From Paraburkholderia sp. BL10I2N1 (GTDB taxonomy: Bacteria > Pseudomonadota > Gammaproteobacteria > Burkholderiales > Burkholderiaceae), in assembly GCF_004361815.1 (NCBI RefSeq), contig NZ_SNWA01000002.1, forward strand, positions 248,001 through 312,000: a stretch of 64,000 nucleotides of DNA, in the 5' to 3' direction. The stretch's first letter is position 1; each line of letters begins with the position of its first letter. The position numbers and the translations under genes are program-made. Below, one piece after another: positions 1 through 64,000 of this stretch. Below the pieces are notes generated by a model. That model made no database searches, had not been told where the DNA came from, and saw only the letters and a program-made list of their open reading frames with translations.

Positions 1-44
1 GCGTACGATCGAAGCAAATTTGCACGCAGGGTTATCACGCTCAA

Positions 45-662
45 TCAAAGCAACGTCGCCAGTTGATGAAGCTCGGCAACCACCATCGTGAATATCAGCT
101 TTGCCGCGTCATTATTCGCGTAGCAATGGGGTGCATCTGTCTTCGCCGCTGCCGACGAACCGGCAGAGACGGCGAGCTCCGCATCCCCTACCGTCATCGT
201 GAGTCGCCCATGCTCCACATGAAATAGCTCGAACGTTCCCTGCGGATGTCCGGGCGACTCAAACCGCTCTCCAGGCTGCATTTCCCAGCGCCACAATTCA
301 ATCATGTTCGGCCCGCTCGTGCCTGCAAGCAGACGCGCCGACCCGCCCTTGGGGCCGGTCCACAAAGTCGGGATGTCCGTGTCCGCAATCAGACGCATCG
401 ACGGCGCACTAGCTACGTCGACGATGTCCGCCACCGACACACCCAACGCCGCCGAAATCCTGCACAGGATCGCAATGCTTGGATTGGCAGCGCATTTCTC
501 AATCTCGACCAGCATGCCTTTGCTAACGCCAGCGCGCCGCGAAAGCTCATCGAGCGAGAGCTTGCGCTCCTTTCGGTACCCTTTGATCCGGGCGGCAACC
601 GCCGCACTGACGGCCTCGACGTTTGCTCCCGAGGCGGTCGATATATTGACTTTTTTGGTCAT
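45..662 (-). CDS. XRE-family transcriptional regulator with C-terminal cupin domain
   Basis: A 205-residue protein with a helix-turn-helix of the XRE type at about residues 25-80 (RRAGVSKGMLVEIEK is the recognition region) and a cupin fold at about 105-200 (PGERFESPGHPQGTFELF and HCYANNDAA are the barrel strands). Regulators with this layout normally sense a small ligand in the cupin and repress a nearby catabolic or efflux gene. The target is not visible here: the gene reads off toward the left edge, and its upstream side is the left end of the IS21 element, whose terminus is about 50 bases from the start codon. The family is clear. The ligand is unknown. Confidence 0.85.
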   Translation of the reverse strand: MTKKVNISTASGANVEAVSAAVAARIKGYRKERKLSLDELSRRAGVSKGMLVEIEKCAANPSIAILCRISAALGVSVADIVDVASAPSMRLIADTDIPTLWTGPKGGSARLLAGTSGPNMIELWRWEMQPGERFESPGHPQGTFELFHVEHGRLTMTVGDAELAVSAGSSAAAKTDAPHCYANNDAAKLIFTMVVAELHQLATLL

Positions 663-914
663 TGGTCGGCATTATAGGACGAGATAGTCACTGGTGCAGT
701 TTCCAATGTTCAGAGTGTCCGCGCCGAATGAATTTTGAGCCACCGCGCCGACCGAGCTTTGAGCCGGGGTGGAGACCGGTCCGAAGCAGGACCGGTTGTG
801 GATAAGTGTATGGGTTTGCGGAGTGCTTGTCCTCCTTCGTGTGAGGATGTATTGCGCAGTGGAAGCTGCGAAGGGCGTAGCCCGTAGCGGCTTCCACTGC
901 GCGGCAAGCGACGA

Positions 915-1715
915 TCAGGCTGATTCGTTCGCGCTCGCACCGTCGGCTCTGCGCACCGCTTCACGCGAGCGGATACGCTTCTTTGCACTGGCGCTGCTAT
1001 GGCGGAAACGGTAGCTTTCGTTGCCGGTTTCCACGATGTGGCAGTGATGCGTCAGCCGGTCCAGCAATGCCGTGGTCATCTTCGCGTCGCCGAACACACT
1101 GGACCATTCGGCGAAGTCCAGATTCGTTGTGACCGCAACGCTTGTATGCTCGTACAGGCGACTCAGCAGGTGGAATAGCAACGCCCCGCCGGCCTGGCTG
1201 AAGGGCAGATATCCGAGTTCGTCCAGAATGACCAGGTCGAGGCGCAGCAGGCTCGCCGCGATCCTCCCGGCGCGTCCCTGCGCCTTCTCCTGCTCCAGTG
1301 CGTTGGCCAGATCCACGGTCGAGTAGAAGCGCACCCGCTTGCCGTGGTGCATGATGCCGGACACGCCGATGGCGGTCGCCAGATGCGTTTTGCCCGAGCC
1401 CGGTCCCCCGACCAGAACCAGGTTGTGCGCGCCCTCGGTGAACGTCATGCTGGCCAGTTGCGTGACGAGCTGCCGATCGACCGGCGAGCCATCGAAGTCA
1501 AAGCCGGCGATGTCGCGATGCACCGGGAACTTCGCCGCGTTCATCTGGTGGCTGACCGAACGCACGGCCCGATCCGCGACCTCGGCCTGCAACAGCCGTT
1601 CGAGCAGCCATTGCGAAGACGCCGCGTCGACATTCACCTGCTCGAGCAGTTCGGCCCAGCCGGCAGCCATGCCGTGCAGCCGCAAGTGTTTGAGTTCGAC
1701 GATCAGATCACGCAT
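915..1715 (-). CDS. istB: IS21-family helper ATPase IstB
   Basis: A 266-residue AAA+ ATPase that helps the IstA transposase select and load on target DNA. The Walker A motif [11 protein letters not shown] lies near residue 105, the Walker B region [14 protein letters not shown] near 160, and the sensor segment [18 protein letters not shown] near 215. Length and motif order match intact IstB. Its start overlaps the end of istA by eight bases, as usual in IS21 elements, so the pair is translationally coupled. No lesion is seen, so the element is probably still active. Confidence 0.95.
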
Positions 1716-3246
1716 GACCGGCCTCCGGCTGTTGCAGCGCCGGGCGCAGCCCGTCGTAGCGCGATGTGTCAGCCAGCGGCGGTGTCGTCAGTTGTAGCGC
1801 AGTTTCGATCTTCGGCGGCATCTGCACGCTGCGCATGCGCGACAGCACGTTCACCACATGCTCGACGCTCACGCGCCCGGAGGGCGGCGCCTGCTCCAAT
1901 GCAAGCTCGACTGCAACCACTATGGCATCCAGACCGCGTTCCGGGACCAGCGCCAGAACCTTCGCCATTACCCGGTCACCACCTGGCTCGCGTAGTAACG
2001 CCCGACGCAGGCGTTGCAGCGGCTCGGGCATGTCCTGGAACGGCGCACCGTTACGCAGCGCCCCGGGCTTGCGCTGGATTAGCGGGATATAGTGCTGCCA
2101 GTCGTATCGCACCAATCCTTCGTCGGCCAGTCGCTCATGGGCGGCCACCACGGCATCATCGCCCACCACCACAACACGGCCCGGATAGAGCCGCGTGCTG
2201 AGCATCTGGCCTGCAAATTCGCATGGCACCGAGTAGCGATTGCGGCCAATCACCACCAGGCAGGTCGACGACACCCGTGCTGCGCGCTCAACATAACCGT
2301 CAAACGGTGTCGGCATCGGCATCAGATGGGCGCGCTCCTGCTCGAACACGTCGGCGACGCTCAGGTCACGATAGTCCGGGTGCTTCACCTGATCCCACAA
2401 CGACCGGCACCGGGTCGCCAGCCATGCATTCAGTTCGGCGAAACTGCCGAAGCGTTGCGCACGCGCCTCAATCCAGATGCGCAGACGGCTGTCCTGCACG
2501 TTCTTCTCGACGACGCCTTTCTCCCAGCCACTGGCGACGTTGCAGAAGTCCGGATCGAACAGGTAGTGCGAGCACATCACTGCGAAACGCGGATTGACCG
2601 TGCGGCCCTTGCCTTTGTGAACCTTGTCTACGGCTGTTTTCATATTGTCGTAGATGCCCCGGCGGGCCACCCCGCCGAAGGCCGCGAACGAGCGCGTATG
2701 GGCATCGAACAGCATCTCGTGCCCCTGGCTCGGATAGGCAACCAGCCAGAACGCCCGCGACGCACATAGCTTCATGTGCGACACCTGCAGCTTGCGGTAA
2801 ATGCCGCCGACAACCAGTCCTTCCTCGGACCAGTCAAACTGGAATGCCTCGCCCAGCTCGAATCGCAACGGCACAAACGCCGACTTCGAAACCGCCTTGC
2901 CTTCGCCTTGCCGCCAGGCCCGGATGAAATCGGTCACCCGCGAGTAACAGCCGTCGTAGCCGCCGACCTTGATCTCCTGGAACAGCATCCAGGCGGTGCG
3001 CCGCTCCTTCTTCGGTCGCCGCGCGTCGACATTGAGCGCCTGCACCAGCACCTCATGAAACGGCGTCAACCGGGTCGGCTGGGCGCGCCGCTGATACTTC
3101 GGCTCCTCCTGAACATCCATGTTCAGATATTTACTAATCGTGTTGCGCGACAGGCTTGTGAGACGCGCTATCTCGCGTACCGACTTGTTCTGGCGGTGGA
3201 ACATCCGCCGCACCTTGCCAATCATCGTCATCGGGATCATCCCCAA
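1708..3246 (-). CDS. istA: IS21-family transposase IstA
   Basis: A 512-residue DDE transposase. An N-terminal helix-turn-helix (residues about 8-40, [20 protein letters not shown]) binds the terminal repeats. The rve-type integrase core follows at about 110-250, with FQFDWSEE carrying the first catalytic Asp and [12 protein letters not shown] the second. The basic C-terminal part is usual for the family. The frame is intact and full length. It is the first gene of the element and overlaps istB by eight bases. Confidence 0.95.
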
Positions 3247-3346
3247 ACACCCTGCCAGAAAAACTAGCAGGATAGGTTGATTGCCCGGCTCAATTTTCAG
3301 TCGGCGCGATCCCTACATGTGGCTGAATTTTCGGTCGGCGTAAACA

Positions 3347-3474
3347 ATCATTTCTTCGAGATGCCGCAGACTCAACGGATACGCCACGTACCAGCGCACG
3401 CACGTCAGGTTCACATCGAGCGGATAATGCAGGCGTTTGAGCACTCGGGCCACCGCTGGATTTACGGTCGTCAT
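3347..3474 (-). pseudogene. IS6-family transposase, N-terminal fragment (left copy)
   Basis: From ATG at 3472-3474 the minus strand reads MTTVNPAVARVLKRLHYP, continuing to ..LRHLEEMI, the N-terminal DNA-binding part of IS6/IS26-like transposases. The frame stops where the IS21 right end begins at 3346, after about 43 codons. A likely terminal repeat, GGTGCGACAGAACC (3522-3535), lies upstream and resembles the inverted repeat of IS26-type elements. The rest of the gene is absent from the window. The fragment is a close but not identical relative of the one at 7422-7547 and lies in inverted orientation to it. Confidence 0.75.
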
Positions 3475-3621
3475 CAGCTATCGGTCGTTCAGGTTGTTCC
3501 GCCATCATAGCCGAACGCGTTGGTGCGACAGAACCAACTTTTTACACCCTCGCATGCCGTTCAATACCTCCTCCCGATACGGCGCCTGCTCTTCGCATCG
3601 TTTCAAGATCGGACGTTCCGT

Positions 3622-4392
3622 TCATTCCAGCAAGGTATCCCGTAACCGGCATAGTTGCGACCGATCAAGCCCGGCTGTTTCTTTGAGATAACGATCGACC
3701 GAGCCGTGGCTTTCTGCCATCGCAGAGAACGCCTCATCCAGGTAGCGCTCCTCGACACCGGCGACCACATCGATGATCGACGCATCGACCATGCCGCCGA
3801 AGTGGATCGTCATCGCCCGCACAGCGGATTCACGCAACTGTTCCCTACAAGCCCCTCCCAGGTACTCGCGATAGATCGTCTCGCGCGAGACTCCCAGCGC
3901 ATGGAGGATGATCGCCGCCAGAAAACCGGTCCGGTCCTTGCCTGCCGTGCAATGAAAAATCACCGGCAAACAGTCGCCATCGGCAAGCCGTGTAAACAGT
4001 CCCCGCAGTGGCCGGGCAAACGCCGCGGGCAAATTCCGGTAAGTCTGCAGCATCATGCGACGCGCGCCCTCCGGGTTCGGTTCGCGCTTCAGGATTTCGA
4101 GTAGTGTCGTGTCCCCCGCACGCAAATCGGCACTGATGTCGATGTGCATCTCCTCCACGCCTTGGTCGTGGAGCCACCGGTTCGGCGCCGCTTTGCGCTC
4201 CCCATCGCTGCGCAGATCGCAAATCAGGCGAATCCCCAGTTTCGCGACGATGTCGAGGTCGCGCACGGTCAGCGCTGAAAGGCTGCCAGAACGGAAGATG
4301 CGGCCGCTGCGGATGCGACGACCGTCCCGCGTGGGCATTCCGCCCAAATGACGGAAGTTCGGCGCTCCGTCGAGCACAAGATTGGTACTCAT
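3622..4392 (-). CDS. Tyrosine/dual-specificity phosphatase-like protein
   Basis: A 256-residue protein of the cysteine-dependent CX5R phosphatase class (Y_phosphatase3-like, the family of mycobacterial MptpB). The active-site loop HCTAGKDRTG holds Cys148 and Arg154. The N-terminal GAPNFRHLGG and the IFRSGSLSAL segment are typical of the family. Such enzymes dephosphorylate protein tyrosines or small phosphorylated molecules such as inositol phosphates. The ATG overlaps the stop of the upstream dioxygenase-like gene (ATGA at 4389-4392). With the two kinases upstream it makes a small phosphorylation/dephosphorylation cassette. No signal peptide is seen, so it is cytoplasmic. The substrate is unknown. 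Confidence 0.85.
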   Translation of the reverse strand: MSTNLVLDGAPNFRHLGGMPTRDGRRIRSGRIFRSGSLSALTVRDLDIVAKLGIRLICDLRSDGERKAAPNRWLHDQGVEEMHIDISADLRAGDTTLLEILKREPNPEGARRMMLQTYRNLPAAFARPLRGLFTRLADGDCLPVIFHCTAGKDRTGFLAAIILHALGVSRETIYREYLGGACREQLRESAVRAMTIHFGGMVDASIIDVVAGVEERYLDEAFSAMAESHGSVDRYLKETAGLDRSQLCRLRDTLLE

Positions 4393-4697
4393 ATTTTCCG
4401 ATCATCCCGACCAATACCAGCGTGCCATTCAAATGCAAGTTTCGACGTCTTGCGCGACGCGAGCGACTCCATACGAAATGGAAAGTCTTCCAGGCTCTTG
4501 CCGTTGTATCGAGCAACGGGATCGTCTGGGGCAATCACGCCAAGTTGCGAAAGCTCATCGAGAAACACTCCGCGCAACCGGCCAACCGCTTTGGTGTCGA
4601 GCACGTCCCGGAAGAACCAGTACCCATCGCGGTCCCACGCCGCCTGGAGGGCCGTGCGATCGTCAAGAATCTCGTTCGATACGTGGAGTTCCTGCAT
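4389..4697 (-). CDS. Phytanoyl-CoA dioxygenase-like N-terminal fragment
   Basis: A 102-residue protein whose segment WDRDGYWFFRDVLDTKAV resembles the N-terminal helix and first strand of PhyH-type Fe(II)/2-oxoglutarate dioxygenases. Those are usually 250-300 residues long. The iron-binding HxD...H triad would lie further on and is missing. It is therefore either a truncated dioxygenase or a small protein that kept only the first subdomain. It is translationally coupled to the phosphatase (4-base overlap) and lies 193 bases after the second kinase. It cannot be catalytic as a dioxygenase on its own. Confidence 0.55.
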   Translation of the reverse strand: MQELHVSNEILDDRTALQAAWDRDGYWFFRDVLDTKAVGRLRGVFLDELSQLGVIAPDDPVARYNGKSLEDFPFRMESLASRKTSKLAFEWHAGIGRDDRKI

Positions 4698-4890
4698 TGC
4701 CGGCAGTACGCCAGTTCCAACGTCGCGTTCATCTCGTCTCCTTACTGTTCGCCGCAGTTCGTTCGCGCGGTCGACCTTTCCACCTGTGGATTGGAGATTT
4801 AGCTTAAGCCCCGCTGCTCAATAATACAACTAGTAGTTCCATTATTGCTTGAGCACCAGTCGGATCTGTATTGAACCCGTCAGCCGAACC

Positions 4891-5979
4891 TCACTGCGCC
4901 GGCGAGACGGTCCCGTGGTCGAGCAAAGCCGCCCCGAAACGCGCAGCGTAAGCTGTGTTCACTGCCTCAGTTTGAAAGCGCGTCTCGTTTATGGCAAAGA
5001 TGAAGTAGCCGTAGACCAGGTCTCGCCGGTAGTCCTCCCACGCCACTTCGAACGCAGGCGTTTCCACGCCGTTTGCGGCAAGATGGGTCAGGTAATGCGC
5101 AAGCAATGGGCGCTCCCACTTGCGCCGGTCGGCAATATCGAGCGCGGAGCAGATATGGTAGGAAACTTCGAGACTCCACGGCGCACGGCTGACCTGCGCA
5201 TCAAAAAACCCCGGCTTTCCATCTGCTGTCACGTAAAGATTACCTAGATGCGTGTCACCGTGAATCAGACACACCGGCTTGCCTCGATGCGACTCACCAA
5301 GGTGCGTTAGCGCCGCCTCCATCCAATCACGGTCGTGAAGAAGCCGACTGACCGCCGCTCCACGCGGAAGTTCAGCATAGTGCCGCCATACTTCAGGCAC
5401 AAGATAGCGACGCATATAGTCGAGCGACCACCCCGAGAAACGCTCCCCGACCCAATCGTATCGCCCGTTTTCGGCGAATTCCGGACTGTCCCACGTTTGA
5501 GCGTGATAACGCGCCATCGCGACAAGCCGCGCGGCGACGTCGTCATAGCCTGCTGAACGCTGTGCGTGACAAAACGTGACTCCGCTCGCTCGCAGATCCT
5601 CCATCACGACAATCGATTGCCAGCCAGAAGGATCGGTGCCCGCATAGAAGCACCGAGGCGTGTTCATATCGATGAATGGCAGTACGTCGCGATAGAAACG
5701 CATCTCGTTATGGTACATATCTTTCATCAACGGGCTGTGCTCTTCAAATCCCCCCTTGACGATCATCCGCGCAGGCAGACCGAGGCCGTCTCCCGTACCG
5801 TTGTACTCAAGCAGAACACGCACCTTCGTCGAGGTTCCCGACAAGACGTCCTCGCATATCAAGCTGGTGACCTCGACACCGGGATAGCGAAACCGAAGCG
5901 CTGCCGTCAGCCACTTCGCGGAAATCGCATCGACCGTCACCGGCAGTCTCATGTCGCTTGCAACAATTAGCGCGGACAA
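4891..5979 (-). CDS. CHK/EcKinase-like phosphotransferase (second of a tandem pair)
   Basis: A 362-residue small-molecule kinase of the aminoglycoside phosphotransferase superfamily, closest in pattern to the ecdysteroid-kinase/CHK group. The catalytic loop HGDTHLGNLY (near residue 240) supplies the base Asp and metal-binding Asn. FFDAQ about 15 residues later carries the Mg-binding Asp. The N-lobe has LPARMIVKGG with the ATP-binding Lys. It is a diverged paralogue of the gene at 6009-7115, which lies 29 bases upstream on the same strand. The substrate, probably a hydroxylated small molecule or lipid-like alcohol, cannot be read from sequence. Confidence 0.8.
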   Translation of the reverse strand: MSALIVASDMRLPVTVDAISAKWLTAALRFRYPGVEVTSLICEDVLSGTSTKVRVLLEYNGTGDGLGLPARMIVKGGFEEHSPLMKDMYHNEMRFYRDVLPFIDMNTPRCFYAGTDPSGWQSIVVMEDLRASGVTFCHAQRSAGYDDVAARLVAMARYHAQTWDSPEFAENGRYDWVGERFSGWSLDYMRRYLVPEVWRHYAELPRGAAVSRLLHDRDWMEAALTHLGESHRGKPVCLIHGDTHLGNLYVTADGKPGFFDAQVSRAPWSLEVSYHICSALDIADRRKWERPLLAHYLTHLAANGVETPAFEVAWEDYRRDLVYGYFIFAINETRFQTEAVNTAYAARFGAALLDHGTVSPAQ

Positions 5980-6008
5980 GGTTTACCCCCTTTTAGAATT
6001 TTCAGTAG

Positions 6009-7115
6009 CTAACCCATCAACTCGAACACGTCGTGATCGAGGGCGGCCATCGCGAAACGAGGTGCGACCGCGCAGTTATTGATCTCAGCCTGCCATTCAA
6101 CGGGATTCACCAACCAGAAGTAGAGCCCATAAACGAGATGCCGTCGATACGCATCCCATGCTTCGTCGAAGGACGGCGGTGTCGCAACCCCATATGCGGC
6201 GAGTCGCTCGAGGTAGTGCGTAAGCAGCGAGCGCTCCCATTTTGGACGATCGGCGATATCAAGTGCGGACACGAGAAAGTATGTGAAATCGTGCGCCCAT
6301 GGTCCGCGCCGATACGATTGCCAATCGAGAAAACCCGGCGTGCCATCGCGCTCGAAATACAGATTTCCCAAGTGCACATCGCCGTGTAAAAAGGTCATCG
6401 GGCCCAGCCGATCGAACGAACGCAGATTCAGCAGCGCTCGCTCCATCCAGTCACGGTCATGGAACTGCCTGGGAATCGCCGCCCCTCGCGGCAACTGGGT
6501 GTAGTGGGCGAATACATCTGCTTTTAATTGCCCCCAATGATAGGTGCCGGCCTCCCCTTCCGGCAATGGATCCTGTTCCGCCAGCCAGGCAAACTTACCG
6601 CCTGCAGCGAGAGCGGGCGCACCCCAGTATTGCGCGTGCATTCGGGCTTGGGCGTCGAGGTTTGCGGCAGCCTGCGCGTACGACAACGTGCTCTGTACAC
6701 GGCAGAACGTCACGTCGCGTTCCGCAAGATCTTCCAAAATGACAATCGATTGCCCATTCGAATGATCGGTCGCCGAGAAGAACGCGCGAGGAACGAGCAC
6801 CGGCAATTCAGGCTGCACTTCCTCGAAAAAGCGCGCCTCGTACTCGTAGATATACGCATTCAGATGCCGATATTCGGGGACAAAGCCGCCCTTGACGATC
6901 AGAGATCGCGGCAAGCCAGCTTCATTTCCACGCGCATTGTATTCAAGTTGAACGCGAAGCTTGGTTGCTGTTCCGTAGATGACATCCACCAGTTTCAGCG
7001 ATGCAATCTCGACACCTTCGCAATAGGTCTGAAGTGCCTGCGTCAGCCATTTCGCAGTCGCTTCGCTTACGTCCACCGGTAACGGCGACAACTTGACATG
7101 GCCTTCGCATTCCAT
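6009..7115 (-). CDS. CHK/EcKinase-like phosphotransferase (first of a tandem pair)
   Basis: A 368-residue kinase of the same family as its downstream neighbour. It shows LPRSLIVKGG (ATP-anchoring Lys), the catalytic loop HGDVHLGNLY and the metal-binding FLDWQ. Both kinases end in matching segments such as SALDIADRPKWE and ALDHD, so they arose by tandem duplication and then diverged. It is first in a likely four-gene unit (kinase, kinase, dioxygenase fragment, phosphatase) on the minus strand. The upstream 300 bases run to an IS6-type remnant. No signal peptide is present. Confidence 0.8.
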   Translation of the reverse strand: MECEGHVKLSPLPVDVSEATAKWLTQALQTYCEGVEIASLKLVDVIYGTATKLRVQLEYNARGNEAGLPRSLIVKGGFVPEYRHLNAYIYEYEARFFEEVQPELPVLVPRAFFSATDHSNGQSIVILEDLAERDVTFCRVQSTLSYAQAAANLDAQARMHAQYWGAPALAAGGKFAWLAEQDPLPEGEAGTYHWGQLKADVFAHYTQLPRGAAIPRQFHDRDWMERALLNLRSFDRLGPMTFLHGDVHLGNLYFERDGTPGFLDWQSYRRGPWAHDFTYFLVSALDIADRPKWERSLLTHYLERLAAYGVATPPSFDEAWDAYRRHLVYGLYFWLVNPVEWQAEINNCAVAPRFAMAALDHDVFELMG

Positions 7116-7421
7116 TTGATTTCCTGAATGTATTTATCTTGTAGCGGCCCAGCACGCGCGACCGCCTACAGCATTGAAAACAGATCGCATTGTCTAAGGC
7201 ATTCGCGTAGTCATCTCGTTGGCGACCGGCAAGCCTTCTTCAGACTGGACATTCCTGAACCTGTCGCCGCATCGTCGCGCACCGAGACTATCGTTGACAA
7301 CATGGGGAAAACCACACGATGAAAAACGTTGCGTTTTTTGAATGACGTGCATATAGTTGTTCTTTTGCAGTAAGGCCGGTCCGCTATGATGTGCGGAACG
7401 ACACGAACGACTGAAAGCTCG
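7116..7421. other. Intergenic region upstream of the kinase operon, ending in an IS6-type end
   Basis: About 300 bases with no convincing gene. It should hold the promoter of the minus-strand kinase operon. At 7358-7371 lies tgttcttttgcagt, which aligns with the likely IS6-type terminal repeat near 3522-3535 and precedes the transposase remnant starting at 7422. Confidence 0.5.
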
Positions 7422-7547
7422 ATGAAGACGATGAATCCGGCGGTGGCCCGAGTGCTCAAACGCCTGCATTATCCGCTCGACGTGATTCTGACTTGCGTGC
7501 GCTGGTACGTGGCCTATCCGCTGAGCCTCCGGCATCTGGAAGAATGA
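7422..7547 (+). pseudogene. IS6-family transposase, N-terminal fragment (right copy)
   Basis: The frame MKTMNPAVARVLKRLHYP continues to ..LRHLEE and then hits TGA because one A is missing relative to the left copy (GAAGAATGA against GAAGAAATGA). It matches the N-terminus of IS6/IS26-like transposases. The IS110 element starts just after it, and the C-terminal part resumes at 8842. About 70-80 residues between the two parts are absent, including the first catalytic Asp, so the gene is dead. The break falls at the same codon as in the left copy. Confidence 0.8.
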
Positions 7548-7555
7548 TATGAACG

Positions 7556-7671
7556 TCTCCCACCCGTGAGCGGTGGAAGCGAAGAAGGAAAGTGGACCCT
7601 CACGGGCCAACGGCATCAAAGTGCCCAAGGTGGGAGATCATGCAGGTCTTCACAGGCAACCGGAGGGTCCA
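7556..7671 (+). ncRNA. Structured leader of the IS110 transposase, candidate guide (bridge) RNA or translation switch
   Basis: Three perfect inverted repeats crowd this leader: 7556-7564 with 7629-7637 (tctcccacc/ggtgggaga), 7593-7601 with 7663-7671 (tggaccctc/gagggtcca), and 7563-7570 with 7599-7606 (cccgtgag/ctcacggg). The first two interleave like a pseudoknot. The third competes with both. The 3' arm of the second covers the ribosome-binding site GGAGG of the transposase. IS110-type elements carry a guide RNA in a non-coding end. As I recall, IS1111-type members carry it after the gene, so the function here is an inference. Confidence 0.4.
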
Positions 7672-7673
7672 AC

Positions 7674-8693
7674 ATGAAGTTTACGACAGTAGGTGTGGAC
7701 ATTGCAAAGAGCGTGATGCAGCTCCATTACATCGACGCGGAAACAGGAGAGATCGTGAACAAACCGGTCAAGCGTGTAGCGTTTCTCGAGCACTTTGCGA
7801 ACCGGTCGCCGTGCCTGATCGGGATGGAAGCCTGCGGCGGCTCGCAGCACTGGGCGCGCCAGCTCACGGCGATGGGCCATCAGGTGAAGCTGATGCCAGG
7901 GAAGTTCGTGAACGCATTCGTGATGGGCAACAAGAATGATGCGGCCGATGCGCGTGCGATCTGGATGGCAGTGCAGCAGCCGGGCAAATCGGTCGCGGTG
8001 AAGACGGAAACGCAGCAAGCGGTACTGGGACTGCACCGGATGCGAGAGCAACTGGTGAAGTTCCGCACAATGCAGACGAATAGTCTGCGCGGCCTGCTGA
8101 CCGAGTACGGCGAAGTGATGGGCAAGGGCCGGCCTGCGCTGGACAAGGCGATTCCGGGTGTGCTGGAGCGGCTGGTGGATCGTTTGCCGACGATCCTGCT
8201 CGACACGCTGCGCGAACAGTGGAGCGGCCTGGCTGAACTGGATAAACAGATTGCCCAGATCGAACGACGTCTGCAGACGTGGATGAAAGAGGACAAGGCG
8301 TGCAAGGCGATCGCCGCAATACCGGGCGTCGGTCTGCTAACGGCGACGGCAGCGGTCGCAACGATGGGCGACGCGAAGACATTCCAGTCGGGGCGCGAGT
8401 TCGCGGCCTGGATCGGATTGGTGCCAGCGCAGACAGGATCCGGTGGCAAGGTCCAGCTCCCGGGGATCAGCAGGCGTGGTGACACGTATCTGCGCACGTT
8501 GTTGATTCACGGCGCGCGCAGTGTGCTCTTGCACGCGAAAGAGCCGGGGCCATGGATTGAGCAGCTCAAAAAGCGGCGACCACTGAATGTGGCGATCGTG
8601 GCGCAGGCCAACAAGACTGCCCGGATGATCTGGGCGATCCTGGCACATGACAGGCCGTATGAAGAGGGTTACGTGAGCGTGAAGCCGGTCTGA
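7674..8693 (+). CDS. IS110-family transposase (IS1111 group)
   Basis: A 339-residue recombinase starting at the ATG preceded by CGGAGGG. The RuvC-like N-terminal domain (residues 1-155) shows VGVDIAKSVMQLH, IGMEACGGSQ and NKNDAADARAI, giving the acidic DEDD residues. The C-terminal Transposase_20 domain has IPGVGLLTATAAVATMGD and RRGDTYLRTLLIHGAR, with the serine region used for strand exchange. The frame also stays open upstream to 7566, but the SD-positioned ATG at 7674 begins the conserved MKFTTVGVDIAK. Intact and probably active. Confidence 0.92.
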   Translation: MKFTTVGVDIAKSVMQLHYIDAETGEIVNKPVKRVAFLEHFANRSPCLIGMEACGGSQHWARQLTAMGHQVKLMPGKFVNAFVMGNKNDAADARAIWMAVQQPGKSVAVKTETQQAVLGLHRMREQLVKFRTMQTNSLRGLLTEYGEVMGKGRPALDKAIPGVLERLVDRLPTILLDTLREQWSGLAELDKQIAQIERRLQTWMKEDKACKAIAAIPGVGLLTATAAVATMGDAKTFQSGREFAAWIGLVPAQTGSGGKVQLPGISRRGDTYLRTLLIHGARSVLLHAKEPGPWIEQLKKRRPLNVAIVAQANKTARMIWAILAHDRPYEEGYVSVKPV

Positions 8694-8841
8694 ATGGTGA
8701 GCGGCACGCAGGAAGATCAACTTTTACAGAATGACACGTCGAAAGGTTGCGCTGGCAATCGTATGTGATGACAACACAGGTCGGACCGGGACTCGTTAAA
8801 CCTGAATCATCTCTAGAGCTCCGAGCTCGTTTGAAGAATGA

Positions 8842-9212
8842 GGCTACGAGCCCATCGGGACAAGACTGCGGCCCGGCGTTACTTTGAGAAGTCGATCGCC
8901 CAGAACGGTGTACCCGAGACGGTAACCATCGACAAAAGCGGCGCCAATCTCGCCGCGCTCGAAGCGATCAATGCCGATCGTGAAGCGCCCATCAAGATCC
9001 GCCAGTCCAAATATCTCAATAACCTGGTCGAGCAGGATCATCGGGCGATCAAGCGACGAACGCGGCCCATGCTGGGGTTCAAGACCTTTCGCTGTGCCCG
9101 GATCCTTCTGGCCGGCATTGAGATTATGCACATGATCGCCAAAGGACAGATGAAATGTGCTCGCGGAACCCATCCGTCCGCCGCTGATCAATTCTACGAG
9201 CTCGCAAAATAA
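8842..9212 (+). pseudogene. IS6-family transposase, C-terminal fragment
   Basis: The frame reads RLRAHRDKTAARRYFEK, VPETVTIDKSGAN (second catalytic Asp) and LNNLVEQDHRAIKRRTRP (catalytic Glu), then ends YELAK. This is the second half of the DDE domain of an IS6/IS26-like transposase. It continues the gene begun at 7422, from which it is separated by the IS110 element and a deletion of the middle part. No clear right-hand terminal repeat was found after the stop. Confidence 0.85.
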
Positions 9213-9732
9213 GCAGTACTTCGCATATCGATCTCGCTCGCTCTTTGATCCTTACCGCGACAAAGCCTTCTCTTTCGTCAAAGGCCCGCCCCGTTGCACC
9301 ACTAGCCCGCTTTTCGCGTGGGACGGATCTGGATGCCGGATTCGGCCCTGTCCCGGCGTTTCAGCGCACCGGCGAAGGCTATCCGCCTGCGCCTCCAGCA
9401 TCGCACGACACGCCTGGTAAGCATGTCTTTATGCTGAAGTCCAGTTATCGAATATCGCCAAGAGAGCTGGTAGTTGATATAGGGCGAGTTTTCTTTGAAT
9501 GAACGCCAAGGTCGATGATCGCCCCAAGACAACAACGACCGCTCTCGGGCCCAACCGGTTATTCCAACGACCGAGCGCCAGCGGTAGCGTAGGACCGCTC
9601 CTGGCCGACTCCAGTCCACGATGCTCACTGCCCACGCTGCGCAGCAGGAAGAGGGGTGGTGTTCTTCCAAGTAGACGAGCGCAACCTCTTGTGGCACCGG
9701 GACTGACTCCATGGCCCCGGGCTCGCCGCACG
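9213..9732. other. Intergenic region with no recognised gene
   Basis: About 520 bases between the IS6-type remnant and the lipoprotein gene. Short open frames on both strands lack start signals and any recognisable motif. The 3' end of the lipoprotein transcript and the outer edge of the IS6-type remnant probably lie here. Confidence 0.5.
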
Positions 9733-10485
9733 TCACATCATTCCGCTGTTGCTGCCAGTACTGCCAGTGCCGGAAGAAGGTGCGGACGTCGCTGTAAGCG
9801 GATGGGCGAGACCCGCCGCGGACAGCAGCGAGACGGCGGCCTGATCGGGCATGCCATTGGCGTCGAGAGCCCCTGCTGCCGCTAGCGCGCCCAGGTCGCT
9901 GTCGACACCTATTTGGCCAACTGTAAAGGATGTCGTTAGAAACGCCGGTGCCGTCAGCGTGACCGCATAGCGCTGCTGTAGATTCGTGACGACTGCCGAT
10001 TGCGCAGCCTGCACGTCGGCCTGGTTTGCCAGCACCTGCTGGAACTGTGAGTTGGTCGGGAAGCCCGCTATCAGACCGCTCTCGCTCGTGCCGAGTTGCG
10101 AAGCGATGTAGACAAACATCAGTTCGGTCTCTGGCGTCGTATTGAAGGTGCCGCCGGCAAATGCCAGCGAATGCAGGCCAATGCCACCAGAGGTCACGGT
10201 GAGGATGCAGGGAGGCGTGGCATTGAACGTAATCGCGTAGTGTCCACCGCCGTCGGACAGGGTGGAGCCCGAGCCCTGCACACAACTGAAGCTGACCGTC
10301 GCGCTGGCGAGCGCACTACCGGTGGCGGCCGTGCCGGATATAGCGACGGTTGGCGTCACGTTTCCGCCACCGCAACCGTCGAGGCCGATACAGGCGTTTC
10401 CGCCGCAAGCGGCGAGCGTTGCGAGGGAAGCCACGCAAATTGCAGCCAGCGCCGGACGAACGAAACACGCGTAGTGAGTGTTCAT
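9733..10485 (-). CDS. Putative secreted lipoprotein
   Basis: A 250-residue protein with a type II signal peptide: a hydrophobic stretch ending LATLAAC with the lipidated Cys at residue 27. A Cys/Gly-rich linker follows (GGNACIGLDGCGGG). Residues 45-110 look like a carboxypeptidase-regulatory or Ig-like beta domain (VAISGTAATGSALASATVSF, then SDGGGHYAITF). The C-terminal part is helical and ends in a Ser/Gly/Thr-rich tail. It should be anchored in a membrane facing the periplasm or cell surface. No neighbour suggests a role. I do not recognise a named family. Confidence 0.65.
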   Translation of the reverse strand: MNTHYACFVRPALAAICVASLATLAACGGNACIGLDGCGGGNVTPTVAISGTAATGSALASATVSFSCVQGSGSTLSDGGGHYAITFNATPPCILTVTSGGIGLHSLAFAGGTFNTTPETELMFVYIASQLGTSESGLIAGFPTNSQFQQVLANQADVQAAQSAVVTNLQQRYAVTLTAPAFLTTSFTVGQIGVDSDLGALAAAGALDANGMPDQAAVSLLSAAGLAHPLTATSAPSSGTGSTGSNSGMM

Positions 10486-10869
10486 GGTTGCCTGCCGTTG
10501 ATAGATCGGGATGGGGCAATCGGTTCCACGGAACGGACCAATGCGACGTACAATTTTAGCGCCCCATGCCTGGAGACCGTTCTACACGTCAATCACATTC
10601 GCCGGTGTTATCAACTGCTGAACGGTGGCTCGTCGGCTCGCCGACAGGCGAAGGTCGACCCATTTCCGCCGTTGCGCGGCTTACCAGGTGAACGGCAGCT
10701 TAAGAGGTACAACAGTCATCCCATCCTTCCTCTGCAGCGACCGACGCGTCTCAGCCGAAGCTGTCATTCGCTCCTGTGCAGTTACGTCCATTCAGACGCC
10801 TACGCGATTGCGCCTTCGCTCGCCAAACAGCGAAACTGCGGCACCGTATGTTCACAACGAGTACTCTTC
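10486..10869. other. Intergenic region with no recognised gene
   Basis: About 380 bases upstream of the minus-strand lipoprotein gene and after the 3' end of the broken pentapeptide-like gene. It presumably carries the lipoprotein promoter. Open frames here lack coding character. Confidence 0.4.
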
Positions 10870-11134
10870 TCATTTCGTAAGACCGGTGACGGCCGCGACC
10901 AGAAATGAACCTAGGACCCACCCGGCCAGCTTGTGGAAGTAGAAGTAGTAACGTGCGCCTGAGGTGATATCAATCTTGTAGTGCAGCTCTCGCAGTCTGA
11001 CAAGGGGGATAAACGTGTCAAAATTGTAGGCCACGCCGAATGGCATTCCGTTCTCCCGCGCTTCCTTTGTTCGCCGGAACACGAGTGCTCCGACGATAAC
11101 GAAAAGCAATGACCAAAGGGCTGAACGATAAGGT
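10870..11134 (-). pseudogene. Pentapeptide-like membrane protein, C-terminal part (broken by IS insertions)
   Basis: The minus-strand frame reads PYRSALWSLLFVIVGALVF, then RRTKEARENG and ends VAAVTGLTK. It holds two hydrophobic segments (LLFVIVGALVF and LAGWVLGSFLVAAVTG) and is the membrane-anchored tail of the gene that begins at 15320. The IS3 element starts just upstream at 11135. The 14 bases CTGAACGATAAGGT at 11121-11134 recur at the other side of the element, and the reading frame rejoins exactly there. Confidence 0.75.
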
Positions 11135-11170
11135 GTACCGGCTCCGGTTGTCTGGACACGCTTTTGCAGC

Positions 11171-12070
11171 TCAGGCGGCCAGCTTCATCAGCCGTTCCTG
11201 ACGGGCTTCGAGGGGTGATTTGAAGCCCAACTTTTCAAGACGCCAGTCGCGATTGTATCGATCCTTGAACGCGATGGCGGCGGCACGAACTTCCTCCAGG
11301 TTTTTGAAGATGCGTCCATGAATAGCCTGTTCCTTCATTGTCCGGTTGAATCGCTCGGCGACGCCGTTGGTCTGGGGTTCGGCGACGAAGGCATAGCTCG
11401 GCGCGATGCCCCAGAACCGGATCTGGTTACGGAAGTCGTCCGACGTGTACTGCGAACCGTGATCCATACGCAGCGACAGCCCGCGGCCCGCATCGGCGAG
11501 CACGGAACCGAATTCGTCCAGCAGCCCCTGGGAGATCGGCTCAAGGGCAGCAAAGCGGTCGCCAATCTTCGCGGCATGAATGCCGGTACACATGCCGTCG
11601 CAATGATCAACGGCCGAGAAGATCCACACCATGCCGTCGTCCACGGTCGCGATGCGCACGCCGTCGGTGCCCCACATCTCATTCGGGCAATCGGTTGTGA
11701 TCCGGCCATCGTGATGGTTGGGTTCGCCTCGCGCTTGCCGGTGCGGCGACAGCAGGCTGTGCTCGCGCATCAGTCGCAGCACGCGGGTCCGGGAGACCCG
11801 GATGTCGTGCAGGATACGCAAGCGCGCCCAGACCTTGCGATGCCCCTCGCCGATGAAGGGGGAAGCCACCAGATCGTCGCGGATGGCCTTCAGCAGGTCA
11901 GCATCGGGCATCTTCGGTTTCGGGCCGCGGCGGCCCGGGATGATCGGCACCACGTTGTCCGCTGTCCTCGCGCGGACAGCATAGATCGTCGAGCGGGGGA
12001 ATCCGAGCACCTGGCAAACCCGTTGCAATCCAAAGGGCTTGTTCGCACTAACGGAGATCGCGCGGCTCAT
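11171..12070 (-). CDS. IS3-family transposase OrfB
   Basis: A 299-residue integrase-core transposase. An HTH_21-like N-terminal segment (GEGHRKVWARLRILHD) precedes the DDE core: MWGTDGVRIATVDDG carries the first Asp, RMDHGSQYTSDDF the second, and EPQTNGVAERFNRT the Glu. The C-terminus has the usual YNRDWRLEKLGFKSPLEAR. It overlaps orfA by four bases, so expression is coupled or frameshifted. Intact. Confidence 0.92.
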   Translation of the reverse strand: MSRAISVSANKPFGLQRVCQVLGFPRSTIYAVRARTADNVVPIIPGRRGPKPKMPDADLLKAIRDDLVASPFIGEGHRKVWARLRILHDIRVSRTRVLRLMREHSLLSPHRQARGEPNHHDGRITTDCPNEMWGTDGVRIATVDDGMVWIFSAVDHCDGMCTGIHAAKIGDRFAALEPISQGLLDEFGSVLADAGRGLSLRMDHGSQYTSDDFRNQIRFWGIAPSYAFVAEPQTNGVAERFNRTMKEQAIHGRIFKNLEEVRAAAIAFKDRYNRDWRLEKLGFKSPLEARQERLMKLAA

Positions 12071-12456
12071 GTCGACGATCTCCGAGCGGTCAAAGGGCGA
12101 CGGGCCTGCAGTTCACGTTCCTTGCGCAGGATCTCGTTTTCCATAGACAACTCGCCGACGCGCCGCACGGCGTCATTGAGCCGGGCTTCCAGGGGATCGC
12201 TGGTGCGTGCCTTCAGGCCGGCCTCCATGCCGGCCAGTGCCAGCTCACGCCATTGCTCGAGCACGGCGATCGTCACACCGACTTCACGGGACACGGCGTC
12301 GACGGGTTCGCCACGCAGCAACCGAAGCACCACGCCGCGTTTGCGACCGGTCGACCAACGCTTGACTTCGGCGGCGCCAGAGGCGCTTCCAGTCGCGCTA
12401 CGCGCTCCTTCCAGCGCCTCTGGCGCAACCCCGTTTACATCTGTTTTCTTCAACAT
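12067..12456 (-). CDS. IS3-family transposase OrfA
   Basis: A 129-residue DNA-binding partner of OrfB. The helix-turn-helix lies at about residues 25-65 (RKRGVVLRLLRGEPVDAVSR), and a C-terminal leucine-rich coiled coil (RVGELSMENEILRKERELQ) serves dimerisation and OrfAB contact. The ATG at 12454-12456 follows CTGGAG and is preferred over the GTG at 12480. It overlaps orfB by four bases. Confidence 0.85.
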   Translation of the reverse strand: MLKKTDVNGVAPEALEGARSATGSASGAAEVKRWSTGRKRGVVLRLLRGEPVDAVSREVGVTIAVLEQWRELALAGMEAGLKARTSDPLEARLNDAVRRVGELSMENEILRKERELQARRPLTARRSST

Positions 12457-12524
12457 CAACAACTCCAGTTTGGGACCCACGTTTTACCCCAAATCTGTGT
12501 CCAGAAAAACAGGAGGCGCGGCAG

Positions 12525-12656
12525 CTGAACGATAAGGTTTATAGCCAAACCCTATGGTGGCGTCGGAAAGCCACAGAAAAACACAGTTCGCAACTTCGAA
12601 ATTGTTACATGCCTGCATTCTTTCGAGATTCTTTCCAGCGATGCCCACGGCGACGG
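12525..12656 (-). pseudogene. Pentapeptide-like membrane protein, middle fragment between two IS elements
   Basis: The minus strand reads in one frame VGIAGKNLERMQACNNF, then EVANCVFLWLSDATIGFGYK and PYRSA. It joins the 5' part (ending ..GEVDAAVA at 14023) to the C-terminal part at 11134. It is bounded by the IS4 target repeat ACGGCGACGG (12647-12656) and the IS3 repeat (12525-12538). The WLSDATIGFGY segment resembles the start of the membrane region in this protein type. Confidence 0.7.
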
Positions 12657-14022
12657 CAATGCTCTCAACTTAAGCCCCATTCGATCAAGCGAGCTTGTAC
12701 GCGAGATGGAAATGGGGCTTGGCTTTTCTGGGCGGTCGAGGATAGGAGCGTGCGTGCTGGATGCGGCATCGGTTCTGGTGGATGAGCGCAAGTACCGTGG
12801 CGAGGCCATCCAGACAGTGGCGGACGCGCAGAAGGCACGCGCCGAGGATGGGCTTGAGTGCGCCCAGTGCGTACACCCGGTTAGGACGGCTGGCACATTC
12901 ATCGTCGTGCGAGGCATCAAGGTCGCTGAGCAGTGTGCACAGGTTGTCAGCGAGGATTTTTGCGCCGAGGTCCTGCTGCAATGCCAGGTAATCGAGCCCT
13001 GTCACGGCCTCCAGTCGCAGCCGGTGCTTGAGGCGTTTGAACGCTTCCTCGACGCGCCAGCGCTGATGATAGAGCGCCCCGAAACACGCAGCCGGATACC
13101 GCTGGCCGTCGAGCAGCGAGGTCATCAGCACACGCACGCGACCGCTGGGCGTGACGTCCCGTATCAGGCGCACGGTGCTCGGCGTACGCGCCAGTTCATA
13201 GTCGCGGGCATCCTGCTCGCCGGGCGCATCCAGCGTCACGATGCGCTCGGCTTTACCGCTGCGGGTAAAGTCGGCAACGCACTTCCAGTTGCGTGCATCG
13301 ACGCGCATGCAGAACGGGATCTCGCGCTGCGCCAGCGTGGCCACCATCGTGTTGCCGATATAGCCGCGATCGAGCAGCAGCAGATCGGTATGCGGCTGCA
13401 GCACGTCCAGCGCTTCGAACAGCATCTGCCGCTCGGCGCCGTCGGCGGGATGGAGCGCGGCGTACAGCGTCAGCTCGGGCCCGGGCAGGAACAGCGCAAA
13501 CGCGAAGTGATCGGCGCGCAGTTCATGGCCGCGACGCGTGCCTACACGCAGGCGGCTACCGTCGGCGGCGACCAGCCTCAGGCCGTTCCAGCGCATCGAA
13601 TCGATATGGGGTTGGGCCAGCGAAATCAGGTGAGCGCGGGCCAGTTCGAACAGCTCGGCCGACAGTCCCCGACGCGCCTTGCTGAAAGCCTGTGCGCTGA
13701 CCGCGCGGGTACGGCCGCCGCGCTCGTCCAGTGCGCCAAACAGCGCGTCGAGTTCGGCCTGCACGCTGGCACACATGCCCGACATCATCAGCGCGGCCAT
13801 GCGCGGCAAGGTCAGTATGCGATTGCGGGTAAAGGCGCGGGGAGAACGACGCACGCGATCGGCGAGCGCCGGGTCGAACAGGAAATCGGAGAACTCAGAC
13901 AGAAGCCGCGAGGACGCTGGTATTTGAGTTCATATCGTTGATTTATCAGGGAGTTATTGAATGAAGTTTACAGGGCCAATGCCTCGTTTACAAGCTCTTT
14001 GAGGCTTAAGTTGAGAGCATTG
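12657..14022 (-). mobile_element. IS4-family insertion sequence, complete ends and 10-bp target duplication
   Basis: The 20-base terminal inverted repeat CAATGCTCTCAACTTAAGCC lies at 12657-12676 and, inverted, at 14003-14022. The 10-base direct repeat ACGGCGACGG flanks it at 12647-12656 and 14023-14032. Ten bases fits the 9-12 bases typical of IS4. It carries one transposase gene on the minus strand. It inserted into the pentapeptide-like gene after codons for GEVDAAVA. Confidence 0.93.
12685..13854 (-). CDS. IS4-family transposase
   Basis: A 389-residue DDE transposase. LVAADGSRLRVG carries the first Asp, LLLLDRGYIGNT the second, and YHQRWRVEEAFKRLKHRLRLE is the YREK-type box with the Glu. 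The frame stays open upstream to about 13930, reading SRLLSEFSDFLFDPALADRV, which looks like the true N-terminus. It has no ATG in that frame, while an ATG in another frame starts MNSNTSVLA and soon stops. The copy may therefore have lost its native start by a frameshift and be inactive, or begin internally as given. Confidence 0.85.
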   Translation of the reverse strand: MRRSPRAFTRNRILTLPRMAALMMSGMCASVQAELDALFGALDERGGRTRAVSAQAFSKARRGLSAELFELARAHLISLAQPHIDSMRWNGLRLVAADGSRLRVGTRRGHELRADHFAFALFLPGPELTLYAALHPADGAERQMLFEALDVLQPHTDLLLLDRGYIGNTMVATLAQREIPFCMRVDARNWKCVADFTRSGKAERIVTLDAPGEQDARDYELARTPSTVRLIRDVTPSGRVRVLMTSLLDGQRYPAACFGALYHQRWRVEEAFKRLKHRLRLEAVTGLDYLALQQDLGAKILADNLCTLLSDLDASHDDECASRPNRVYALGALKPILGACLLRVRHCLDGLATVLALIHQNRCRIQHARSYPRPPRKAKPHFHLAYKLA

Positions 14023-15320
14023 ACGGCGACGGCAGCGTCCACCTCGCCGATCCTGGTCAGATAACGTTTGACTTCTTCGTAGGGCTGGGGGTTGTATGCG
14101 CCGCCCATATTCCCCTTTGAGAGCCATAGGGGAAACCATACTTCATCAGGAAGGTCCCGAGATGTGGCCGACCGTTCCTGACCCATTATCAGATATTCGC
14201 TTTGGTAGCTGTTGAAACGGAAATTCCTCAGGTCGATTATTTTCGGCCAAACCAGAATGTTCTTCGGCGCAGCTATTCTATTAATATAAGCGTTGTTCAG
14301 GCTCAATAATGTCGTGTGCCAGTTAACAGGGGGGAATAAATTTCCCATATCGGTCGAAGCTCGCTCCCATTGATAGCTCCCCTTCAACACGTGCGTTACT
14401 CGCGTCAACCGGCATGATAAAAGTCGCGCCGGACAGCAACAGAGACCCGCCTATGGTCGCGTTGACGATAACCACATTCGAGGAAAAGTTCGAATTTTCA
14501 AGGGAGACATCCGATGGGTGTGCAAGCGATTGAGGTATAGAGAGCCGGGCGAGTCGCAGGGTTTGCCATTCGACGCAATCAAGAACTATACAAGATTTGT
14601 TAGCCTGACGGGTCCGTTGACTGTTGCACCGTATAAACTGATGGCATTACTTTTCGCATTTTCAATTCCGAACCGCCTGCCAAACTTGGCTTCAGAAAAA
14701 TTTAACTTACCGAAGCGCCCTCCGATTATTTGAACGCCGTCGTCGATTTCAACGCCCGAAGCGTCTATCGAGCCAAGGCTGCAATCGTTCGACCATCTTG
14801 TATAGACGTCAATCATCGTCAGATCAAACGTTATATGGGCGCGGTCAAGCGTTATGGACTTCACCAGGCCGCGTACAAGCTGTATGGGGCCATCAATCGT
14901 CGCAAATGACATATCGATCCAGTCGGCAGTGAAATATTGAAAATCCAGAAGACCATGAACAGTCAGGTTGTGCAGAACGAGTGGGCTGTTCATTTGAAAA
15001 CCGTGGATACGAAGCCCCTTTTCGGCGACTCGTTCGCGATAGGGACTTAGGGTCAGGAGCGTCCGCACAAAGTCTCCGGAAATTGGCATGGGCGGTATAT
15101 CGCCCTTTCTGGCAAACGGCGCGAGCCCAGCGTCGGCCTCTCCGTGGCGGCAGACATCGGTCCAGACGTATTTCTCAACGTCTGACCAATCGGCGATGTA
15201 TTGTGTACACACGTCGGCAGGTGCGAGACTTCGGGAAACAGCTTGCGCATCCGGTGCGACACAGGCCAACAGGACGATTACAACGAACCCGATGGCGCGG
15301 TATACCGAGCGGATCGTCAT
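14023..15320 (-). pseudogene. Pentapeptide-like secreted/membrane protein, 5' part with two frameshifts
   Basis: Translation from ATG at 15320 gives a signal peptide (AIGFVVIVLLACVAPDAQA), then irregular five-residue repeats forming a right-handed beta-helix (LRIHGFQMNSPLVLHNLTVH, later FSEAKFGRRFGIENAKSNAI). The frame hits TAG at about 14586. Coding continues in the next frame (DVSLENSNFSSNVVIVNATI) until TAA at about 14327, and again in a third frame (LSLNNAYINRIAAP) up to the IS4 insertion. The second shift lies at a run of six G (14329-14334). With the parts at 12525-12656 and 10870-11134 it makes one periplasmic beta-helix protein with a C-terminal membrane tail. It is now a pseudogene unless the shifts are sequencing errors. 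Confidence 0.75.
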
Positions 15321-15425
15321 GCACACTGCCGGTTTGCCGCTGTATTCCCGCAAACGTAAGCGGGTCAAGGGTTTGAGACCGGACAGCCTTGCCAGACAAG
15401 GCCGTCGGGAAGTGAAGGTTTTACG

Positions 15426-16070
15426 CTATTCGTTCTCTTCGAAGTAATGCCCGAATTTGACCTGCTTGGTGCGGATATAGCGCTCGTTTTCCTCGCGGGT
15501 AGGGATTGCCAGCGCCACGCGCTCGCACACGGGAATGCCGTGCTTCGCGAGGGTGTCGAACTTCTTCGGATTGTTGCTCATCAGCCGCACGGACGTGATC
15601 TTCAGGAGCCGCAGGATCGCGGCGGCCGAATCGTACTCGCGCGCGTCGTCGGGCAGACCGAGATCCAGATTGGCCTCGACCGTATCGCGCCCCTGCTCCT
15701 GCAGTGCGTACGCACGGATCTTGTTCGACAGACCGATGCCGCGCCCTTCGTGTCCACGTAGATACAGCAGCACGCCGCGACCTTCCGCTGCGATGTAGCG
15801 CAGCGCCTGATCGAGCTGTTCGCCGCAGTCGCAGCGATACGAGCCGAGCACGTCGCCCGTCAGGCACTCGGAGTGCAGGCGTGTGAGCACCGACTGTCCG
15901 TTGGATACGTCGCCCATGACGAGCGCGAGATGTTCCGCGCCGCCTTCGATCACGCGAAAGACGTAGGAGGTGAACGTGCCGTAACGCGTGGGAAGCGTGG
16001 CGGTAGCGTCGAGAACGACACACTCGCTATCAGGTGCGCAGTTTGCAGACGGTACGTGAGGCGTGGACAT
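15426..16070 (-). CDS. ribA: GTP cyclohydrolase II
   Basis: A 214-residue enzyme of the first riboflavin step: it opens GTP to 2,5-diamino-6-ribosylamino-4(3H)-pyrimidinone 5'-phosphate, formate and pyrophosphate. The zinc site is [20 protein letters not shown] with its three cysteines. [20 protein letters not shown] is the GTP-binding/catalytic segment, and [10 protein letters not shown] is a family signature. The frame is open to 16184, but [11 protein letters not shown] at 16070 is the more likely start given the family length. It is a stand-alone RibA, not fused to RibB. Confidence 0.93.
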
Positions 16071-16307
16071 GGTGTTAGACGAGGATGCTTGCATAAAACC
16101 CAGGCATGCCCGGGAAGATAGATGGAACTGGAGTTTACCGCTAATCAGCGCCCGGCATCCGTCCAGCCCCGCACATCGTCGCACTTTGCGATCGAATGAG
16201 ACCCCTCGCGCGTGCGCGGCAGCGGACGACGCCTATACTGGAACTGCCTGTCGTTCACGACAGCGCGCCACCTAACGACGTGCTGCACTGCGAAACGGAG
16301 CCGCTCC

Positions 16308-16751
16308 ATGACAAGCGTTGCACAAGTACTCAAAACAAAGCCCGACAATACCGTCTATACCATCGACGCCGGAGATTCCGTCTTTCACGCTATCAAGCTG
16401 ATGGCGGACAAGCAGATCGGCGCCGTCGTCGTCACTGATGGAGATTCGATCGCCGGCATCGTTACCGAGCGCGACTACGCGCGAAAGGTCGTGCTGATGG
16501 ACCGTTCATCGAAAGAGACGCCCGTACGCGACATCATGAGCCGCTCGGTGCGGTTCGTGCGCCCTGAGCAGACGACTGAGGAATGCATGGCCATCATGAC
16601 CGACCGGCGGATGCGTCACCTGCCTGTCATCGATCACGAACATCTCGTAGGGATGGTGTCGATCGGCGATCTGGTGAAGAACATTATTGCGGAGCAGCAG
16701 TTCACTATCCAGATGCTGGAGCAGTACATCACCGGCGAACGGCCGATGTGA
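16308..16751 (+). CDS. CBS-domain protein
   Basis: A 147-residue protein made of two CBS domains in tandem (residues about 12-65 and 77-130), each with the paired pattern seen in DGDSIAGIVTERDYARKV and HLVGMVSIGDLVKNII. A pair of CBS domains folds as a Bateman module that binds adenosine nucleotides such as AMP, ATP or NADH. No catalytic domain is attached, so it is probably an energy or redox sensor acting on a partner. The ATG is 7 bases after an ACGGAG ribosome site. The neighbours do not name the partner. Confidence 0.9.
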   Translation: MTSVAQVLKTKPDNTVYTIDAGDSVFHAIKLMADKQIGAVVVTDGDSIAGIVTERDYARKVVLMDRSSKETPVRDIMSRSVRFVRPEQTTEECMAIMTDRRMRHLPVIDHEHLVGMVSIGDLVKNIIAEQQFTIQMLEQYITGERPM

Positions 16752-16781
16752 TCCCGCGCGCGGATAGCTGGCGGCTCACGC

Positions 16782-16811
16782 AAAAAAAGCCCAATCCCGC
16801 GAGGGTTGGGC
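16782..16811 (-). terminator. Rho-independent terminator (minus strand)
   Basis: Read on the minus strand, GCCCAACCC pairs with GGGATTGGGC around a four-base loop and is followed by seven U. It lies about 165 bases after the DUF4148 gene, and would end that transcript. On the plus strand there is no U run. Confidence 0.75.
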
Positions 16812-16975
16812 GAAGCCACCAGTTGGCGGCGGAGGTTCTTATGATTGGTAACGGGCGAATCGCTGACGGCCTGCCAGCAGCGATTGCGCCCGCTCGATGG
16901 TCGACGCTGCGCGCTTCATGCAGCGCGCAGCGCTTGCGCAGCGCTCAACTGCGCATGGATCAACTGCCTGTTTGC

Positions 16976-17308
16976 CTAGTTGCCGAAAAATACCCGTTGG
17001 TGGGGCGCCAACTGGGTTCCACCCGATGCCGACGAACCGCTGGTCGCCGGACCGTAGCCGCTCGTGTCGGCAACCGGCTGTTGCTGGGCGGTCGCAACAT
17101 TCTGGTCCTGAACGCGCTTTTCAGCGGCCTGAATGTCCGACGGATAGTTCGCATCGTTCGACTGGGACGGGTTGTAACCCGCGTGTTCGAGCTGGATCAG
17201 TTCCTGACGAACCTGCTCGCGCGTGACCGGTTGGTCCGACTGAGCGAACGAAACCACCGGAGTGGCGAGGACGGTAGCGACTACGACAGCCTGGATCAGG
17301 GATTTCAT
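16976..17308 (-). CDS. DUF4148 family exported protein
   Basis: A 110-residue small periplasmic protein. The Sec signal peptide AVVVATVLATPVVSFA is cleaved about residue 22. The conserved part is VTREQVRQELIQLEHAGYNP and the downstream NYPSDIQAAEKRV, which define DUF4148, a family expanded in Burkholderia relatives. The tail is low-complexity Ser/Gly. Function is unknown. It is a single gene with its own terminator. Confidence 0.85.
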   Translation of the reverse strand: MKSLIQAVVVATVLATPVVSFAQSDQPVTREQVRQELIQLEHAGYNPSQSNDANYPSDIQAAEKRVQDQNVATAQQQPVADTSGYGPATSGSSASGGTQLAPHQRVFFGN

Positions 17309-17560
17309 GACTTACCTCCGGAACTTTGTCTTTTGCTTCGCTTGACCCACGATGTGGGAAGCGAATAAGTCCAGTGTAGTCACCAGATGATTGAGGGAAA
17401 ACACCTATTTGAGATATACATCTTTGCGATTAACGCAAGAGTTAGCCGTATGCACCAACTATGGGCAATGAGATCCCTGCAATACTGCAACAATTGAAGG
17501 AATCGTAAACATCTGTACAAACAACCGGACCTCGGGCTTCGTCAATGCAAACCGCCCGAA

Positions 17561-18181
17561 TCAGCGGCCGCCCGAATCAGTGCCCGGCAATGTCGCGAGG
17601 AGCTTGCGCGGACCGCTCACGTACGGGCTACCCTGCACGTAAAAGCGCAGCGGCCGATGCATCTCGCGGGACAGGCCGATCCGCTTCGCTACGCCAACCA
17701 GCACTTTCTCCTGCCCGTTAACCTTGCCGATCCACAGACCGCGGCCCATGCACAGGTCCGCGCCATCGAACGACGGGCCGATGCCAAGCGCTGCGGTCAG
17801 CCGGCCCGGGCCGCGCGCGAGATCGCGTCGAGGCACACCTGGGCGGCGCGCTTCCATCAGTCCGATGCCTTCGAGCGGCTCGATCGCGCGGATCAGGATT
17901 CCCGCCCCTACGTCTTTGTGTTCGCTCGACATGTTCAGCATCCATGCTGTGCCGTAGGTCAGCCGGACGTGGGCGTGACCGCGCTCGAGAAACATCGAGC
18001 CGTTATGGGGACGCCGTCCGGCGAACGCATGACTCGTCGAATCGCCGAGCGGATAAGCCTCCGTCTCGACGATGCGTCCGCAGATACGGCCTTCGGGGAG
18101 ATCATGGACCAGATACTGGCCCACCATGAAACGCGCCAGCTCAACCGTATCGACAGGCAACTCGCCACGCGAAAGTGGCAT
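17561..18181 (-). CDS. mpg: DNA-3-methyladenine glycosylase (AAG/MPG family)
   Basis: A 206-residue base-excision repair enzyme that flips out and cleaves alkylated purines such as 3-methyladenine and hypoxanthine. [19 protein letters not shown] holds the catalytic Glu of the AAG fold. THERE-type features follow: [13 protein letters not shown] (substrate pocket), [11 protein letters not shown] and [14 protein letters not shown] (DNA-contacting loop). The frame is open to 18247, but [17 protein letters not shown] at 18181 matches the family N-terminus. It is monocistronic and cytoplasmic. Confidence 0.92.
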
Positions 18182-18453
18182 GATATGCAAGGTTGACGAC
18201 GTGACACGTTGCGTCAAAGCCTCACTACGCAATCCGCTCGTTCTCACTGTGGCACCATTTGGAGTATCTTTACTTTCCGGCGCATCCGGACACTCATCGC
18301 CAGTGTTTTCGGCGCTTCTGTTTGCATTATCGCCAGATCCAACGCATTACCCGAAACACAGTTCCATCCGGTTCACGCGAGGAAGTATCTTGATGGTGTA
18401 GTGCAATGGTCCCGCCCGGGATCGTCGCGAATTGTGACAACAGGAGAAAATGC

Positions 18454-18828
18454 ATGAAGGCAATACACGCAATCAAGGTGGCAGGTAGCACACTGCTGAT
18501 CGCGGCGTCGGTCCACGCCTACGCCCAGTCGAGCGAAGCCGCCCCGGCCGCCCCGGCCACCGCAAGCACGACGCACGCCGCCCGGACGCAATACAAGTCG
18601 ATGAAGGCCGCGAACCGCGCGCTGCAGCGTCAGGTCCGCACAGCATTGTCGAGGACGAGAGGCGTCACCGTCTCCAACATCACCGTTCGGGCAGTCGACG
18701 GCGCAGTCACCCTGCAAGGCAGCGTGCCGGAGCAGTCTCAGATCGACCTGGCAGTCGAAGCCGCAAAGGGCGTACAGGGCGTAAAGTCGGTCAGGAGCGC
18801 GCTGTCGATCCGTCCGGTGGGGACGTAA
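18454..18828 (+). CDS. BON-domain periplasmic protein
   Basis: A 124-residue protein with a signal peptide ending ASVHAYAQ, an Ala/Pro/Thr linker, and one BON domain (residues about 55-120: RALQRQVRTALSRTRGVT, then DGAVTLQGSVPEQSQIDLA and GVKSVRSALSI). BON domains bind phospholipid surfaces and occur in OsmY-like stress proteins. The start is set by AGGAG at 18442-18446. A strong terminator follows 27 bases after the stop. It probably helps envelope stability under osmotic or other stress. Confidence 0.88.
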   Translation: MKAIHAIKVAGSTLLIAASVHAYAQSSEAAPAAPATASTTHAARTQYKSMKAANRALQRQVRTALSRTRGVTVSNITVRAVDGAVTLQGSVPEQSQIDLAVEAAKGVQGVKSVRSALSIRPVGT

Positions 18829-18854
18829 GCAGACAGCAGGTCCCTGGGACCCAA

Positions 18855-18890
18855 CGCCGCCTCTTGCAAGAGAGGCGGCGTTTCTGTTTT
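18855..18890 (+). terminator. Rho-independent terminator after the BON-domain gene
   Basis: CGCCGCCTCTT pairs with GAGAGGCGGCG across a short GCAA loop, followed by TTTCTGTTTT. It ends the plus-strand BON gene and lies between convergent genes. Confidence 0.9.
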
Positions 18891-18931
18891 GATGGGTCAC
18901 GATGTTGCCTCGCTGCGGTTCGGAATTCCGC

Positions 18932-20086
18932 TCAGCGCTGGAACGCGCGCTGCATTTCACGGGCGATCACGATCTGCTGGATCTGGGTCGTGCCTTCGTA
19001 GATGCGGAACAGCCGCACGTCGCGATAGAACCGCTCGATGCCGTATTCGCTCATATAACCCGCGCCGCCGAATATCTGCACGGCGCGATCGGCGACCCGC
19101 CCACACATTTCAGTGGCGAACATCTTCGCGCACGACGCTTCGCTCGTGACCTTCTCACCCGCATCGCGCCGGCGCGCCGCATCCACGATCATGCAACGCG
19201 ACGCGTAGATTTCCGCCTGGCTGTCGGCGAGCATGGCCTGAATCAGCTCGAATTCGACGATCGGCTTGCCGAACTGCCGGCGCTCCATGGCGTAACGCAG
19301 CGCATCGGCAAGCATGCGTTCGGCTGCGCCCGTCGCGACGGCAGCGATATGCAGACGCCCTTTGTCGAGCACCTTCATCGCCGTCTTGAAGCCGACGCCT
19401 TCTTTCTCGCCGATCAGGTTTGCCGCCGGCACACGGCAGTTGTCGAAAATCACGTCGCACGTATGCGCGCCTTTCTGGCCCATCTTGCGGTCGATCCTGC
19501 CCAGTGAGAGACCCGCCGTACCCGCCTCGACGACGAATGCCGAAATCGCGCCGGCGCCCCTGCCCGCCGGATCCGTGCGGGCCATTACCGTGAAGAGGCC
19601 GGCCTCCGGTGCGTTCGTGATAAAGCGTTTGGTCCCGTTCAGGACATAGTGGTCGCCTTCGCGTATTGCCATGGTTCGCAACGACGCGGCGTCGGAACCC
19701 GCCTCGGGCTCGGTCAGACAGAACGAGCCGATCAGGTCACCCGAAGCGAGGCGCGGCAAATACTTTTCCTTTTGCCCGGGCGTTCCGTCGATCACAATGC
19801 CGGTTGAGCCGATGCCGTTGTTGCTGCCGATCGCCGAGCGAAAAGCAGGCGAAGTCTTGCCCAGTTCCATCGCGGCGAACACTTCTTCTTCCATCGTGAG
19901 GCCGAGGCCGCCGTAGTCCTCGGGCAGGCACAGACCGAAGAGGCCGAGATCTTTCATCTCCTGCAAGAGTGCGGCAGGAATCTGGTCGGTTTCGGCGACG
20001 ATATCCTCGTTGGGCACCAGACGCTCCCGCACGAAGCGGGCGATGCTATCGAGCAGCAGGTTCAGTGTTTCCTGGCTACGGATCAC
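18932..20086 (-). CDS. Acyl-CoA dehydrogenase
   Basis: A 384-residue flavoenzyme of fatty-acid or branched-chain acyl-CoA oxidation. The N-terminal helical domain is followed by the beta domain with SFCLTEPEAGSDAASLRT (FAD/substrate contact) and the C-terminal helical domain with RRQFGKPIVEFELIQ, QIFGGAGYMSEYGIERFYRD and RIYEGTTQIQQ. The Glu in YEGT is the catalytic base. Full length, no signal peptide. It stands alone with no etf or thiolase beside it. The sequence does not fix the chain length or branching of the substrate. Confidence 0.93.
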   Translation of the reverse strand: MIRSQETLNLLLDSIARFVRERLVPNEDIVAETDQIPAALLQEMKDLGLFGLCLPEDYGGLGLTMEEEVFAAMELGKTSPAFRSAIGSNNGIGSTGIVIDGTPGQKEKYLPRLASGDLIGSFCLTEPEAGSDAASLRTMAIREGDHYVLNGTKRFITNAPEAGLFTVMARTDPAGRGAGAISAFVVEAGTAGLSLGRIDRKMGQKGAHTCDVIFDNCRVPAANLIGEKEGVGFKTAMKVLDKGRLHIAAVATGAAERMLADALRYAMERRQFGKPIVEFELIQAMLADSQAEIYASRCMIVDAARRRDAGEKVTSEASCAKMFATEMCGRVADRAVQIFGGAGYMSEYGIERFYRDVRLFRIYEGTTQIQQIVIAREMQRAFQR

Positions 20087-20271
20087 GGTAACTCCTTACA
20101 AACCACGTTCATTATTTCGAGATATTCTTTATATATTAATATATTAGGATCGATTCCTCATGCAGAGGATGAAGAATAAAGAGCCCTGTGACGCAGTGCG
20201 GTACGGAGCGAAAACAATCGTTGCCCCACCTTGCGCCGCATACAAACCTATACCGAACAGGAAACCCCCGC

Positions 20272-21351
20272 ATGACGACAACATCTCCCGTGCTTCCCCG
20301 CTGGACTGTGGGAGCGCCGATCGCCGCCTGGATCGTGCTGGGCGCTGCGGCCTTGTTCCCAGGTCACGCGGTTCTGCTCGCGCTGGTGGGCGTGGCGCTC
20401 GCCGGCTCGGTGTTCGCGGGCGTCCACCATGCGGAAGTTATCGCCCACCGTGTCGGCGAACCGTTCGGTACGCTGCTGCTCGCGGTCGCCGTCACAGTGA
20501 TCGAAGTCGCGCTGATCGTCTCGGTGATGCTGACGGCGGGCCCGGAAAAAGCGGGCCTCGCACGCGACACCGTGTTCGCCGCGGTGATGCTTGTCTGCAA
20601 CGGGATCGTGGGGCTGTGTCTGCTGGTGGGCGGCATCCGGCATCGCGAACAGGACTTCCAGATTCGCGGCGCGAGCGCGGCACTTGCGGTGCTCGCGTCG
20701 CTGTCGGTGCTGACCCTCGTGATCCCGAACTTCACGAGCGTCGCCGGCCCGGTACTGTCGCCGTCGCAACTCGCGTTCGCGGGCGTGTCGTCGCTCGTGC
20801 TGTATGGCGTGTTTGTGTTCGTGCAGACCGTCCGGCACCGCGACTATTTTCTCGCCGACGTAGCCGACGAAAATGTCCACGCGGCGCCGCCCAGCGGCCG
20901 CGTCGCGTTGCTGAGCGCTGTTCTGCTGCTGGTGTGCCTCGTCGCTGTCGTGCTGCTCGCGAAGCTGCTGTCGCCGGTGGTCGAAAGCGCGGTGGTCGAT
21001 GCAGGTCTGCCGAAGCCGGTCGTCGGGATCGTGATCGCCGGGCTGGTGCTGCTGCCGGAGGGACTTGCCGCACTGCGCGCGGCACGCGCCGACCGTCTGC
21101 AGACCAGCCTCAACCTCGCACTAGGGTCGGCGCTTGCCAGTATCGGACTCACGATTCCTACCGTGGCAGTCGTCTTCCTGTATATCGGACAACCGCTTCA
21201 ACTTGGGATCGACGGCAAGGAAATGGTCCTGCTGTTTCTGACGCTCGTCGTCGGCACGCTGACGCTCGGCACCGGTCGCACCACGATCCTGCAGGGCGCC
21301 GTGCATCTGTCGCTGTTCGCCGCGTGGCTCTTTCTGTCGGTCGCGCCGTGA
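20272..21351 (+). CDS. ChaA-like sodium/potassium/calcium:proton antiporter
   Basis: A 359-residue inner-membrane protein of the CaCA superfamily, closest to ChaA. About eleven hydrophobic helices are visible. The two alpha-repeats with ion-binding acidic residues are EPFGTLLLAVAVTVIEVALI and LLPEGLAALRAARADR followed by LALGSALASIGLT. It exchanges cytoplasmic Ca2+ or Na+ for protons and helps alkaline and salt tolerance. Among in-frame starts, the ATG at 20272 is preferred because it begins just before the first helix and follows AGGAAA. Confidence 0.88.
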   Translation: MTTTSPVLPRWTVGAPIAAWIVLGAAALFPGHAVLLALVGVALAGSVFAGVHHAEVIAHRVGEPFGTLLLAVAVTVIEVALIVSVMLTAGPEKAGLARDTVFAAVMLVCNGIVGLCLLVGGIRHREQDFQIRGASAALAVLASLSVLTLVIPNFTSVAGPVLSPSQLAFAGVSSLVLYGVFVFVQTVRHRDYFLADVADENVHAAPPSGRVALLSAVLLLVCLVAVVLLAKLLSPVVESAVVDAGLPKPVVGIVIAGLVLLPEGLAALRAARADRLQTSLNLALGSALASIGLTIPTVAVVFLYIGQPLQLGIDGKEMVLLFLTLVVGTLTLGTGRTTILQGAVHLSLFAAWLFLSVAP

Positions 21352-21399
21352 AGTGAGCCGGCGCGCGCAGGCATGACGTGACGACGCACAAACGTGGCG

Positions 21400-22284
21400 T
21401 CAGACAGCCGCTTCGGTCCAGTGTTCAGCGATCCACGCGCGAAACAGGTTGACCTTCTGCTGATGCGCCACGCTGTCCGGATAAACGAAGTAGTAGCGCG
21501 CGCCGGTGGTCAGCACTGTATCGAACGGCCTCACCAGCCGTTTCGCCGCGACGTCCTCATCGATCAGCGCAAGGTCGCTGATCGCCACACCAAAGCCCTG
21601 CAACGCCGCATTCGTCGCAAGATCGAGCGTGTCGAAGCTCGGGCCGTGACTGGCGTCGATGTCGCGTGCGTCGACGTGGTCGAGCCACATTCTCCAGTCG
21701 CGATGGTCGCGCGTCGGGTGCAGCAGCGTATGACGAGCGAGATCGGCGACGGAGTCGAGCGGCTTGTCGTTCAGAAGCTCGGGGGCACAGACGGGCGTCA
21801 GACGCTCCTCGAAAAGCGGCACCGCCTGCACGTCGACACCAGGCGATGATCCATAGACGATCGCAGCGTCAAAAGGCTCGACCTGGAAGTCGACATCGTG
21901 CTGCCAGGTCGTCGTGATCTGTACATGCAGATCCGGATATTCCGCCTGGAACAGCATGATTTTCGGCAGCATCCTGCGCATCACGCAGGTCGGCACCTTC
22001 AACGCGAGGTCAGTGCGCTGGCGCGTGAGACGCAGCGAAATCTCCTCGATACGCGCGAAGCTTTCCTTCACCGCCGGCAGCAGCAGTTCGCCTTCGGCGG
22101 TCAGCGTGAGCCCCTTCGCATGGCGCTTGAAGAGCGGAAACTTGTAATACTCCTCAAGTGCGAGAATCTGCCGGCTCACCGCCCCCTGGGTCAGACAAAG
22201 ATGGTCCGCCGCGCGCGTGAAGCTGCGGTGGCGCGCCACTGTCTCGAAGATCTGAAGCGCGTTGAGAGGCGGAAGTCGTCGCAT
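21400..22284 (-). CDS. LysR-family transcriptional regulator (GcvA-like)
   Basis: A 294-residue regulator. The N-terminal winged HTH (residues 5-65) starts RRLPPLNALQIFETVARHRS, the typical opening of the GcvA subgroup, with GAVSRQILALEEY as the recognition helix. The C-terminal periplasmic-binding-like domain (95-290) binds the inducer. It is divergent from the ABC transporter operon beginning 520 bases away, which makes that operon and itself the likely targets. The intergenic space should hold the operator, but no T-N11-A site was assigned with confidence. Confidence 0.9.
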   Translation of the reverse strand: MRRLPPLNALQIFETVARHRSFTRAADHLCLTQGAVSRQILALEEYYKFPLFKRHAKGLTLTAEGELLLPAVKESFARIEEISLRLTRQRTDLALKVPTCVMRRMLPKIMLFQAEYPDLHVQITTTWQHDVDFQVEPFDAAIVYGSSPGVDVQAVPLFEERLTPVCAPELLNDKPLDSVADLARHTLLHPTRDHRDWRMWLDHVDARDIDASHGPSFDTLDLATNAALQGFGVAISDLALIDEDVAAKRLVRPFDTVLTTGARYYFVYPDSVAHQQKVNLFRAWIAEHWTEAAV

Positions 22285-22805
22285 GATATGAACGTCCGGG
22301 TATCAGAAAAATGCATCGCGTGAGGCGGCTGGCGAACCGCACGTCAACGCATGGAATGCCCGCAGAATACGCCCTTCAAAAACCTGACACGATCCAATGT
22401 TACCCTAGGCGGCATGCGCTGGCCTCATGGCATGGGACAGACAACCGCCCACGCCATCCGCGGCGACGCGAGCAAGGCGGCACGCCCGCAATGAGCCGGG
22501 AACCCGCGCACCGCTTCAGTGCATCTGCCGGCTTTTCCCGCACCACGATTGATCTTTCCTCATATCTCTTTTCCGCAGGCCGCCATCGGCCGGTCTGGAC
22601 GTAAACCCGCACACGACGCTGGCGCCGGGTTTCGCCCTTTTGTCGGAGGTCTGTGGTGCGTCTGCCGCTCGGGGTGGCGCATGAGCTTATGTCATGGCGT
22701 CCATGCAGAGATTTCGTTTGTTAGGCCATTTTGGCAAACCTAGAGTGCATTTACGCGCCAACCATCGGCCGCCCATGTTGCATCGTTCACAACGGAGAGA
22801 CCGCC
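22285..22805. other. Divergent regulatory region between the LysR gene and the ABC operon
   Basis: About 520 bases with no convincing gene. It separates divergent starts at 22284 (minus) and 22806 (plus), so it should contain both promoters and LysR sites. The length suggests a long 5' leader for the transporter operon, but no riboswitch was recognised. Confidence 0.5.
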
Positions 22806-23900
22806 ATGCAGGACATCAAACGGGGTAGAAGGCAGGTAATCAAGACGATCGGCGCAGCGATCGCTGCGTCCACGCTGCCGATGCCGTTCATCAACGTGAA
22901 AGCGGCAGAGCAGAACTTCTCGGGCAAGACACTGCGCCTCCTGACATGGTCGGACGACACAGGCGCCGCTGCGATGCGCAACATTGCGGCGACCTTCACG
23001 GCGAAGACCGGCGCCAAGGTGATCGCCGACCGCGCCGACGGTACGTCCGGCATGGTCGCGAAGGTCAAGGCCGCGGGCGAGCGCCCCACCTACGACGTGA
23101 TCACGCTGGCAGGTGTCGGCGCGGCCGGTCTCGGCGACGCGGGCCTGCTCATCAAGCCCGACCTGAACAAGCTGCCGAATCTGAAGGACGTGGCCGAGCA
23201 ATACCGCACTGGCGCGAACGGCTTCGGCGTCGGCTATCTGCTGTGGTCCGACGGCCTCATCTACAACACCGCGACCGTCAAGACGCCGCCTTCGTCGTAT
23301 GAAGCGCTGTGGGATCCGAAGTACGCCGGCCGCATCTTCCTGCCGCCGCCGGAATGGGCCGAGGCGGTCGATCTCGCGATCATTGCCGCGAAGATGTCGG
23401 GCGGCTCGCAGCAGAACATCGACCCTGGCTTCAAAAAGCTCGCGCAACTGAAAGACCGCGTGATGACGCTCGGTGAGAATCCGAATCAGATCGCCGACCT
23501 GTTCCGTACCGGTTCGCTCGACATGGGCGGCATCTATTCGCCCGCGTTCTTCCCGGATCAGATCCGCAAACCCGAGTACAAGATGGGCGTCACTTACGGG
23601 ATGAAGGAAGGCTTTGCAACGCAACTGATGTTCACGGTCATTCCGAAAGCGCATCCCGGCGACCTCGACCTGATCCACGCGTTCATCAATCATTCGCTCG
23701 ATGCAGGCGTGCAAGGAAGAATGGCCGCCGACGTGCTGAACGGCCCGGTCAACTCGAAAGCGCAAATCCCCGCCGAGAGCCGAGCGTTCGTGCCCAGCCC
23801 GCAGCAGATCGCGGAAAAGGCGATCCTGCATGACGACAAGGCGCTCGCCGTTGTGCAGCCGGCGTGGATCAAGCGCTACACCGAAATCTTCGCGGCATGA
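22806..23900 (+). CDS. ABC transporter substrate-binding protein, polyamine/opine type
   Basis: A 364-residue periplasmic binding protein of the SBP_bac_8/PotD type. The N-terminus GRRQVIKTIGAAIAASTLPM matches a twin-arginine signal. The mature part starts with the strand KTLRLLTWSDD and has the hinge segments GVGYLLWSDGLIYN and SLDMGGIYSPAF. The start ATG at 22806 follows ACGGAGAG. It is first in a run of tightly packed genes. Related systems carry putrescine, spermidine, mannopine or other cationic solutes. The exact ligand is not readable. Confidence 0.88.
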   Translation: MQDIKRGRRQVIKTIGAAIAASTLPMPFINVKAAEQNFSGKTLRLLTWSDDTGAAAMRNIAATFTAKTGAKVIADRADGTSGMVAKVKAAGERPTYDVITLAGVGAAGLGDAGLLIKPDLNKLPNLKDVAEQYRTGANGFGVGYLLWSDGLIYNTATVKTPPSSYEALWDPKYAGRIFLPPPEWAEAVDLAIIAAKMSGGSQQNIDPGFKKLAQLKDRVMTLGENPNQIADLFRTGSLDMGGIYSPAFFPDQIRKPEYKMGVTYGMKEGFATQLMFTVIPKAHPGDLDLIHAFINHSLDAGVQGRMAADVLNGPVNSKAQIPAESRAFVPSPQQIAEKAILHDDKALAVVQPAWIKRYTEIFAA

Positions 23901-24829
23901 CCACGATGCCCGCGCTCTCCTCGCAGCGCGCCGGTTCCGGCGCGCCTGACGAACCGGCCGCCGGCGCGCCCGGCGCCATGCTTGCGAAGGCGCGGCCGTG
24001 GATCCTGCTCGCGCCGATCCTCGCGTTTCTCGCCGTGCTGGCCGCCGCGGCGCTCGTGGTATTGCGGATGAGCTTCGGCACATCGGGCAACGAATGGCAC
24101 GGCTTCACGCTGCAGAATTACGCCGATCTTGCCGACAGCTACTTCGTGAAGTCGTTGTCGCTCACGTTGCGGCTCGCATTCCAGAGCATGGTCTGCGCCG
24201 TGCTGCTGGCGATTCCGGTCGCGCTGGCGATGGCGCGCACGGAGTCGCGCCTCGCGCGGCGGCTCCTGCTCGCCGGCGTGCTGTTGCCGCTGCTGGTCAA
24301 CCTGCTGCTGCAGGGTTACGGATGGCTCGTGATCCTCGGTCCCGCCGGTCTGCTGAATCATGCGCTGATCGCGGGCGGATTGATCGATCGCCCGATCCAG
24401 TGGCTGTATCGCGAACACGGTGTGCTGCTCGGTCTCATTCAGACTGCGTTTCCTCTTGCCGTCCTGCCGCTGTCGAGTGCGATGCGTGCCGTGTCGCGCT
24501 CGTACGAAGAGGCGGCGGCCACGCTGGGCGCAACCCGCATGCAGACGCTGCGCCACGTGATGCTGCCGCTGGCGATGCCCGGTCTCGTTTCCGGCGCGCT
24601 GCTGGTGTTCGCGTACAACGCCAGTGCGTTTGCCGTGCCGCTGCTGCTCGGCGGACGGCGCGTGCCGATGCTCGCCGTGCTCGTCCACGACCAGGTCGCG
24701 CCACTCCTGAACTGGCCAGCGGCGTCGGCTTCCGGCGTCGTGTTGATGGTCGCGACGCTTGCCGTGATGACGATCTCGCAGCGACTCGTGCGCCGCACCC
24801 AGCGCTTCGAAGAGGAGCCAAAAGCATGA
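23897..24829 (+). CDS. ABC transporter permease (PotB-like)
   Basis: A 310-residue inner-membrane permease with six predicted helices, beginning PWILLAPILAFLAVLAAAAL. The EAA loop that docks the ATPase is SYEEAAATLGATRMQTLRHV. The start overlaps the binding-protein stop (ATGA at 23897-23900), so the genes are coupled. It pairs with the next gene to form the channel. Confidence 0.9.
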   Translation: MTTMPALSSQRAGSGAPDEPAAGAPGAMLAKARPWILLAPILAFLAVLAAAALVVLRMSFGTSGNEWHGFTLQNYADLADSYFVKSLSLTLRLAFQSMVCAVLLAIPVALAMARTESRLARRLLLAGVLLPLLVNLLLQGYGWLVILGPAGLLNHALIAGGLIDRPIQWLYREHGVLLGLIQTAFPLAVLPLSSAMRAVSRSYEEAAATLGATRMQTLRHVMLPLAMPGLVSGALLVFAYNASAFAVPLLLGGRRVPMLAVLVHDQVAPLLNWPAASASGVVLMVATLAVMTISQRLVRRTQRFEEEPKA

Positions 24830-25686
24830 GCACCCTCACCGCTTCGCGCACATGGCGGCTGCCGGCGACGATGCCAGGCCAGCTCGGCAGGATGTCGAGC
24901 CTGCTGGCCGCGATCGTGCTGTTTCTCGCCGCCCTGCCGATCCTCACGATGATCGCCATGTCGTTCAGCGCGTCGGACACGCTGGACTTCCCGCCGCAAC
25001 ACTTCAGCCTGCAGTGGTACCGGGCGGCATGGCACTCATTCGTGTCGCCCGATGCAAGCGACGTGATGTCGATGGGCAGCGCGCTCACCACCAGCCTGAT
25101 CGTCGCCGTATCGACGATGATCATCGCGACGCTGGTATCCGTGCCGGCGGCCTATGCACTGAGCCGCTATCGCTTTCGCGGCAAGGCGGTGGTCGAACAG
25201 CTGGTCGCGCTGCCGCTCGTCTACCCGCTCGTGATGCTCGGCCTGTCGCTGCTGCTGGTGTTCAACGTGTTGCCGGTCGAACTCGGCGTGTTCCGGCTCA
25301 TCATCGCGCACGTGATTCTGGCGCTGCCGTTCACCGTGAAGAACTGCGCGGCGTCGGTGGCCGCCATCGGTCCGGAATTCGAAGAAGCGGCCTGCGTGCT
25401 CGGCGCGAGCCCGCGCCGCGCGCTGATCGACGTTGTACTGCCGTTGATGCGACCGGGCATTCTCGCCGGCATGCTGTTCGCGTTCATCATCTCGTTCAAC
25501 GAATTCACGGTGACGTTCTTCCTGTACGGCATCAACACGATGACGCTGCCGGTATGGCTTTACAGCCGCACGGTATCGTCGCTGGATCCGACCGTGTTCT
25601 CGTTCGCGGTGTTCATCGTCGCGATCGACTTCGCGCTGATCTGGCTGCTCGAAAAACTGATTGGCGACGAAGGCGTCGCGCTCTGA
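24826..25686 (+). CDS. ABC transporter permease (PotC-like)
   Basis: A 286-residue permease, also with six helices. It carries the EAA loop EFEEAACVLGASPRRALIDV and the family segment ILAGMLFAFIISFNEF. The ATG at 24826 overlaps the stop of the PotB-like gene by four bases. The same frame stays open far upstream as a shadow of the previous gene, which is not coding. It forms the heterodimeric channel with the preceding permease. Confidence 0.9.
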   Translation: MSTLTASRTWRLPATMPGQLGRMSSLLAAIVLFLAALPILTMIAMSFSASDTLDFPPQHFSLQWYRAAWHSFVSPDASDVMSMGSALTTSLIVAVSTMIIATLVSVPAAYALSRYRFRGKAVVEQLVALPLVYPLVMLGLSLLLVFNVLPVELGVFRLIIAHVILALPFTVKNCAASVAAIGPEFEEAACVLGASPRRALIDVVLPLMRPGILAGMLFAFIISFNEFTVTFFLYGINTMTLPVWLYSRTVSSLDPTVFSFAVFIVAIDFALIWLLEKLIGDEGVAL

Positions 25687-25746
25687 CGCGCCTTCATGCA
25701 GTGGCGCACTGTGACGCGCCGATCCGCGACATGTAAAGGAATCACC

Positions 25747-26820
25747 ATGACTCATCTGAACCTGCAGTCCGTGACGAAGCGCTTTAACGGCGCAACCGCC
25801 GTCGACGATGTCGATCTCAGCGTGCCCGACGGCAAGCTCGTCTGTTTTCTGGGGCCGTCAGGTTGCGGCAAGACGACCCTGCTGCGCATGATCGCCGGGC
25901 TGGAGACGCCGACCTCCGGCAGCGTGACGTTCGCCGGCAAGGACATCACGTACGAACCGGCGAACCGGCGCGACTTCGGCATGGTGTTCCAGTCGCTCGC
26001 ACTGTTTCCGCATATGAGCGTCGCGGAAAACATCGCGTATCCGCTGCGGCTGCGCAAGATGGACAGGGCCGCGCAGTCGCGCCGTATCGCCGAACTGCTC
26101 GAACTGATCCAGCTGCCGCACATGGCGAACCGGCCCGTCACGCAGCTATCCGGCGGCCAGCGTCAGCGCGTGGCGATTGCGCGCGCCATTGCGTCGTCGC
26201 CGAAACTGCTGCTGCTCGACGAACCGCTGTCCGCCCTCGACGCCAAGCTGCGCGAAGCGATGCAGGTCGAAATCCGCCTGCTGCAGCAGCGGCTCGGCAT
26301 CACGACGATCATGGTCACCCACGACCAGCGCGAAGCAATGACGATGGCCGACGAGATCGTCGTGATGGAAAAAGGCCGCATCGCGCAGGTCGGCAAACCG
26401 CTCGACATTTACCGCGATCCGGTCAGCGAATTTGTCGCGGACTTCATCGGACTCGGCAACATCCTGCCGGTCACGCCCGACGGCCACGGCGGCGTGAGCC
26501 TGCCCGGCGGGCAGCAGATCGTCGTAGCGAGCCCTTCGCGCGTCGCAACTGGCACCGACGACATCCGTCTGCTGATCCGTCCTGAGGACGTCTGTGTCAA
26601 ACCTGCTTCGACCGGTGCGGGCAACAATCATCTGCCCGGCACCGTGAAGTTCATCCGCGACGTCGGGGCTACGCTCGAAGCGACCATCGATTGCACCGGC
26701 TTCACGCTGACCGCCGCAACGACGCCACGCGAAACGCCGGGCCTCGTCGCCGGCATGCCCGTCATGGCCGAACTGCCGGCGCACGCGTGCAAACTGATTG
26801 CGGCCCGCACCACCCATTGA
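25747..26820 (+). CDS. ABC transporter ATP-binding protein (PotA-like)
   Basis: A 357-residue ATPase: Walker A GPSGCGKTT (residues 36-44), Q-loop VFQSLALFPH, signature LSGGQRQRVA, Walker B LLLLDEPLSALDAKL and switch His in MVTHDQREAM. A C-terminal TOBE regulatory domain follows (about 280-357). The ATG at 25747 follows AAAGGA. It powers the polyamine-type permeases before it. It is also the only ATPase of the seven-gene locus and could serve the second permease pair. Confidence 0.95.
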   Translation: MTHLNLQSVTKRFNGATAVDDVDLSVPDGKLVCFLGPSGCGKTTLLRMIAGLETPTSGSVTFAGKDITYEPANRRDFGMVFQSLALFPHMSVAENIAYPLRLRKMDRAAQSRRIAELLELIQLPHMANRPVTQLSGGQRQRVAIARAIASSPKLLLLDEPLSALDAKLREAMQVEIRLLQQRLGITTIMVTHDQREAMTMADEIVVMEKGRIAQVGKPLDIYRDPVSEFVADFIGLGNILPVTPDGHGGVSLPGGQQIVVASPSRVATGTDDIRLLIRPEDVCVKPASTGAGNNHLPGTVKFIRDVGATLEATIDCTGFTLTAATTPRETPGLVAGMPVMAELPAHACKLIAARTTH

Positions 26821-26870
26821 TTCTCTCCCTGCATTCACCCACACCAACGTTTTCGACAGAGGAACGACAC

Positions 26871-27692
26871 ATGACCACCCTTCACCACTCCATCAGGCAA
26901 GCAGGCCGCGCGTTCAAGGTGACCGCCGCGAGCCTCGTATTGACCGGCGCCGCGCTGTCGGCGTTCGCGCCGGCGGCCCACGCCGACGCGCTTGATTCGA
27001 TTTCGAAGTCGGGCGTCGTTCGCATCGGCGTATTCGAGGACTATCCGCCGTTCGGCTCGATCGGCCCGGACATGAAGCCGATGGGCTATGACATCGACGT
27101 CGCCGACCTGATCGGCAAGGCGCTCAACGCCAAGGTCGAACTGGTGCCGGTGACGGGCGACAACCGCATGGCCTACCTCGCCGACCACAAGGCAGACATG
27201 CTGCTCTCCGTCGGTCAGACGCCGGAACGCGAAAAGGTGATCGACTTCTCGAAGCCTTACGCGCCGTATTACCTCGCCGTATTCGGCCCGAAGACGGTGC
27301 CGGTCAAGAACGCCAATGATCTCGCCGGCAAGTCGATTTCGGTCGCACGCGGCACGCTGGAAGACCTGAGCGTGACCAAAATCGCTCCGCCTTCGGCCAC
27401 GATCAAGCGTTTCGACGACCCGAACGGCGCTATTTCTGCTTTTCTTTCTGGTCAGGTACAGTTGATGGTGGTCGGCAACGACGTGGGTGCGACAATCCTC
27501 GCGCGTCACCCCGCCATCGATCCGGAGCAGAAGTTCGCGCTGTTTAGCTCGCCGGATCACGTCGGCCTCAACAAGAACGAGCCGCGCCTGCTGCAGAAGG
27601 TCGACGAGACGATCGCCAAAGCACGCAAGGACGGCACGATGAACGCCATTTCGCAGAAGTGGCTGCGTGCGCCGCTGCCCGCGGACCTTTGA
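26871..27692 (+). CDS. ABC transporter substrate-binding protein, amino-acid type (SBP_bac_3)
   Basis: A 273-residue binding protein with a Sec signal peptide ending APAAHADA. The mature domain opens KSGVVRIGVFEDYPPFGSI and has the family signature GYDIDVADLIGKALNAKVEL. The central segment DMLLSVGQTPEREKVIDFSK binds the alpha-carboxyl/amino group in known members. It follows the ATPase by 50 bases with AGAGGA as ribosome site. Family 3 proteins bind polar amino acids, opines or related acids. Confidence 0.9.
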   Translation: MTTLHHSIRQAGRAFKVTAASLVLTGAALSAFAPAAHADALDSISKSGVVRIGVFEDYPPFGSIGPDMKPMGYDIDVADLIGKALNAKVELVPVTGDNRMAYLADHKADMLLSVGQTPEREKVIDFSKPYAPYYLAVFGPKTVPVKNANDLAGKSISVARGTLEDLSVTKIAPPSATIKRFDDPNGAISAFLSGQVQLMVVGNDVGATILARHPAIDPEQKFALFSSPDHVGLNKNEPRLLQKVDETIAKARKDGTMNAISQKWLRAPLPADL

Positions 27693-27757
27693 GCCACATC
27701 TGCTGAACCCGGACCGATCCACACGATGCAGAAGTTTCACACGATGAGCAGCACCTC

Positions 27758-28507
27758 ATGAGCTACGCGTTCGACTTCAGCGGCTTCGAGATGTACGCGG
27801 GTATGCTGACCCGCGGCGTCGCCGTGACCCTTGGGCTGACCGCCGTATCGACGGTGCTGGGCGGCGTGGTCGGCGTCGCCGGTGCGAGCGTGAGCGTGGC
27901 TGGCCCGCGCTGGGCGCGCACGCTCGTCACGCTTTACGTCGAGTTGATACGCAACACGCCGTTCATCGTGCAGCTGTTTTTCATCTTTTTCGGACTGCCC
28001 GGGCTCGGCATCCATATAGACGAAACCTCGGCGGCCATCCTCGCGATGACTGTCAATCTGGGCGCATACGCAACGGAAATTGTGCGTGCCGGCATCGATT
28101 CGATTCCGCGCGGCCAGGTGCAGGCGGCGATGGCGCTCGGCCTGCACAACCGTCAGGTGTTCCGGCACGTCGTGTTGCCGCAGGCCATCGCCAACGTCTT
28201 CCCGGCGCTCCTGAGTCAGGTGCTGATCGTGATGCTCGGCTCTGCCGTCGTGTCGCAGATCTCGGTGCCCGATCTGACCTACGCGGCGAACTTCATCCAG
28301 TCGCGCAACTTCCGCTCGTTCGAGAGTTATCTGATCATCACGGTGACCTATCTGGTGCTGTCGATCGTGTTGCGGCAATTGTTGAACCGGCTCGGCGCCG
28401 GGCTCTTCGCCGGCCGCATGCCGCGCACGCCCGCTGCGCCGCGCGGCCTGTTCCGCATGCTGCTTGCGTGGCGCGGCGCGCGAGCCCTGCCGACGGAGCG
28501 CCCATAA
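27758..28507 (+). CDS. Amino-acid ABC transporter permease (HisM/GlnP-like)
   Basis: A 249-residue permease with about five helices. The segment VELIRNTPFIVQLFFIFFGL is the classic N-terminal signature of polar amino-acid permeases, and QAAMALGLHNRQVFRHVVLP is the ATPase-docking EAA loop. The stop overlaps the next gene's start by one base (TAATG). With the next gene it makes a heterodimeric channel for the family-3 binding protein. Confidence 0.9.
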   Translation: MSYAFDFSGFEMYAGMLTRGVAVTLGLTAVSTVLGGVVGVAGASVSVAGPRWARTLVTLYVELIRNTPFIVQLFFIFFGLPGLGIHIDETSAAILAMTVNLGAYATEIVRAGIDSIPRGQVQAAMALGLHNRQVFRHVVLPQAIANVFPALLSQVLIVMLGSAVVSQISVPDLTYAANFIQSRNFRSFESYLIITVTYLVLSIVLRQLLNRLGAGLFAGRMPRTPAAPRGLFRMLLAWRGARALPTERP

Positions 28508-29163
28508 TGGTTGAGTTCACGCTCTGGGATATCGGCCGTAACCTGCTGCTGGCAGCGCGCTGGACCGTCCTGCTTTCGCTGATCGCTTTTGTCTGCGGCG
28601 GGGCCGTCGGCCTGCTGCTGTTGGCCGCGCGTGTGTCGCCGCTGCCGTGGCTGCGGCGCGTGGTCGTGCTCTACGTCGAACTGTTTCAGGGCACCCCGCT
28701 CCTGATGCAACTGTTCCTCGCGTTCTTCGGCCTGCCGTTGCTGGGCGTCGATGTGTCGCCGTGGGTCGCCGCCACCGTCACGCTGACGCTCTATACGAGC
28801 GCGTATCTCGCTGACATCTGGCGCGGCTGCGTCGAAGCCGTGCCGCGCGGCCAGTGGGCAGCCGGTGCGAGTCTCGGCATGACCTACGCGCAGCAGTTGC
28901 GCTTTATCGTCTGGCCGCAGGCGCGCAAGATCGCCACGGCGCCGACCGTCGGCTTTCTGGTGCAGGTCGTCAAAAGCACCGCGCTGACATCCGTCATCGG
29001 TTTCGTCGAGCTGACGAAAACCGGCACGATGATCACCAATGCCGTGTTCCGCCCGTTCCCGATCTACGGCATGGTCGCGCTCCTGTACTTCGCCATGTGT
29101 TTTCCGTTGACGTGGTATGCCCGCGTGCTCGAACGACGGGCACGTGTCGGGCAGCATCGATAG
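28507..29163 (+). CDS. Amino-acid ABC transporter permease (HisQ/GlnP-like)
   Basis: A 218-residue permease, the partner of the preceding one. VELFQGTPLLMQLFLAFFGL is the family signature and WAAGASLGMTYAQQLRFIVW the EAA loop. The start ATG overlaps the previous stop. It is the last gene of the locus, followed by a strong terminator. No ATP-binding gene comes after it, although such operons nearly always have one. Confidence 0.9.
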   Translation: MVEFTLWDIGRNLLLAARWTVLLSLIAFVCGGAVGLLLLAARVSPLPWLRRVVVLYVELFQGTPLLMQLFLAFFGLPLLGVDVSPWVAATVTLTLYTSAYLADIWRGCVEAVPRGQWAAGASLGMTYAQQLRFIVWPQARKIATAPTVGFLVQVVKSTALTSVIGFVELTKTGTMITNAVFRPFPIYGMVALLYFAMCFPLTWYARVLERRARVGQHR

Positions 29164-29183
29164 GGTCGTCATCCACGAACGAA

Positions 29184-29222
29184 GAGGCCACCGCAGACAT
29201 CGTCTGCGGTGGCCTCTTTCGT
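29184..29222 (+). terminator. Rho-independent terminator closing the ABC transporter operon
   Basis: A 15-bp perfect stem (GAGGCCACCGCAGAC with GTCTGCGGTGGCCTC) has a three-base loop and is followed by TTTCGTT. It sits between convergent genes, 20 bases after the last permease, and may stop transcripts from both sides. Confidence 0.9.
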
Positions 29223-29250
29223 TGCAGCGCTGCCGTCGCGTTGATGGCGA

Positions 29251-30519
29251 TTAACGCGCCGCCTGAGTCGACTTGCGCAGTTTCGCGACATCCTCCGGCT
29301 GTATGGCCGGCGCGTTGTTGTTCCACCCAGCACGGATGAACGTCAGCACGTCGGCGATCTGCTGATCGTCGAGCACCGGCGCGTACTTCGGCATCGGATA
29401 CGCGGCCGGAATGCCCTGGATCACGAGATCGCCAGTGCCGTTCAGCGTGACGTTGATCAGCGACGACGCATCCTTTTCCAGCACGTTCGGATTGCCCGCG
29501 AGCGGTGCCAGCATCGGCGCGAAGCCCCGTCCATCGACACCGTGACAGTGCATGCAGTACGCCGTATAAACGCGCGCGCCGGGGTCGTTCGCCGGACGCG
29601 CCAGCGACACCTTCGTTGCCTTCGCGTCATACGCGTACTGCGCACCGCCGTTGCCGCCCGCTGCCGGTAGTGACTTCAGATAGCGCGACATCGCCGCGAC
29701 GTCACTATCGTTCATCGCCTGCGTGCTGTTGTTGACGACGCTCGTCATCGAACCGAACGCCGAAGCGTGCGCATTCGCACCCGTCTTCAGGAACGCGGTC
29801 AGGTCCTGTTCCGACCAGCGCCCAAGCCCGGTGTTGTGATCGCCCGTCAGGTTGGCCGCGAACCAGCCGTCAAGCAGCGCACCCGTCAGATACGCGCTGC
29901 CGCTTTCGTCGAGCGCCTTCTCCTGGAACGCGACGCCGCGCGGCGTGTGACACGACCCGCAATGGCCGAGACTCTGGATCAGATACGCACCGCGATTCCA
30001 TGCGACATCCTTGCCCGGTTTGTCCTGGTACGCGCCCTTCTCCACGAACACCACGTTCCAGAGCTTCAACGGCCAGCGCATATTGAGTGGCCACTTGATG
30101 TCCGGTTCGCGGTTCGCCTGCTTCACGGGCGCCACGCCGTTCATGAAGTACGCGTAGAGCGCGTGCATGTCGTCGTCGTTGACTTTCGCGTACGACGGAT
30201 ACGGCATTGCCGGATACAGGTTGTGGCCGTCTCTGGCGACGCCCTCACGCATCGCCCGCGCGAACTCCTCTTCCCTGTAGCGGCCGATGCCCGTGTCCGG
30301 GTCGGGCGTAATGTTGGTCGTATAGATCGCGCCCATCGGGGTCGTCATCGGCAGGCCGCCCGCGAACGGCTTGCCGCGCGGCGCCGAGTGGCAAGCCACG
30401 CAGTCGCCGACCTTCGCCAGGTACGCGCCGCGTTGCACGAGGGCATCGTCGGCGGCGTGCGATGCGAGCGGAAACGCTACGCATAGCGAAGCGACCAGCG
30501 CTTTGAGAGTGTTTTTCAT
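29251..30519 (-). CDS. Tri-haem cytochrome c subunit of a periplasmic dehydrogenase
   Basis: A 422-residue exported cytochrome with a signal peptide (LVASLCVAFPLASHAA) and three haem sites: CVACH near residue 41, CGSCH near 190 and CMHCH near 325. The layout matches the cytochrome subunit of membrane-bound alcohol/aldehyde dehydrogenases. It is downstream of the 2Fe-2S and molybdopterin subunits by 13 bases, so it is the natural electron acceptor. It passes electrons from the Mo centre to the quinone pool or an oxidase. Confidence 0.93.
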   Translation of the reverse strand: MKNTLKALVASLCVAFPLASHAADDALVQRGAYLAKVGDCVACHSAPRGKPFAGGLPMTTPMGAIYTTNITPDPDTGIGRYREEEFARAMREGVARDGHNLYPAMPYPSYAKVNDDDMHALYAYFMNGVAPVKQANREPDIKWPLNMRWPLKLWNVVFVEKGAYQDKPGKDVAWNRGAYLIQSLGHCGSCHTPRGVAFQEKALDESGSAYLTGALLDGWFAANLTGDHNTGLGRWSEQDLTAFLKTGANAHASAFGSMTSVVNNSTQAMNDSDVAAMSRYLKSLPAAGGNGGAQYAYDAKATKVSLARPANDPGARVYTAYCMHCHGVDGRGFAPMLAPLAGNPNVLEKDASSLINVTLNGTGDLVIQGIPAAYPMPKYAPVLDDQQIADVLTFIRAGWNNNAPAIQPEDVAKLRKSTQAAR

Positions 30520-30532
30520 CCTCGGTCTCCGG

Positions 30533-32782
30533 TCAGGCGGTTTGCAACTGGCTGCCGACCGGCAACTGCCGGATCCGCTTGCCGGTAGCCGCGAAGATGG
30601 CGTTCGTGAGCGCCGGCGCGAGCGCCGCTGTGCCCGGCTCGCCGATCCCGCCCGGCGCTTCGGAACTCTTCACGATGTGAACCTCGATCGGTGGCGCCTG
30701 GTCGATGCGCAGCATCCGGTAATCGGTGAAGTTGTTCTGCTCGACGCGGCCATCCTTGATCGTGATCTCGCTGTAGAGCGCCGCCGTGATCGCGAAGATC
30801 ACGCCGCCCTGCACCTGCGCCTCGATCGTGTCCGGATTCACGACCATCCCGCAGTCGACCGCGCACACCACGCGTTTCACCGCGACTTCGCCCTTGTCGA
30901 CACTCACGTCTACGACCATCGAAAAGAAACTGCCGAATGCATGCATGACCGATACACCGCGTCCCTGCCCCTTCGGCACCGCGCTGCCCCAGCCTGCGGC
31001 CTCGGTCGCGACGTTAAGCACGTTGAGCGCGCGCGGCGTCTTGCCGAGCAGGTCGCGGCGGTATTTCACCGGATCGGCCTTCGCCTGTGCAGCCAGTTCG
31101 TCGATGAAGCTCTCGACGACGAAGGTGCCGCGCGTCGGCCCGACGCCGCGCCAGAAAGCCGTCGGCACCGCATGGGGTTCCTGGCGCACATAGTCGACGA
31201 GCTGGTTCGGCAGGTCGTACGGCAGATCGGCGGCGACTTCCACCGCGTCAGGGTCGAGGCCATGCTGGAACGCCGGCGGCGCAAAACGCGCCAGAATCGA
31301 CGAACCCACGATCCGGTGCTGCCACGCGACCGGCTTGCCGTTTGCGTCCAGCCCTGCCGAGATCCTGTCGTAGTAATACGGGCGATACATATCGTGCTGG
31401 ATGTCTTCTTCGCGCGTCCAGACCACCTTCACCGGCACGCCTAGCTGCTTGCCGATCTTCAGCGCCTGGGTCGCCATGTCGAACTCGAGCCGCCGCCCGA
31501 AGCCGCCGCCCAGCAGATGGTTATGCACCGTGATCTTCCCGGCCGGCAGGCCCGTGACCGCTACGCCCGCGTCGACGATCCGCGTGGGCACCTGCGTCCC
31601 CAGCCAGATATCGCAGCCGTCGGGCCGCACATGAACGGTGCAGTTGACCGGCTCCATCGTCGCGTGCGCAAGGAACGGTTGCTGATAGACAGCATCGACG
31701 CGCGTTTTCGCCGACGAGAACGCGTTGTTGACGTCCCCTTCCTTGCGCGCCACCGCGCCGTCGCGCTGCGCTGCGCTCGCGAGATCGTCGACGATCTGCT
31801 TCATCGACAGGTTCGCGCCCGCGCCTTCGTTCCACTTGATATCGAGCGTCGCGAGACCCCGTTTGGCGGCCCACGTATGGTCGCCGATCACCGCCACGCC
31901 GTTGTCGAACCTGACGACCTGGCGCACACCGGGGATCTTCTTCGCGTTCGTGTCGTCGACGCTTGCGAGCGTGCCGCCGAACACCGGACAGGTCGCGATC
32001 GCGGCGTACACCATGCCGGGCACGCGCACGTCGAGGCCGAACATTGCGGTGCCGTCGATCTTCTCCGGCGAGTCGAGCCGCTTGACTGCCGTGCCGATCA
32101 GCGTGAAATCTTTCGGATCCTTGAGCGGCACATTCGGCGGAACAGGCAGCTTCGCCGCCGCATCGACCAGCTCGCCATAGCCGAGGCTCCGGTTGCTGGC
32201 CGGATGCACGACTTTGCCTGCCTGGGCGTGGCATGACGCCGGATCGACCTGCCACTGCTGTGCGGCGGCGTCGATCAGGACGACGCGCGCGGCCGCGCCC
32301 GCGCGGCGCATCGGCTCCCACGCATAGCGGATCGATGTCGAACCGCCCGTCAGCTGGCCGCCGAGCAGCGGATCCATGAAGAGTTTTTCGTTCGGCGGCG
32401 CATGATCGAGCGTGACGCTGTCGAGCGGCACTTCGAGTTCCTCAGCGATCAACATCGGAATCGACGTGTACACGCCCTGCCCCATCTCGACCTTTGGAAT
32501 CACGAGCGCGACCTTGCCGGTCCGGTCGATCTGGATAAACGCGTTCGGCGCGAAGACGCCATCCTGCGGCGCCTCGATCGCATCGCCGCCAATCACCGAT
32601 TGATGCGCCGTCTGATCCTGGCTCGCCGCCGGCAGACTGAAGCCGAGCAGAAGACCACCGCCCGCAGCCGCACCGACCGTCATGCCGAACTTCAGAAACG
32701 TGCGGCGGTTGATGCCACGCACCTCACCGGATCCGTCGTTTTTACGAGCGGCGCCTTGCGCATCGAGCAATCCTTGCGACAT
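30533..32782 (-). CDS. Molybdenum hydroxylase large subunit (IorB/aldehyde oxidase type)
   Basis: A 749-residue molybdopterin subunit related to isoquinoline 1-oxidoreductase beta. A twin-arginine signal (NRRTFLKFGMTVGAAAGG) exports it folded with cofactor. LGGGFGRRLEFD is a Mo-cofactor contact, and GIGEPGTAALAPALTNAI carries the catalytic Glu. The frame is open to 32881, but MSQGLLDAQGAARK at 32782 is two bases from the previous stop. It hydroxylates an aldehyde or N-heterocycle. The exact substrate is not readable. No XdhC- or MocA-like maturation gene is adjacent. Confidence 0.9.
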   Translation of the reverse strand: MSQGLLDAQGAARKNDGSGEVRGINRRTFLKFGMTVGAAAGGGLLLGFSLPAASQDQTAHQSVIGGDAIEAPQDGVFAPNAFIQIDRTGKVALVIPKVEMGQGVYTSIPMLIAEELEVPLDSVTLDHAPPNEKLFMDPLLGGQLTGGSTSIRYAWEPMRRAGAAARVVLIDAAAQQWQVDPASCHAQAGKVVHPASNRSLGYGELVDAAAKLPVPPNVPLKDPKDFTLIGTAVKRLDSPEKIDGTAMFGLDVRVPGMVYAAIATCPVFGGTLASVDDTNAKKIPGVRQVVRFDNGVAVIGDHTWAAKRGLATLDIKWNEGAGANLSMKQIVDDLASAAQRDGAVARKEGDVNNAFSSAKTRVDAVYQQPFLAHATMEPVNCTVHVRPDGCDIWLGTQVPTRIVDAGVAVTGLPAGKITVHNHLLGGGFGRRLEFDMATQALKIGKQLGVPVKVVWTREEDIQHDMYRPYYYDRISAGLDANGKPVAWQHRIVGSSILARFAPPAFQHGLDPDAVEVAADLPYDLPNQLVDYVRQEPHAVPTAFWRGVGPTRGTFVVESFIDELAAQAKADPVKYRRDLLGKTPRALNVLNVATEAAGWGSAVPKGQGRGVSVMHAFGSFFSMVVDVSVDKGEVAVKRVVCAVDCGMVVNPDTIEAQVQGGVIFAITAALYSEITIKDGRVEQNNFTDYRMLRIDQAPPIEVHIVKSSEAPGGIGEPGTAALAPALTNAIFAATGKRIRQLPVGSQLQTA

Positions 32783-32783
32783 G

Positions 32784-33239
32784 TCACGCCTCCTTCGCGG
32801 CTTGCCTGATCGCCGCGCGGATGCGGTTGTACGTCCCGCAGCGGCAGATGTTGCCTGCCATCGCGGCATCGATATCTGCATCGGTGGGATTCGGATTCGT
32901 CGACAGCAGCGACGCCGCGGACATCACCTGTCCGGACTGACAGTAGCCGCACTGCACGACGTCGAGTTGACGCCACGCATGCTGCACCTTCCTGCCAGCC
33001 GGCGTGTCGCCGACGGCTTCGATCGTCGTCACCTTGCGATCGCCGACGGCAGCGACTGGCTGCACGCACGAACGGATCGCGACGCCGTCGAGATGCACGG
33101 TGCAGGCGCCGCATTGCGCGATGCCGCAGCCGAATTTTGTTCCGGTGAGACCGACCAGGTCGCGTAACACCCAGAGCAAAGGCATGTCGGGTGGCGCATC
33201 GACGGTGTGTGTCTGGCCATTTACGTTAAGCGTTGCCAT
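32784..33239 (-). CDS. 2Fe-2S subunit of the molybdenum hydroxylase (IorA-like)
   Basis: A 151-residue iron-sulfur protein. The plant-ferredoxin-type cluster is in [18 protein letters not shown], and the second helical-domain cluster uses [10 protein letters not shown] and [12 protein letters not shown]. It passes electrons from the Mo site toward the cytochrome. It has no signal peptide and is presumably exported with the Tat-targeted large subunit. It is first of the three-gene operon. Confidence 0.95.
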
Positions 33240-33542
33240 GAGCGGCTCCGGTTTATGGGGGTTATTGTTTGAACGAAGACGGAATTCGCAAACGGTTGAC
33301 GAAATTTATTCCGCCAACCGGCGCTAATACGCGGTTATGCTGTTCAACTGGGCAACTGACTGGACCACATGCGCCGTGGCGCATCGATGTCTGGAGAGGC
33401 GCGGAGATTGTAGCTCCGCCTGAAAATCCCCACCGGGACGGCGTCGCTGCTTTTTACCGGCAAACGGGGGGCATCGGAGATGACGCCTGCGGCATCTGGC
33501 AGACTCGCGACATAACCCGGCGGATACACGAGGAGCAGGACC
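33240..33542. other. Divergent intergenic region
   Basis: About 300 bases between the minus-strand hydroxylase operon and the plus-strand small gene at 33543. It should hold both promoters. No operator was identified. Confidence 0.45.
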
Positions 33543-33941
33543 ATGAACGAGCAGCGCGCGATTCAATTCCTTACCGATGTCCGCAAACCGCTACTCGCCT
33601 TGCACAAGACGATTCTCGATCACGAGCGCGCGGTTTACGAAAAAGAGTTCGGGTCGATCACACCGGCCGCGTTCCTGCAGGTGTTAATCAATGGATCGGC
33701 GTTTCGCTGGATCACGCCGCTCTCCACGGTGATCGCGAACGTCGACGAAGTCATCGACGATGAGAAAGCGACCGCCGCGGAGCGGACAGGTGCAGCGCGC
33801 TCCGTCGTCGCGCTATTCACACCCGACGTACCGAACGCCACCTTCCTCCCCCGTTACCTGCCGCTCTTGCAGTTGAACCCCGACATCCTGCACGCGCATG
33901 GCCGCGTCGCACAGGTGCTGCGGGAACTGGAGAACAGGTAA
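33543..33941 (+). CDS. Conserved hypothetical protein
   Basis: A 132-residue all-helical soluble protein (starts MNEQRAIQFLTDVRKPLLAL). It has no signal peptide, no cysteines and no recognised catalytic motif. It follows a GGAGCAGG ribosome site. Similar helical proteins of this length occur near redox enzymes in Burkholderia relatives, but I cannot name the family. A GC-rich hairpin (TGGCGCGC/GCGCGCCA near 33950-33972) after the stop may end transcription. Confidence 0.6.
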   Translation: MNEQRAIQFLTDVRKPLLALHKTILDHERAVYEKEFGSITPAAFLQVLINGSAFRWITPLSTVIANVDEVIDDEKATAAERTGAARSVVALFTPDVPNATFLPRYLPLLQLNPDILHAHGRVAQVLRELENR

Positions 33942-33976
33942 TCCGATGTTGGCGCGCAGTCAGCGCGCCAGCAGGA

Positions 33977-34858
33977 TCAATTGAATGATTCGACGACGAT
34001 CCGTGCAGCCGAGGCCAGCACATCGTTGCGCGGTTTGGCGTCCTTCTCGCGCTGAGTAAAGTACAACGCGACGATAACCGGCGGTTTTGCCGGTGGCCAT
34101 AGCACGGCGATGTCGTTCGTGGTGCCGAAGTCGCCCGTGCCTGTCTTGTCGCCCACGATCCAGTCCGCGGGAGCGCCCGCACGGATGCGCATCGAGCCTG
34201 TCGTGTTCGCGCGCAGCCACGCCTGTAGCTGGTTGCGCTGCGGCGCGGCGAGCGCGTCGCCGAGCGCAACCCGTTGCAGACTTTGCGCCATCGCGGCTGG
34301 TGTCGACGTGTCGCGCAGATCGCCAGGAATCGCCGAGTTCAACTCCGTCTCCCAGCGGTCGAGACGGAATGTCTCGTCGCCGATCGAGCGCGCGAACGCG
34401 GTCACGGCGGACGGGCCGCCAAGTAGCTTCATCAACAGGTTAGCCGACGTGTTGTCGCTGTAGTCGAGCGCAGCCGCGCAAAGTTCGGCGACCGTCATGC
34501 CGCTATCCATGTGCCGTTCCGAGACCGGCGAATACGCGACGAGATCGCTCTTCGTGTAATGGATGCGTTGTTCCAGCAGTCCGGCTTCTTTCTCGCTGCG
34601 CTTGAGAATCGCCGACGCGATGAGCACCTTGGACGTGCTGCACACCGCGAAGCGTTCGTTCGCACGGTAGTCAAGCTGCGTGGAGCCCGCGGTGCTCAAA
34701 GCGGCAACGCCGAGACGGCCCCCCGACGAGGTTTCTAGAACAGTGAGCCGGTCCTGCGCCGACGAGATACCTCGCGCGGCAGGTGATGTGCAGGCGGCGA
34801 TAAATGGCGCGGATGCAAGGGCAAGAAACAAGGAACGGCGAGCGGGAGAATGAGTCAT
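33977..34858 (-). CDS. penA: Class A beta-lactamase (PenA-like)
   Basis: A 293-residue serine beta-lactamase. It has the active-site STSK (S74, K77; Ambler 70 and 73), SDN at 134-136, RWETELN with the omega-loop Glu170 (Ambler 166) and KTG at 238-240. The N-terminus has ARRSLFLALAS and the lipobox FIAAC, so it may be a Tat-exported lipoprotein as in Burkholderia PenA. The frame is open to 34984, but MTHSPARRS fits the family. No AmpR/PenR-type regulator lies upstream, so expression is probably constitutive or controlled from elsewhere. Confidence 0.92.
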   Translation of the reverse strand: MTHSPARRSLFLALASAPFIAACTSPAARGISSAQDRLTVLETSSGGRLGVAALSTAGSTQLDYRANERFAVCSTSKVLIASAILKRSEKEAGLLEQRIHYTKSDLVAYSPVSERHMDSGMTVAELCAAALDYSDNTSANLLMKLLGGPSAVTAFARSIGDETFRLDRWETELNSAIPGDLRDTSTPAAMAQSLQRVALGDALAAPQRNQLQAWLRANTTGSMRIRAGAPADWIVGDKTGTGDFGTTNDIAVLWPPAKPPVIVALYFTQREKDAKPRNDVLASAARIVVESFN

Positions 34859-35337
34859 CTTTTTTGACGTTGTATGCTGTTGTGTAGAACTAAAGTAAGC
34901 GTCTTCGATTGCGCCGCGTGATGAAGGTTCCGTCTCTCCAACATTCAAGGTGAATGGGTCGCGCCCACTCCCGAATTTCCTCACTATTGCACGCAGGCAC
35001 TCATCACAGGTTAAAAGCAGGTGTTTCGCCGTCGAATCGTCTTCGGCTCAGCGAATCCGGTCGATTGTTCCGCGCCCGAAGGGCGAAATGCCCCTGTTTC
35101 ATGGGATTTTATCTGCATTACGTGCACCATGCTTCCACGCGTCACACAAGTCACGCGGGAATGCATCACTTTTCGTTGCGATTATTTCCTGGCATCGTGC
35201 AATCAAAGGTGAGGTTCTGCAGGAGGCCTTTTTGATCGTTGCAAGCGCAAGCGGTCGACAACGCGTTTGCACAACTGTTAAGGTAAGCTCCCGCAAGGCT
35301 TGCTGACTGTATCGATCCTCATCTGGAGGCGCACACC
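34859..35337. other. Intergenic region between penA and the alpha/beta hydrolase
   Basis: About 480 bases between divergent genes. It should contain the penA promoter and the hydrolase promoter. No regulator gene or recognisable RNA is seen. Short open frames are without coding signals. Confidence 0.45.
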
Positions 35338-36153
35338 ATGAAGCACTGGCCGCTTGACCAGCGCTATTCGTTTCGCGATCAGACTGTCCGCTTTCATATA
35401 ACCGGCGACGGCCCACCGCTTGTGCTGATCCACGGCACGCCGTTCTCTTCGTACGTGTGGCATCGCATTGCGCCGCATCTCGCGCGCAGCCGGACAGTGT
35501 ATGTGTACGATCTGCTCGGCTACGGACAATCTGAGCAGCGTGACGGCCAGAACGTCTCGCTCGGCGTACAGAACGGATTGCTCGCGGAACTGCTCGCGCA
35601 CTGGAAGCTCGAGCAGCCCGATGTCATCGCGCATGATTTCGGCGGCGCGACCGCACTGCGCGCGCACCTGCTCAATGGCTGCGATTACCGCAGTCTCACG
35701 TTGATCGACTCGGTTGCCGTCGCGCCTTGGGGGTCGCCGTTCGTCCAGCAAACGCGTCACCATGGCGACGCGTTTGCTGGCCTGCCGGCCTATATTCACG
35801 AAGCCGTCGTGAAGGCCTATATTCGCGGCGCAATTGCGCGCGACATCCCTGACGAAGAGCTTGCTCCTTACGTCGCGCCCTGGCTCGGCGTGACAGGCCA
35901 GCCTGCGTTCTACCGTCAGATTGCGCAGATGGATCAGCGCTATACCGACGAAGTCGAAGCGCGCTATCCCGAGATCCGTTGTCCGACACAGATTCTCTGG
36001 GGCGAAGAGGATCAATGGATTCCGCTTGAACGCGGCCGCTATCTGGCGAGTGTCGTGCTGGCGGAGTTCCAGTCCGTGCCGGGTGCCGGGCATCTGATGC
36101 AGGAAGATGCGCCCGAGGCAATCGTCGCGGCGGCGCTGCGGTTTTTTGCGTAA
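35338..36153 (+). CDS. Alpha/beta hydrolase with Asp nucleophile (haloalkane dehalogenase-like)
   Basis: A 271-residue hydrolase. VLIHGTPFSSYVW is the oxyanion loop, AHDFGGATAL places an Asp (not Ser) at the nucleophile elbow, and VPGAGHLMQEDAPE holds the catalytic His. An Asp nucleophile is known from haloalkane and fluoroacetate dehalogenases and epoxide hydrolases. Which of these reactions applies cannot be told. No signal peptide. The ATG follows TGGAGG. It is a single gene. Confidence 0.88.
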   Translation: MKHWPLDQRYSFRDQTVRFHITGDGPPLVLIHGTPFSSYVWHRIAPHLARSRTVYVYDLLGYGQSEQRDGQNVSLGVQNGLLAELLAHWKLEQPDVIAHDFGGATALRAHLLNGCDYRSLTLIDSVAVAPWGSPFVQQTRHHGDAFAGLPAYIHEAVVKAYIRGAIARDIPDEELAPYVAPWLGVTGQPAFYRQIAQMDQRYTDEVEARYPEIRCPTQILWGEEDQWIPLERGRYLASVVLAEFQSVPGAGHLMQEDAPEAIVAAALRFFA

Positions 36154-36403
36154 TCGCGTTGCCGACCGTCCGCTGCCCTGTTCGTTTGTTTCGTTCGTTT
36201 TGTTCGAAGCATGCGGCTTGTGCCGCGACGTAAGCGCGGGCCGTGACGACGCGTTCTTCAATGGCAATGTGCCCGTTTTCCAACGCGCGTGCGAATCGTC
36301 CCGGCAAATGGATTGCCGGGACTATCTACGTCTGATGCGTGGCTCAACCGCGTCGACAGGTGCCCGCCTTGCAAGGCGGACGGGCTATCGCCGGGTTGTC
36401 GCG

Positions 36404-37252
36404 CTAACCGTGCCCGTGCGGCAGATATGGCATCGGATCGATCGGCTTGCCGTCGTGGCGCAACTCGAACAGCACGGAAACGCGCGTGTTGTTCTCGTTA
36501 CCCATTTCGGCAATCTGCTGGCCCTGATGCACCACATCGCCCGTCTTTACGAGCAACTTCCGGTTGTGCGAATAGGCCGTCAAGAAGTCCTTGTTGTGCT
36601 GGACGATGATCAGGCTGCCATATTCGTTGAGCCCTGTGCCGGCATACATGACCTTGCCATCGGCAGCGGCAAGCACCGGGTCGCCGGCATTGCCCGCGAT
36701 CTCGATGCCGCGGGTCTCGCCGGCCTGAAACGGCTGGACGACCGTACCTTGCGCGGGCCATGCGAGTGCGACGCTCTTTGCCGGACGCCTGGTCTGCGCC
36801 GACATCTGGCGCGCGTCCGCAGCGCTCACTGATGACGTTGCACCCGGCGCGGCAGCGGCGACCGTCGTCGTCACTGTCTGAAGCGTAACAATGCGCAGTA
36901 CCTGGCCCTTTTTGATTCGCAACGAAGACTTCATCCCGTTCCACGTCAGCAGGTCTTTCACGCTGCAGCCGTTTTGCTGCGCGACGCTTGCGAGCGTATC
37001 GCCGCGCCTGACGCGGTAGTGAACGGTTTTGGTCACCGTAGTCGTACGGGACACCGCCGCTGCTGCGTCGTCGGGTTGCGCCTGCGCGGCGGTTGCGGTC
37101 GCGGGAGGGTTCGCTTCCGCCGCTGGCACAGCCGACGCTGCGTTATCACCCGTTGCCCCCTGCTGTCCGACGTTCGCGCAACCGCTGATGACGACGGCGA
37201 TACACAGGCTTGCGAGACCTGCCTTCGTTGTGTCGAAACGACTTCTCAACAT
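36404..37252 (-). CDS. NlpD-like LysM/M23 lipoprotein with degenerate peptidase site
   Basis: A 282-residue lipoprotein: lipobox VISGC with Cys25, an Ala/Pro-rich spacer, one LysM domain (about 80-125: YRVRRGDTLASVAQQNGCS) that binds peptidoglycan, and a C-terminal LytM/M23 domain (about 170-278). The M23 zinc ligands are not all present: RGIEIAG replaces the usual HxxxD and VLFELR the second HxH part, while AYSHNRKLL keeps one His. It is thus likely an amidase activator like NlpD/EnvC, working in daughter-cell separation, not a peptidase. Confidence 0.88.
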   Translation of the reverse strand: MLRSRFDTTKAGLASLCIAVVISGCANVGQQGATGDNAASAVPAAEANPPATATAAQAQPDDAAAAVSRTTTVTKTVHYRVRRGDTLASVAQQNGCSVKDLLTWNGMKSSLRIKKGQVLRIVTLQTVTTTVAAAAPGATSSVSAADARQMSAQTRRPAKSVALAWPAQGTVVQPFQAGETRGIEIAGNAGDPVLAAADGKVMYAGTGLNEYGSLIIVQHNKDFLTAYSHNRKLLVKTGDVVHQGQQIAEMGNENNTRVSVLFELRHDGKPIDPMPYLPHGHG

Positions 37253-38154
37253 GTTCGACTCCTGCTTTCTTCACCGATGCGCTCGTTCGTGCGTTGCGGC
37301 GAAGGTTCCCAATCACGCGACATCCATAACCGCGATGACGCACGTGCATCGTTGCGGCCGCAACCAGCAAGGTGCGGGTCGACGATCTGGGCTGACCACC
37401 TTCTCACTTCGCAACAAGAAGTGCTTATACACATTCCTCACACGAATAGCGCCAAATTGACGATTAAATTTCACGAAGCATTGTACGGGGCGCTTCACAA
37501 AATGCGCGCTGCCCGAACACTCTGATACAAATGCTTACCAAACGTAGTTATGTCCTGTCCAGCGCGGGCGGCCTGCAACAAAGTGTCAGAACCGGCCGGC
37601 GCTTGCGATCGCGGCCGTCATCGAGTCGTGCTCGCGCGGCATTGCCGGGAAAGCACCAGACAGTCCCGGCCGCTGCGAAATCACAGACTCAATAACGACA
37701 CGTTCAATGACAAACTTGAGTCAGTCACGTGAAGACGCGTCAGTGCAATTGCGCAAGCGATAGCGCAGTGCACTATACGAACGAGCCGATGCACAGGGAA
37801 CCTGCAGGAGGAAACAAGCGGCACACCAGCACTCAATCAGCTGTAGTACTCGCCTCCGTACTTCACATAACCGACCGGGTGGTGCGTGAAATGAAGCACC
37901 GGCAGCACAGGATTCTGGTTGTCAGCAGTTGATAGACTTCTACCCCGGAAACGTACTCCCCCTGCAATTAGATCGGCTGCCCGACCGCGAGACCCGGGAT
38001 CTCCTGCGACAGACCTTCATCATCACCGAAGCGAACCGCGACAAAGACTTCGGGATCTCAGAGCCACAAGCGCGCGATACTATTTGAACGATTGCATCGA
38101 CCCAGGTTTCAACATCTCGCGCGCTCGCATACGCGAGGCACCACCGGAGACGTC
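37253..38154. other. Long intergenic region with one possible gene remnant
   Basis: About 900 bases, the largest gap in the window. Most of it shows no gene. The 37550-37900 part has short open frames without known motifs. Near the end a reading frame from 37929 to 38087 has protein-like character and is listed separately. Confidence 0.45.
37929..38087 (+). pseudogene. Possible small gene or gene remnant
   Basis: Read from a TTG at 37929, the frame gives 52 codons: LIDFYPGNVLPLQLDRLPD, then RETRDLLRQTFIITEANRD and an end at SEPQARDTI. The composition looks like real protein. There is no ATG, and the frame is closed by a stop about 20 codons further upstream. It may be the tail of a decayed gene or a very small protein. 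The family is not recognised. Confidence 0.3.
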
Positions 38155-38559
38155 ATGGCAGAGACTTTTGAATCGAAAGCGATCAGCATCCAGATTGAGC
38201 GCAGTATGCAGGAGGTGTACGACTTCATGGCACCGCCTGCTTCGTTCGCGCGCTGGGCCTCCGGTCTCGGCAAACCGCTCAGTCACGACGGGCCGGTGTG
38301 GATCTTCGAAGGCGAAACAGGTCCGGCGAAGGTTCGCTTCACCGAACGCAACGCGTATGGCGTGCTCGATCACTACGTCCTGTTACCGGACGGCACCGAG
38401 ATTTACGCTCCGATGCGCGTGATCGCGAATGGCACGGGCAGCGAAGTGCTGTTCACGCTGTTTCGATTGCCGGGAATGGACGACGAGAAATTCGCCGCAG
38501 ACGCAGCCTGGGTCCTGCGTGATCTGCAGGCGCTAAAGAATCTGCTCGAAGCGATGTGA
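38155..38559 (+). CDS. SRPBCC-fold protein
   Basis: A 134-residue protein of the START/Bet v1-like SRPBCC superfamily. It opens with SIQIERSMQEVYDFMAPPAS, the N-terminal strand and helix of the fold, and ends in the long C-terminal helix AADAAWVLRDLQALKNLLEA that closes the hydrophobic pocket. The fold binds lipids or aromatic ligands. Several unrelated enzymatic roles exist. The ATG at 38155 follows CCGGAGA. It is a single gene in this context. The ligand is unknown. Confidence 0.75.
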   Translation: MAETFESKAISIQIERSMQEVYDFMAPPASFARWASGLGKPLSHDGPVWIFEGETGPAKVRFTERNAYGVLDHYVLLPDGTEIYAPMRVIANGTGSEVLFTLFRLPGMDDEKFAADAAWVLRDLQALKNLLEAM

Positions 38560-38609
38560 ACTGGGCAACGCGCTTGAACGCGGGCGACGCGATTGAACGC
38601 GAGCGATGC

Positions 38610-39365
38610 TCACGCGCGGACAATCGCCACGCCCAGTGCTTCGAGCGGCGCAGTCAACGACTCCGGTGTTTCCTTCTCCACGACGATCGCGCTCGCCGCC
38701 GAAATCTCCGCGATCATGAACGCCGACGCCGCATTGAGTTTTTCCGCCGACGCCAGCACGACCGTCTCCGCCGCGCGCGCCGCCAGCGCGCGCTTGACGT
38801 AAGCCTCTTCGAGATCGCCGGTGCTGAACCCTGCAACGGGATGCACACCGGTCACACCCATGAAGTACAGGTCCGCACGAATGTGGCTGAGCGCTTCAAC
38901 CGCCGCCGCGCCGACTGCCACCATCGAATGCCGGAACAGGCGGCCGCCGATCAGGATGACGTCCAACGCCGCGTGATCAGCCAGTTCGACGGCGACACTC
39001 GGGCTGTGAGTGACGATAGTCGCACGCAGATCGCGGGGCAGATGCCTCGCCAGTTGTACGGCCGTCGTGCCGCCGTCGACGATGGCGATCTGGCCTGGCG
39101 CGATCATCTGCGCAGCGGCCCTGCCGATGGCCGCCTTCGCTGCCGACCCGATGCCCTGCCGCCCCGCGAGATCAACCGCCGCTGGCGACGACGGCAGCGC
39201 GCCGCCATGCACCCGCTGCAACCGTCCGTCGGCGGCAAGCTCGCGCAGATCGCGCCGCACCGTGTCCTCCGACACGCCAAATTCCGCACTCAACGATTTG
39301 GCGACGACTTGGCCATCGCGTGTCAGCGCCTCGAGGATCAACTGCTTTCTTTGCGACGTGAGCAC
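38610..39365 (-). CDS. DeoR-family transcriptional regulator
   Basis: A 251-residue sugar-phosphate-responsive regulator. The N-terminal HTH (about 1-55) has SAEFGVSEDTVRRDLRELAA followed by RVHGGALP, the DeoR signature. The C-terminal ISOCOT-type sensor domain has IVDGGTTAVQLARHLP and DLYFMGVTGVHP. A GTG at 39363-39365, after GGAG, gives MLTSQRKQLILEAL, the usual family start; the frame also extends to 39434. It is divergent from the NudK-like gene, and three CACGA repeats lie between them. Confidence 0.9.
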   Translation of the reverse strand: MLTSQRKQLILEALTRDGQVVAKSLSAEFGVSEDTVRRDLRELAADGRLQRVHGGALPSSPAAVDLAGRQGIGSAAKAAIGRAAAQMIAPGQIAIVDGGTTAVQLARHLPRDLRATIVTHSPSVAVELADHAALDVILIGGRLFRHSMVAVGAAAVEALSHIRADLYFMGVTGVHPVAGFSTGDLEEAYVKRALAARAAETVVLASAEKLNAASAFMIAEISAASAIVVEKETPESLTAPLEALGVAIVRA

Positions 39366-39377
39366 TGAAACTCCATG

Positions 39378-39412
39378 CACGAAAATACTTGTTTTCACAC
39401 GATATTGCACGA
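39378..39412. promoter_or_regulatory. Candidate DeoR-type operator: three CACGA repeats in helical phase
   Basis: CACGA occurs at 39378-39382, 39398-39402 and 39408-39412, that is 20 and 10 bases apart, so all three face the same side of the helix. They sit between the divergent DeoR gene and NudK-like gene. DeoR-family regulators often bind short repeated motifs upstream of themselves. This is inference from spacing. Confidence 0.4.
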
Positions 39413-39455
39413 TACCATGTTTTTGCCAAGTCAAAGCGTGCCCTGAAGGGAAACC

Positions 39456-40043
39456 ATGAACGAAACTGCCAACCGCGTGCGTATCGTCAACGTCGAAGTG
39501 CTATCGGACGACTGGTACGTGCTGAAGAAAACCACCTTCGATTTCCAGCGCGCAGACGGCACCTGGCAGCGCCAGAGCCGTGAGACGTACGACCGGGGCA
39601 ACGGCGCAACGCTGCTGCTCTACGATCCAGAGCGGCGCACGGTCGTCTTGACACGGCAGTTTCGCCTGCCGGTTTTCGTCAACGGACATGATGGCATGCT
39701 GATCGAAGCGCCCGGGGGTTTGCTCGAAGCCGCCTCGCCGGAAGCACGGATTCGCGCCGAGGTCGAAGAGGAAACCGGCTACCTCGTGCATGCCGTGCGG
39801 AAAGTCTTTGAGGCCTACATGAGCCCGGGGTCGGTGACGGAGAAACTGTTCTTTTTCGTCGCGCAGTACGATCCGGCTTCGCGGGTAAGCCGGGGCGGCG
39901 GCGTGGCTGCCGAGGGAGAGGACATCGAGGTGCTTGAACTGCCTGTCGAAGAAGCACTTGCCATGGTGCGGCGTGGCGACATCGCCGATGGAAAGACCAT
40001 CATGCTGCTGCAATACGCCGCACTGCATCTGTTCGCAGACTGA
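39456..40043 (+). CDS. Nudix hydrolase, NudK-like (GDP-mannose/nucleoside-diphosphate-sugar pyrophosphatase)
   Basis: A 195-residue Nudix enzyme that splits a nucleoside diphosphate linked to another moiety. The Nudix box core is IRAEVEEETGY with the metal-binding glutamates, and EAYMSPGSVTEKLFFFVAQY after it is characteristic of the NudK subgroup. An early Glu and the Arg of the textbook Nudix box are replaced by Ala here, much as in NudK relatives. The ATG follows GAAGGG. The DeoR regulator is divergent, suggesting control by a sugar phosphate. Confidence 0.88.
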   Translation: MNETANRVRIVNVEVLSDDWYVLKKTTFDFQRADGTWQRQSRETYDRGNGATLLLYDPERRTVVLTRQFRLPVFVNGHDGMLIEAPGGLLEAASPEARIRAEVEEETGYLVHAVRKVFEAYMSPGSVTEKLFFFVAQYDPASRVSRGGGVAAEGEDIEVLELPVEEALAMVRRGDIADGKTIMLLQYAALHLFAD

Positions 40044-40153
40044 TGGCAACCGGGCGTAGCGAGCAAATTAACTTACCTGGTGTCAGATAACACCCGGTGA
40101 TCAAGGCATGCCACACACGCGAGAGAGATCATCCCGCGTGGGGCAGCGTGGTC

Positions 40154-41308
40154 TTAGAACTTGTGGCGCATGGCGAGGCGGACTGCAACCTGGTTACGCG
40201 TCGACGAGACGTCGGCGGCACCCGGGATGAACGCGTTGTCCAGCACCGTGCCGGTCTCGTCGCCCGCAACGTGCTGATATGCAACCTGAGCATAGAAGTC
40301 CGTGCGCTTCGAGATGTTGTAGTCGGCCATCAGACCCAACGTGTGGTACTTCGGCTTCGGTGTGCCCGTCGACGATTCGAATGACGACGTCGTGTACACG
40401 TATTGACCGCCTACGAAGAACGCCGGCGTGAACTGGTACTTCGCGTTCACTTCGAAGTTCTGGTACTTGAGCGCCGACAGCGTGCCGCCGTTCGGCGGCG
40501 TGATCGAGCCGATGTAGGCCGACGTATCCGTCGCTGCCGGGTTCGTGACGGTCGAGTTCGTGTAGACGAAGCCAAGCGTTGTGCTGCCGAACGTGTAGTT
40601 CACGCCGCCGCCGAAAATACGCAGACGTTCGGACAGGAAGTTCGCATCGTTGGTTGCGATTGCGCCGCCCGAGGTCAGGCCCGGGTTGTTCGCCTGCAGG
40701 TACGAGGCCGCGACCAGCAATCCGTCGAGCGTGTACTGTGCGCCCACGCTGTACTGACGGTTGTTCGCGAAGTTCGTGTCGTTGCTGAGGCTATACGTGC
40801 CACCGAACTGGAAGCCGGAGAAGTCCGGGCTCGCGTACTTGACCGTGTTGTTCACGCGGAACGAGTTGTCGGTGTTGTCGTTATCGTACGGATGCGACAA
40901 AAGGTAACCACCCCAGTTACCGTTTGCCGTCGTCTGAGCGAGATAGTCGACGAGCGAATCGTACTGACGGCCGAACGTGATCGTACCGTACTTGTCGTCC
41001 GACAGGCCCACGAATGCCTGACGGCCGAACATGCGGCTGCCCTGGCCCAGTTTGCCGCTATTCAGATCGAAGCCGTTTTCAAGTGTGAAAATCGCTTTCA
41101 GGCCGCCACCGAGATCTTCCGCGCCCTTCAGACCAAAGCGGCTGCCTTGCGCGTAACCACTTTGCATCTGGTATGCACTGTGACCGGCTGCGTTGTTCGT
41201 ATAGTTGAGACCTTCATCGATCACACCGTACAGCGTGACACTGCTTTGTGCGAAGACGGGGACGGCAAATGCGGTCAATGCAGCGAGGGCAAAGATCTGT
41301 TTTTTCAT
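40154..41308 (-). CDS. Gram-negative porin (Burkholderia OmpC-like)
   Basis: A 384-residue outer-membrane trimeric porin. The signal peptide is FALAALTAFAVPVFA, then the mature SSVTLYGVIDEGLNY start typical of this family. Loop 3 has the usual FGRQAFVGLSDDKYGTITFG and the protein ends VRLAMRHKF with a C-terminal Phe needed for BAM insertion. The beta-strand alternation is clear. It lets small hydrophilic solutes in. It is monocistronic with a long 5' region. Confidence 0.95.
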   Translation of the reverse strand: MKKQIFALAALTAFAVPVFAQSSVTLYGVIDEGLNYTNNAAGHSAYQMQSGYAQGSRFGLKGAEDLGGGLKAIFTLENGFDLNSGKLGQGSRMFGRQAFVGLSDDKYGTITFGRQYDSLVDYLAQTTANGNWGGYLLSHPYDNDNTDNSFRVNNTVKYASPDFSGFQFGGTYSLSNDTNFANNRQYSVGAQYTLDGLLVAASYLQANNPGLTSGGAIATNDANFLSERLRIFGGGVNYTFGSTTLGFVYTNSTVTNPAATDTSAYIGSITPPNGGTLSALKYQNFEVNAKYQFTPAFFVGGQYVYTTSSFESSTGTPKPKYHTLGLMADYNISKRTDFYAQVAYQHVAGDETGTVLDNAFIPGAADVSSTRNQVAVRLAMRHKF

Positions 41309-41671
41309 GAATTCTCCGGTACCTGATCATTGGACAACCTGCTTGCCTGACTGGTTTTTTTCTGCGTTACAGCAGCGACGTCTGTTGCAATGTTGCATGT
41401 CGAAAACGCAACGGACGCGATGCTGGCACACAGCTAAAGCACCGTCCATCAGGGGAGAACGCGGGTCTCAAAACTTGTTGTGAAATGCCCACGACGAGCG
41501 CATCAATCTGCGGCATTGACCTGGTCAAAATCGCTTTCGAACGTCGAAGCGGGAAACAGGAGGCATTGGTTGCACTGCGGGATCTTGCTTGACACCCCTA
41601 AGCCGGACGAGCCGGAACCAAACAGGTAGTACGATGCGTAGCCATATAGCCAGCCGATGCCGAAGTGAACC
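41309..41671. other. Intergenic region upstream of the porin and the 504-residue protein gene
   Basis: About 360 bases between divergent genes. It must hold the porin promoter. No terminal inverted repeat of a mobile element was found near 41500-41671. Confidence 0.4.
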
Positions 41672-43186
41672 ATGAAGGCCGATCTGATTGAGCGTTACGC
41701 GGCGAATTTGCACGGCGTGCTGTCGTGCTTTGACCGAATCCTGATCACGGGCACGCTGCCTGGCGCGTGCTACGCAGCGGGCATGACGAGTTTTCTGAAC
41801 GCCAACGGCATTCGCCTATTCGACTACGCCAGGTTCGCCGAACCGCTGCGCGAACGCATCCGTGTGCGCGCGCAAGAGGTCTGCGCTGCCGCCGGCATCG
41901 AGATTGAGCACGTCAACAAGAGCCACATCCGCAAGGAAGATCTGGTGGCACGCGTGCTGCAGGGGCGTGGCGATGCACCCGGGCTGGTGCACGTCATCTC
42001 GGCGATGGAGGCCTGCCCGAGCTACAAGCCGTGGCACGACAAGAGCAGCGGCAAGACCTACCTGCGCCCCGAGACGGGCAAGTGTCTGCACTACTACTTC
42101 TACTTCATCGATGACGAACTCGGGCTGTGCTACCTCAGGGTCCCGACCTGGGCACCGTTCGGCTTGCAGTTCTACTGCAATGGCCACGGCGCCGTGGCCC
42201 GTGCGCTCAAGCGCGAGGGCATCGGGTTCGTGCAGGCCGACAACGCCTTTTTGCGCATTGCCGATATGGACCGTGCACAGGCCATCGCCGACGCGCTGAG
42301 CCCCGATATGCTGCATGAGCGACTGGACCGCTACGCGCAGTGGCTGTGCCCGGTGCTCGACGTGTTCGGCCAGACCTACCACTGGAGCCTGCGGCAGGCC
42401 GAGTATTCCACTGACCTGATGTTCCGCAGCCAACAGACGCTGGTGCCGCTGTACGACGTGCTGTCGCGTCAGGCGGTGCTGGCCGCGCACGCCGGGAAAG
42501 TAGCCGGCTTCCTGGGCAAGAAGGTCACGCCGCAATTGGCGCAGGAGATCGGCTCGCGGCTGTCCACCCGCATCGAGGGACGCTGCATCAAGCACCATAT
42601 GGGCGTTGCCAGCGTCAAGGTTTACGACAAGTTCTCCCATGTGTTGCGGATAGAAACCACCATCAACGACGTGAGCTTCTTCAAACACCACCGCAAGGTG
42701 GAACACAGGAATGGCCAAAGCACCTACGAACTCGCAGCGTTGAGGAAAACCATCTACAGCCTGTTCGACCTGCGCGAGATCATGCTGGGCTGCAACCAGC
42801 GCTACCTCGCGTTTTTGTCGAGTCTGGATGACCCCAGCGCAGGTGAGCGCGACCTTCAACGTTTGAGCCAGTCCCGCGTGGGCAGTAATGAGCGCAGGGT
42901 CAAAGGACTCAACTTCTTCAACGGCGGCGAGCAAGCACTGCTGCGTGCCTTGCAGCGCGGCGAGTTCAACGTGCATGGCCTGCGCCGTGCCGATCTGGCC
43001 AGGCATGTGGACATGAGCGCCCCGGTGCTGTCCCGACAGCTCTCGCGACTGCGCACACTCGGCTTGATCAAGAAGGTGGCCCATACCTACCGCTACTACC
43101 TCACGCGTCTGGGCCGCGCCGCCATCGCTGCTGCCTGTTCTCTCACCCGTTTCAACATCGTTCCAATTCTGGCCGCAGCACACTGA
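41672..43186 (+). CDS. Uncharacterised 504-residue protein with C-terminal winged helix, probable mobile-element protein
   Basis: A large soluble protein that I recognise only as a family of multi-copy bacterial proteins, sometimes labelled MarR-like. The first 430 residues have conserved-looking segments such as LSCFDRILITGTLPGACYA, HVNKSHIRKEDLVARVLQ, KCLHYYFYFIDDELGL and YLRVPTWAPFGLQFYCNGH, rich in His, Asp and aromatic residues. Residues about 440-495 form a winged HTH (LRRADLARHVDMSAPVLSR, then LIKKVAHTYRYYLT). No DDE, HUH, tyrosine- or serine-recombinase motif was found. It sits among transposase remnants and has its own terminator. The function is unknown. Confidence 0.7.
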   Translation: MKADLIERYAANLHGVLSCFDRILITGTLPGACYAAGMTSFLNANGIRLFDYARFAEPLRERIRVRAQEVCAAAGIEIEHVNKSHIRKEDLVARVLQGRGDAPGLVHVISAMEACPSYKPWHDKSSGKTYLRPETGKCLHYYFYFIDDELGLCYLRVPTWAPFGLQFYCNGHGAVARALKREGIGFVQADNAFLRIADMDRAQAIADALSPDMLHERLDRYAQWLCPVLDVFGQTYHWSLRQAEYSTDLMFRSQQTLVPLYDVLSRQAVLAAHAGKVAGFLGKKVTPQLAQEIGSRLSTRIEGRCIKHHMGVASVKVYDKFSHVLRIETTINDVSFFKHHRKVEHRNGQSTYELAALRKTIYSLFDLREIMLGCNQRYLAFLSSLDDPSAGERDLQRLSQSRVGSNERRVKGLNFFNGGEQALLRALQRGEFNVHGLRRADLARHVDMSAPVLSRQLSRLRTLGLIKKVAHTYRYYLTRLGRAAIAAACSLTRFNIVPILAAAH

Positions 43187-43220
43187 AGTCTTCTCACAAA
43201 TCGCGAAGACTTAACTTTTT
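43186..43220 (+). terminator. Rho-independent terminator after the 504-residue protein gene
   Basis: AAGTCTTC (43186-43193) pairs with GAAGACTT (43205-43212), followed by AACTTTTT. It begins at the stop codon, so the gene is transcribed as its own unit. Confidence 0.75.
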
Positions 43221-43340
43221 AGTTACTAAATAGCTGACTCGCGCAAGCGGCCGGCCAAAGCAGTCAAGCCATTCTTTTACTGCGCTTCAATTGGCGCGTT
43301 CTACCCGTAGAACTACAGTCGAAGCTGATGTAAGGGAGAG

Positions 43341-43556
43341 TTGAGGCGGAAAATTGAAGGCGGTGAAGATACGCGCAATTGTGTGTCGCGGACGACCTTT
43401 CCCGGCCTCGCATCCAGGCTGATCGAGGAAGCCGCAAAAGTCTGGCGCCGCTTCAACGGTCCGGAAAAGATCAAGCTGTTGCTTGAGGGCATTGCTTTCA
43501 AGGACGGCGAACCTGTGCAAGACGATCAACCGGTTCAGCAGAGCCTCGCCGCTTGA
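43341..43556 (+). pseudogene. C-terminal remnant of a transposase (IS256/Mutator-like, tentative)
   Basis: The frame ends with ASRLIEEAAKVWRRFNGPEK and then LLLEGIAFKDGEPV. This resembles the last 40-50 residues of IS256-type transposases (a conserved Trp-Arg-Arg-x-x-Gly region followed by a short strand). The upstream catalytic part is missing. The identification rests on this short stretch only. Confidence 0.35.
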
Positions 43557-43725
43557 AATCGGGCTGCATCAAATTGCTCATACGCCGGACTCAAATCCAT
43601 AAACACTCATACACCAAACCTCGGCGCTAGCTCGAAATACGTCGGGCTTTGGCAGCGCCTGGCATGAACGCTGTCTGCTAAACTCAAAATCGTGCTGAGT
43701 GTATCCAAAACCATGGGAGAGCCCA

Positions 43726-43989
43726 ATGCTGCGGACATACCCTGGAGGTTGCCATTGCCAATTGGTGAGGTTTGAAGCTCGGATTGATTTCAGCGATGGT
43801 ACGGTGAAATGCAATTGCAGCTTCTGCAGCAGACTGCGGTTCTGGCACGTCAAAGTTCGTCGGGAAGAGTTTCGTCTTCTTTCCAGTGAAATCGCACTTG
43901 CGGAATATCAGGGCAAAAACCCGGTAGCACATCATCCGTTTTGTAAGCGGTGCGGCGTCCACGTATTTGACCGCGTGGATATGCCAAAC
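43726..43989 (+). pseudogene. GFA-family protein, N-terminal part (split by an IS3 element)
   Basis: From ATG at 43726 (after GGGAGAG) the frame reads LRTYPGGCHCQLVRFEAR, then VKCNCSFCSRLRFW and HHPFCKRCGVHVFDRVDMPN. These are the zinc-binding cysteines of the glutathione-dependent formaldehyde-activating (GFA/DUF636) fold. The IS3 element starts at 43990. The gene resumes in frame at 45309, so the insertion is clean. The intact protein would have about 135 residues, normal for the family. The substrate in this family is often unknown. Confidence 0.85.
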
Positions 43990-44039
43990 TGAACCGCCCC
44001 GGATTTGATGGAGGCTCCAACTCTTGAGAAAATGGAGCC

Positions 44040-44363
44040 ATGAACAAGTCGAACAAATTTTCTGCTGAAGTCCGGGAAAGTGCAGTGCGCATGGTGCAAG
44101 AGCATCGCGGCGAGTATCCGTCCCAGTGGGCGGCGATCGAATCCATCGCCCCCAAGATCGGCTGTACGAGCCAGACATTGCTGGGGTGGGTCAAACGGAA
44201 TGAAGTCGATGGCGACGAGCGTGAGGGCGTGACTACGTCCGAACGCGAACGCCTTAAGGCACTGGAACGCGAGAACAGGGAACTGCGCCGTGCCAACGAG
44301 ATTCTGAAGCTGGCGAGCGCGTTTTTCGCCCAGGCGGAGCTCGACCGCCGCCTGAAATCCTGA
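44040..44363 (+). CDS. IS3-family transposase OrfA
   Basis: A 107-residue protein with an HTH_Tnp_1 domain ([19 protein letters not shown], then [15 protein letters not shown]) and a C-terminal leucine-zipper-like coiled coil ([19 protein letters not shown]). It binds the IS ends. A run TTTTTC at 44322-44327 inside its end is a likely -1 frameshift site that makes the OrfAB fusion: beyond it the OrfB frame reads [17 protein letters not shown]. Confidence 0.93.
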
Positions 44364-44419
44364 AGGCCTTCATCGATCAGCATCGCGACACCTTCGGGGT
44401 CGAGCCGATCTGCAAGGTC

Positions 44420-45271
44420 TTGCGGATTGCCCCGTCTGGCTACCAGCGCCATGCCGCGCAGCTTCGTGATCCGTCGCGGCGCTGTATTCGCGCAATACGC
44501 GATGAACGTCTGCCGCCGGAGATCAAGCGTGTCTGGCAGGCCAACATGCAGGTCTACGGTGCGGATAAAGTCTGGAAGCAGATGAACCGGGAGCGTATCG
44601 CGGTGGCTCGCTGCACGGTTGAACGGTTGATGAAGCAACTGGGTCTGCGCGGTGTGATGCGAGGCAAGCGTGTTCGCACGACCGTTCCTGACGCCATAGC
44701 CCCTCGTCCGCTGGATCGGGTCAATCGCCAGTTCAAGGCGACACGGCCGAACCAGCTCTGGGTTTCGGATTTCACCTACGTTTCGACGTGGCAAGGCTGG
44801 CTGTATGTGGCGTTCGTGGTTGACGTGTTCGCCCGCCGCATCGTCGGCTGGCGCGTCAGCTCATCGATGACCACGGACTTCGTTCTGGATGCACTTGAAC
44901 AGGCGCTTTACGCGCGGCGCCCGGGCGGCGACGGAACGTTGATACACCACTCGGACAGAGGGTCCCAATACGTCAGCATTCGCTACAGCGAACGGCTGGC
45001 TGAAGCGGGCATCGAACCGTCGGTCGGCAGCCGGGGCGACAGCTATGACAACGCCTTGGCTGAAACGATCAACGGCTTGTACAAGGCTGAACTGATTCAT
45101 CGCCGCACCTGGAAAACGCGAGAATCCGTTGAACTGGCAACGCTGGAATGGGTGGCCTGGTTCAATCATCATCGATTGATGGAACCCCTCGGCTATATCC
45201 CGCCCGCTGAAGCTGAGGCAAACTACTATCGGCAACTTGAAACAGCTGCCGCTGAACCGGCATTAACTTAA
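44420..45271 (+). CDS. IS3-family transposase OrfB (DDE integrase core)
   Basis: A catalytic part of 283 residues from the first internal ATG. The frame is open upstream to the frameshift site at 44322, and the active enzyme is probably the OrfAB fusion. HTH_21 region: NMQVYGADKVWKQMNRERI. DDE core: WVSDFTYVSTWQGWLYVAF (Asp), IHHSDRGSQYVSIRYSE (Asp), SYDNALAETINGLYKAELI (Glu), then WFNHHRLMEPLGYIPPAE. Intact. Confidence 0.93.
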   Translation: MRIAPSGYQRHAAQLRDPSRRCIRAIRDERLPPEIKRVWQANMQVYGADKVWKQMNRERIAVARCTVERLMKQLGLRGVMRGKRVRTTVPDAIAPRPLDRVNRQFKATRPNQLWVSDFTYVSTWQGWLYVAFVVDVFARRIVGWRVSSSMTTDFVLDALEQALYARRPGGDGTLIHHSDRGSQYVSIRYSERLAEAGIEPSVGSRGDSYDNALAETINGLYKAELIHRRTWKTRESVELATLEWVAWFNHHRLMEPLGYIPPAEAEANYYRQLETAAAEPALT

Positions 45272-45308
45272 ACCAACCAGCCTCCACGATTCCCGGGGCG
45301 GTTCAAAC

Positions 45309-45452
45309 AAAACGGGATACCCGTACATCAATGCAAATATCATGTGCCTTAAGGAACTTGACGTTGACGAAGCTTTGAATGCGCCGATCACCTGCCAGAA
45401 TGGCCTGGAGAATGATTGGACCAATCCCCCTTTGGAACGCCGACATCTTTGA
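45309..45452 (+). pseudogene. GFA-family protein, C-terminal part
   Basis: After the 3-base target repeat the frame continues KTGYPYINANIMCLKELDV and ends NDWTNPPLERRHL. It joins directly to DRVDMPN at 43989. The INANIMCLKELDVD segment fits the last strands of the GFA fold. The gene would be intact if the IS were removed. Confidence 0.75.
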
Positions 45453-45777
45453 TTCTGGCATATCGGACTTCCGTAGGAAACAGGGTAATCAGGGAGTTCT
45501 TCCCGAATGTTGCGGTATTTCGTACAGGTTCTGATTTCGGTTTTGAACAGAGAATTCTGAGGCCCCCACTACAACGACAGACAAACCTCGCGCGCGTGAA
45601 ATCGACTGCCATCATCCTGCCCATAGACCACTCTTGACGTTAGCTCTTACCCGTATTGCCAAACTGATGTGATCGGCCAGTTTCCCCTGCGCGAAATGGC
45701 GATCTGCATCCCGGCGTCGAATCCTCTTCACCCGTTCACTCCGCGATGCTGTGTCCGATCAGACATCGCATGGGCAC
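45453..45777. other. Intergenic region left of the fimbrial composite element
   Basis: About 325 bases with no convincing gene. It ends at the direct repeat TGGCGGAAAT that borders the ISAs1 remnant. Confidence 0.4.
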
Positions 45778-45787
45778 TGGCGGAAAT
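45778..45787. repeat. Target-site duplication, left copy (tggcggaaat)
   Basis: The ten bases TGGCGGAAAT lie just outside the left ISAs1 terminus at 45788. The same ten bases follow the right terminus at 55772-55781 in direct orientation. Confidence 0.85.
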
Positions 45788-45825
45788 CAGGGCGATTGCA
45801 TGAAGCGTCAAAGATTGTTTAAAGA

Positions 45826-46325
45826 TTGACCGGAAGGCTTGTGAACAAAGCGGTGCGCGCGATTACTCTGGATTTTGCCCCGGAGAAACGGATGCATGAC
45901 GTACTGAGTATCGAGGAAGCTTTTGGGGATTTGAATGACCCACGCAGCCGCCCGTCGGCACATGATCTGACGCAGCTGCTGGTGGTGGCGTTGTGCGCGA
46001 TCCTGTCAGGCGCCAGATCTGAGGAGAAGAGAAGCTGGACTGGCTGCGCTGTCATATACCATTGGACCAGGGCATCCCCTCCCACGACACATTCGGTCGC
46101 GTCTTCGCGGCGCTCAATCCGAAGCAGTTCGAGGCTTGCTTCATTCGCTGGATGAGTCGCCTGTTCCCGGCTTTAGCCAGCGCTCAATCCGAAGCAGTTC
46201 GAGGCTTGCTTCATTCGCTGGATGAGTCGCCTGTTCCCGGCTTTAGCCAATCAGGTCGTGGCGATCCCCCAAGGGGACTTCCTTCGGGGCGTGCACTGCT
46301 GCTCAAGGGCGCGATTGTCACGCCG
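45826..46325 (+). pseudogene. ISAs1-family transposase remnant (left copy)
   Basis: The N-terminal frame reads MHDVLSIEEAFGDLNDPRSR and DLTQLLVVALCAILSGARS, typical of ISAs1 (DDE_Tnp_1-like with an H-repeat associated N-terminal domain). It then shifts frame at about 46020, continues HIPLDQGIPSHDTFGRVF in another frame, and contains a 70-base tandem duplication. It stops abruptly at 46325 where the duplicated fimbrial segment begins. Confidence 0.85.
46111..46250 (+). repeat. 70-bp tandem duplication inside the left ISAs1 remnant
   Basis: Two adjacent 70-base units, 46111-46180 and 46181-46250, both start cgctcaatccgaagcag and end ctttagcca. Seventy is not a multiple of three, so the copy shifts frame. 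The right ISAs1 remnant has only one unit. Confidence 0.9.
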
Positions 46326-46489
46326 GGCCCATCGTCCTGGTTGGTAAACTGCAGACTCTGCTCTCTGGCGTTTCCATCGTAGATGACACGGGTACCGGGC
46401 ATGATGACGCTGGCGCAGGCGCTGCCAATCTGGGCAGCACACGTGGCGGCCAAGATTACCCTGTAAACATTTTCACGAACCCAGCCCAT
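46326..46489 (-). pseudogene. Fimbrial chaperone, N-terminal fragment
   Basis: From ATG at 46489 the frame gives MGWVRENVYRVILAATCA, then VIMPGTRVIYDGNAREQS and stops matching after about 55 codons, where it runs into ISAs1 sequence at 46325. It equals the first 55 residues of the chaperone at 53159-53917 except Ile for Met at residue 12. Not functional. Confidence 0.9.
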
Positions 46490-46532
46490 GTTATCTCCGT
46501 TTCCGCAAGCTGTTGATTAGATGTACTGATAT

Positions 46533-46571
46533 AAAATCCTTCGGGCTTGCTTGGATATGCAAGCCCGAAGG
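46533..46571 (-). terminator. Hairpin after the second pilin gene
   Basis: A 13-bp perfect stem (46538-46550 with 46559-46571, ccttcgggcttgc) followed on the minus strand by GATTTTAT. It is the same structure as at 53961-53999 and should end or attenuate the pilin transcript. Confidence 0.75.
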
Positions 46572-46582
46572 CAAGGGGGTGA

Positions 46583-47122
46583 TTACTGGTAGCTAACTGC
46601 GTACTGCACGCTGCCCAGCACCGAACCCGGCGTTGCGCCGCCTTGTTCGGAGATGTACTGAACAGCGAAGTCGTGCGACGCGGTCGTTGCGCCAACTTCC
46701 AGATTCAGGCCCGGTGCGGCATAACCGTTGACGCCGCTCAGGTTGAACGGCGCAGACGGTGCTGCCGGATCGAGCAGTTGCAGGGCAACGTTAGTCGCGC
46801 TGCCGGTGTTGCCCAGATTGCCGCTCGGGGTGACCTGGTTGCCCACGAACACCGTATCGATCGACTGAGCGACCGTCGTCGGAGCCATACATCCAGTCAC
46901 GCCAATCGTGAACTTGGTCGGTTCAGCGGTGGCGCCCGCGCCAGCCAACTCTGACGACGCGACGATAGGCAGCAGCACGGCCGGGCTGGCAGCATTGCCG
47001 TCGATCGAAACCGCGCACGTCTGATCCGTCACTTCGCCCTGGAAGTTGATGGTGTTGCCGCTGGAAGCAAACGCGAAGACAGGAACAGCCGCAATGGCGA
47101 GGGCAAGAAGATGTTTTTTCAA
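46583..47122 (-). CDS. Major fimbrial subunit, second copy
   Basis: A 179-residue type 1 pilin. The signal peptide ends PVFAFASS, TINFQGEVTDQTCAVSI holds the first Cys and GVTGCMAPTTV the second of the subunit disulfide. The C-terminus VLGSVQYAVSYQ is the beta-zipper recognised by the chaperone. It differs from the first copy at ten positions, all between residues 15 and 70, and is identical after that. It has its own copy of the upstream region but only a broken chaperone behind it, so it is either an extra subunit or a recombination reserve. Confidence 0.9.
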   Translation of the reverse strand: MKKHLLALAIAAVPVFAFASSGNTINFQGEVTDQTCAVSIDGNAASPAVLLPIVASSELAGAGATAEPTKFTIGVTGCMAPTTVAQSIDTVFVGNQVTPSGNLGNTGSATNVALQLLDPAAPSAPFNLSGVNGYAAPGLNLEVGATTASHDFAVQYISEQGGATPGSVLGSVQYAVSYQ

Positions 47123-47358
47123 GGTATAACTCGTTTTGGAAAGGTTGATAAATGTCGCCGCTTCTCAGGCAGCAAACGAATTCTGGGGCTTTCAACTTCA
47201 TTCCAATGTAAGCCGCGTCCGATAAATTCGTCGGACTGGAATAGATCCAGGACAAAGGCATCTATGCGTTCCACGAGAAATATGCCTTCGGCCTGCTCGT
47301 GCACGACGACCTTTTCCTGTCGCGCACGATCCCCGATGATTCCGGCGCACTACCGCAA

Positions 47359-47491
47359 ACGCCGATCCATCAACGCTTCAAGCTGCACCGCAGCGTCGTC
47401 GTCATCTTCGACCGCGTTATTCAGAACTGGGGTGCTTACCTCGGCGACAACGCGATAAGCAGCACGATCCTCGATCGCCTCATGCACTTCC
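47359..47491 (+). pseudogene. IstB-like C-terminal remnant
   Basis: The frame reads HRSVVVIFDRVIQNWGAYLG followed by DNAISSTILDRLMH, which resembles the sensor part of IS21-type IstB proteins (usually TNR..QDWG..LGD....TTILDRLMH). The preceding 60 bases (LLVHDDLFLSRTIPDD) are not assigned. It is a short degenerate fragment unrelated to the complete istB at 915-1715. Confidence 0.5.
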
Positions 47492-47508
47492 GGGCTGACT
47501 CGTTGCAT

Positions 47509-47775
47509 GGCAGGACCTGGGCGCCGTGCGGTGAAACACCCGTTGTCGAGCGTCCGGGTGAGCGGCAAAGTATGAGCGCGGCGTCTGCCATCAACTTGAA
47601 GAGTGCCTTCTGGTTTGCAACATACGAAGATGGGCTCAGCGGTGGGTTGTTCGTGACGCTGCTCAGGATGTTGATGTTCAATCGCCACAAGGCGGTTCAT
47701 CTGGTCGTCGATGGAGACAGGTCGGCTCATTTCCACCAGCGGCCGGGGCGACTCAAATGTCACTTTTGGCAGCTA
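47509..47775 (+). pseudogene. IS630-family transposase remnant
   Basis: The frame reads RTWAPCGETPVVERPGERQS, AINLKSAFWFATYEDG and KAVHLVVDGDRSAH. These match the middle of IS630 transposases, with the second catalytic Asp in the HLVVDG strand. The third acidic residue and the C-terminus are lost or frameshifted. It fuses directly to the IstB-like fragment before it. Confidence 0.65.
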
Positions 47776-47878
47776 CGTGGTCACTACCCATCAAGCCGTC
47801 CAGGATACAACGCCTCACCCCTCGTTCATCCCGAACGCCGTACCGCGCGAAGCCTGCGGCCCGCAATCCATGCAGTTG

Positions 47879-48775
47879 TTACGGGCCAACCGCCACATTT
47901 CGTTCATCGGCTGCCGGATTGCCATCATCGTCGATCAGGGAAAATAGCACTTTTGCATTTTCACCCGGGTTGGCATGCAGCGTGTCGAGATCGAAAGAGG
48001 CGCTGGAAAACGGGGCGACCATATCAGCCTGGGCTTGTTGCGACGCATTCGCCAGCTTGACCTCGACGGCACCCAGCGTTGCGTAATAGGGTGTCGGGTT
48101 GTCAACCTTCAGCACAAGCTTGTCCGATGCCTGGACAAGCGAGAACACAAGATGCCGGGGGAACTCGCTCACGGAATACGGGAGCTTTTCTGGTCGCACG
48201 AACACCTTGACCTGGGTGCGCATCGTGACAGTCACCGTCTGAGCGTCGGGTAGCCGGTCCTTGGGTGTTGCCGGAATCTCGTACAGATTGAGCCAGAACA
48301 GGGACTCGCGATCTTCGGGCAGCGGCGCCCCCGAATTGATGAGGCGCAGACTCGTCTGATCGCCTGGACCCATGCGAAAAACAGGCGGCAGCACGATGAT
48401 CGGTGCCTTCGACTCCTGTGGCACCGAATTGATGTCGCCGTCATCCACCCATGCCTGAACGAGTACCGGGTACTTGTTGACATTGAACACCTGCAGGGAC
48501 TGTTCAGTGGCACCCGCCGCGAACACCACCCGCGACACCTCGGGCGTCACACCCGCAGCGGCCTGAGCGCTCCATATAGCCAGGGGCAGTGCGCCCCACG
48601 CAAGCGCGAAGCGCGCCAACCGGCGGGACCCGCGCACGGCCAGACGTGTCCAGCCAGCACGAGGAATGCGTACCTGTCCACGCGCAGTCGGGGCACCGCG
48701 CCGGTCCGCAAACATCGTGCGAATCGACGGTCTTTCGGCATCCTGCGCGCGGGACGCTGACACGTGGATCTTCAT
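47879..48775 (-). CDS. Second periplasmic fimbrial chaperone (PapD-like)
   Basis: A chaperone of 298 residues from the first ATG. The hydrophobic export segment is RFALAWGALPLAIWSAQA at about residues 54-72, so the true start may lie downstream of 48775. The mature part has the two Ig domains: VSRVVFAAGATEQSLQVFN (first strands), PIIVLPPVFRMGPGDQTSLR (G1 donor region), then ESLFWLNLYEIP. It probably serves the tip protein encoded just before it, while the first chaperone serves the pilin. Last intact gene of the operon. Confidence 0.85.
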   Translation of the reverse strand: MKIHVSASRAQDAERPSIRTMFADRRGAPTARGQVRIPRAGWTRLAVRGSRRLARFALAWGALPLAIWSAQAAAGVTPEVSRVVFAAGATEQSLQVFNVNKYPVLVQAWVDDGDINSVPQESKAPIIVLPPVFRMGPGDQTSLRLINSGAPLPEDRESLFWLNLYEIPATPKDRLPDAQTVTVTMRTQVKVFVRPEKLPYSVSEFPRHLVFSLVQASDKLVLKVDNPTPYYATLGAVEVKLANASQQAQADMVAPFSSASFDLDTLHANPGENAKVLFSLIDDDGNPAADERNVAVGP

Positions 48776-48894
48776 AGGGGGCTCACAAAGATTGATGCTG
48801 ATCTAACGACTTTACTATTCGGCTGCGCCCGCAAACTTCATTGGAGCGCCGCAACCGGCGCCCTAATAATGACCGTCTGTGAGGGTAGAACCGG

Positions 48895-50319
48895 TTACTG
48901 CACCCGCACGACAACCTGAGCCGTCGCGTTAAACTTCCCTGTCGTCACGGGCGTCACTCGTGGCGCAAAGGCCTTGAAGGTCGCATTGATCGTGCGCGTA
49001 TAGGAGGTCATGCCGCCAGATGCCGGGCCATTTGCAGATGCATCATTCAAAACCGGATCCCAGCCATCCTTGGTACCGCCGGCGGTGACGTACTCGTTGG
49101 TGAGGAAGTTCAAGGCAGCACCTCCCGGTCTCGACAATGCCACACCCACGCCGGTTGCAGCACCGGGATCGGTTCCGTAGCCATCGGAGAGCAGATAGCT
49201 CACGCCACTTCCCGTGGTCGTCAGGCCCATGCTGGTCGCGCTCTGTGCATTGGCCGGTGGAGCAAGAATGCCCAGCGCGGTCTGGTTGGCCGCCGTTCCG
49301 CTCGCGAAAGCCGCCAGGTTCGCAGGTTTCGTGGTCTGGCACTGCATCTGGATTGTGATGGGCAACTGCCTGGAACCACCCTGATTCAGTTCGCCAATCG
49401 CAATCGACGGGAAATTCACCACCGGTGTTGCATTGGTCACTGCACAGGTGGCGGATCGTCTGACCGTTACATTGCCATAGGGGTTGATCGAACCGGGCCA
49501 ATTGCCATACCAGCCGTTGTAGTGATTGAGGGAGTCGGCGCCAACCGACAGGTTACCCTTGATGATAGTGCCACTGGCGCCGCCAACAAATGCAGAATAG
49601 GCGACGGGCTGGGACCACGCCCAAGCCCCAGTGCGAGTATTGTCATGGACCGGGCAGGTGCTGCACTGGAAAAACTCCATCTTGTACTGACTGAAGTTCT
49701 TTGCCTTGACGAGAAACCAGCCCTGACTGTCGACATCGAGGTTAGTAAGGGGCGTAGCCTTCCAGTACCGCGACACGTATTCACCTGTTGTCATGTTCGT
49801 TACTCGGGACACGACCCCCGTGTAATAGGTTTCATACGTTTCCGGGATACCTGACTGGGCACTGACATTGGTGTAGCCAGCATATGTGTTATCGCCGTTC
49901 GTCGCATAGTATTCAAACATGGTGCCGGCCGAATCAGGGGAGCAGCGGAACAGAACCTGCTCCGGACTGTAGCCCCCAACGCCTTTATCACCGAGGTTGA
50001 CCATGGGCGCCACGCCGCTTGCGAGCAGCGTGCCGTCTGGCACAAAGGGAGGGGTGTTGATCTGAATGGTCATTGGATAGGCGCCTTTCCCCCCCCCATC
50101 GGTTGACCCCGTCCAGCTACTGGCAACGGTACCCGGGTCCGTGTAGAGATTCGAATTCTTATTGGTGGTAAGCTTCGTGATCTTCCAGCACCCCTTCGAG
50201 GTGGACTGGGCCCAGGCGTGCGTGGGCACGACGATGCTCGACATGACGACCAACGTCGCCAGCAGGCCGTTTCGACTCACCCGGGGCGAACGCCAGGCGA
50301 AGTTTAAAAAGCGATTCAT
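48895..50319 (-). CDS. Fimbrial tip protein/adhesin
   Basis: A 474-residue exported protein with a signal peptide ending VVPTHAWAQ. It is much larger than a pilin and has two parts: an N-terminal lectin-like domain (about 40-290, rich in Tyr, Trp, Gly and Asn, with paired cysteines in FFQCSTCPVHDN) and a C-terminal pilin-type domain (about 300-474, VVNFPSIAIGELNQGG through the final TAQVVVRVQ). This is the two-domain layout of FimH-like adhesins. It is downstream of the usher. The receptor is unknown. Confidence 0.8.
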   Translation of the reverse strand: MNRFLNFAWRSPRVSRNGLLATLVVMSSIVVPTHAWAQSTSKGCWKITKLTTNKNSNLYTDPGTVASSWTGSTDGGGKGAYPMTIQINTPPFVPDGTLLASGVAPMVNLGDKGVGGYSPEQVLFRCSPDSAGTMFEYYATNGDNTYAGYTNVSAQSGIPETYETYYTGVVSRVTNMTTGEYVSRYWKATPLTNLDVDSQGWFLVKAKNFSQYKMEFFQCSTCPVHDNTRTGAWAWSQPVAYSAFVGGASGTIIKGNLSVGADSLNHYNGWYGNWPGSINPYGNVTVRRSATCAVTNATPVVNFPSIAIGELNQGGSRQLPITIQMQCQTTKPANLAAFASGTAANQTALGILAPPANAQSATSMGLTTTGSGVSYLLSDGYGTDPGAATGVGVALSRPGGAALNFLTNEYVTAGGTKDGWDPVLNDASANGPASGGMTSYTRTINATFKAFAPRVTPVTTGKFNATAQVVVRVQ

Positions 50320-50397
50320 GAATAAGAACTCCTGATAGTCGTCGATTCGGCCCTAGGCCCGAATCGACGGGTGCGCCAGCCTTGCCGGCGCACAACA

Positions 50398-53157
50398 TTA
50401 CTTGGCTGCGGCCTGAATTTCAGCCGATTCAAGGGGGGCGCACCTTGCGCTCATCCGAATGATGGGTGCGGAATCCTGCCCGGTGGTGTCGTACGCAATG
50501 GCGCATTGATCTTCGCGACGCTCTCCCCACTTCACGGTCAGCGTGCCGCGATCCTCCGGCACTCGAGCGTAGACCTGTCCTCCCTGCCCCACCATACCGA
50601 TGGCAGCGCCGGTGCTGTCCAGCACATCCGCGCCCAGAGGCAGCGACTCGCCTTCTGGCCGGGTCGCTCCGATCAACAACGCGTGACCGGTCAGTGTGGA
50701 GAATTTGAGCAGCACGGCAGATCCGGCATACGGTGCAACCCGAATCTGGTTACCTGTCAATTCAGCGTTCTGGTTGATCCCCTTGGTGTCAAGCGCCACA
50801 TCGTTGTAGCGGTACGGTGTCAGCGACGGAACGATTGCGTACCCGAAACTGTCCACGCGCGCACCCGACCCGTTGCGCACAGTGGCACCCTCTGCACCCT
50901 TGGCTTCAACAAGGCCGAACGTATCGCTCAGGTACGGGCCGAGTGTGACCCCACCACCATGCGCGACTGCTGCGCCGCGTGCGGTGGCGCCGGCCTGCCA
51001 GAAGCCATTACCCTGCGAATAGTTCGCGCCCATCGTGACCATCGACAGGTTCTTCTGCACGTTGCCGCTGACGCTCTTCGAGCCGCTTTGCGTCTCGGCC
51101 GATGCCGACAGGCCATAGCTGAGTGTCTGCGCCGCATCGGCGATACCGCTTACGGACGTCTGGAACGAGGTGCCCTGGCCGGTGCCGGTTGCAACGCTGC
51201 CGGAGAGACTTGCGGAGCGCGGGCCGGAGCCGAGCGGGATCGAAACCGTCGCCATGAGCGTATTGGACGACTGGCCGCTCGATCCCGACTGGGCACTGCC
51301 GGCCACCAGGTTCGGCAAGCCAGTACCGTAGAGCATGCCGGTCTGCTGGCGAATGAACGACAGGTTATAGTTGATCGACCTGTAGTGATTGTTATAGCTG
51401 AGCTGGAGCTGCGTATCACGCGGCCTCGAGCCATAGTAGCTGCTTATCGCAGCTGACAGCGAAAGGGAGCCGTACTGGTTGAGGCTCTGGTTGACGTTAA
51501 CCGTAAACTGATCGCGCTGCTGATACGTGCCTGATGACCAGGTCTCGCCATTCTGATAGGCCACCCGTGCGCTCAGCGCGTCCAGAAAGTCCCGATAACC
51601 TTTGGTCGAATAGCGGTAGCCGGCCAGCGAGAACGTGGTCATGGTCTGCTGGAGGGTATGGCTGTAGTTGATGGAACTCCGCCACCCGTTCACGCGGTTA
51701 CCCTGCGCATCAAGTGCGTTGGACCACGCAGCGTTCAGGCCGAACGCGCCAAATGACGTTCCAAATACCACACCAGCCAGCACGGACTGGTAATCCGTGG
51801 AAAGACGTGCGCCGCCGTTGGCGGTGATCATATTGGTCAGACCGCGCTCATACGTAAAGTCGGCGAACTTTGCGTTCGAGCCTTCCACCTGGCGCACCTG
51901 ACCCAGCGTGAAGCTATAGTGTGACGCGCCGGGTCGCAGCGAGTTCGGCACTGCGGAAAACGGCACCGTGAACGTGGAGACCTGCCCGTTCGCTTCGAAC
52001 ACCCGCACGGTCAGGTCACCCTGATAGCTCGTAGGGTTCAGGTCGTTGATCGAAAACGGACCCGGCGCGACTGTGGTCTGGTAAATGACGTTGCCGTTCT
52101 GACTTACCTCGACCCGTGCGTTGGTGTTGGCAACACCGTTCACGACCGGCGCGTAACCGCGCATCGAGTCCGGCAGCATGCGGTCATCGGTCTCGATATG
52201 AAACCCGGTGTAACCCACAGAACTGAGCAGGTTGCCACCCGTGAAGTTTTGCCCGACGGTGAGGTGGCTGTTCCAGGCCGGCAACGGTCGCTCAGCGTAC
52301 GTGCGAATATTGTTCCACTGTCCGGCGCTACCCGCAGGGCTGTTGTTAAACGTGTAGGCGGACTGCTGGTGAAAACGCCATAGCCCGATGTTCAGACCGG
52401 CGTTGATACCCGCATAGAGCGAGTTTGTCTTGTAGCCAAAGGCCGACGACGTGTAGTAGTTCGTGTCGTAGTTGAGATAGGCCATGGTCTGGCCTGCCTC
52501 GAGGCTGGCCAGGTCGACTGCACCGCGCGGCACATGCTTCATCTGCGCGTGTGGAACGCTGATGTTAAGACGCAGGCGCGACAGGTCGAAGGCCGTGGAT
52601 GAGCCCGGCACGCGCTGCGCAAGCGGACCGCACAGCGCAGGCAAGGCTTCTGCGGGTGGCGTGTGCACCGCTGGCATAGCCTCATCCGGGACACTGTCCG
52701 TTGACGCGGAAGACGCACTGGACACTTCGCTGGAGGTGGCGCTCTCTACCAGCATCCCGGTCGAGGTCAGAAAATCGTCGCTCAGACACGGATAAACCTC
52801 GCCGCTATCTGTGCTGCGGAACTCGACCGGCTGACGGGAGATAAAGACGTCATTCACGTAGATATCGACCCGATAATTTCCGGGGTCTACGCTGCTAACT
52901 TTATTAAAGCGTTCGATATCGGCGACACCGAGCGATGAACCCATCAGCAGCTCGCTGTCAAACGTATAGGCGGGTGCTGCACTACCGGAAGCCTCGACGG
53001 CCGCCGGAATGGGCGCGGCCAGCACCTGGCATGCGGGAATCGCAAAACCGAGGGCCGCTACGATTATCGAAACCTGGGAAGGTCTGTTTGACCTTACGCG
53101 GGTGGAAACAACCCGACCGTTGACGGAATACACTGTTTTTCGAGGCTGACGCAACAT
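50398..53157 (-). CDS. Outer-membrane usher (FimD/PapC type)
   Basis: A 919-residue usher. After the signal region comes the N-terminal chaperone-binding domain (FDSELLMGSSLGVADIERFN, then PGNYRVDIYVNDVFI), the 24-strand beta-barrel with plug (about 150-700) and the C-terminal domains (ESLPLGADVLDSTGAAIGMV, YARVPEDRGTLTVKWG). Full length and intact. The start is one base from the chaperone stop. It assembles chaperone-bound subunits into a surface fibre. Confidence 0.95.
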   Translation of the reverse strand: MLRQPRKTVYSVNGRVVSTRVRSNRPSQVSIIVAALGFAIPACQVLAAPIPAAVEASGSAAPAYTFDSELLMGSSLGVADIERFNKVSSVDPGNYRVDIYVNDVFISRQPVEFRSTDSGEVYPCLSDDFLTSTGMLVESATSSEVSSASSASTDSVPDEAMPAVHTPPAEALPALCGPLAQRVPGSSTAFDLSRLRLNISVPHAQMKHVPRGAVDLASLEAGQTMAYLNYDTNYYTSSAFGYKTNSLYAGINAGLNIGLWRFHQQSAYTFNNSPAGSAGQWNNIRTYAERPLPAWNSHLTVGQNFTGGNLLSSVGYTGFHIETDDRMLPDSMRGYAPVVNGVANTNARVEVSQNGNVIYQTTVAPGPFSINDLNPTSYQGDLTVRVFEANGQVSTFTVPFSAVPNSLRPGASHYSFTLGQVRQVEGSNAKFADFTYERGLTNMITANGGARLSTDYQSVLAGVVFGTSFGAFGLNAAWSNALDAQGNRVNGWRSSINYSHTLQQTMTTFSLAGYRYSTKGYRDFLDALSARVAYQNGETWSSGTYQQRDQFTVNVNQSLNQYGSLSLSAAISSYYGSRPRDTQLQLSYNNHYRSINYNLSFIRQQTGMLYGTGLPNLVAGSAQSGSSGQSSNTLMATVSIPLGSGPRSASLSGSVATGTGQGTSFQTSVSGIADAAQTLSYGLSASAETQSGSKSVSGNVQKNLSMVTMGANYSQGNGFWQAGATARGAAVAHGGGVTLGPYLSDTFGLVEAKGAEGATVRNGSGARVDSFGYAIVPSLTPYRYNDVALDTKGINQNAELTGNQIRVAPYAGSAVLLKFSTLTGHALLIGATRPEGESLPLGADVLDSTGAAIGMVGQGGQVYARVPEDRGTLTVKWGERREDQCAIAYDTTGQDSAPIIRMSARCAPLESAEIQAAAK

Positions 53158-53158
53158 C

Positions 53159-53917
53159 TCACTTCATCCCTTGTTCTACAACTACCGCGTATTCCGATTC
53201 GCGAACCGCACCGTAGTCGTCGACGTATTTGATTTTCAGACTGGGGGTTGCCCCTTCAAGCGGACATTCCCCCTTAACGCTCCATCCCGCCTCGGAATGA
53301 GGCGCGAGCATGTCAGCCGTGAAGGTTGCGGTATGCGTGCCGCAGGTCACACTGCCGTCAAGAAGCGAGATGTAGTAGCCAGACGAGTTGTTAGCGGTGA
53401 CGCGCTCACTCTTGTCTTGTTTGCCAATACGGAATGTGAGTTGCTGCTGCGCTTTTTGCGCGCTGCCTTCAATCCCGGCTGGACGATAGAAAAGCTTGAG
53501 CCGGTTGCGCAACATCACCAGCATCTGGTTCTGGTCGGCATAGGCCGCGTTTTTTGATGGGATCTGCAGGGTATTGAGGTAAAACACCGACTCGCGGTCC
53601 TGCGGCAGATCCTTGCCGGTAAACACCAGGCGTACTGTCTGCCCCGCCTTGGGCTCGATGCGAAATATGGGTGGGGTAACCAGGAACGGCGCGTCGGCCG
53701 TGTCGGGGGTAGACTGGGCATTCCCCGAGTCAACCCACACCTGCATGACGCTTGGCCCATCGTCCTGGTTGGTAAACTGCAGACTCTGCTCTCTGGCGTT
53801 TCCATCGTAGATGACACGGGTACCGGGCATGATGACGCTGGCGCAGGCGCTGCCAATCTGGGCAGCACACGTGGCGGCCAGCATTACCCTGTAAACATTT
53901 TCACGAACCCAGCCCAT
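53159..53917 (-). CDS. Periplasmic fimbrial chaperone (PapD-like)
   Basis: A 252-residue chaperone with a signal peptide ending CAAQIGSACA. SVIMPGTRVIYDGNAREQSL is the first strand, FLVTPPIFRIEPKAGQTVRL the G1 donor strand, and DRESVFYLNTLQIPSKN the family signature with the Ig-domain salt-bridge region. It folds the pilin and delivers it to the usher. It lies 93 bases after the pilin gene, with a strong hairpin in the gap that should lower its expression relative to the pilin. Confidence 0.95.
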   Translation of the reverse strand: MGWVRENVYRVMLAATCAAQIGSACASVIMPGTRVIYDGNAREQSLQFTNQDDGPSVMQVWVDSGNAQSTPDTADAPFLVTPPIFRIEPKAGQTVRLVFTGKDLPQDRESVFYLNTLQIPSKNAAYADQNQMLVMLRNRLKLFYRPAGIEGSAQKAQQQLTFRIGKQDKSERVTANNSSGYYISLLDGSVTCGTHTATFTADMLAPHSEAGWSVKGECPLEGATPSLKIKYVDDYGAVRESEYAVVVEQGMK

Positions 53918-53960
53918 GTTATCTCCGTTTCCGCAAGCTGTTGATTAGATGTACTGATAT

Positions 53961-53999
53961 AAAATCCTTCGGGCTTGCTTGGATATGCAAGCCCGAAGG
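53961..53999 (-). terminator. Hairpin between pilin and chaperone genes (attenuator)
   Basis: A 13-bp perfect stem (53966-53978 with 53987-53999) and an 8-base loop are followed on the minus strand by GATTTTAT, a short U run. Many fimbrial operons place such a partial terminator after the pilin gene to make far more pilin than chaperone. Confidence 0.75.
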
Positions 54000-54010
54000 C
54001 AAGGGGGTGA

Positions 54011-54550
54011 TTACTGGTAGCTAACTGCGTACTGCACGCTGCCCAGCACCGAACCCGGCGTTGCGCCGCCTTGTTCGGAGATGTACTGAACAGCGAAGTC
54101 GTGCGACGCGGTCGTTGCGCCAACTTCCAGATTCAGGCCCGGTGCGGCATAACCGTTGACGCCGCTCAGGTTGAACGGCGCAGACGGTGCTGCCGGATCG
54201 AGCAGTTGCAGTGCAACGTTAGTCGCGCTGCCGGTGTTGCCCAGATTGCCGCTCGGGGTGACCTGGTTGCCCACGAACACCGTATCGATCGACTGAGCGA
54301 CCGTCGTCGGAGCCATACATCCAGTCACGCCAATCGTGAAGTTCGTCTGTTTAGCGACGGCGCCCGCGCCAGTCAACTCTGACGACGCGACGGTAGGCAG
54401 CAGCACGGTCGGGCTGGCAGCATTGCCGTTGATCGAAACCGCGCACGTCTGATCCGTCACTTCGCCCTGGAAGTTGATGGTGTTGCCGCTGGCAGCAAAC
54501 GCGAAGGCAGGAACAGCCGCAATGGCGAGGGCAAGAAGATGTTTTTTCAA
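54011..54550 (-). CDS. Major fimbrial subunit, first copy
   Basis: A 179-residue pilin, first gene of the chaperone-usher operon. The signal peptide ends PAFAFAAS. Conserved disulfide cysteines lie in EVTDQTCAVSI (Cys36) and GVTGCMAPTTV (Cys78). The C-terminal beta-zipper is VLGSVQYAVSYQ, and the N-terminal extension SGNTINFQGEV donates the strand to the next subunit. It forms the shaft of the fibre. A close variant copy lies 7.4 kb away at 46583-47122. Confidence 0.93.
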   Translation of the reverse strand: MKKHLLALAIAAVPAFAFAASGNTINFQGEVTDQTCAVSINGNAASPTVLLPTVASSELTGAGAVAKQTNFTIGVTGCMAPTTVAQSIDTVFVGNQVTPSGNLGNTGSATNVALQLLDPAAPSAPFNLSGVNGYAAPGLNLEVGATTASHDFAVQYISEQGGATPGSVLGSVQYAVSYQ

Positions 54551-54676
54551 GGTATAACTCGTTTTGGAAAGGTTGATAAATGTCGCCGCTTCTCAGGCAG
54601 CAAACGAATTCTGGGGCTTTCAACTTCATTCCAATGTAGGCCGCGTCCGATACTTTCGTCGGACTGGTCTGGAAAT

Positions 54677-55771
54677 CAGGGCAATTGCATGAAGAGCGCA
54701 GGGCAATCGCACCAATTGTTGAATCGCTATGAACCGTGCCAGCCGAGGATTTGAGCGCGATAAAAGTCGCTGGCGCATGCCTTCAGGCGGCGAATCTTCA
54801 GCCCTGCTTTGGTACTGCGATCCTGCGGCAGCAGGTTCAGGGCGATGCGCCTGAGGATGGCGAAGTTCTGAGCGGCGTTATCCACACGGACCCGGCACTG
54901 ATCTTCACCGAACGCCATATCGAGGCACCAGTGCATGCCATTCTCTATACCCCAGTGGGAACGGACAGCGTGGACAATAGGCGCTGCATCGGGCGGCAGG
55001 CTGCTGACGTAATAGTGCCGCTCACGATCGAGCGCAGCCCGGGCCACAGATCGGGCTCATGTTGCCAGCGCGTGAGAATGTCGCTGGCGACACAGCGGCG
55101 CGTCTCGATGCGGCCGTGATCTTTCTAGACTTCCCGATGCTCGCTGGTGTAGTCCGCATAGGCAAGCGGAACGCGCTCCATGGCGTCAAATGCCGTCTGT
55201 ACCCGGCCCAGCATCGTGCCCTGGTTGCCCTTGCAGGCCAGCACGTAGTCGGCGCCCGCCGTCACAATGCGTTCGGCAATGGACCGCTGACACCCCATCG
55301 CATCGATCGTGACAATCGCGCCCTTGAGCAGCAGTGCACGCCTCAAAGGAAGTCCCCTTGGGGATCGCCACGACCTGATCGGCTAAAGCTGGGAACAGGC
55401 GACTCATCCAGCGAATCAAGCAAGCGTCGAACTGCTTCGGATTGAGCGCCGCGAAGACGCGACCGAATGTGTCGTGGGAGGGGATGCCCTGGTCCAATGG
55501 TATATGACAGCGCAGCCAGTCCGGCTTCTCTTCTCCCCAGATCTGGCGCCTGACAGGATCGCGCACAACGCCACCACCAGCATCTGCGTCAGATCATGTG
55601 CCCACGGGCGGCTGCGTGGGTCATTCAAATCCCCAAAAGCTTCCTCGATACTCAGTACGTCATGCATCCGTTTCTCCGGGGCAAAATCCAGAGTAATCGC
55701 GCGCACAGCTTTGTTCACAAGCCTTCCGGTCAATCTTTAAACAATCTTTGACGCTTCATGCAATCGCCCTG
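54677..55771 (-). pseudogene. ISAs1-family element with broken transposase (right copy)
   Basis: The ends are CAGGGCAATTGCATGAAG at 54677 and, inverted, CAGGGCGATTGCATGAAG ending at 55771, so the element is near full length (1095 bases). The transposase reads MHDVLSIEEAFGDLNDPRSR, then after frameshifts WGEEKPDWLRCHIPLDQGIP, VTIDAMGCQRSIAERIV, ACKGNQGTMLGRVQ and SHWGIENGMHWCLDMAFGED. It has at least three frame changes and an internal deletion at VVAI/ALLLKGAIV shared with the left copy. Confidence 0.9.
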
Positions 55772-55781
55772 TGGCGGAAAT
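55772..55781. repeat. Target-site duplication, right copy (tggcggaaat)
   Basis: TGGCGGAAAT follows the right ISAs1 end directly and matches 45778-45787. Ten bases lies at the upper end of the 8-10 bases I expect for ISAs1-type elements. Confidence 0.85.
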
Positions 55782-56095
55782 AGCGAAGATCTTCGATTGG
55801 GTTAATCGCATTGACACGACGCCCTCGATTTAGCGAGCGCGATAAAACGACCCGTTTCCAGCAGACTTAAACAGGCCCAATCCCGGCCATCGATCAATTA
55901 TCGGCGCTCTGCGGAACTCCGCCCGCTTGGCCGAGTCACTTTAACGGTCCTGCAACCGGATACACCCGTTTGCCTTTTCGGTACCGCGCCGCGCCCTTGC
56001 GGCAGCACGCAGTAGCGGTCTTTCCCCTACGACACGCCTTGTGCATCCCAAGCGCCCAGTTGCGCCGGACTGCATGAGGTTGCTTTGGCAACGTA
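55782..56095. other. Intergenic region between the composite element and the OpgC-like gene
   Basis: About 315 bases with no convincing gene. It is the right flank of the composite transposon and should hold the promoter of the next gene. Confidence 0.4.
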
Positions 56096-57193
56096 ATGCA
56101 AAAGTCGCAATCCCGTCTCGTCGAGCTTGATTTTTTTCGTGGTCTGGTTCTTCTCATCATCGTTGTCGATCACATCGGCGGCAGCATCCTGTCGCGCGTC
56201 ACACTGCACGCCTATGCGCTGTGCGATGCCGCCGAAGTGTTCGTGTTCCTCGGCGGCTTCGCCACCGCAACGGCTTGGGCCGCGCTGGCGGAACGCCGCA
56301 ACGAAGTGATCGCGCGTAACCGCTTCTTCAAACGCTCGCTGGAAATCTACCGTGCGTTCCTCGTCACAGCCGGCCTGATGCTGCTCGTCAGTGCGGTGCT
56401 GATGGCGTGTGGTATCGAAGCGCCGAATCTGGCCACGACCGATATCGACGATCTGAGGGACGCCCCGTTCGAGGCACTCGGCGAGATCCTGCTGTTCCGC
56501 CGTCAGCCGTATCTGGCGTCGGTGCTGCCCATGTACGCGCTTTTTGCGCTGATGGTGCCGGCCGTCCTGCCGCTCGCGCGCAGCAAGCCATGGTGGCTGC
56601 TTGCCGGCAGCGTCGCACTGTGGGCCACTGCGCCACACATTGCCGCCTATCTGCCCACCGCCGAAGACACGCAATGGTACTTCAATCCGTTCGCGTGGCA
56701 ATTGATGTTCGTGCTCGGCATGATCGCGCGCTGCCAGCCGGTGTATCAGCGGATCAGCGCGCATCGCGCAGGTTGGATCGTGAGCGCGCTTGCGTCAGGT
56801 GTCGTGCTGGCCGCGGCATACTACAAGCTCTTCATACAACACACGCCGTTCGACAGCAGCATCAAGCAGAACCTCGAATGGATGCGCGTCCTGAATTTTC
56901 TGGCGATCGCCTGGCTCACCGCGAACCTGATCCGCCTCGGCTGGGCAAGGAAGCTGGCGCTCAGGTTGCCATGGGTGGGACTGATCGGCCGCAAGGGGCT
57001 GTTGTGTTTCGTCTCTGGCGCAGTGATATCGCTCGTCGTCGATTCACTGCTCTATCAGACCACTGACGGCCTCCTCAATATCCCGCTCGGCCTTGTCGCC
57101 GACGCCATTGCACTCGGTGCGCTGCTTCTTGTGGCAAAGGCATCCGAACCACTATCGCGCTTCTTTACCCTGCGCCTGCGCATGTCCAGCTGA
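56096..57193 (+). CDS. OpgC-family membrane acyltransferase-like protein
   Basis: A 365-residue inner-membrane protein with about ten helices. The start SRLVELDFFRGLVLLIIVVD with a conserved Arg/Asp/His set (RGLVLLIIVVDHIG) is the signature of the OpgC_C family, which succinylates or otherwise decorates periplasmic glucans and other polymers. SFVFLGGF-like AAEVFVFLGGFATATAWA follows. No glucan synthesis genes (opgGH) are adjacent, so the acceptor is uncertain. The start lacks a strong ribosome site. Confidence 0.85.
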   Translation: MQKSQSRLVELDFFRGLVLLIIVVDHIGGSILSRVTLHAYALCDAAEVFVFLGGFATATAWAALAERRNEVIARNRFFKRSLEIYRAFLVTAGLMLLVSAVLMACGIEAPNLATTDIDDLRDAPFEALGEILLFRRQPYLASVLPMYALFALMVPAVLPLARSKPWWLLAGSVALWATAPHIAAYLPTAEDTQWYFNPFAWQLMFVLGMIARCQPVYQRISAHRAGWIVSALASGVVLAAAYYKLFIQHTPFDSSIKQNLEWMRVLNFLAIAWLTANLIRLGWARKLALRLPWVGLIGRKGLLCFVSGAVISLVVDSLLYQTTDGLLNIPLGLVADAIALGALLLVAKASEPLSRFFTLRLRMSS

Positions 57194-57282
57194 CGCCTCG
57201 CGCGAGCAGCGCTCAACAAGCCTGCCGGTGCTGCTAGCATAGGCCGCGCGCGATGTGCGCGGCCTGTTCCTTCTCCTTCGTC

Positions 57283-58119
57283 ATGCGCAGACTCCTCCAT
57301 TCCGCGATGCTCCTGCTATGCTTCGCCTGCGCCGTGCCTGCATCCGCCAGCACGGTCTATAACCGGACCTTCCACTCGCCGGCGCTCGATCGCGACTGGA
57401 CGTACACCATCTATTTACCCACCGGCTATCATAGCGACGGCCCGCGCCTGCCTGTGCTGTACCTCCTGCACGGCAACAACGGCGAGCCCACCGACTGGAT
57501 CACGCAGGGCCATCTGCAAAGCACCGTCGACGGGTTGATCGAACGTCACGAGATTCCCTCCGTCGTGATCGTGATGCCGCAAGGTGGGACCGACTGGTAT
57601 GTCAACCGCAAGGAAAAGATCGAGACGGCGTTCTTCGACAACCTGATCCCCGAGATCGAAACGCACTACGCGGTGGAGAAGGAGCGCGGCGGACGGGCGA
57701 TCGGCGGCGTATCGATGGGCGGCTTCGGTGCGTTGCGCTATGCGATGACGCGGCCGGACCATTTTTGTGGCGTGCTGCTGCTCAGTCCGGCGATCTATGC
57801 GGACGAACCGCCGCCCGCGTCGGCGGCGCGCCGGGTCGGCGTGTTCGGCGACCGGCAGTTCGACCTTCGTGTCTGGCACGCGCTGAACTATCCGGCGTTG
57901 TGGAACGCGTATATGAGCAAGCCATGGCGCCTGCCGATGTTCGTCTCGTCCGGCGACGACGATCTCACGATCCAGGCCGAGGCGTCCGCGCTCTACACCC
58001 ACCTGAGGCTGGCGGGCAATCCGGCGACGCTGCGGATTGTCGACGGCGGCCATACGTGGGATGTATGGCGAGGCTTGCTGCCCGCCGCGCTCAAATACAC
58101 GCTAGCGTGCTTCGGGTAA
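57283..58119 (+). CDS. Exported esterase (esterase D family, alpha/beta hydrolase)
   Basis: A 278-residue hydrolase with signal peptide MLLLCFACAVPASAS. LPVLYLLHGNNGEPTDW is the oxyanion region, GGVSMGGFGALRYAM the nucleophile elbow with Ser, and VSSGDDDLT and DGGHTWDVWR supply acid and His. The pattern is that of the esterase D/antigen 85/feruloyl esterase family (Esterase PF00756). The ATG at 57283 is preferred over 57253 because the signal peptide begins there. It is probably periplasmic or secreted. Confidence 0.9.
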   Translation: MRRLLHSAMLLLCFACAVPASASTVYNRTFHSPALDRDWTYTIYLPTGYHSDGPRLPVLYLLHGNNGEPTDWITQGHLQSTVDGLIERHEIPSVVIVMPQGGTDWYVNRKEKIETAFFDNLIPEIETHYAVEKERGGRAIGGVSMGGFGALRYAMTRPDHFCGVLLLSPAIYADEPPPASAARRVGVFGDRQFDLRVWHALNYPALWNAYMSKPWRLPMFVSSGDDDLTIQAEASALYTHLRLAGNPATLRIVDGGHTWDVWRGLLPAALKYTLACFG

Positions 58120-58224
58120 GCGCGACAGTGCCTCGCTGACCTGCCGGAAGGGCGTTCACACTATTGACCGTGCATTGATAACACAACCCGCGGCAACACG
58201 TGCCAAACACCCAACCCGGACGTC

Positions 58225-59304
58225 CTACTGACGGACCCAGTCGGTCCACAGCACCATCAGCACGGTCATCAGGGCCGGGCCGATAAAGAGTCCAAGCAGC
58301 CCGAACGTCTCTGCGCCCCCGAGGATGCCGAACAGCACGAGCAGAAACGGCAGACGCGTCGAGTTGCCGATCAGAACCGGCCGCACGAAATGCTCCGCAA
58401 CGAACACGACGACGAATCCAAACACCAGCAGACCGATGGCCCCCGCCACCGATGCCTGCACCAGCAGCCATAGCGCCGCGCCGCAGAACACGATCGGCGC
58501 ACAGAACGGCAACATCGCAGCGACGGCCGTCACGAGCGCGAGCAACGCCGCATGCGGCACGCCGATCACCCCATAGGCGACCCCGAGCAGCAGCCCTTCG
58601 CCGAGCCCGACCACGATCAGCCCTGTCACGGTGCCACGCACAGCCACCGCCATGCGCTGGACCAGTTGTGCACCATCCGCGCCGAAAGCCCGTCGTGCGC
58701 CCTTCATCAGCGCATTCGGCAAACGGGGGCCCGCCTGAAGAATCACAAACAGCGTGACCAGCATGAAACCGAACAGCACCACGACATGAAGTGCCCGGGC
58801 GCCGAAACGCTGCCCTATCGTGACGACCGCATGCCCGTGCAAACCCTTCATCGCGGGCGACTCACGCAACGAATGATCGAGGTTAGCGTGCCACCACGTC
58901 GCGATCTGCTGCGAGCCGAACGGCAGATGCATGACGAAGTCCGGCATCGGAATACCGTTTTCCTGGACCGACTGAAACCAGGCCGTCAGGTCGCGCGCCT
59001 CGCTCGCCGCCTGCGCGATCCCGAGCCCGACCGGCAGCACGACCAGCAGCATGATGACAGCCGTGAAACAGGTGGCAATCACCGTCGTGCGGCCCTTGAG
59101 CCAGCGTTGTCCCGCGACGCGCTGCAACAGCGGCCACAAGGCGATCGAGATCACACAGGCCCACGCCACGGCGGGAATGAAGCCGCGTACGATCCACAAA
59201 GCAAGCAGCACGAGCAACGTGTACAGTATCGCCGAGGCCATTTTCTGGGCTCTCTGGCGGTTGGGCTGATGGGAATCGTGCGGGCTGGGCGGACGCTGGA
59301 TCAT
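58225..59304 (-). CDS. AI-2E family transporter (PerM/YdiK-like)
   Basis: A 359-residue inner-membrane protein of the AI-2E (UPF0118) family. Eight helices are seen, four at each end, with a soluble middle. The C-terminal signature is GLGEGLLLGVAYGVIGVPHA followed by VAEHFVRPVLIGNSTRLPF and LFGILGGAETFGLLGLFIGP. Members have been linked to export of autoinducer-2, Na+/H+ exchange or other solutes. The role here is open. The frame is open to 59490, but MIQRPPSPHDSHQ at 59304 is the plausible start. Confidence 0.88.
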   Translation of the reverse strand: MIQRPPSPHDSHQPNRQRAQKMASAILYTLLVLLALWIVRGFIPAVAWACVISIALWPLLQRVAGQRWLKGRTTVIATCFTAVIMLLVVLPVGLGIAQAASEARDLTAWFQSVQENGIPMPDFVMHLPFGSQQIATWWHANLDHSLRESPAMKGLHGHAVVTIGQRFGARALHVVVLFGFMLVTLFVILQAGPRLPNALMKGARRAFGADGAQLVQRMAVAVRGTVTGLIVVGLGEGLLLGVAYGVIGVPHAALLALVTAVAAMLPFCAPIVFCGAALWLLVQASVAGAIGLLVFGFVVVFVAEHFVRPVLIGNSTRLPFLLVLFGILGGAETFGLLGLFIGPALMTVLMVLWTDWVRQ

Positions 59305-59656
59305 GAGGCCTCGGAGCGCGGTGAAGCGTTGTGGTTGTTGGGCGCGATGCAATCGGGTCTCGTGCAGACGATGAAGCCCGCATCCTGAAACCCGGCGATC
59401 CGCACATCTTAAAGGATGCGCAAAAACACCCCGGATCGCCGCCGCAAACCCCGGGCCACGCGTCGCGCCCAGTACAACACTGCGTTGCAAAAATGCGGGT
59501 TATCATCCGGGACGTCCCGCAGACCCGCATCCTTTCGTACCAGTTGAGAATTCCGACCCAATTGTTGCTATTTCAAGAACGGTGTTTCAACGCGCGCACA
59601 ATGGTCTTCTGGCGCGCGCAGGACTACATTCGGCACACCACACTACGGAGCCGACC

Positions 59657-59944
59657 ATGAAGACCACAGAGTCCCTACCCCTGAACGGAGCCAATGGCGT
59701 GCGCATCGAGATTCTCGAGCGTTCCGACACGACGCTGGTCATCCGCTGGGTCGAACCGGGCCGCTGTCATTACGGCGAGCAACGCTGGCGCCGTCGTTCG
59801 GCGCACACATCGGGAACCTGCGCGCTGTCGCGCCGGAAGATCCGCCGCGGCGACGCGGTGTTCAAGCCTGCCGAGCGTCCGGCGCCGTCTAACGCGGCGG
59901 CGATGATTTCGGCCGAGATGCTCTGCGATCTGATCGCCGACTGA
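59657..59944 (+). CDS. DUF3331 family protein
   Basis: A 95-residue small cytoplasmic protein typical of Burkholderia relatives. Conserved parts are LVIRWVEPGRCHYGEQRWRR, TCALSRRKIRRGDAVFKP and APSNAAAMI. Two cysteines and several His suggest a small metal-binding fold. The ATG follows ACGGAG. Function unknown. Confidence 0.8.
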   Translation: MKTTESLPLNGANGVRIEILERSDTTLVIRWVEPGRCHYGEQRWRRRSAHTSGTCALSRRKIRRGDAVFKPAERPAPSNAAAMISAEMLCDLIAD

Positions 59945-60090
59945 CACCCCATGTTGTCCCCCCCCCGTCTGGCGCTCCGGCATCCGGATGCGCGGCAGCA
60001 GTTCCCCTGCGATCCACATGGCACTTTTGCAAAAGCAACGCGTCCCGCGTGCCAGAGAACGCCGTCCATGCGGACACAGCTTCTCGATGA

Positions 60091-61032
60091 TTATCGGGCG
60101 CGGCGGCAAGCTGAATCGAGCAGGAAGCGGCAGACCTTGTCGTGCATGCGCTGGACGCCGGGGCTCGTCTCCAGCGCGCGCCAGCAGCCATGTACGAGCC
60201 CCGGCGCGATCCACAACTGCACCTCGCCTCCTGCGGCCTGAATGCGTTCCGCGAACACGTGGGCATCGTCGCGCAACGGATCATGTTCGACGCCGATAGA
60301 CAGCACGGGCGGCAGGCCGTCGAAGCGGCTGGCTTCGATCGGCACGGTCCAGACGGGCGGCGCTGCGTCGCCCCAGTACAGCCGGCTGTACAAGCGAACA
60401 CCGGCGAGCGTGAGCATCGGGGCGTTCGCTTCCGTCTCACGTGCAGGCGACTGCGGCTCGGCGCCGAGCATCGGATAAATCAGCGCGACTCCCGCTACAC
60501 CTTCGATACCGGAATCGCGCAAGCGCATCGCGACACTTGCCGCGAGATTGGCGCCCGCGCTATCCCCGGCCAGCAGCAGCGGCGCGGGCAGCGACCTGAA
60601 AGGCAGGCGGCCGTCGAGCGCGGCCAGCGTGACGTCGAGACAGTCTTCGTGTGCCGCTGGTGCAGGATGCTCGGGCGCGAGGCGGTAATCGACGGCGACC
60701 ACGCACAGCCCGGTATCGGCAGCGAGGCGCGCGGTCACGATCTCGTGACTGTCGAGCGAGCCAAAGACAAAACCACCGCCATGAAAATACAGCAACGCGC
60801 CAGGCGACTGTGCGCCTTCGCCCTTTGCATACAGACGCAAGCGGATGCTATGGCCGGTGGCCGTCACAAGCGTTGCATTCTGAACGCCCACGCCCGCCGG
60901 CCTGGCGGCTGTGAACGCCGCGGCGAAGCGTTCGTAAATGGCGCGCCCTTCGACCGTCGGCAGCGACGCCGAGTTGTCGGGATAGATCGCTTCCGCGCGG
61001 GCGACGAACGCCGCGATCTCAGGTTCCAGCAT
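60091..61032 (-). CDS. HSL-type alpha/beta hydrolase in the carnitine cluster
   Basis: A 313-residue esterase/lipase of the hormone-sensitive-lipase family. HGGGFVFGS is the family oxyanion motif, LAGDSAGANLAASVA the Ser elbow, and GLVHGCWRAL the catalytic His. It lies 62 bases after cdhB on the same strand. In Pseudomonas aeruginosa a lipolytic enzyme gene occupies the same place beside cdhB (as I recall, PA5384), so it may release carnitine from acylcarnitines. Confidence 0.88.
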   Translation of the reverse strand: MLEPEIAAFVARAEAIYPDNSASLPTVEGRAIYERFAAAFTAARPAGVGVQNATLVTATGHSIRLRLYAKGEGAQSPGALLYFHGGGFVFGSLDSHEIVTARLAADTGLCVVAVDYRLAPEHPAPAAHEDCLDVTLAALDGRLPFRSLPAPLLLAGDSAGANLAASVAMRLRDSGIEGVAGVALIYPMLGAEPQSPARETEANAPMLTLAGVRLYSRLYWGDAAPPVWTVPIEASRFDGLPPVLSIGVEHDPLRDDAHVFAERIQAAGGEVQLWIAPGLVHGCWRALETSPGVQRMHDKVCRFLLDSACRRAR

Positions 61033-61094
61033 GGCAGCACCTCCTGCGTCTCAGCGTACCGCGGATACCGTCTGAGCGGAAGGCCAGCCAGAAC

Positions 61095-61586
61095 CTAGCC
61101 ACGCGCCTTCGACGGCAGCCCGATCGCCCGCCCCTGCCAGGCGCCCGGCGGCAACGCCGCATGGGCGTCGCCCAACGCCCGCACACGCGCCTCGATATCG
61201 GCATCGAACGGCGCCGCCTTCGGGCCGTCCGTGTCGACATGCAACAGCATCTGCTCGCTGGCCGCGACGGGCTCGGCGCCGTCGCCCGCGAACATCTCGA
61301 GGTAGATGTGCAGCCGCTTCGCGTCGTGGGCGACGAGCCGCACGTCCACCCGCACCGGCGTGCCTTCCTTGATTTCGTGCAGATAGTTCAGGTGCGCTTC
61401 GAGCGTGTAGATCGACCGGCCGCGTGCCTTGCGCACCGCGTCGTCAAGGCCGATCCGGTCGATCAGCGCGTCGGTCGCGAAGCTGAAAATCAGCATGTAG
61501 AACGCGTCGCGCAAATGACCGTTGTAATCGACCCATTCGGCGCGGACCTCGTCGCGGTACACCGTCAGCGGCGCGTTGTCCGGCAT
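61095..61586 (-). CDS. cdhB: Betainyl-CoA thioesterase (CdhB-like)
   Basis: A 163-residue hot-dog-fold thioesterase: EWVDYNGHLRDAFYM carries the catalytic Asp and dimer helix, and KEGTPVRVDVRLVAHDAKRL the central strands. Order and strand match the P. aeruginosa carnitine locus, where the product hydrolyses betainyl-CoA to glycine betaine and CoA. It follows cdhA by about 31 bases. Confidence 0.85.
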   Translation of the reverse strand: MPDNAPLTVYRDEVRAEWVDYNGHLRDAFYMLIFSFATDALIDRIGLDDAVRKARGRSIYTLEAHLNYLHEIKEGTPVRVDVRLVAHDAKRLHIYLEMFAGDGAEPVAASEQMLLHVDTDGPKAAPFDADIEARVRALGDAHAALPPGAWQGRAIGLPSKARG

Positions 61587-61617
61587 GTCGTCTCCCTTGT
61601 CCTGTGTGCGGGTTCGC

Positions 61618-62583
61618 TTACTCTTCTGGCCGCAAGCCGTGGCGCGCCTTCGCCGCGTCGATCGCCGAGAGCACGCTCGTGATGCAGTCGTCGCGATAGC
61701 GCTCGAGCGCCTTGATCGAGCGTGGCCCCACCTGCTCGGCCGTGCCTTTCACGACGCGATCGATCAGTTCGTCGGTGAGCGGCGGCGCGACGAGCTTCGT
61801 CCATGGCAACTCGAGCGCTGGCCCGAACTGCTGCATGAAGTGTCGCATACCGGCGTCGCCGCCCGCGAGCGTATAGGTCAGGAAGGTGCCCATGAACGAC
61901 CAGCGGATGCCCGCGCCGAAGCGGATCGCATCGTCGATTTCGCCGGTGGTCGCGACGCCTTCGTCGACGAGATGGAGCGCCTCGCGCCACAACGCTTCGA
62001 GCAAACGATCCGCGATAAAACCCGGCACCTCCTTGCGCACGCGCAACGGCCGCATGCCGAGCGAGCGATAGATACGGATGGCGGCGTCGATCGTCGCAGA
62101 CGCCGTCCTCTCGCCGCCGAGCACTTCCACGAGTGGCAGCAGATAGACCGGATTGAAGGGATGCCCAACGACGCACCGCTCAGGATGCTCGGCACGCGCG
62201 TAAAAATCGCTGGGCAGGAGCCCCGAGGTCGACGATGCGATGATCGCATCGGACTTCGCCGCGCGGCTGATCTGCTCGTGCAGCGCGAGCTTCAGGTCTT
62301 CGCGCTCAGGCGCGCTCTCCTGAATGAAGTCCGCGTGAGCGACGCATTCCTCGATCGTTTTGACGAAGCGCAAGCGTTCCTGCGAAGCGCCCTCTTTCAA
62401 TCCCACGCGCTCGAGCGCGGGCCACGCATTGGCGACGTTGTCGCGTAACTGCTTTTCTGCGCCGGGCGCGGGGTCCCACGCGAGCACATCAAGTCCGTTC
62501 GCGAGTGCGCGCGCCACCCAGCCGCTGCCGATAACCCCCGCCCCGATTGCCGCAAATGTCCTGATATCGACGATCACTGCCAT
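61618..62583 (-). CDS. cdhA: L-carnitine 3-dehydrogenase
   Basis: A 321-residue NAD+-dependent enzyme of the 3-hydroxyacyl-CoA dehydrogenase superfamily. [16 protein letters not shown] is the Rossmann loop, [15 protein letters not shown] and [20 protein letters not shown] form the active site with the catalytic His, and [17 protein letters not shown] is in the C-terminal domain. It oxidises L-carnitine to 3-dehydrocarnitine. The frame is open to 62832, but [16 protein letters not shown] at 62583 is the real start. Confidence 0.93.
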
Positions 62584-62629
62584 TAATGAAAACCCTTCAT
62601 TCAGATGGTTTTTTGCGTACGCATCGTGC

Positions 62630-63559
62630 TCAGGCGAATTGCGCCATCTCACGACGTTCAAGCTGACGTTCACCGCGTGCCGGCAGGCCAAGCTTGCGGC
62701 GCCCTTCCGCGGGCGTGAGCGCCCTGCCGCCGAGCCGCTCGATGATCTCGACCGCACGCTGCACGAGCGAGCCGTTGCTCGCGGGCACACCACGATCCAG
62801 CCAGATGTTGTCTTCCAGACCGACGCGCACATGGCCGCCGAGCAGCATCGCCTGCGCGACCATCGGCATCTGCATGCGGCCGATGCCGAAGCCGGCCCAC
62901 TGCGCGCCGGCGGGCAAGTTGTCCACCATGGCCTTCATCGTGGTGGTGTCGGCGGGCGCGCCCCAGGGAATGCCCATGCAAAGCTGGAACAACGGCGGCG
63001 CATCGAGCAGCCCTTCTTTCAGAAGCTGATTTGCGAACCACAGATGGCCGGTATCGAAGATTTCCAGCTCCGGTTTTACGCCCAGTTCCTGGATGCGCCT
63101 CGCTCCGGCGCGCAACTGGGCGGGCGTCGACACGTAGATGTAGTCGCCGTCGCCAAAATTGAGCGTGCCGCAGTCGAGTGTGCAGATTTCCGGCAGCAAC
63201 TCCTCGACGTGCGCAAGACGCGTCAGGCCGCCGACCAGGTCCGTGTTCGCGCCAAAGCGCAGCGGATCCTCGCCCGGTCCGATCTCGAGGTCGCCGCCCA
63301 TGCCGGCCGTCAGATTGATGATGACGTCCGTATCCGCCGAGCGGATGCGATCGACTACCTCGCGATACAGGTTCGGGTCGCGGCTGCCGCGTCCCGTCTT
63401 CGGATCGCGCACGTGGCAGTGGGCCACGGTCGCACCAGCCTTTGCCGCTTCGATGGCTGCATCGGCGATCTGTTTCGGCGTAACCGGAATCGCCGGATGC
63501 TTGCCGACGGTATCACCTGCGCCAGTGACCGCCGCGGTCACGATGACTTCGTAGTTCAT
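62630..63559 (-). CDS. cdhC: 3-dehydrocarnitine cleavage enzyme (BKACE family)
   Basis: A 309-residue enzyme of the beta-keto acid cleavage (BKACE, formerly DUF849) family. [15 protein letters not shown] holds the Zn-binding His pair, and the barrel strands [19 protein letters not shown] and [16 protein letters not shown] are family signatures. With acetyl-CoA it converts 3-dehydrocarnitine to acetoacetate and betainyl-CoA. It sits between the binding-protein gene and cdhA, as in Pseudomonas. Confidence 0.93.
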
Positions 63560-63597
63560 GCGTACATATCCTCTTCGATGATCGGATCGGCGCTCAT

Positions 63598-64000
63598 TCA
63601 GAGGCCGAGGTAGGCCTTGACAGCCGGCAGGCCGTCCTTGCCGTCATAGGTCTTCACGCCGGCGAGCCATGCGTCGAGCACCTGCGGGTTCTTCTTCAGG
63701 TAGGCCTTCGCCGCTTCAGCCGGTTTTTCCTTGTTCATCACCGACTGCATCACCTGGTTTTCCAGCTGCGTCGTAAAGCGCAGATTCGTCACCAGCTTGC
63801 CGGCGTTCGGGCAGCGCTGCAGAAAATCGGGCGAGGTCAGCGTGTACACGCGCGCTTCGCCGTAGTTGGGACCGAACACATCGTCGCCGCCAGACAGATA
63901 GTTCATGCTGAACTGGATGTTCATCGGATGCGGCTCCCACCCAAGAAAGACCACCCACTTTTTGTCGCGGATCGCACGCTCGACCGTCACCAGCATCCCG
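63598..64000 (-). CDS. caiX: Carnitine/betaine ABC transporter substrate-binding protein, partial
   Basis: The C-terminal part of an OpuAC-type binding protein; the N-terminus lies beyond the window edge. [18 protein letters not shown] holds part of the aromatic cage for quaternary amines, and [20 protein letters not shown] and [13 protein letters not shown] [20 protein letters not shown] fit the CaiX/ChoX type. Position next to cdhC points to carnitine uptake. Confidence 0.85.

Follow-up and report, generated by a model that had tools for sequence, protein, structure and literature searches.

A complete chaperone-usher fimbrial operon on the chromosome of Paraburkholderia sp. BL10I2N1 lies between two copies of an insertion sequence (IS) of the ISAs1 family, and the whole arrangement is probably a decayed composite (pseudo-composite) transposon. 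That the entire operon moved in the same single insertion event is a less secure proposition, with chances slightly under even. The unit carries a left end of the IS at each outer edge and is enclosed by an exact direct repeat of 10 bp, whereas neither IS copy is intact today. The features on which this reading rests are collected in Table 1.

Outer ends and insertion sequences

A pattern scan of the window, that is, the whole stretch of 64 kb of DNA that was analysed, located exact and outward-facing copies of the tip CAGGGCGATTGCATGAAG at 45788-45805 (plus strand) and 55754-55771 (minus strand), and a third tip of this type, with one mismatch, at 54677-54694 (plus strand). When up to three mismatches are allowed, shuffled sequence gives 0.10 matches on average, and three matches were reached in 0 of 100 shuffles. 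In this IS group the left tip differs little from the right one, as seen in the relative at locus L096, so that the 18-bp tip alone cannot separate one end from the other. The separation comes from self-comparison of the window, in which 45788-46178 matches 55771-55381 in inverted orientation (391 bp, 98.0% identity); both outer tips are thus of the left-end type. Exact copies of the direct repeat TGGCGGAAAT occur at two places only, each abutting an outer tip, and eight more places match it with one mismatch (10 in all; shuffle mean 4.76). Since 10-mers drawn at random from the window were identical in only 8 of 2,000,000 pairs, exact copies touching both tips are not due to chance. The preliminary description of this DNA had placed the same ISAs1-type left end, inverted, at both outer edges of 45788-55771 and a 10-base direct repeat around them; both observations are borne out, the repeat being flush with the two tips.

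Table 1. Features of the fimbrial unit and its flanks, with positions in the window
Feature	Position	Strand	Evidence
Left flank F, outside the repeat	45659..45772	.	genus comparison; 92% to genome G111
Direct repeat TGGCGGAAAT, left	45778..45787	+	pattern scan
Truncated ISAs1-type stub, left end outward, 535 bp	45788..46322	+	tip scan, self-comparison
Second pilin copy (gene 46583-47122) and 5' part of chaperone	46320..47239	-	self-comparison
Mosaic of repeated fragments and IS debris	47241..47715	.	self and genome comparison
Second periplasmic chaperone, PapD_N and PapD_C	47879..48775	-	profile search
Fimbrial tip/adhesin-like protein, Fimbrial domain	48895..50319	-	profile search
Outer-membrane usher, 919 aa, open	50398..53157	-	profile search
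First periplasmic chaperone, open	53159..53917	-	profile search
Major pilin, open	54011..54550	-	ORF; protein relatives
ISAs1-family element with both tips, 1095 bp, frame broken	54677..55771	-	tip scan, NF033564, tblastn
Direct repeat TGGCGGAAAT, right	55772..55781	+	pattern scan

The pattern of the self-comparison identifies the left IS as a stub fused to a chaperone fragment. Inside the stub there is a perfect tandem duplication of 70 bp (46110-46179 / 46180-46249), past which the match to the right IS resumes up to 46322 (143 bp, 95%), and at the junction the stub and the chaperone fragment overlap by 3 bp (46320-46322). The right IS keeps its own right tip at 54677 and is shorter than its two-tipped relatives (1236-1256 bp); compared with the 1239-bp relative in L096 it is 74% identical over 1020 aligned columns with many gaps. 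The ISAs1 transposase model NF033564 matches the right copy at 54727-55047 (98.2 bits, above the curated cut-off of 70) and at 55186-55566 (58.5 bits, below it), and these pieces sit in separate frames. In the same search the frame of the left stub and the stretch 55416-55733 gave no profile match, and the transposase frame from L096 matches both arms by tblastn in pieces only. Both IS copies are broken and there is no active transposase now. With transposase pieces in different frames and shortened copies, the unit is at most a fossil that is no longer self-mobile, in agreement with the earlier statements that both transposases are broken and that the unit is a fossil unless helped.

The transposase pieces, the terminal repeats of CAGGGC type and the duplications of 9-10 bp place these elements in the ISAs1 family, from whose members they differ in that both copies are broken and the outer ends form a left-left pair. 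Target duplications in this family range from 8 to 10 bp. Five distinct two-tipped relatives were present in the loci examined, one of them from the same genome; four are bounded by direct repeats of 9-10 bp (CACCCACAC, GGCTTTGCGT, GGACGCCGGG and AAGGCCATCC) and the fifth has none. GGAAAT was considered as a target preference and rejected, because the flanks of the five relatives share no motif. No long near-identical IS copy that could act as a helper was found elsewhere in the genome or in the genomes of the genus (144, this one included). The other IS matches in the same genome are 67-76% identical, apart from one piece of 41 bp at 88%, and any match at all to the 1.1-kb right IS is confined to 34 of the 144 genomes, again counting this one, and is mostly short.

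The fimbrial operon and its pilin repeats

The operon runs on the minus strand in the order pilin, chaperone, usher, adhesin, chaperone. Every frame is open, and the usher, chaperone and pilin/adhesin genes are adjacent, as expected of a chaperone-usher operon. The pilin has no Pfam match at 0.001, yet PF00419 is recorded for it in precomputed annotation and its homologues are named fimbrin; relatives 94% and 91% identical to it carry the names Paraburkholderia sp. CI3 and WSM4179. A protein search with OpgC, which gave 107 matches at E up to 1e-150, only part of them with names, placed neither of these two strains. As for the fimbrial type, the sole NCBIfam match of the adhesin is StbD (243 bits against a cut-off of 363), StbB ranks second for the first chaperone and fourth for the second, below cut-off in both cases, and the best model of the usher does not bear an Stb name. 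The subunits therefore stay short of the Stb cut-offs, and "Stb-like" describes only a leaning.

The operon is patchily distributed: of the 143 other genomes in the genus, 10 encode an usher relative with an identity of 54% or more, and the remaining listed matches reach at most 45%. The operon of P. adhaesiva (L071) has an identical gene order and an usher that is 68% identical, and it differs in that no ISAs1 transposase was detected by tblastn in the stretch examined. The same negative result was obtained by tblastn for all 13 operon loci of the relatives (12 distinct, as L071 and L098 are one locus; 10 genomes, limited flanks), one of which matches the IS over 31 bp in blastn.

Inside the unit, the second pilin copy forms a direct repeat of 920 bp with 53748-54667 (97.8% identity). 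Only the right copy is complete, the left one being truncated where it meets the IS, and 7.43 kb lies between the two; through such repeats the operon could enter or leave by homologous recombination. Twelve of the 20 mismatches between the pilin copies cluster in 46913-47079; 10 codons are non-synonymous and 2 synonymous. This clustering suggests conversion or selection. The pilin copy may alternatively stem from a tandem duplication; tandem pilins exist in relatives (L144, L145). Within the debris that follows the left copy, 47487-47715 corresponds to the interior of an IS630-family element, preceded by an IstB-like piece that scores below the cut-off.

The insertion site and the left flank

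The genome comprises 9.2 Mb in four contigs. The gene opgC, which lies to the right of the unit, is matched in 144 of the 144 genomes of the genus, and its locus was compared between this genome and the 29 best-scoring of the 143 relatives. A porin gene (40154-41308 here) adjoins opgC in 25 of these 29; among the other four, one opgC locus is cut by a contig end. The distance from start to start is 521-567 bp in those 18 of 24 relatives for which both starts were found, and about 14.8 kb in the window. Given that the two genes adjoin in 25 of the 29 relatives, the locus holds an insertion specific to this lineage. It covers about 41.6-55.8 kb, which is wider than the 10-kb unit, and it is a mosaic: to the left of the unit there are a 1.63-kb element (41597-43230), of which the genome has ten more copies of nearly full length, a GFA gene interrupted by an IS3-family element, IS fragments and the left flank F. 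The core sequence left of 41597 and right of 55781 adds up to 602 bp, 35-81 bp more than in the relatives, so that a small part of the flank may not be core.

It had been proposed to look in related genomes for the empty site and for the same unit between other flanks. At the level of genes, the empty interval is present in the 25 relatives mentioned above; on the other hand, a search of the 144 genomes of the genus revealed neither the exact empty site (left flank, TGGCGGAAAT and right flank joined) nor the unit a second time between other flanks. The two findings named beforehand as contrary to the proposal, i.e. relatives with the operon at this site but no ISAs1 ends and an empty site in which the repeat is already duplicated, were not encountered either: none of the relatives examined has the fimbrial operon between porin and opgC, and TGGCGGAAAT with up to one mismatch occurs in none of the intergenic sequences of 24 relatives.

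The left flank F has a match in only one of the 143 other genomes of the genus, G111, and a sample of 398 genomes of the family (genus members included) contributes two further matches, 21 and 34 bp long. In G111, F (92% identical to the window) lies 127 bp from a relic of the second chaperone and its 3' sequence (90% and 87%). This F is on contig C3 and opgC on C2, i.e. on a different replicon. These 127 bp represent the 3' end of an element of the IS630 family, the interior of which is found in the window at 47487-47715 in the same orientation; on this basis, a single IS630 insertion 3' of the operon, close to F, appears to be common to G111 and the present genome. If TGGCGGAAAT is a true duplication, F is target DNA that became linked to the operon only at the insertion, and the arrangement in G111 would go back to that event, followed by a deletion. 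The two arms of the unit, with 98% identity against 90-92% for the linkage in G111, look too young for such a descent unless gene conversion homogenised them. However, the clustered mismatches of the pilin copies make identity an unclean clock, which weakens this argument.

Several candidates connected with the flank were discarded. The 127 bp of G111, tried as the missing target DNA, resembled the right flank no more than shuffled sequence did and turned out to be the IS630-family 3' end. A weak match of F in L099 (score 42, shuffle maximum 36 in 100 shuffles) lies inside an apparently unrelated coding sequence, and a match in L071/L098 to 37 bp of the G111 filler (score 31, shuffle maximum 29-30 in 100 shuffles) was dropped as weak. 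By eye, the tail of F shows a possible similarity to the inner flank of the right IS.

Origin of the unit and comparison with known cassettes

Two copies of one IS flank a cargo and a duplication surrounds the whole, as in a composite transposon; the further mark of such elements, at least one active transposase, is lacking at present. Insertion of a unit with two left ends is the simplest reading of the sequence, given the outward left ends and a duplication of the length seen in four of the five two-tipped relatives, and nothing speaks for it more strongly than the exact repeat abutting both left tips. A transposase, while one still worked, would have paired the two outside left ends, and the DNA between them would have been inserted at TGGCGGAAAT, duplicating it. 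Later on, the left IS would have lost its right half through a deletion that fused it to the chaperone fragment, the reading frame of the right IS would have been broken, and further IS elements would have accumulated. The operon may have been inside the unit at insertion or may have come in afterwards by homologous recombination across the 920-bp pilin-chaperone repeats. The exact repeat dates the tips only, and hence the presence of the operon at insertion does not follow from it.

The inner flank of the right IS, GTCTGGAAAT, has GGAAAT as its last six bases, as TGGCGGAAAT does, an agreement that is shared by random pairs from the window at a frequency of 0.000458. An earlier single insertion at that place would explain it and the composite would not. 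Related to this, a single ISAs1 may have inserted between F and the right flank, producing the TGGCGGAAAT duplication around an element with both tips; a fimbrial block with a left-end stub would then have recombined in at the terminal repeats (about 18-24 bp of homology), so that the left-left pair would be a recombination product and no composite would ever have transposed. An exchange at the tip is conceivable since left and right tips are nearly identical, but it needs a crossover in a very short repeat with the left arm replacing the right side, and just 6 of the 10 bases of the inner flank match, which leaves this course of events unlikely. A comparably low probability is given to the transposition of a small left-left unit of about 2.6 kb (stub, pilin/chaperone fragment and right IS), with Campbell-type homologous recombination across the 920-bp repeat subsequently adding the rest of the operon. 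The repeats do bound the 7.43-kb remainder, and the incomplete left and complete right pilin-chaperone copies are as this course would leave them; nevertheless, no relative with the small unit is known, and the repeats could equally be a later duplication, tandem pilins being found in relatives.

More doubtful still is the arrival of the fimbrial locus in a larger block including F, by homologous recombination or on another element, with ISAs1 copies added later and incidentally. F lies near the operon relic in G111, an IS630-family element stands 3' of the second chaperone in both genomes, and the insertion takes in the GFA gene and other IS elements; the exact 10-bp TGGCGGAAAT at both left tips is left unexplained by such an origin. 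The left-left composite is preferred over these alternatives, and it is the 920-bp repeats together with the inner flank of the right IS that keep it at probable and one-step movement of the operon just short of even. The preliminary description, according to which the whole 10-kb unit transposed together, is accordingly upheld for the insertion of a left-left unit (tips, TGGCGGAAAT, duplications of the relatives) and called into question for the one-step transit of the operon by the wider insertion, F in G111, the 920-bp repeats and the GTCTGGAAAT flank. A broader scenario, rather improbable though somewhat less so than the alternatives above, is that an ISAs1 composite with left-left ends spread the operon and the DNA beside it among replicons of Paraburkholderia (those of this genome and of G111); gene conversion would since have preserved the likeness of the arms, and the operon could be excised or exchanged through the 920-bp repeats.

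If the whole unit moved, ISAs1-type elements would be added to the means by which adhesion operons travel between environmental bacteria, which would help to explain the patchy presence of the fimbrial type in the genus. The locus is also a reminder that the age given by a target duplication applies to the ends of a unit and not to all the DNA now enclosed by them.

IS-flanked fimbrial cassettes are already known, which makes the present locus a probable further, decayed example. According to one report, type 3 fimbriae (mrkABCDF) travel as variations of the composite transposon Tn6011 on IncX plasmids, and pMO17/440_54 carries an IS1-flanked partial type 1 fim cassette (PMC3402527). Tn6011, whose variants differ in length, is likewise an IS-flanked cassette with a chaperone-usher operon, but its mrk genes are plasmid-borne and of Klebsiella origin, whereas the operon described here is chromosomal and of another type, with ISAs1-family ends and broken transposases; the likeness is drawn irrespective of the identity of the IS flanking Tn6011. 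The fim cassette of pMO17/440_54 also has fimbrial genes between IS copies, although its usher gene is heavily truncated and the operon here is complete. A full-text literature search, the reach of which lay mostly outside subscription papers, showed no ISAs1 composite carrying fimbriae among the matched passages and the titles listed; one reference title does mention, for Paracoccus marcusii, a mosaic element of ISPmar4, a member of the ISAs1 family. Composite transposons with fimbriae are thus known, and the ISAs1-flanked example is probably new. In the plasmid collection the full unit was unmatched at near stringency, as was F, and partial IS matches of 66-85% were present in 10 records; the usher matches in this collection were all below 60% identity (E up to 1e-100).

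Repeats and pilin copies of the fimbrial operon

Through two 920-bp direct repeats, the chaperone-usher operon could be excised as a 7.43-kb circle, or else amplified. The codons that differ between the two pilin copies comprise 10 non-synonymous and 2 synonymous ones, and all the amino-acid changes fall within residues 15-70; judging from these sequences, the copies look as if they were diversifying.

Features of the window
Feature	Positions
Matches to opgC neighbours of two relatives	36624-37270; 38868-40043
Repeated element (1.63 kb)	41597-43230
GFA-domain gene	43699-45450
IS3-family element	about 43991-45308
Direct repeats	46320-47239; 53748-54667
Pilin copies	46583-47122; 54011-54550

Fimbrial loci of relatives

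In another genome of the genus (L092:14492-16918), a relic of the window's chaperone-2 gene adjoins an ISAs1-type element that is truncated (72% over 245 bp), and both are located beside a different fimbrial operon. Three tandem pilin-like matches are found in L144 and L145, loci of relatives, next to a second operon of the same fimbrial family.

Neighbouring genes and mobile elements

In two relatives (L019 and L022), the neighbours of opgC are not the porin gene but genes with matches elsewhere in the window (38868-40043 and 36624-37270). The 1.63-kb element has ten more near-full-length copies on three contigs of the BL10I2N1 genome, their identity being shown as 100%. Pfam and NCBIfam gave only HTH matches for its 504-aa protein and no transposase domain; the repeated sequence may represent a mobile element of an uncharacterised type. 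Inspected by eye, the sequence suggests that the IS3-family element has split the GFA-domain gene and is accompanied by what seems to be a 3-bp repeat.
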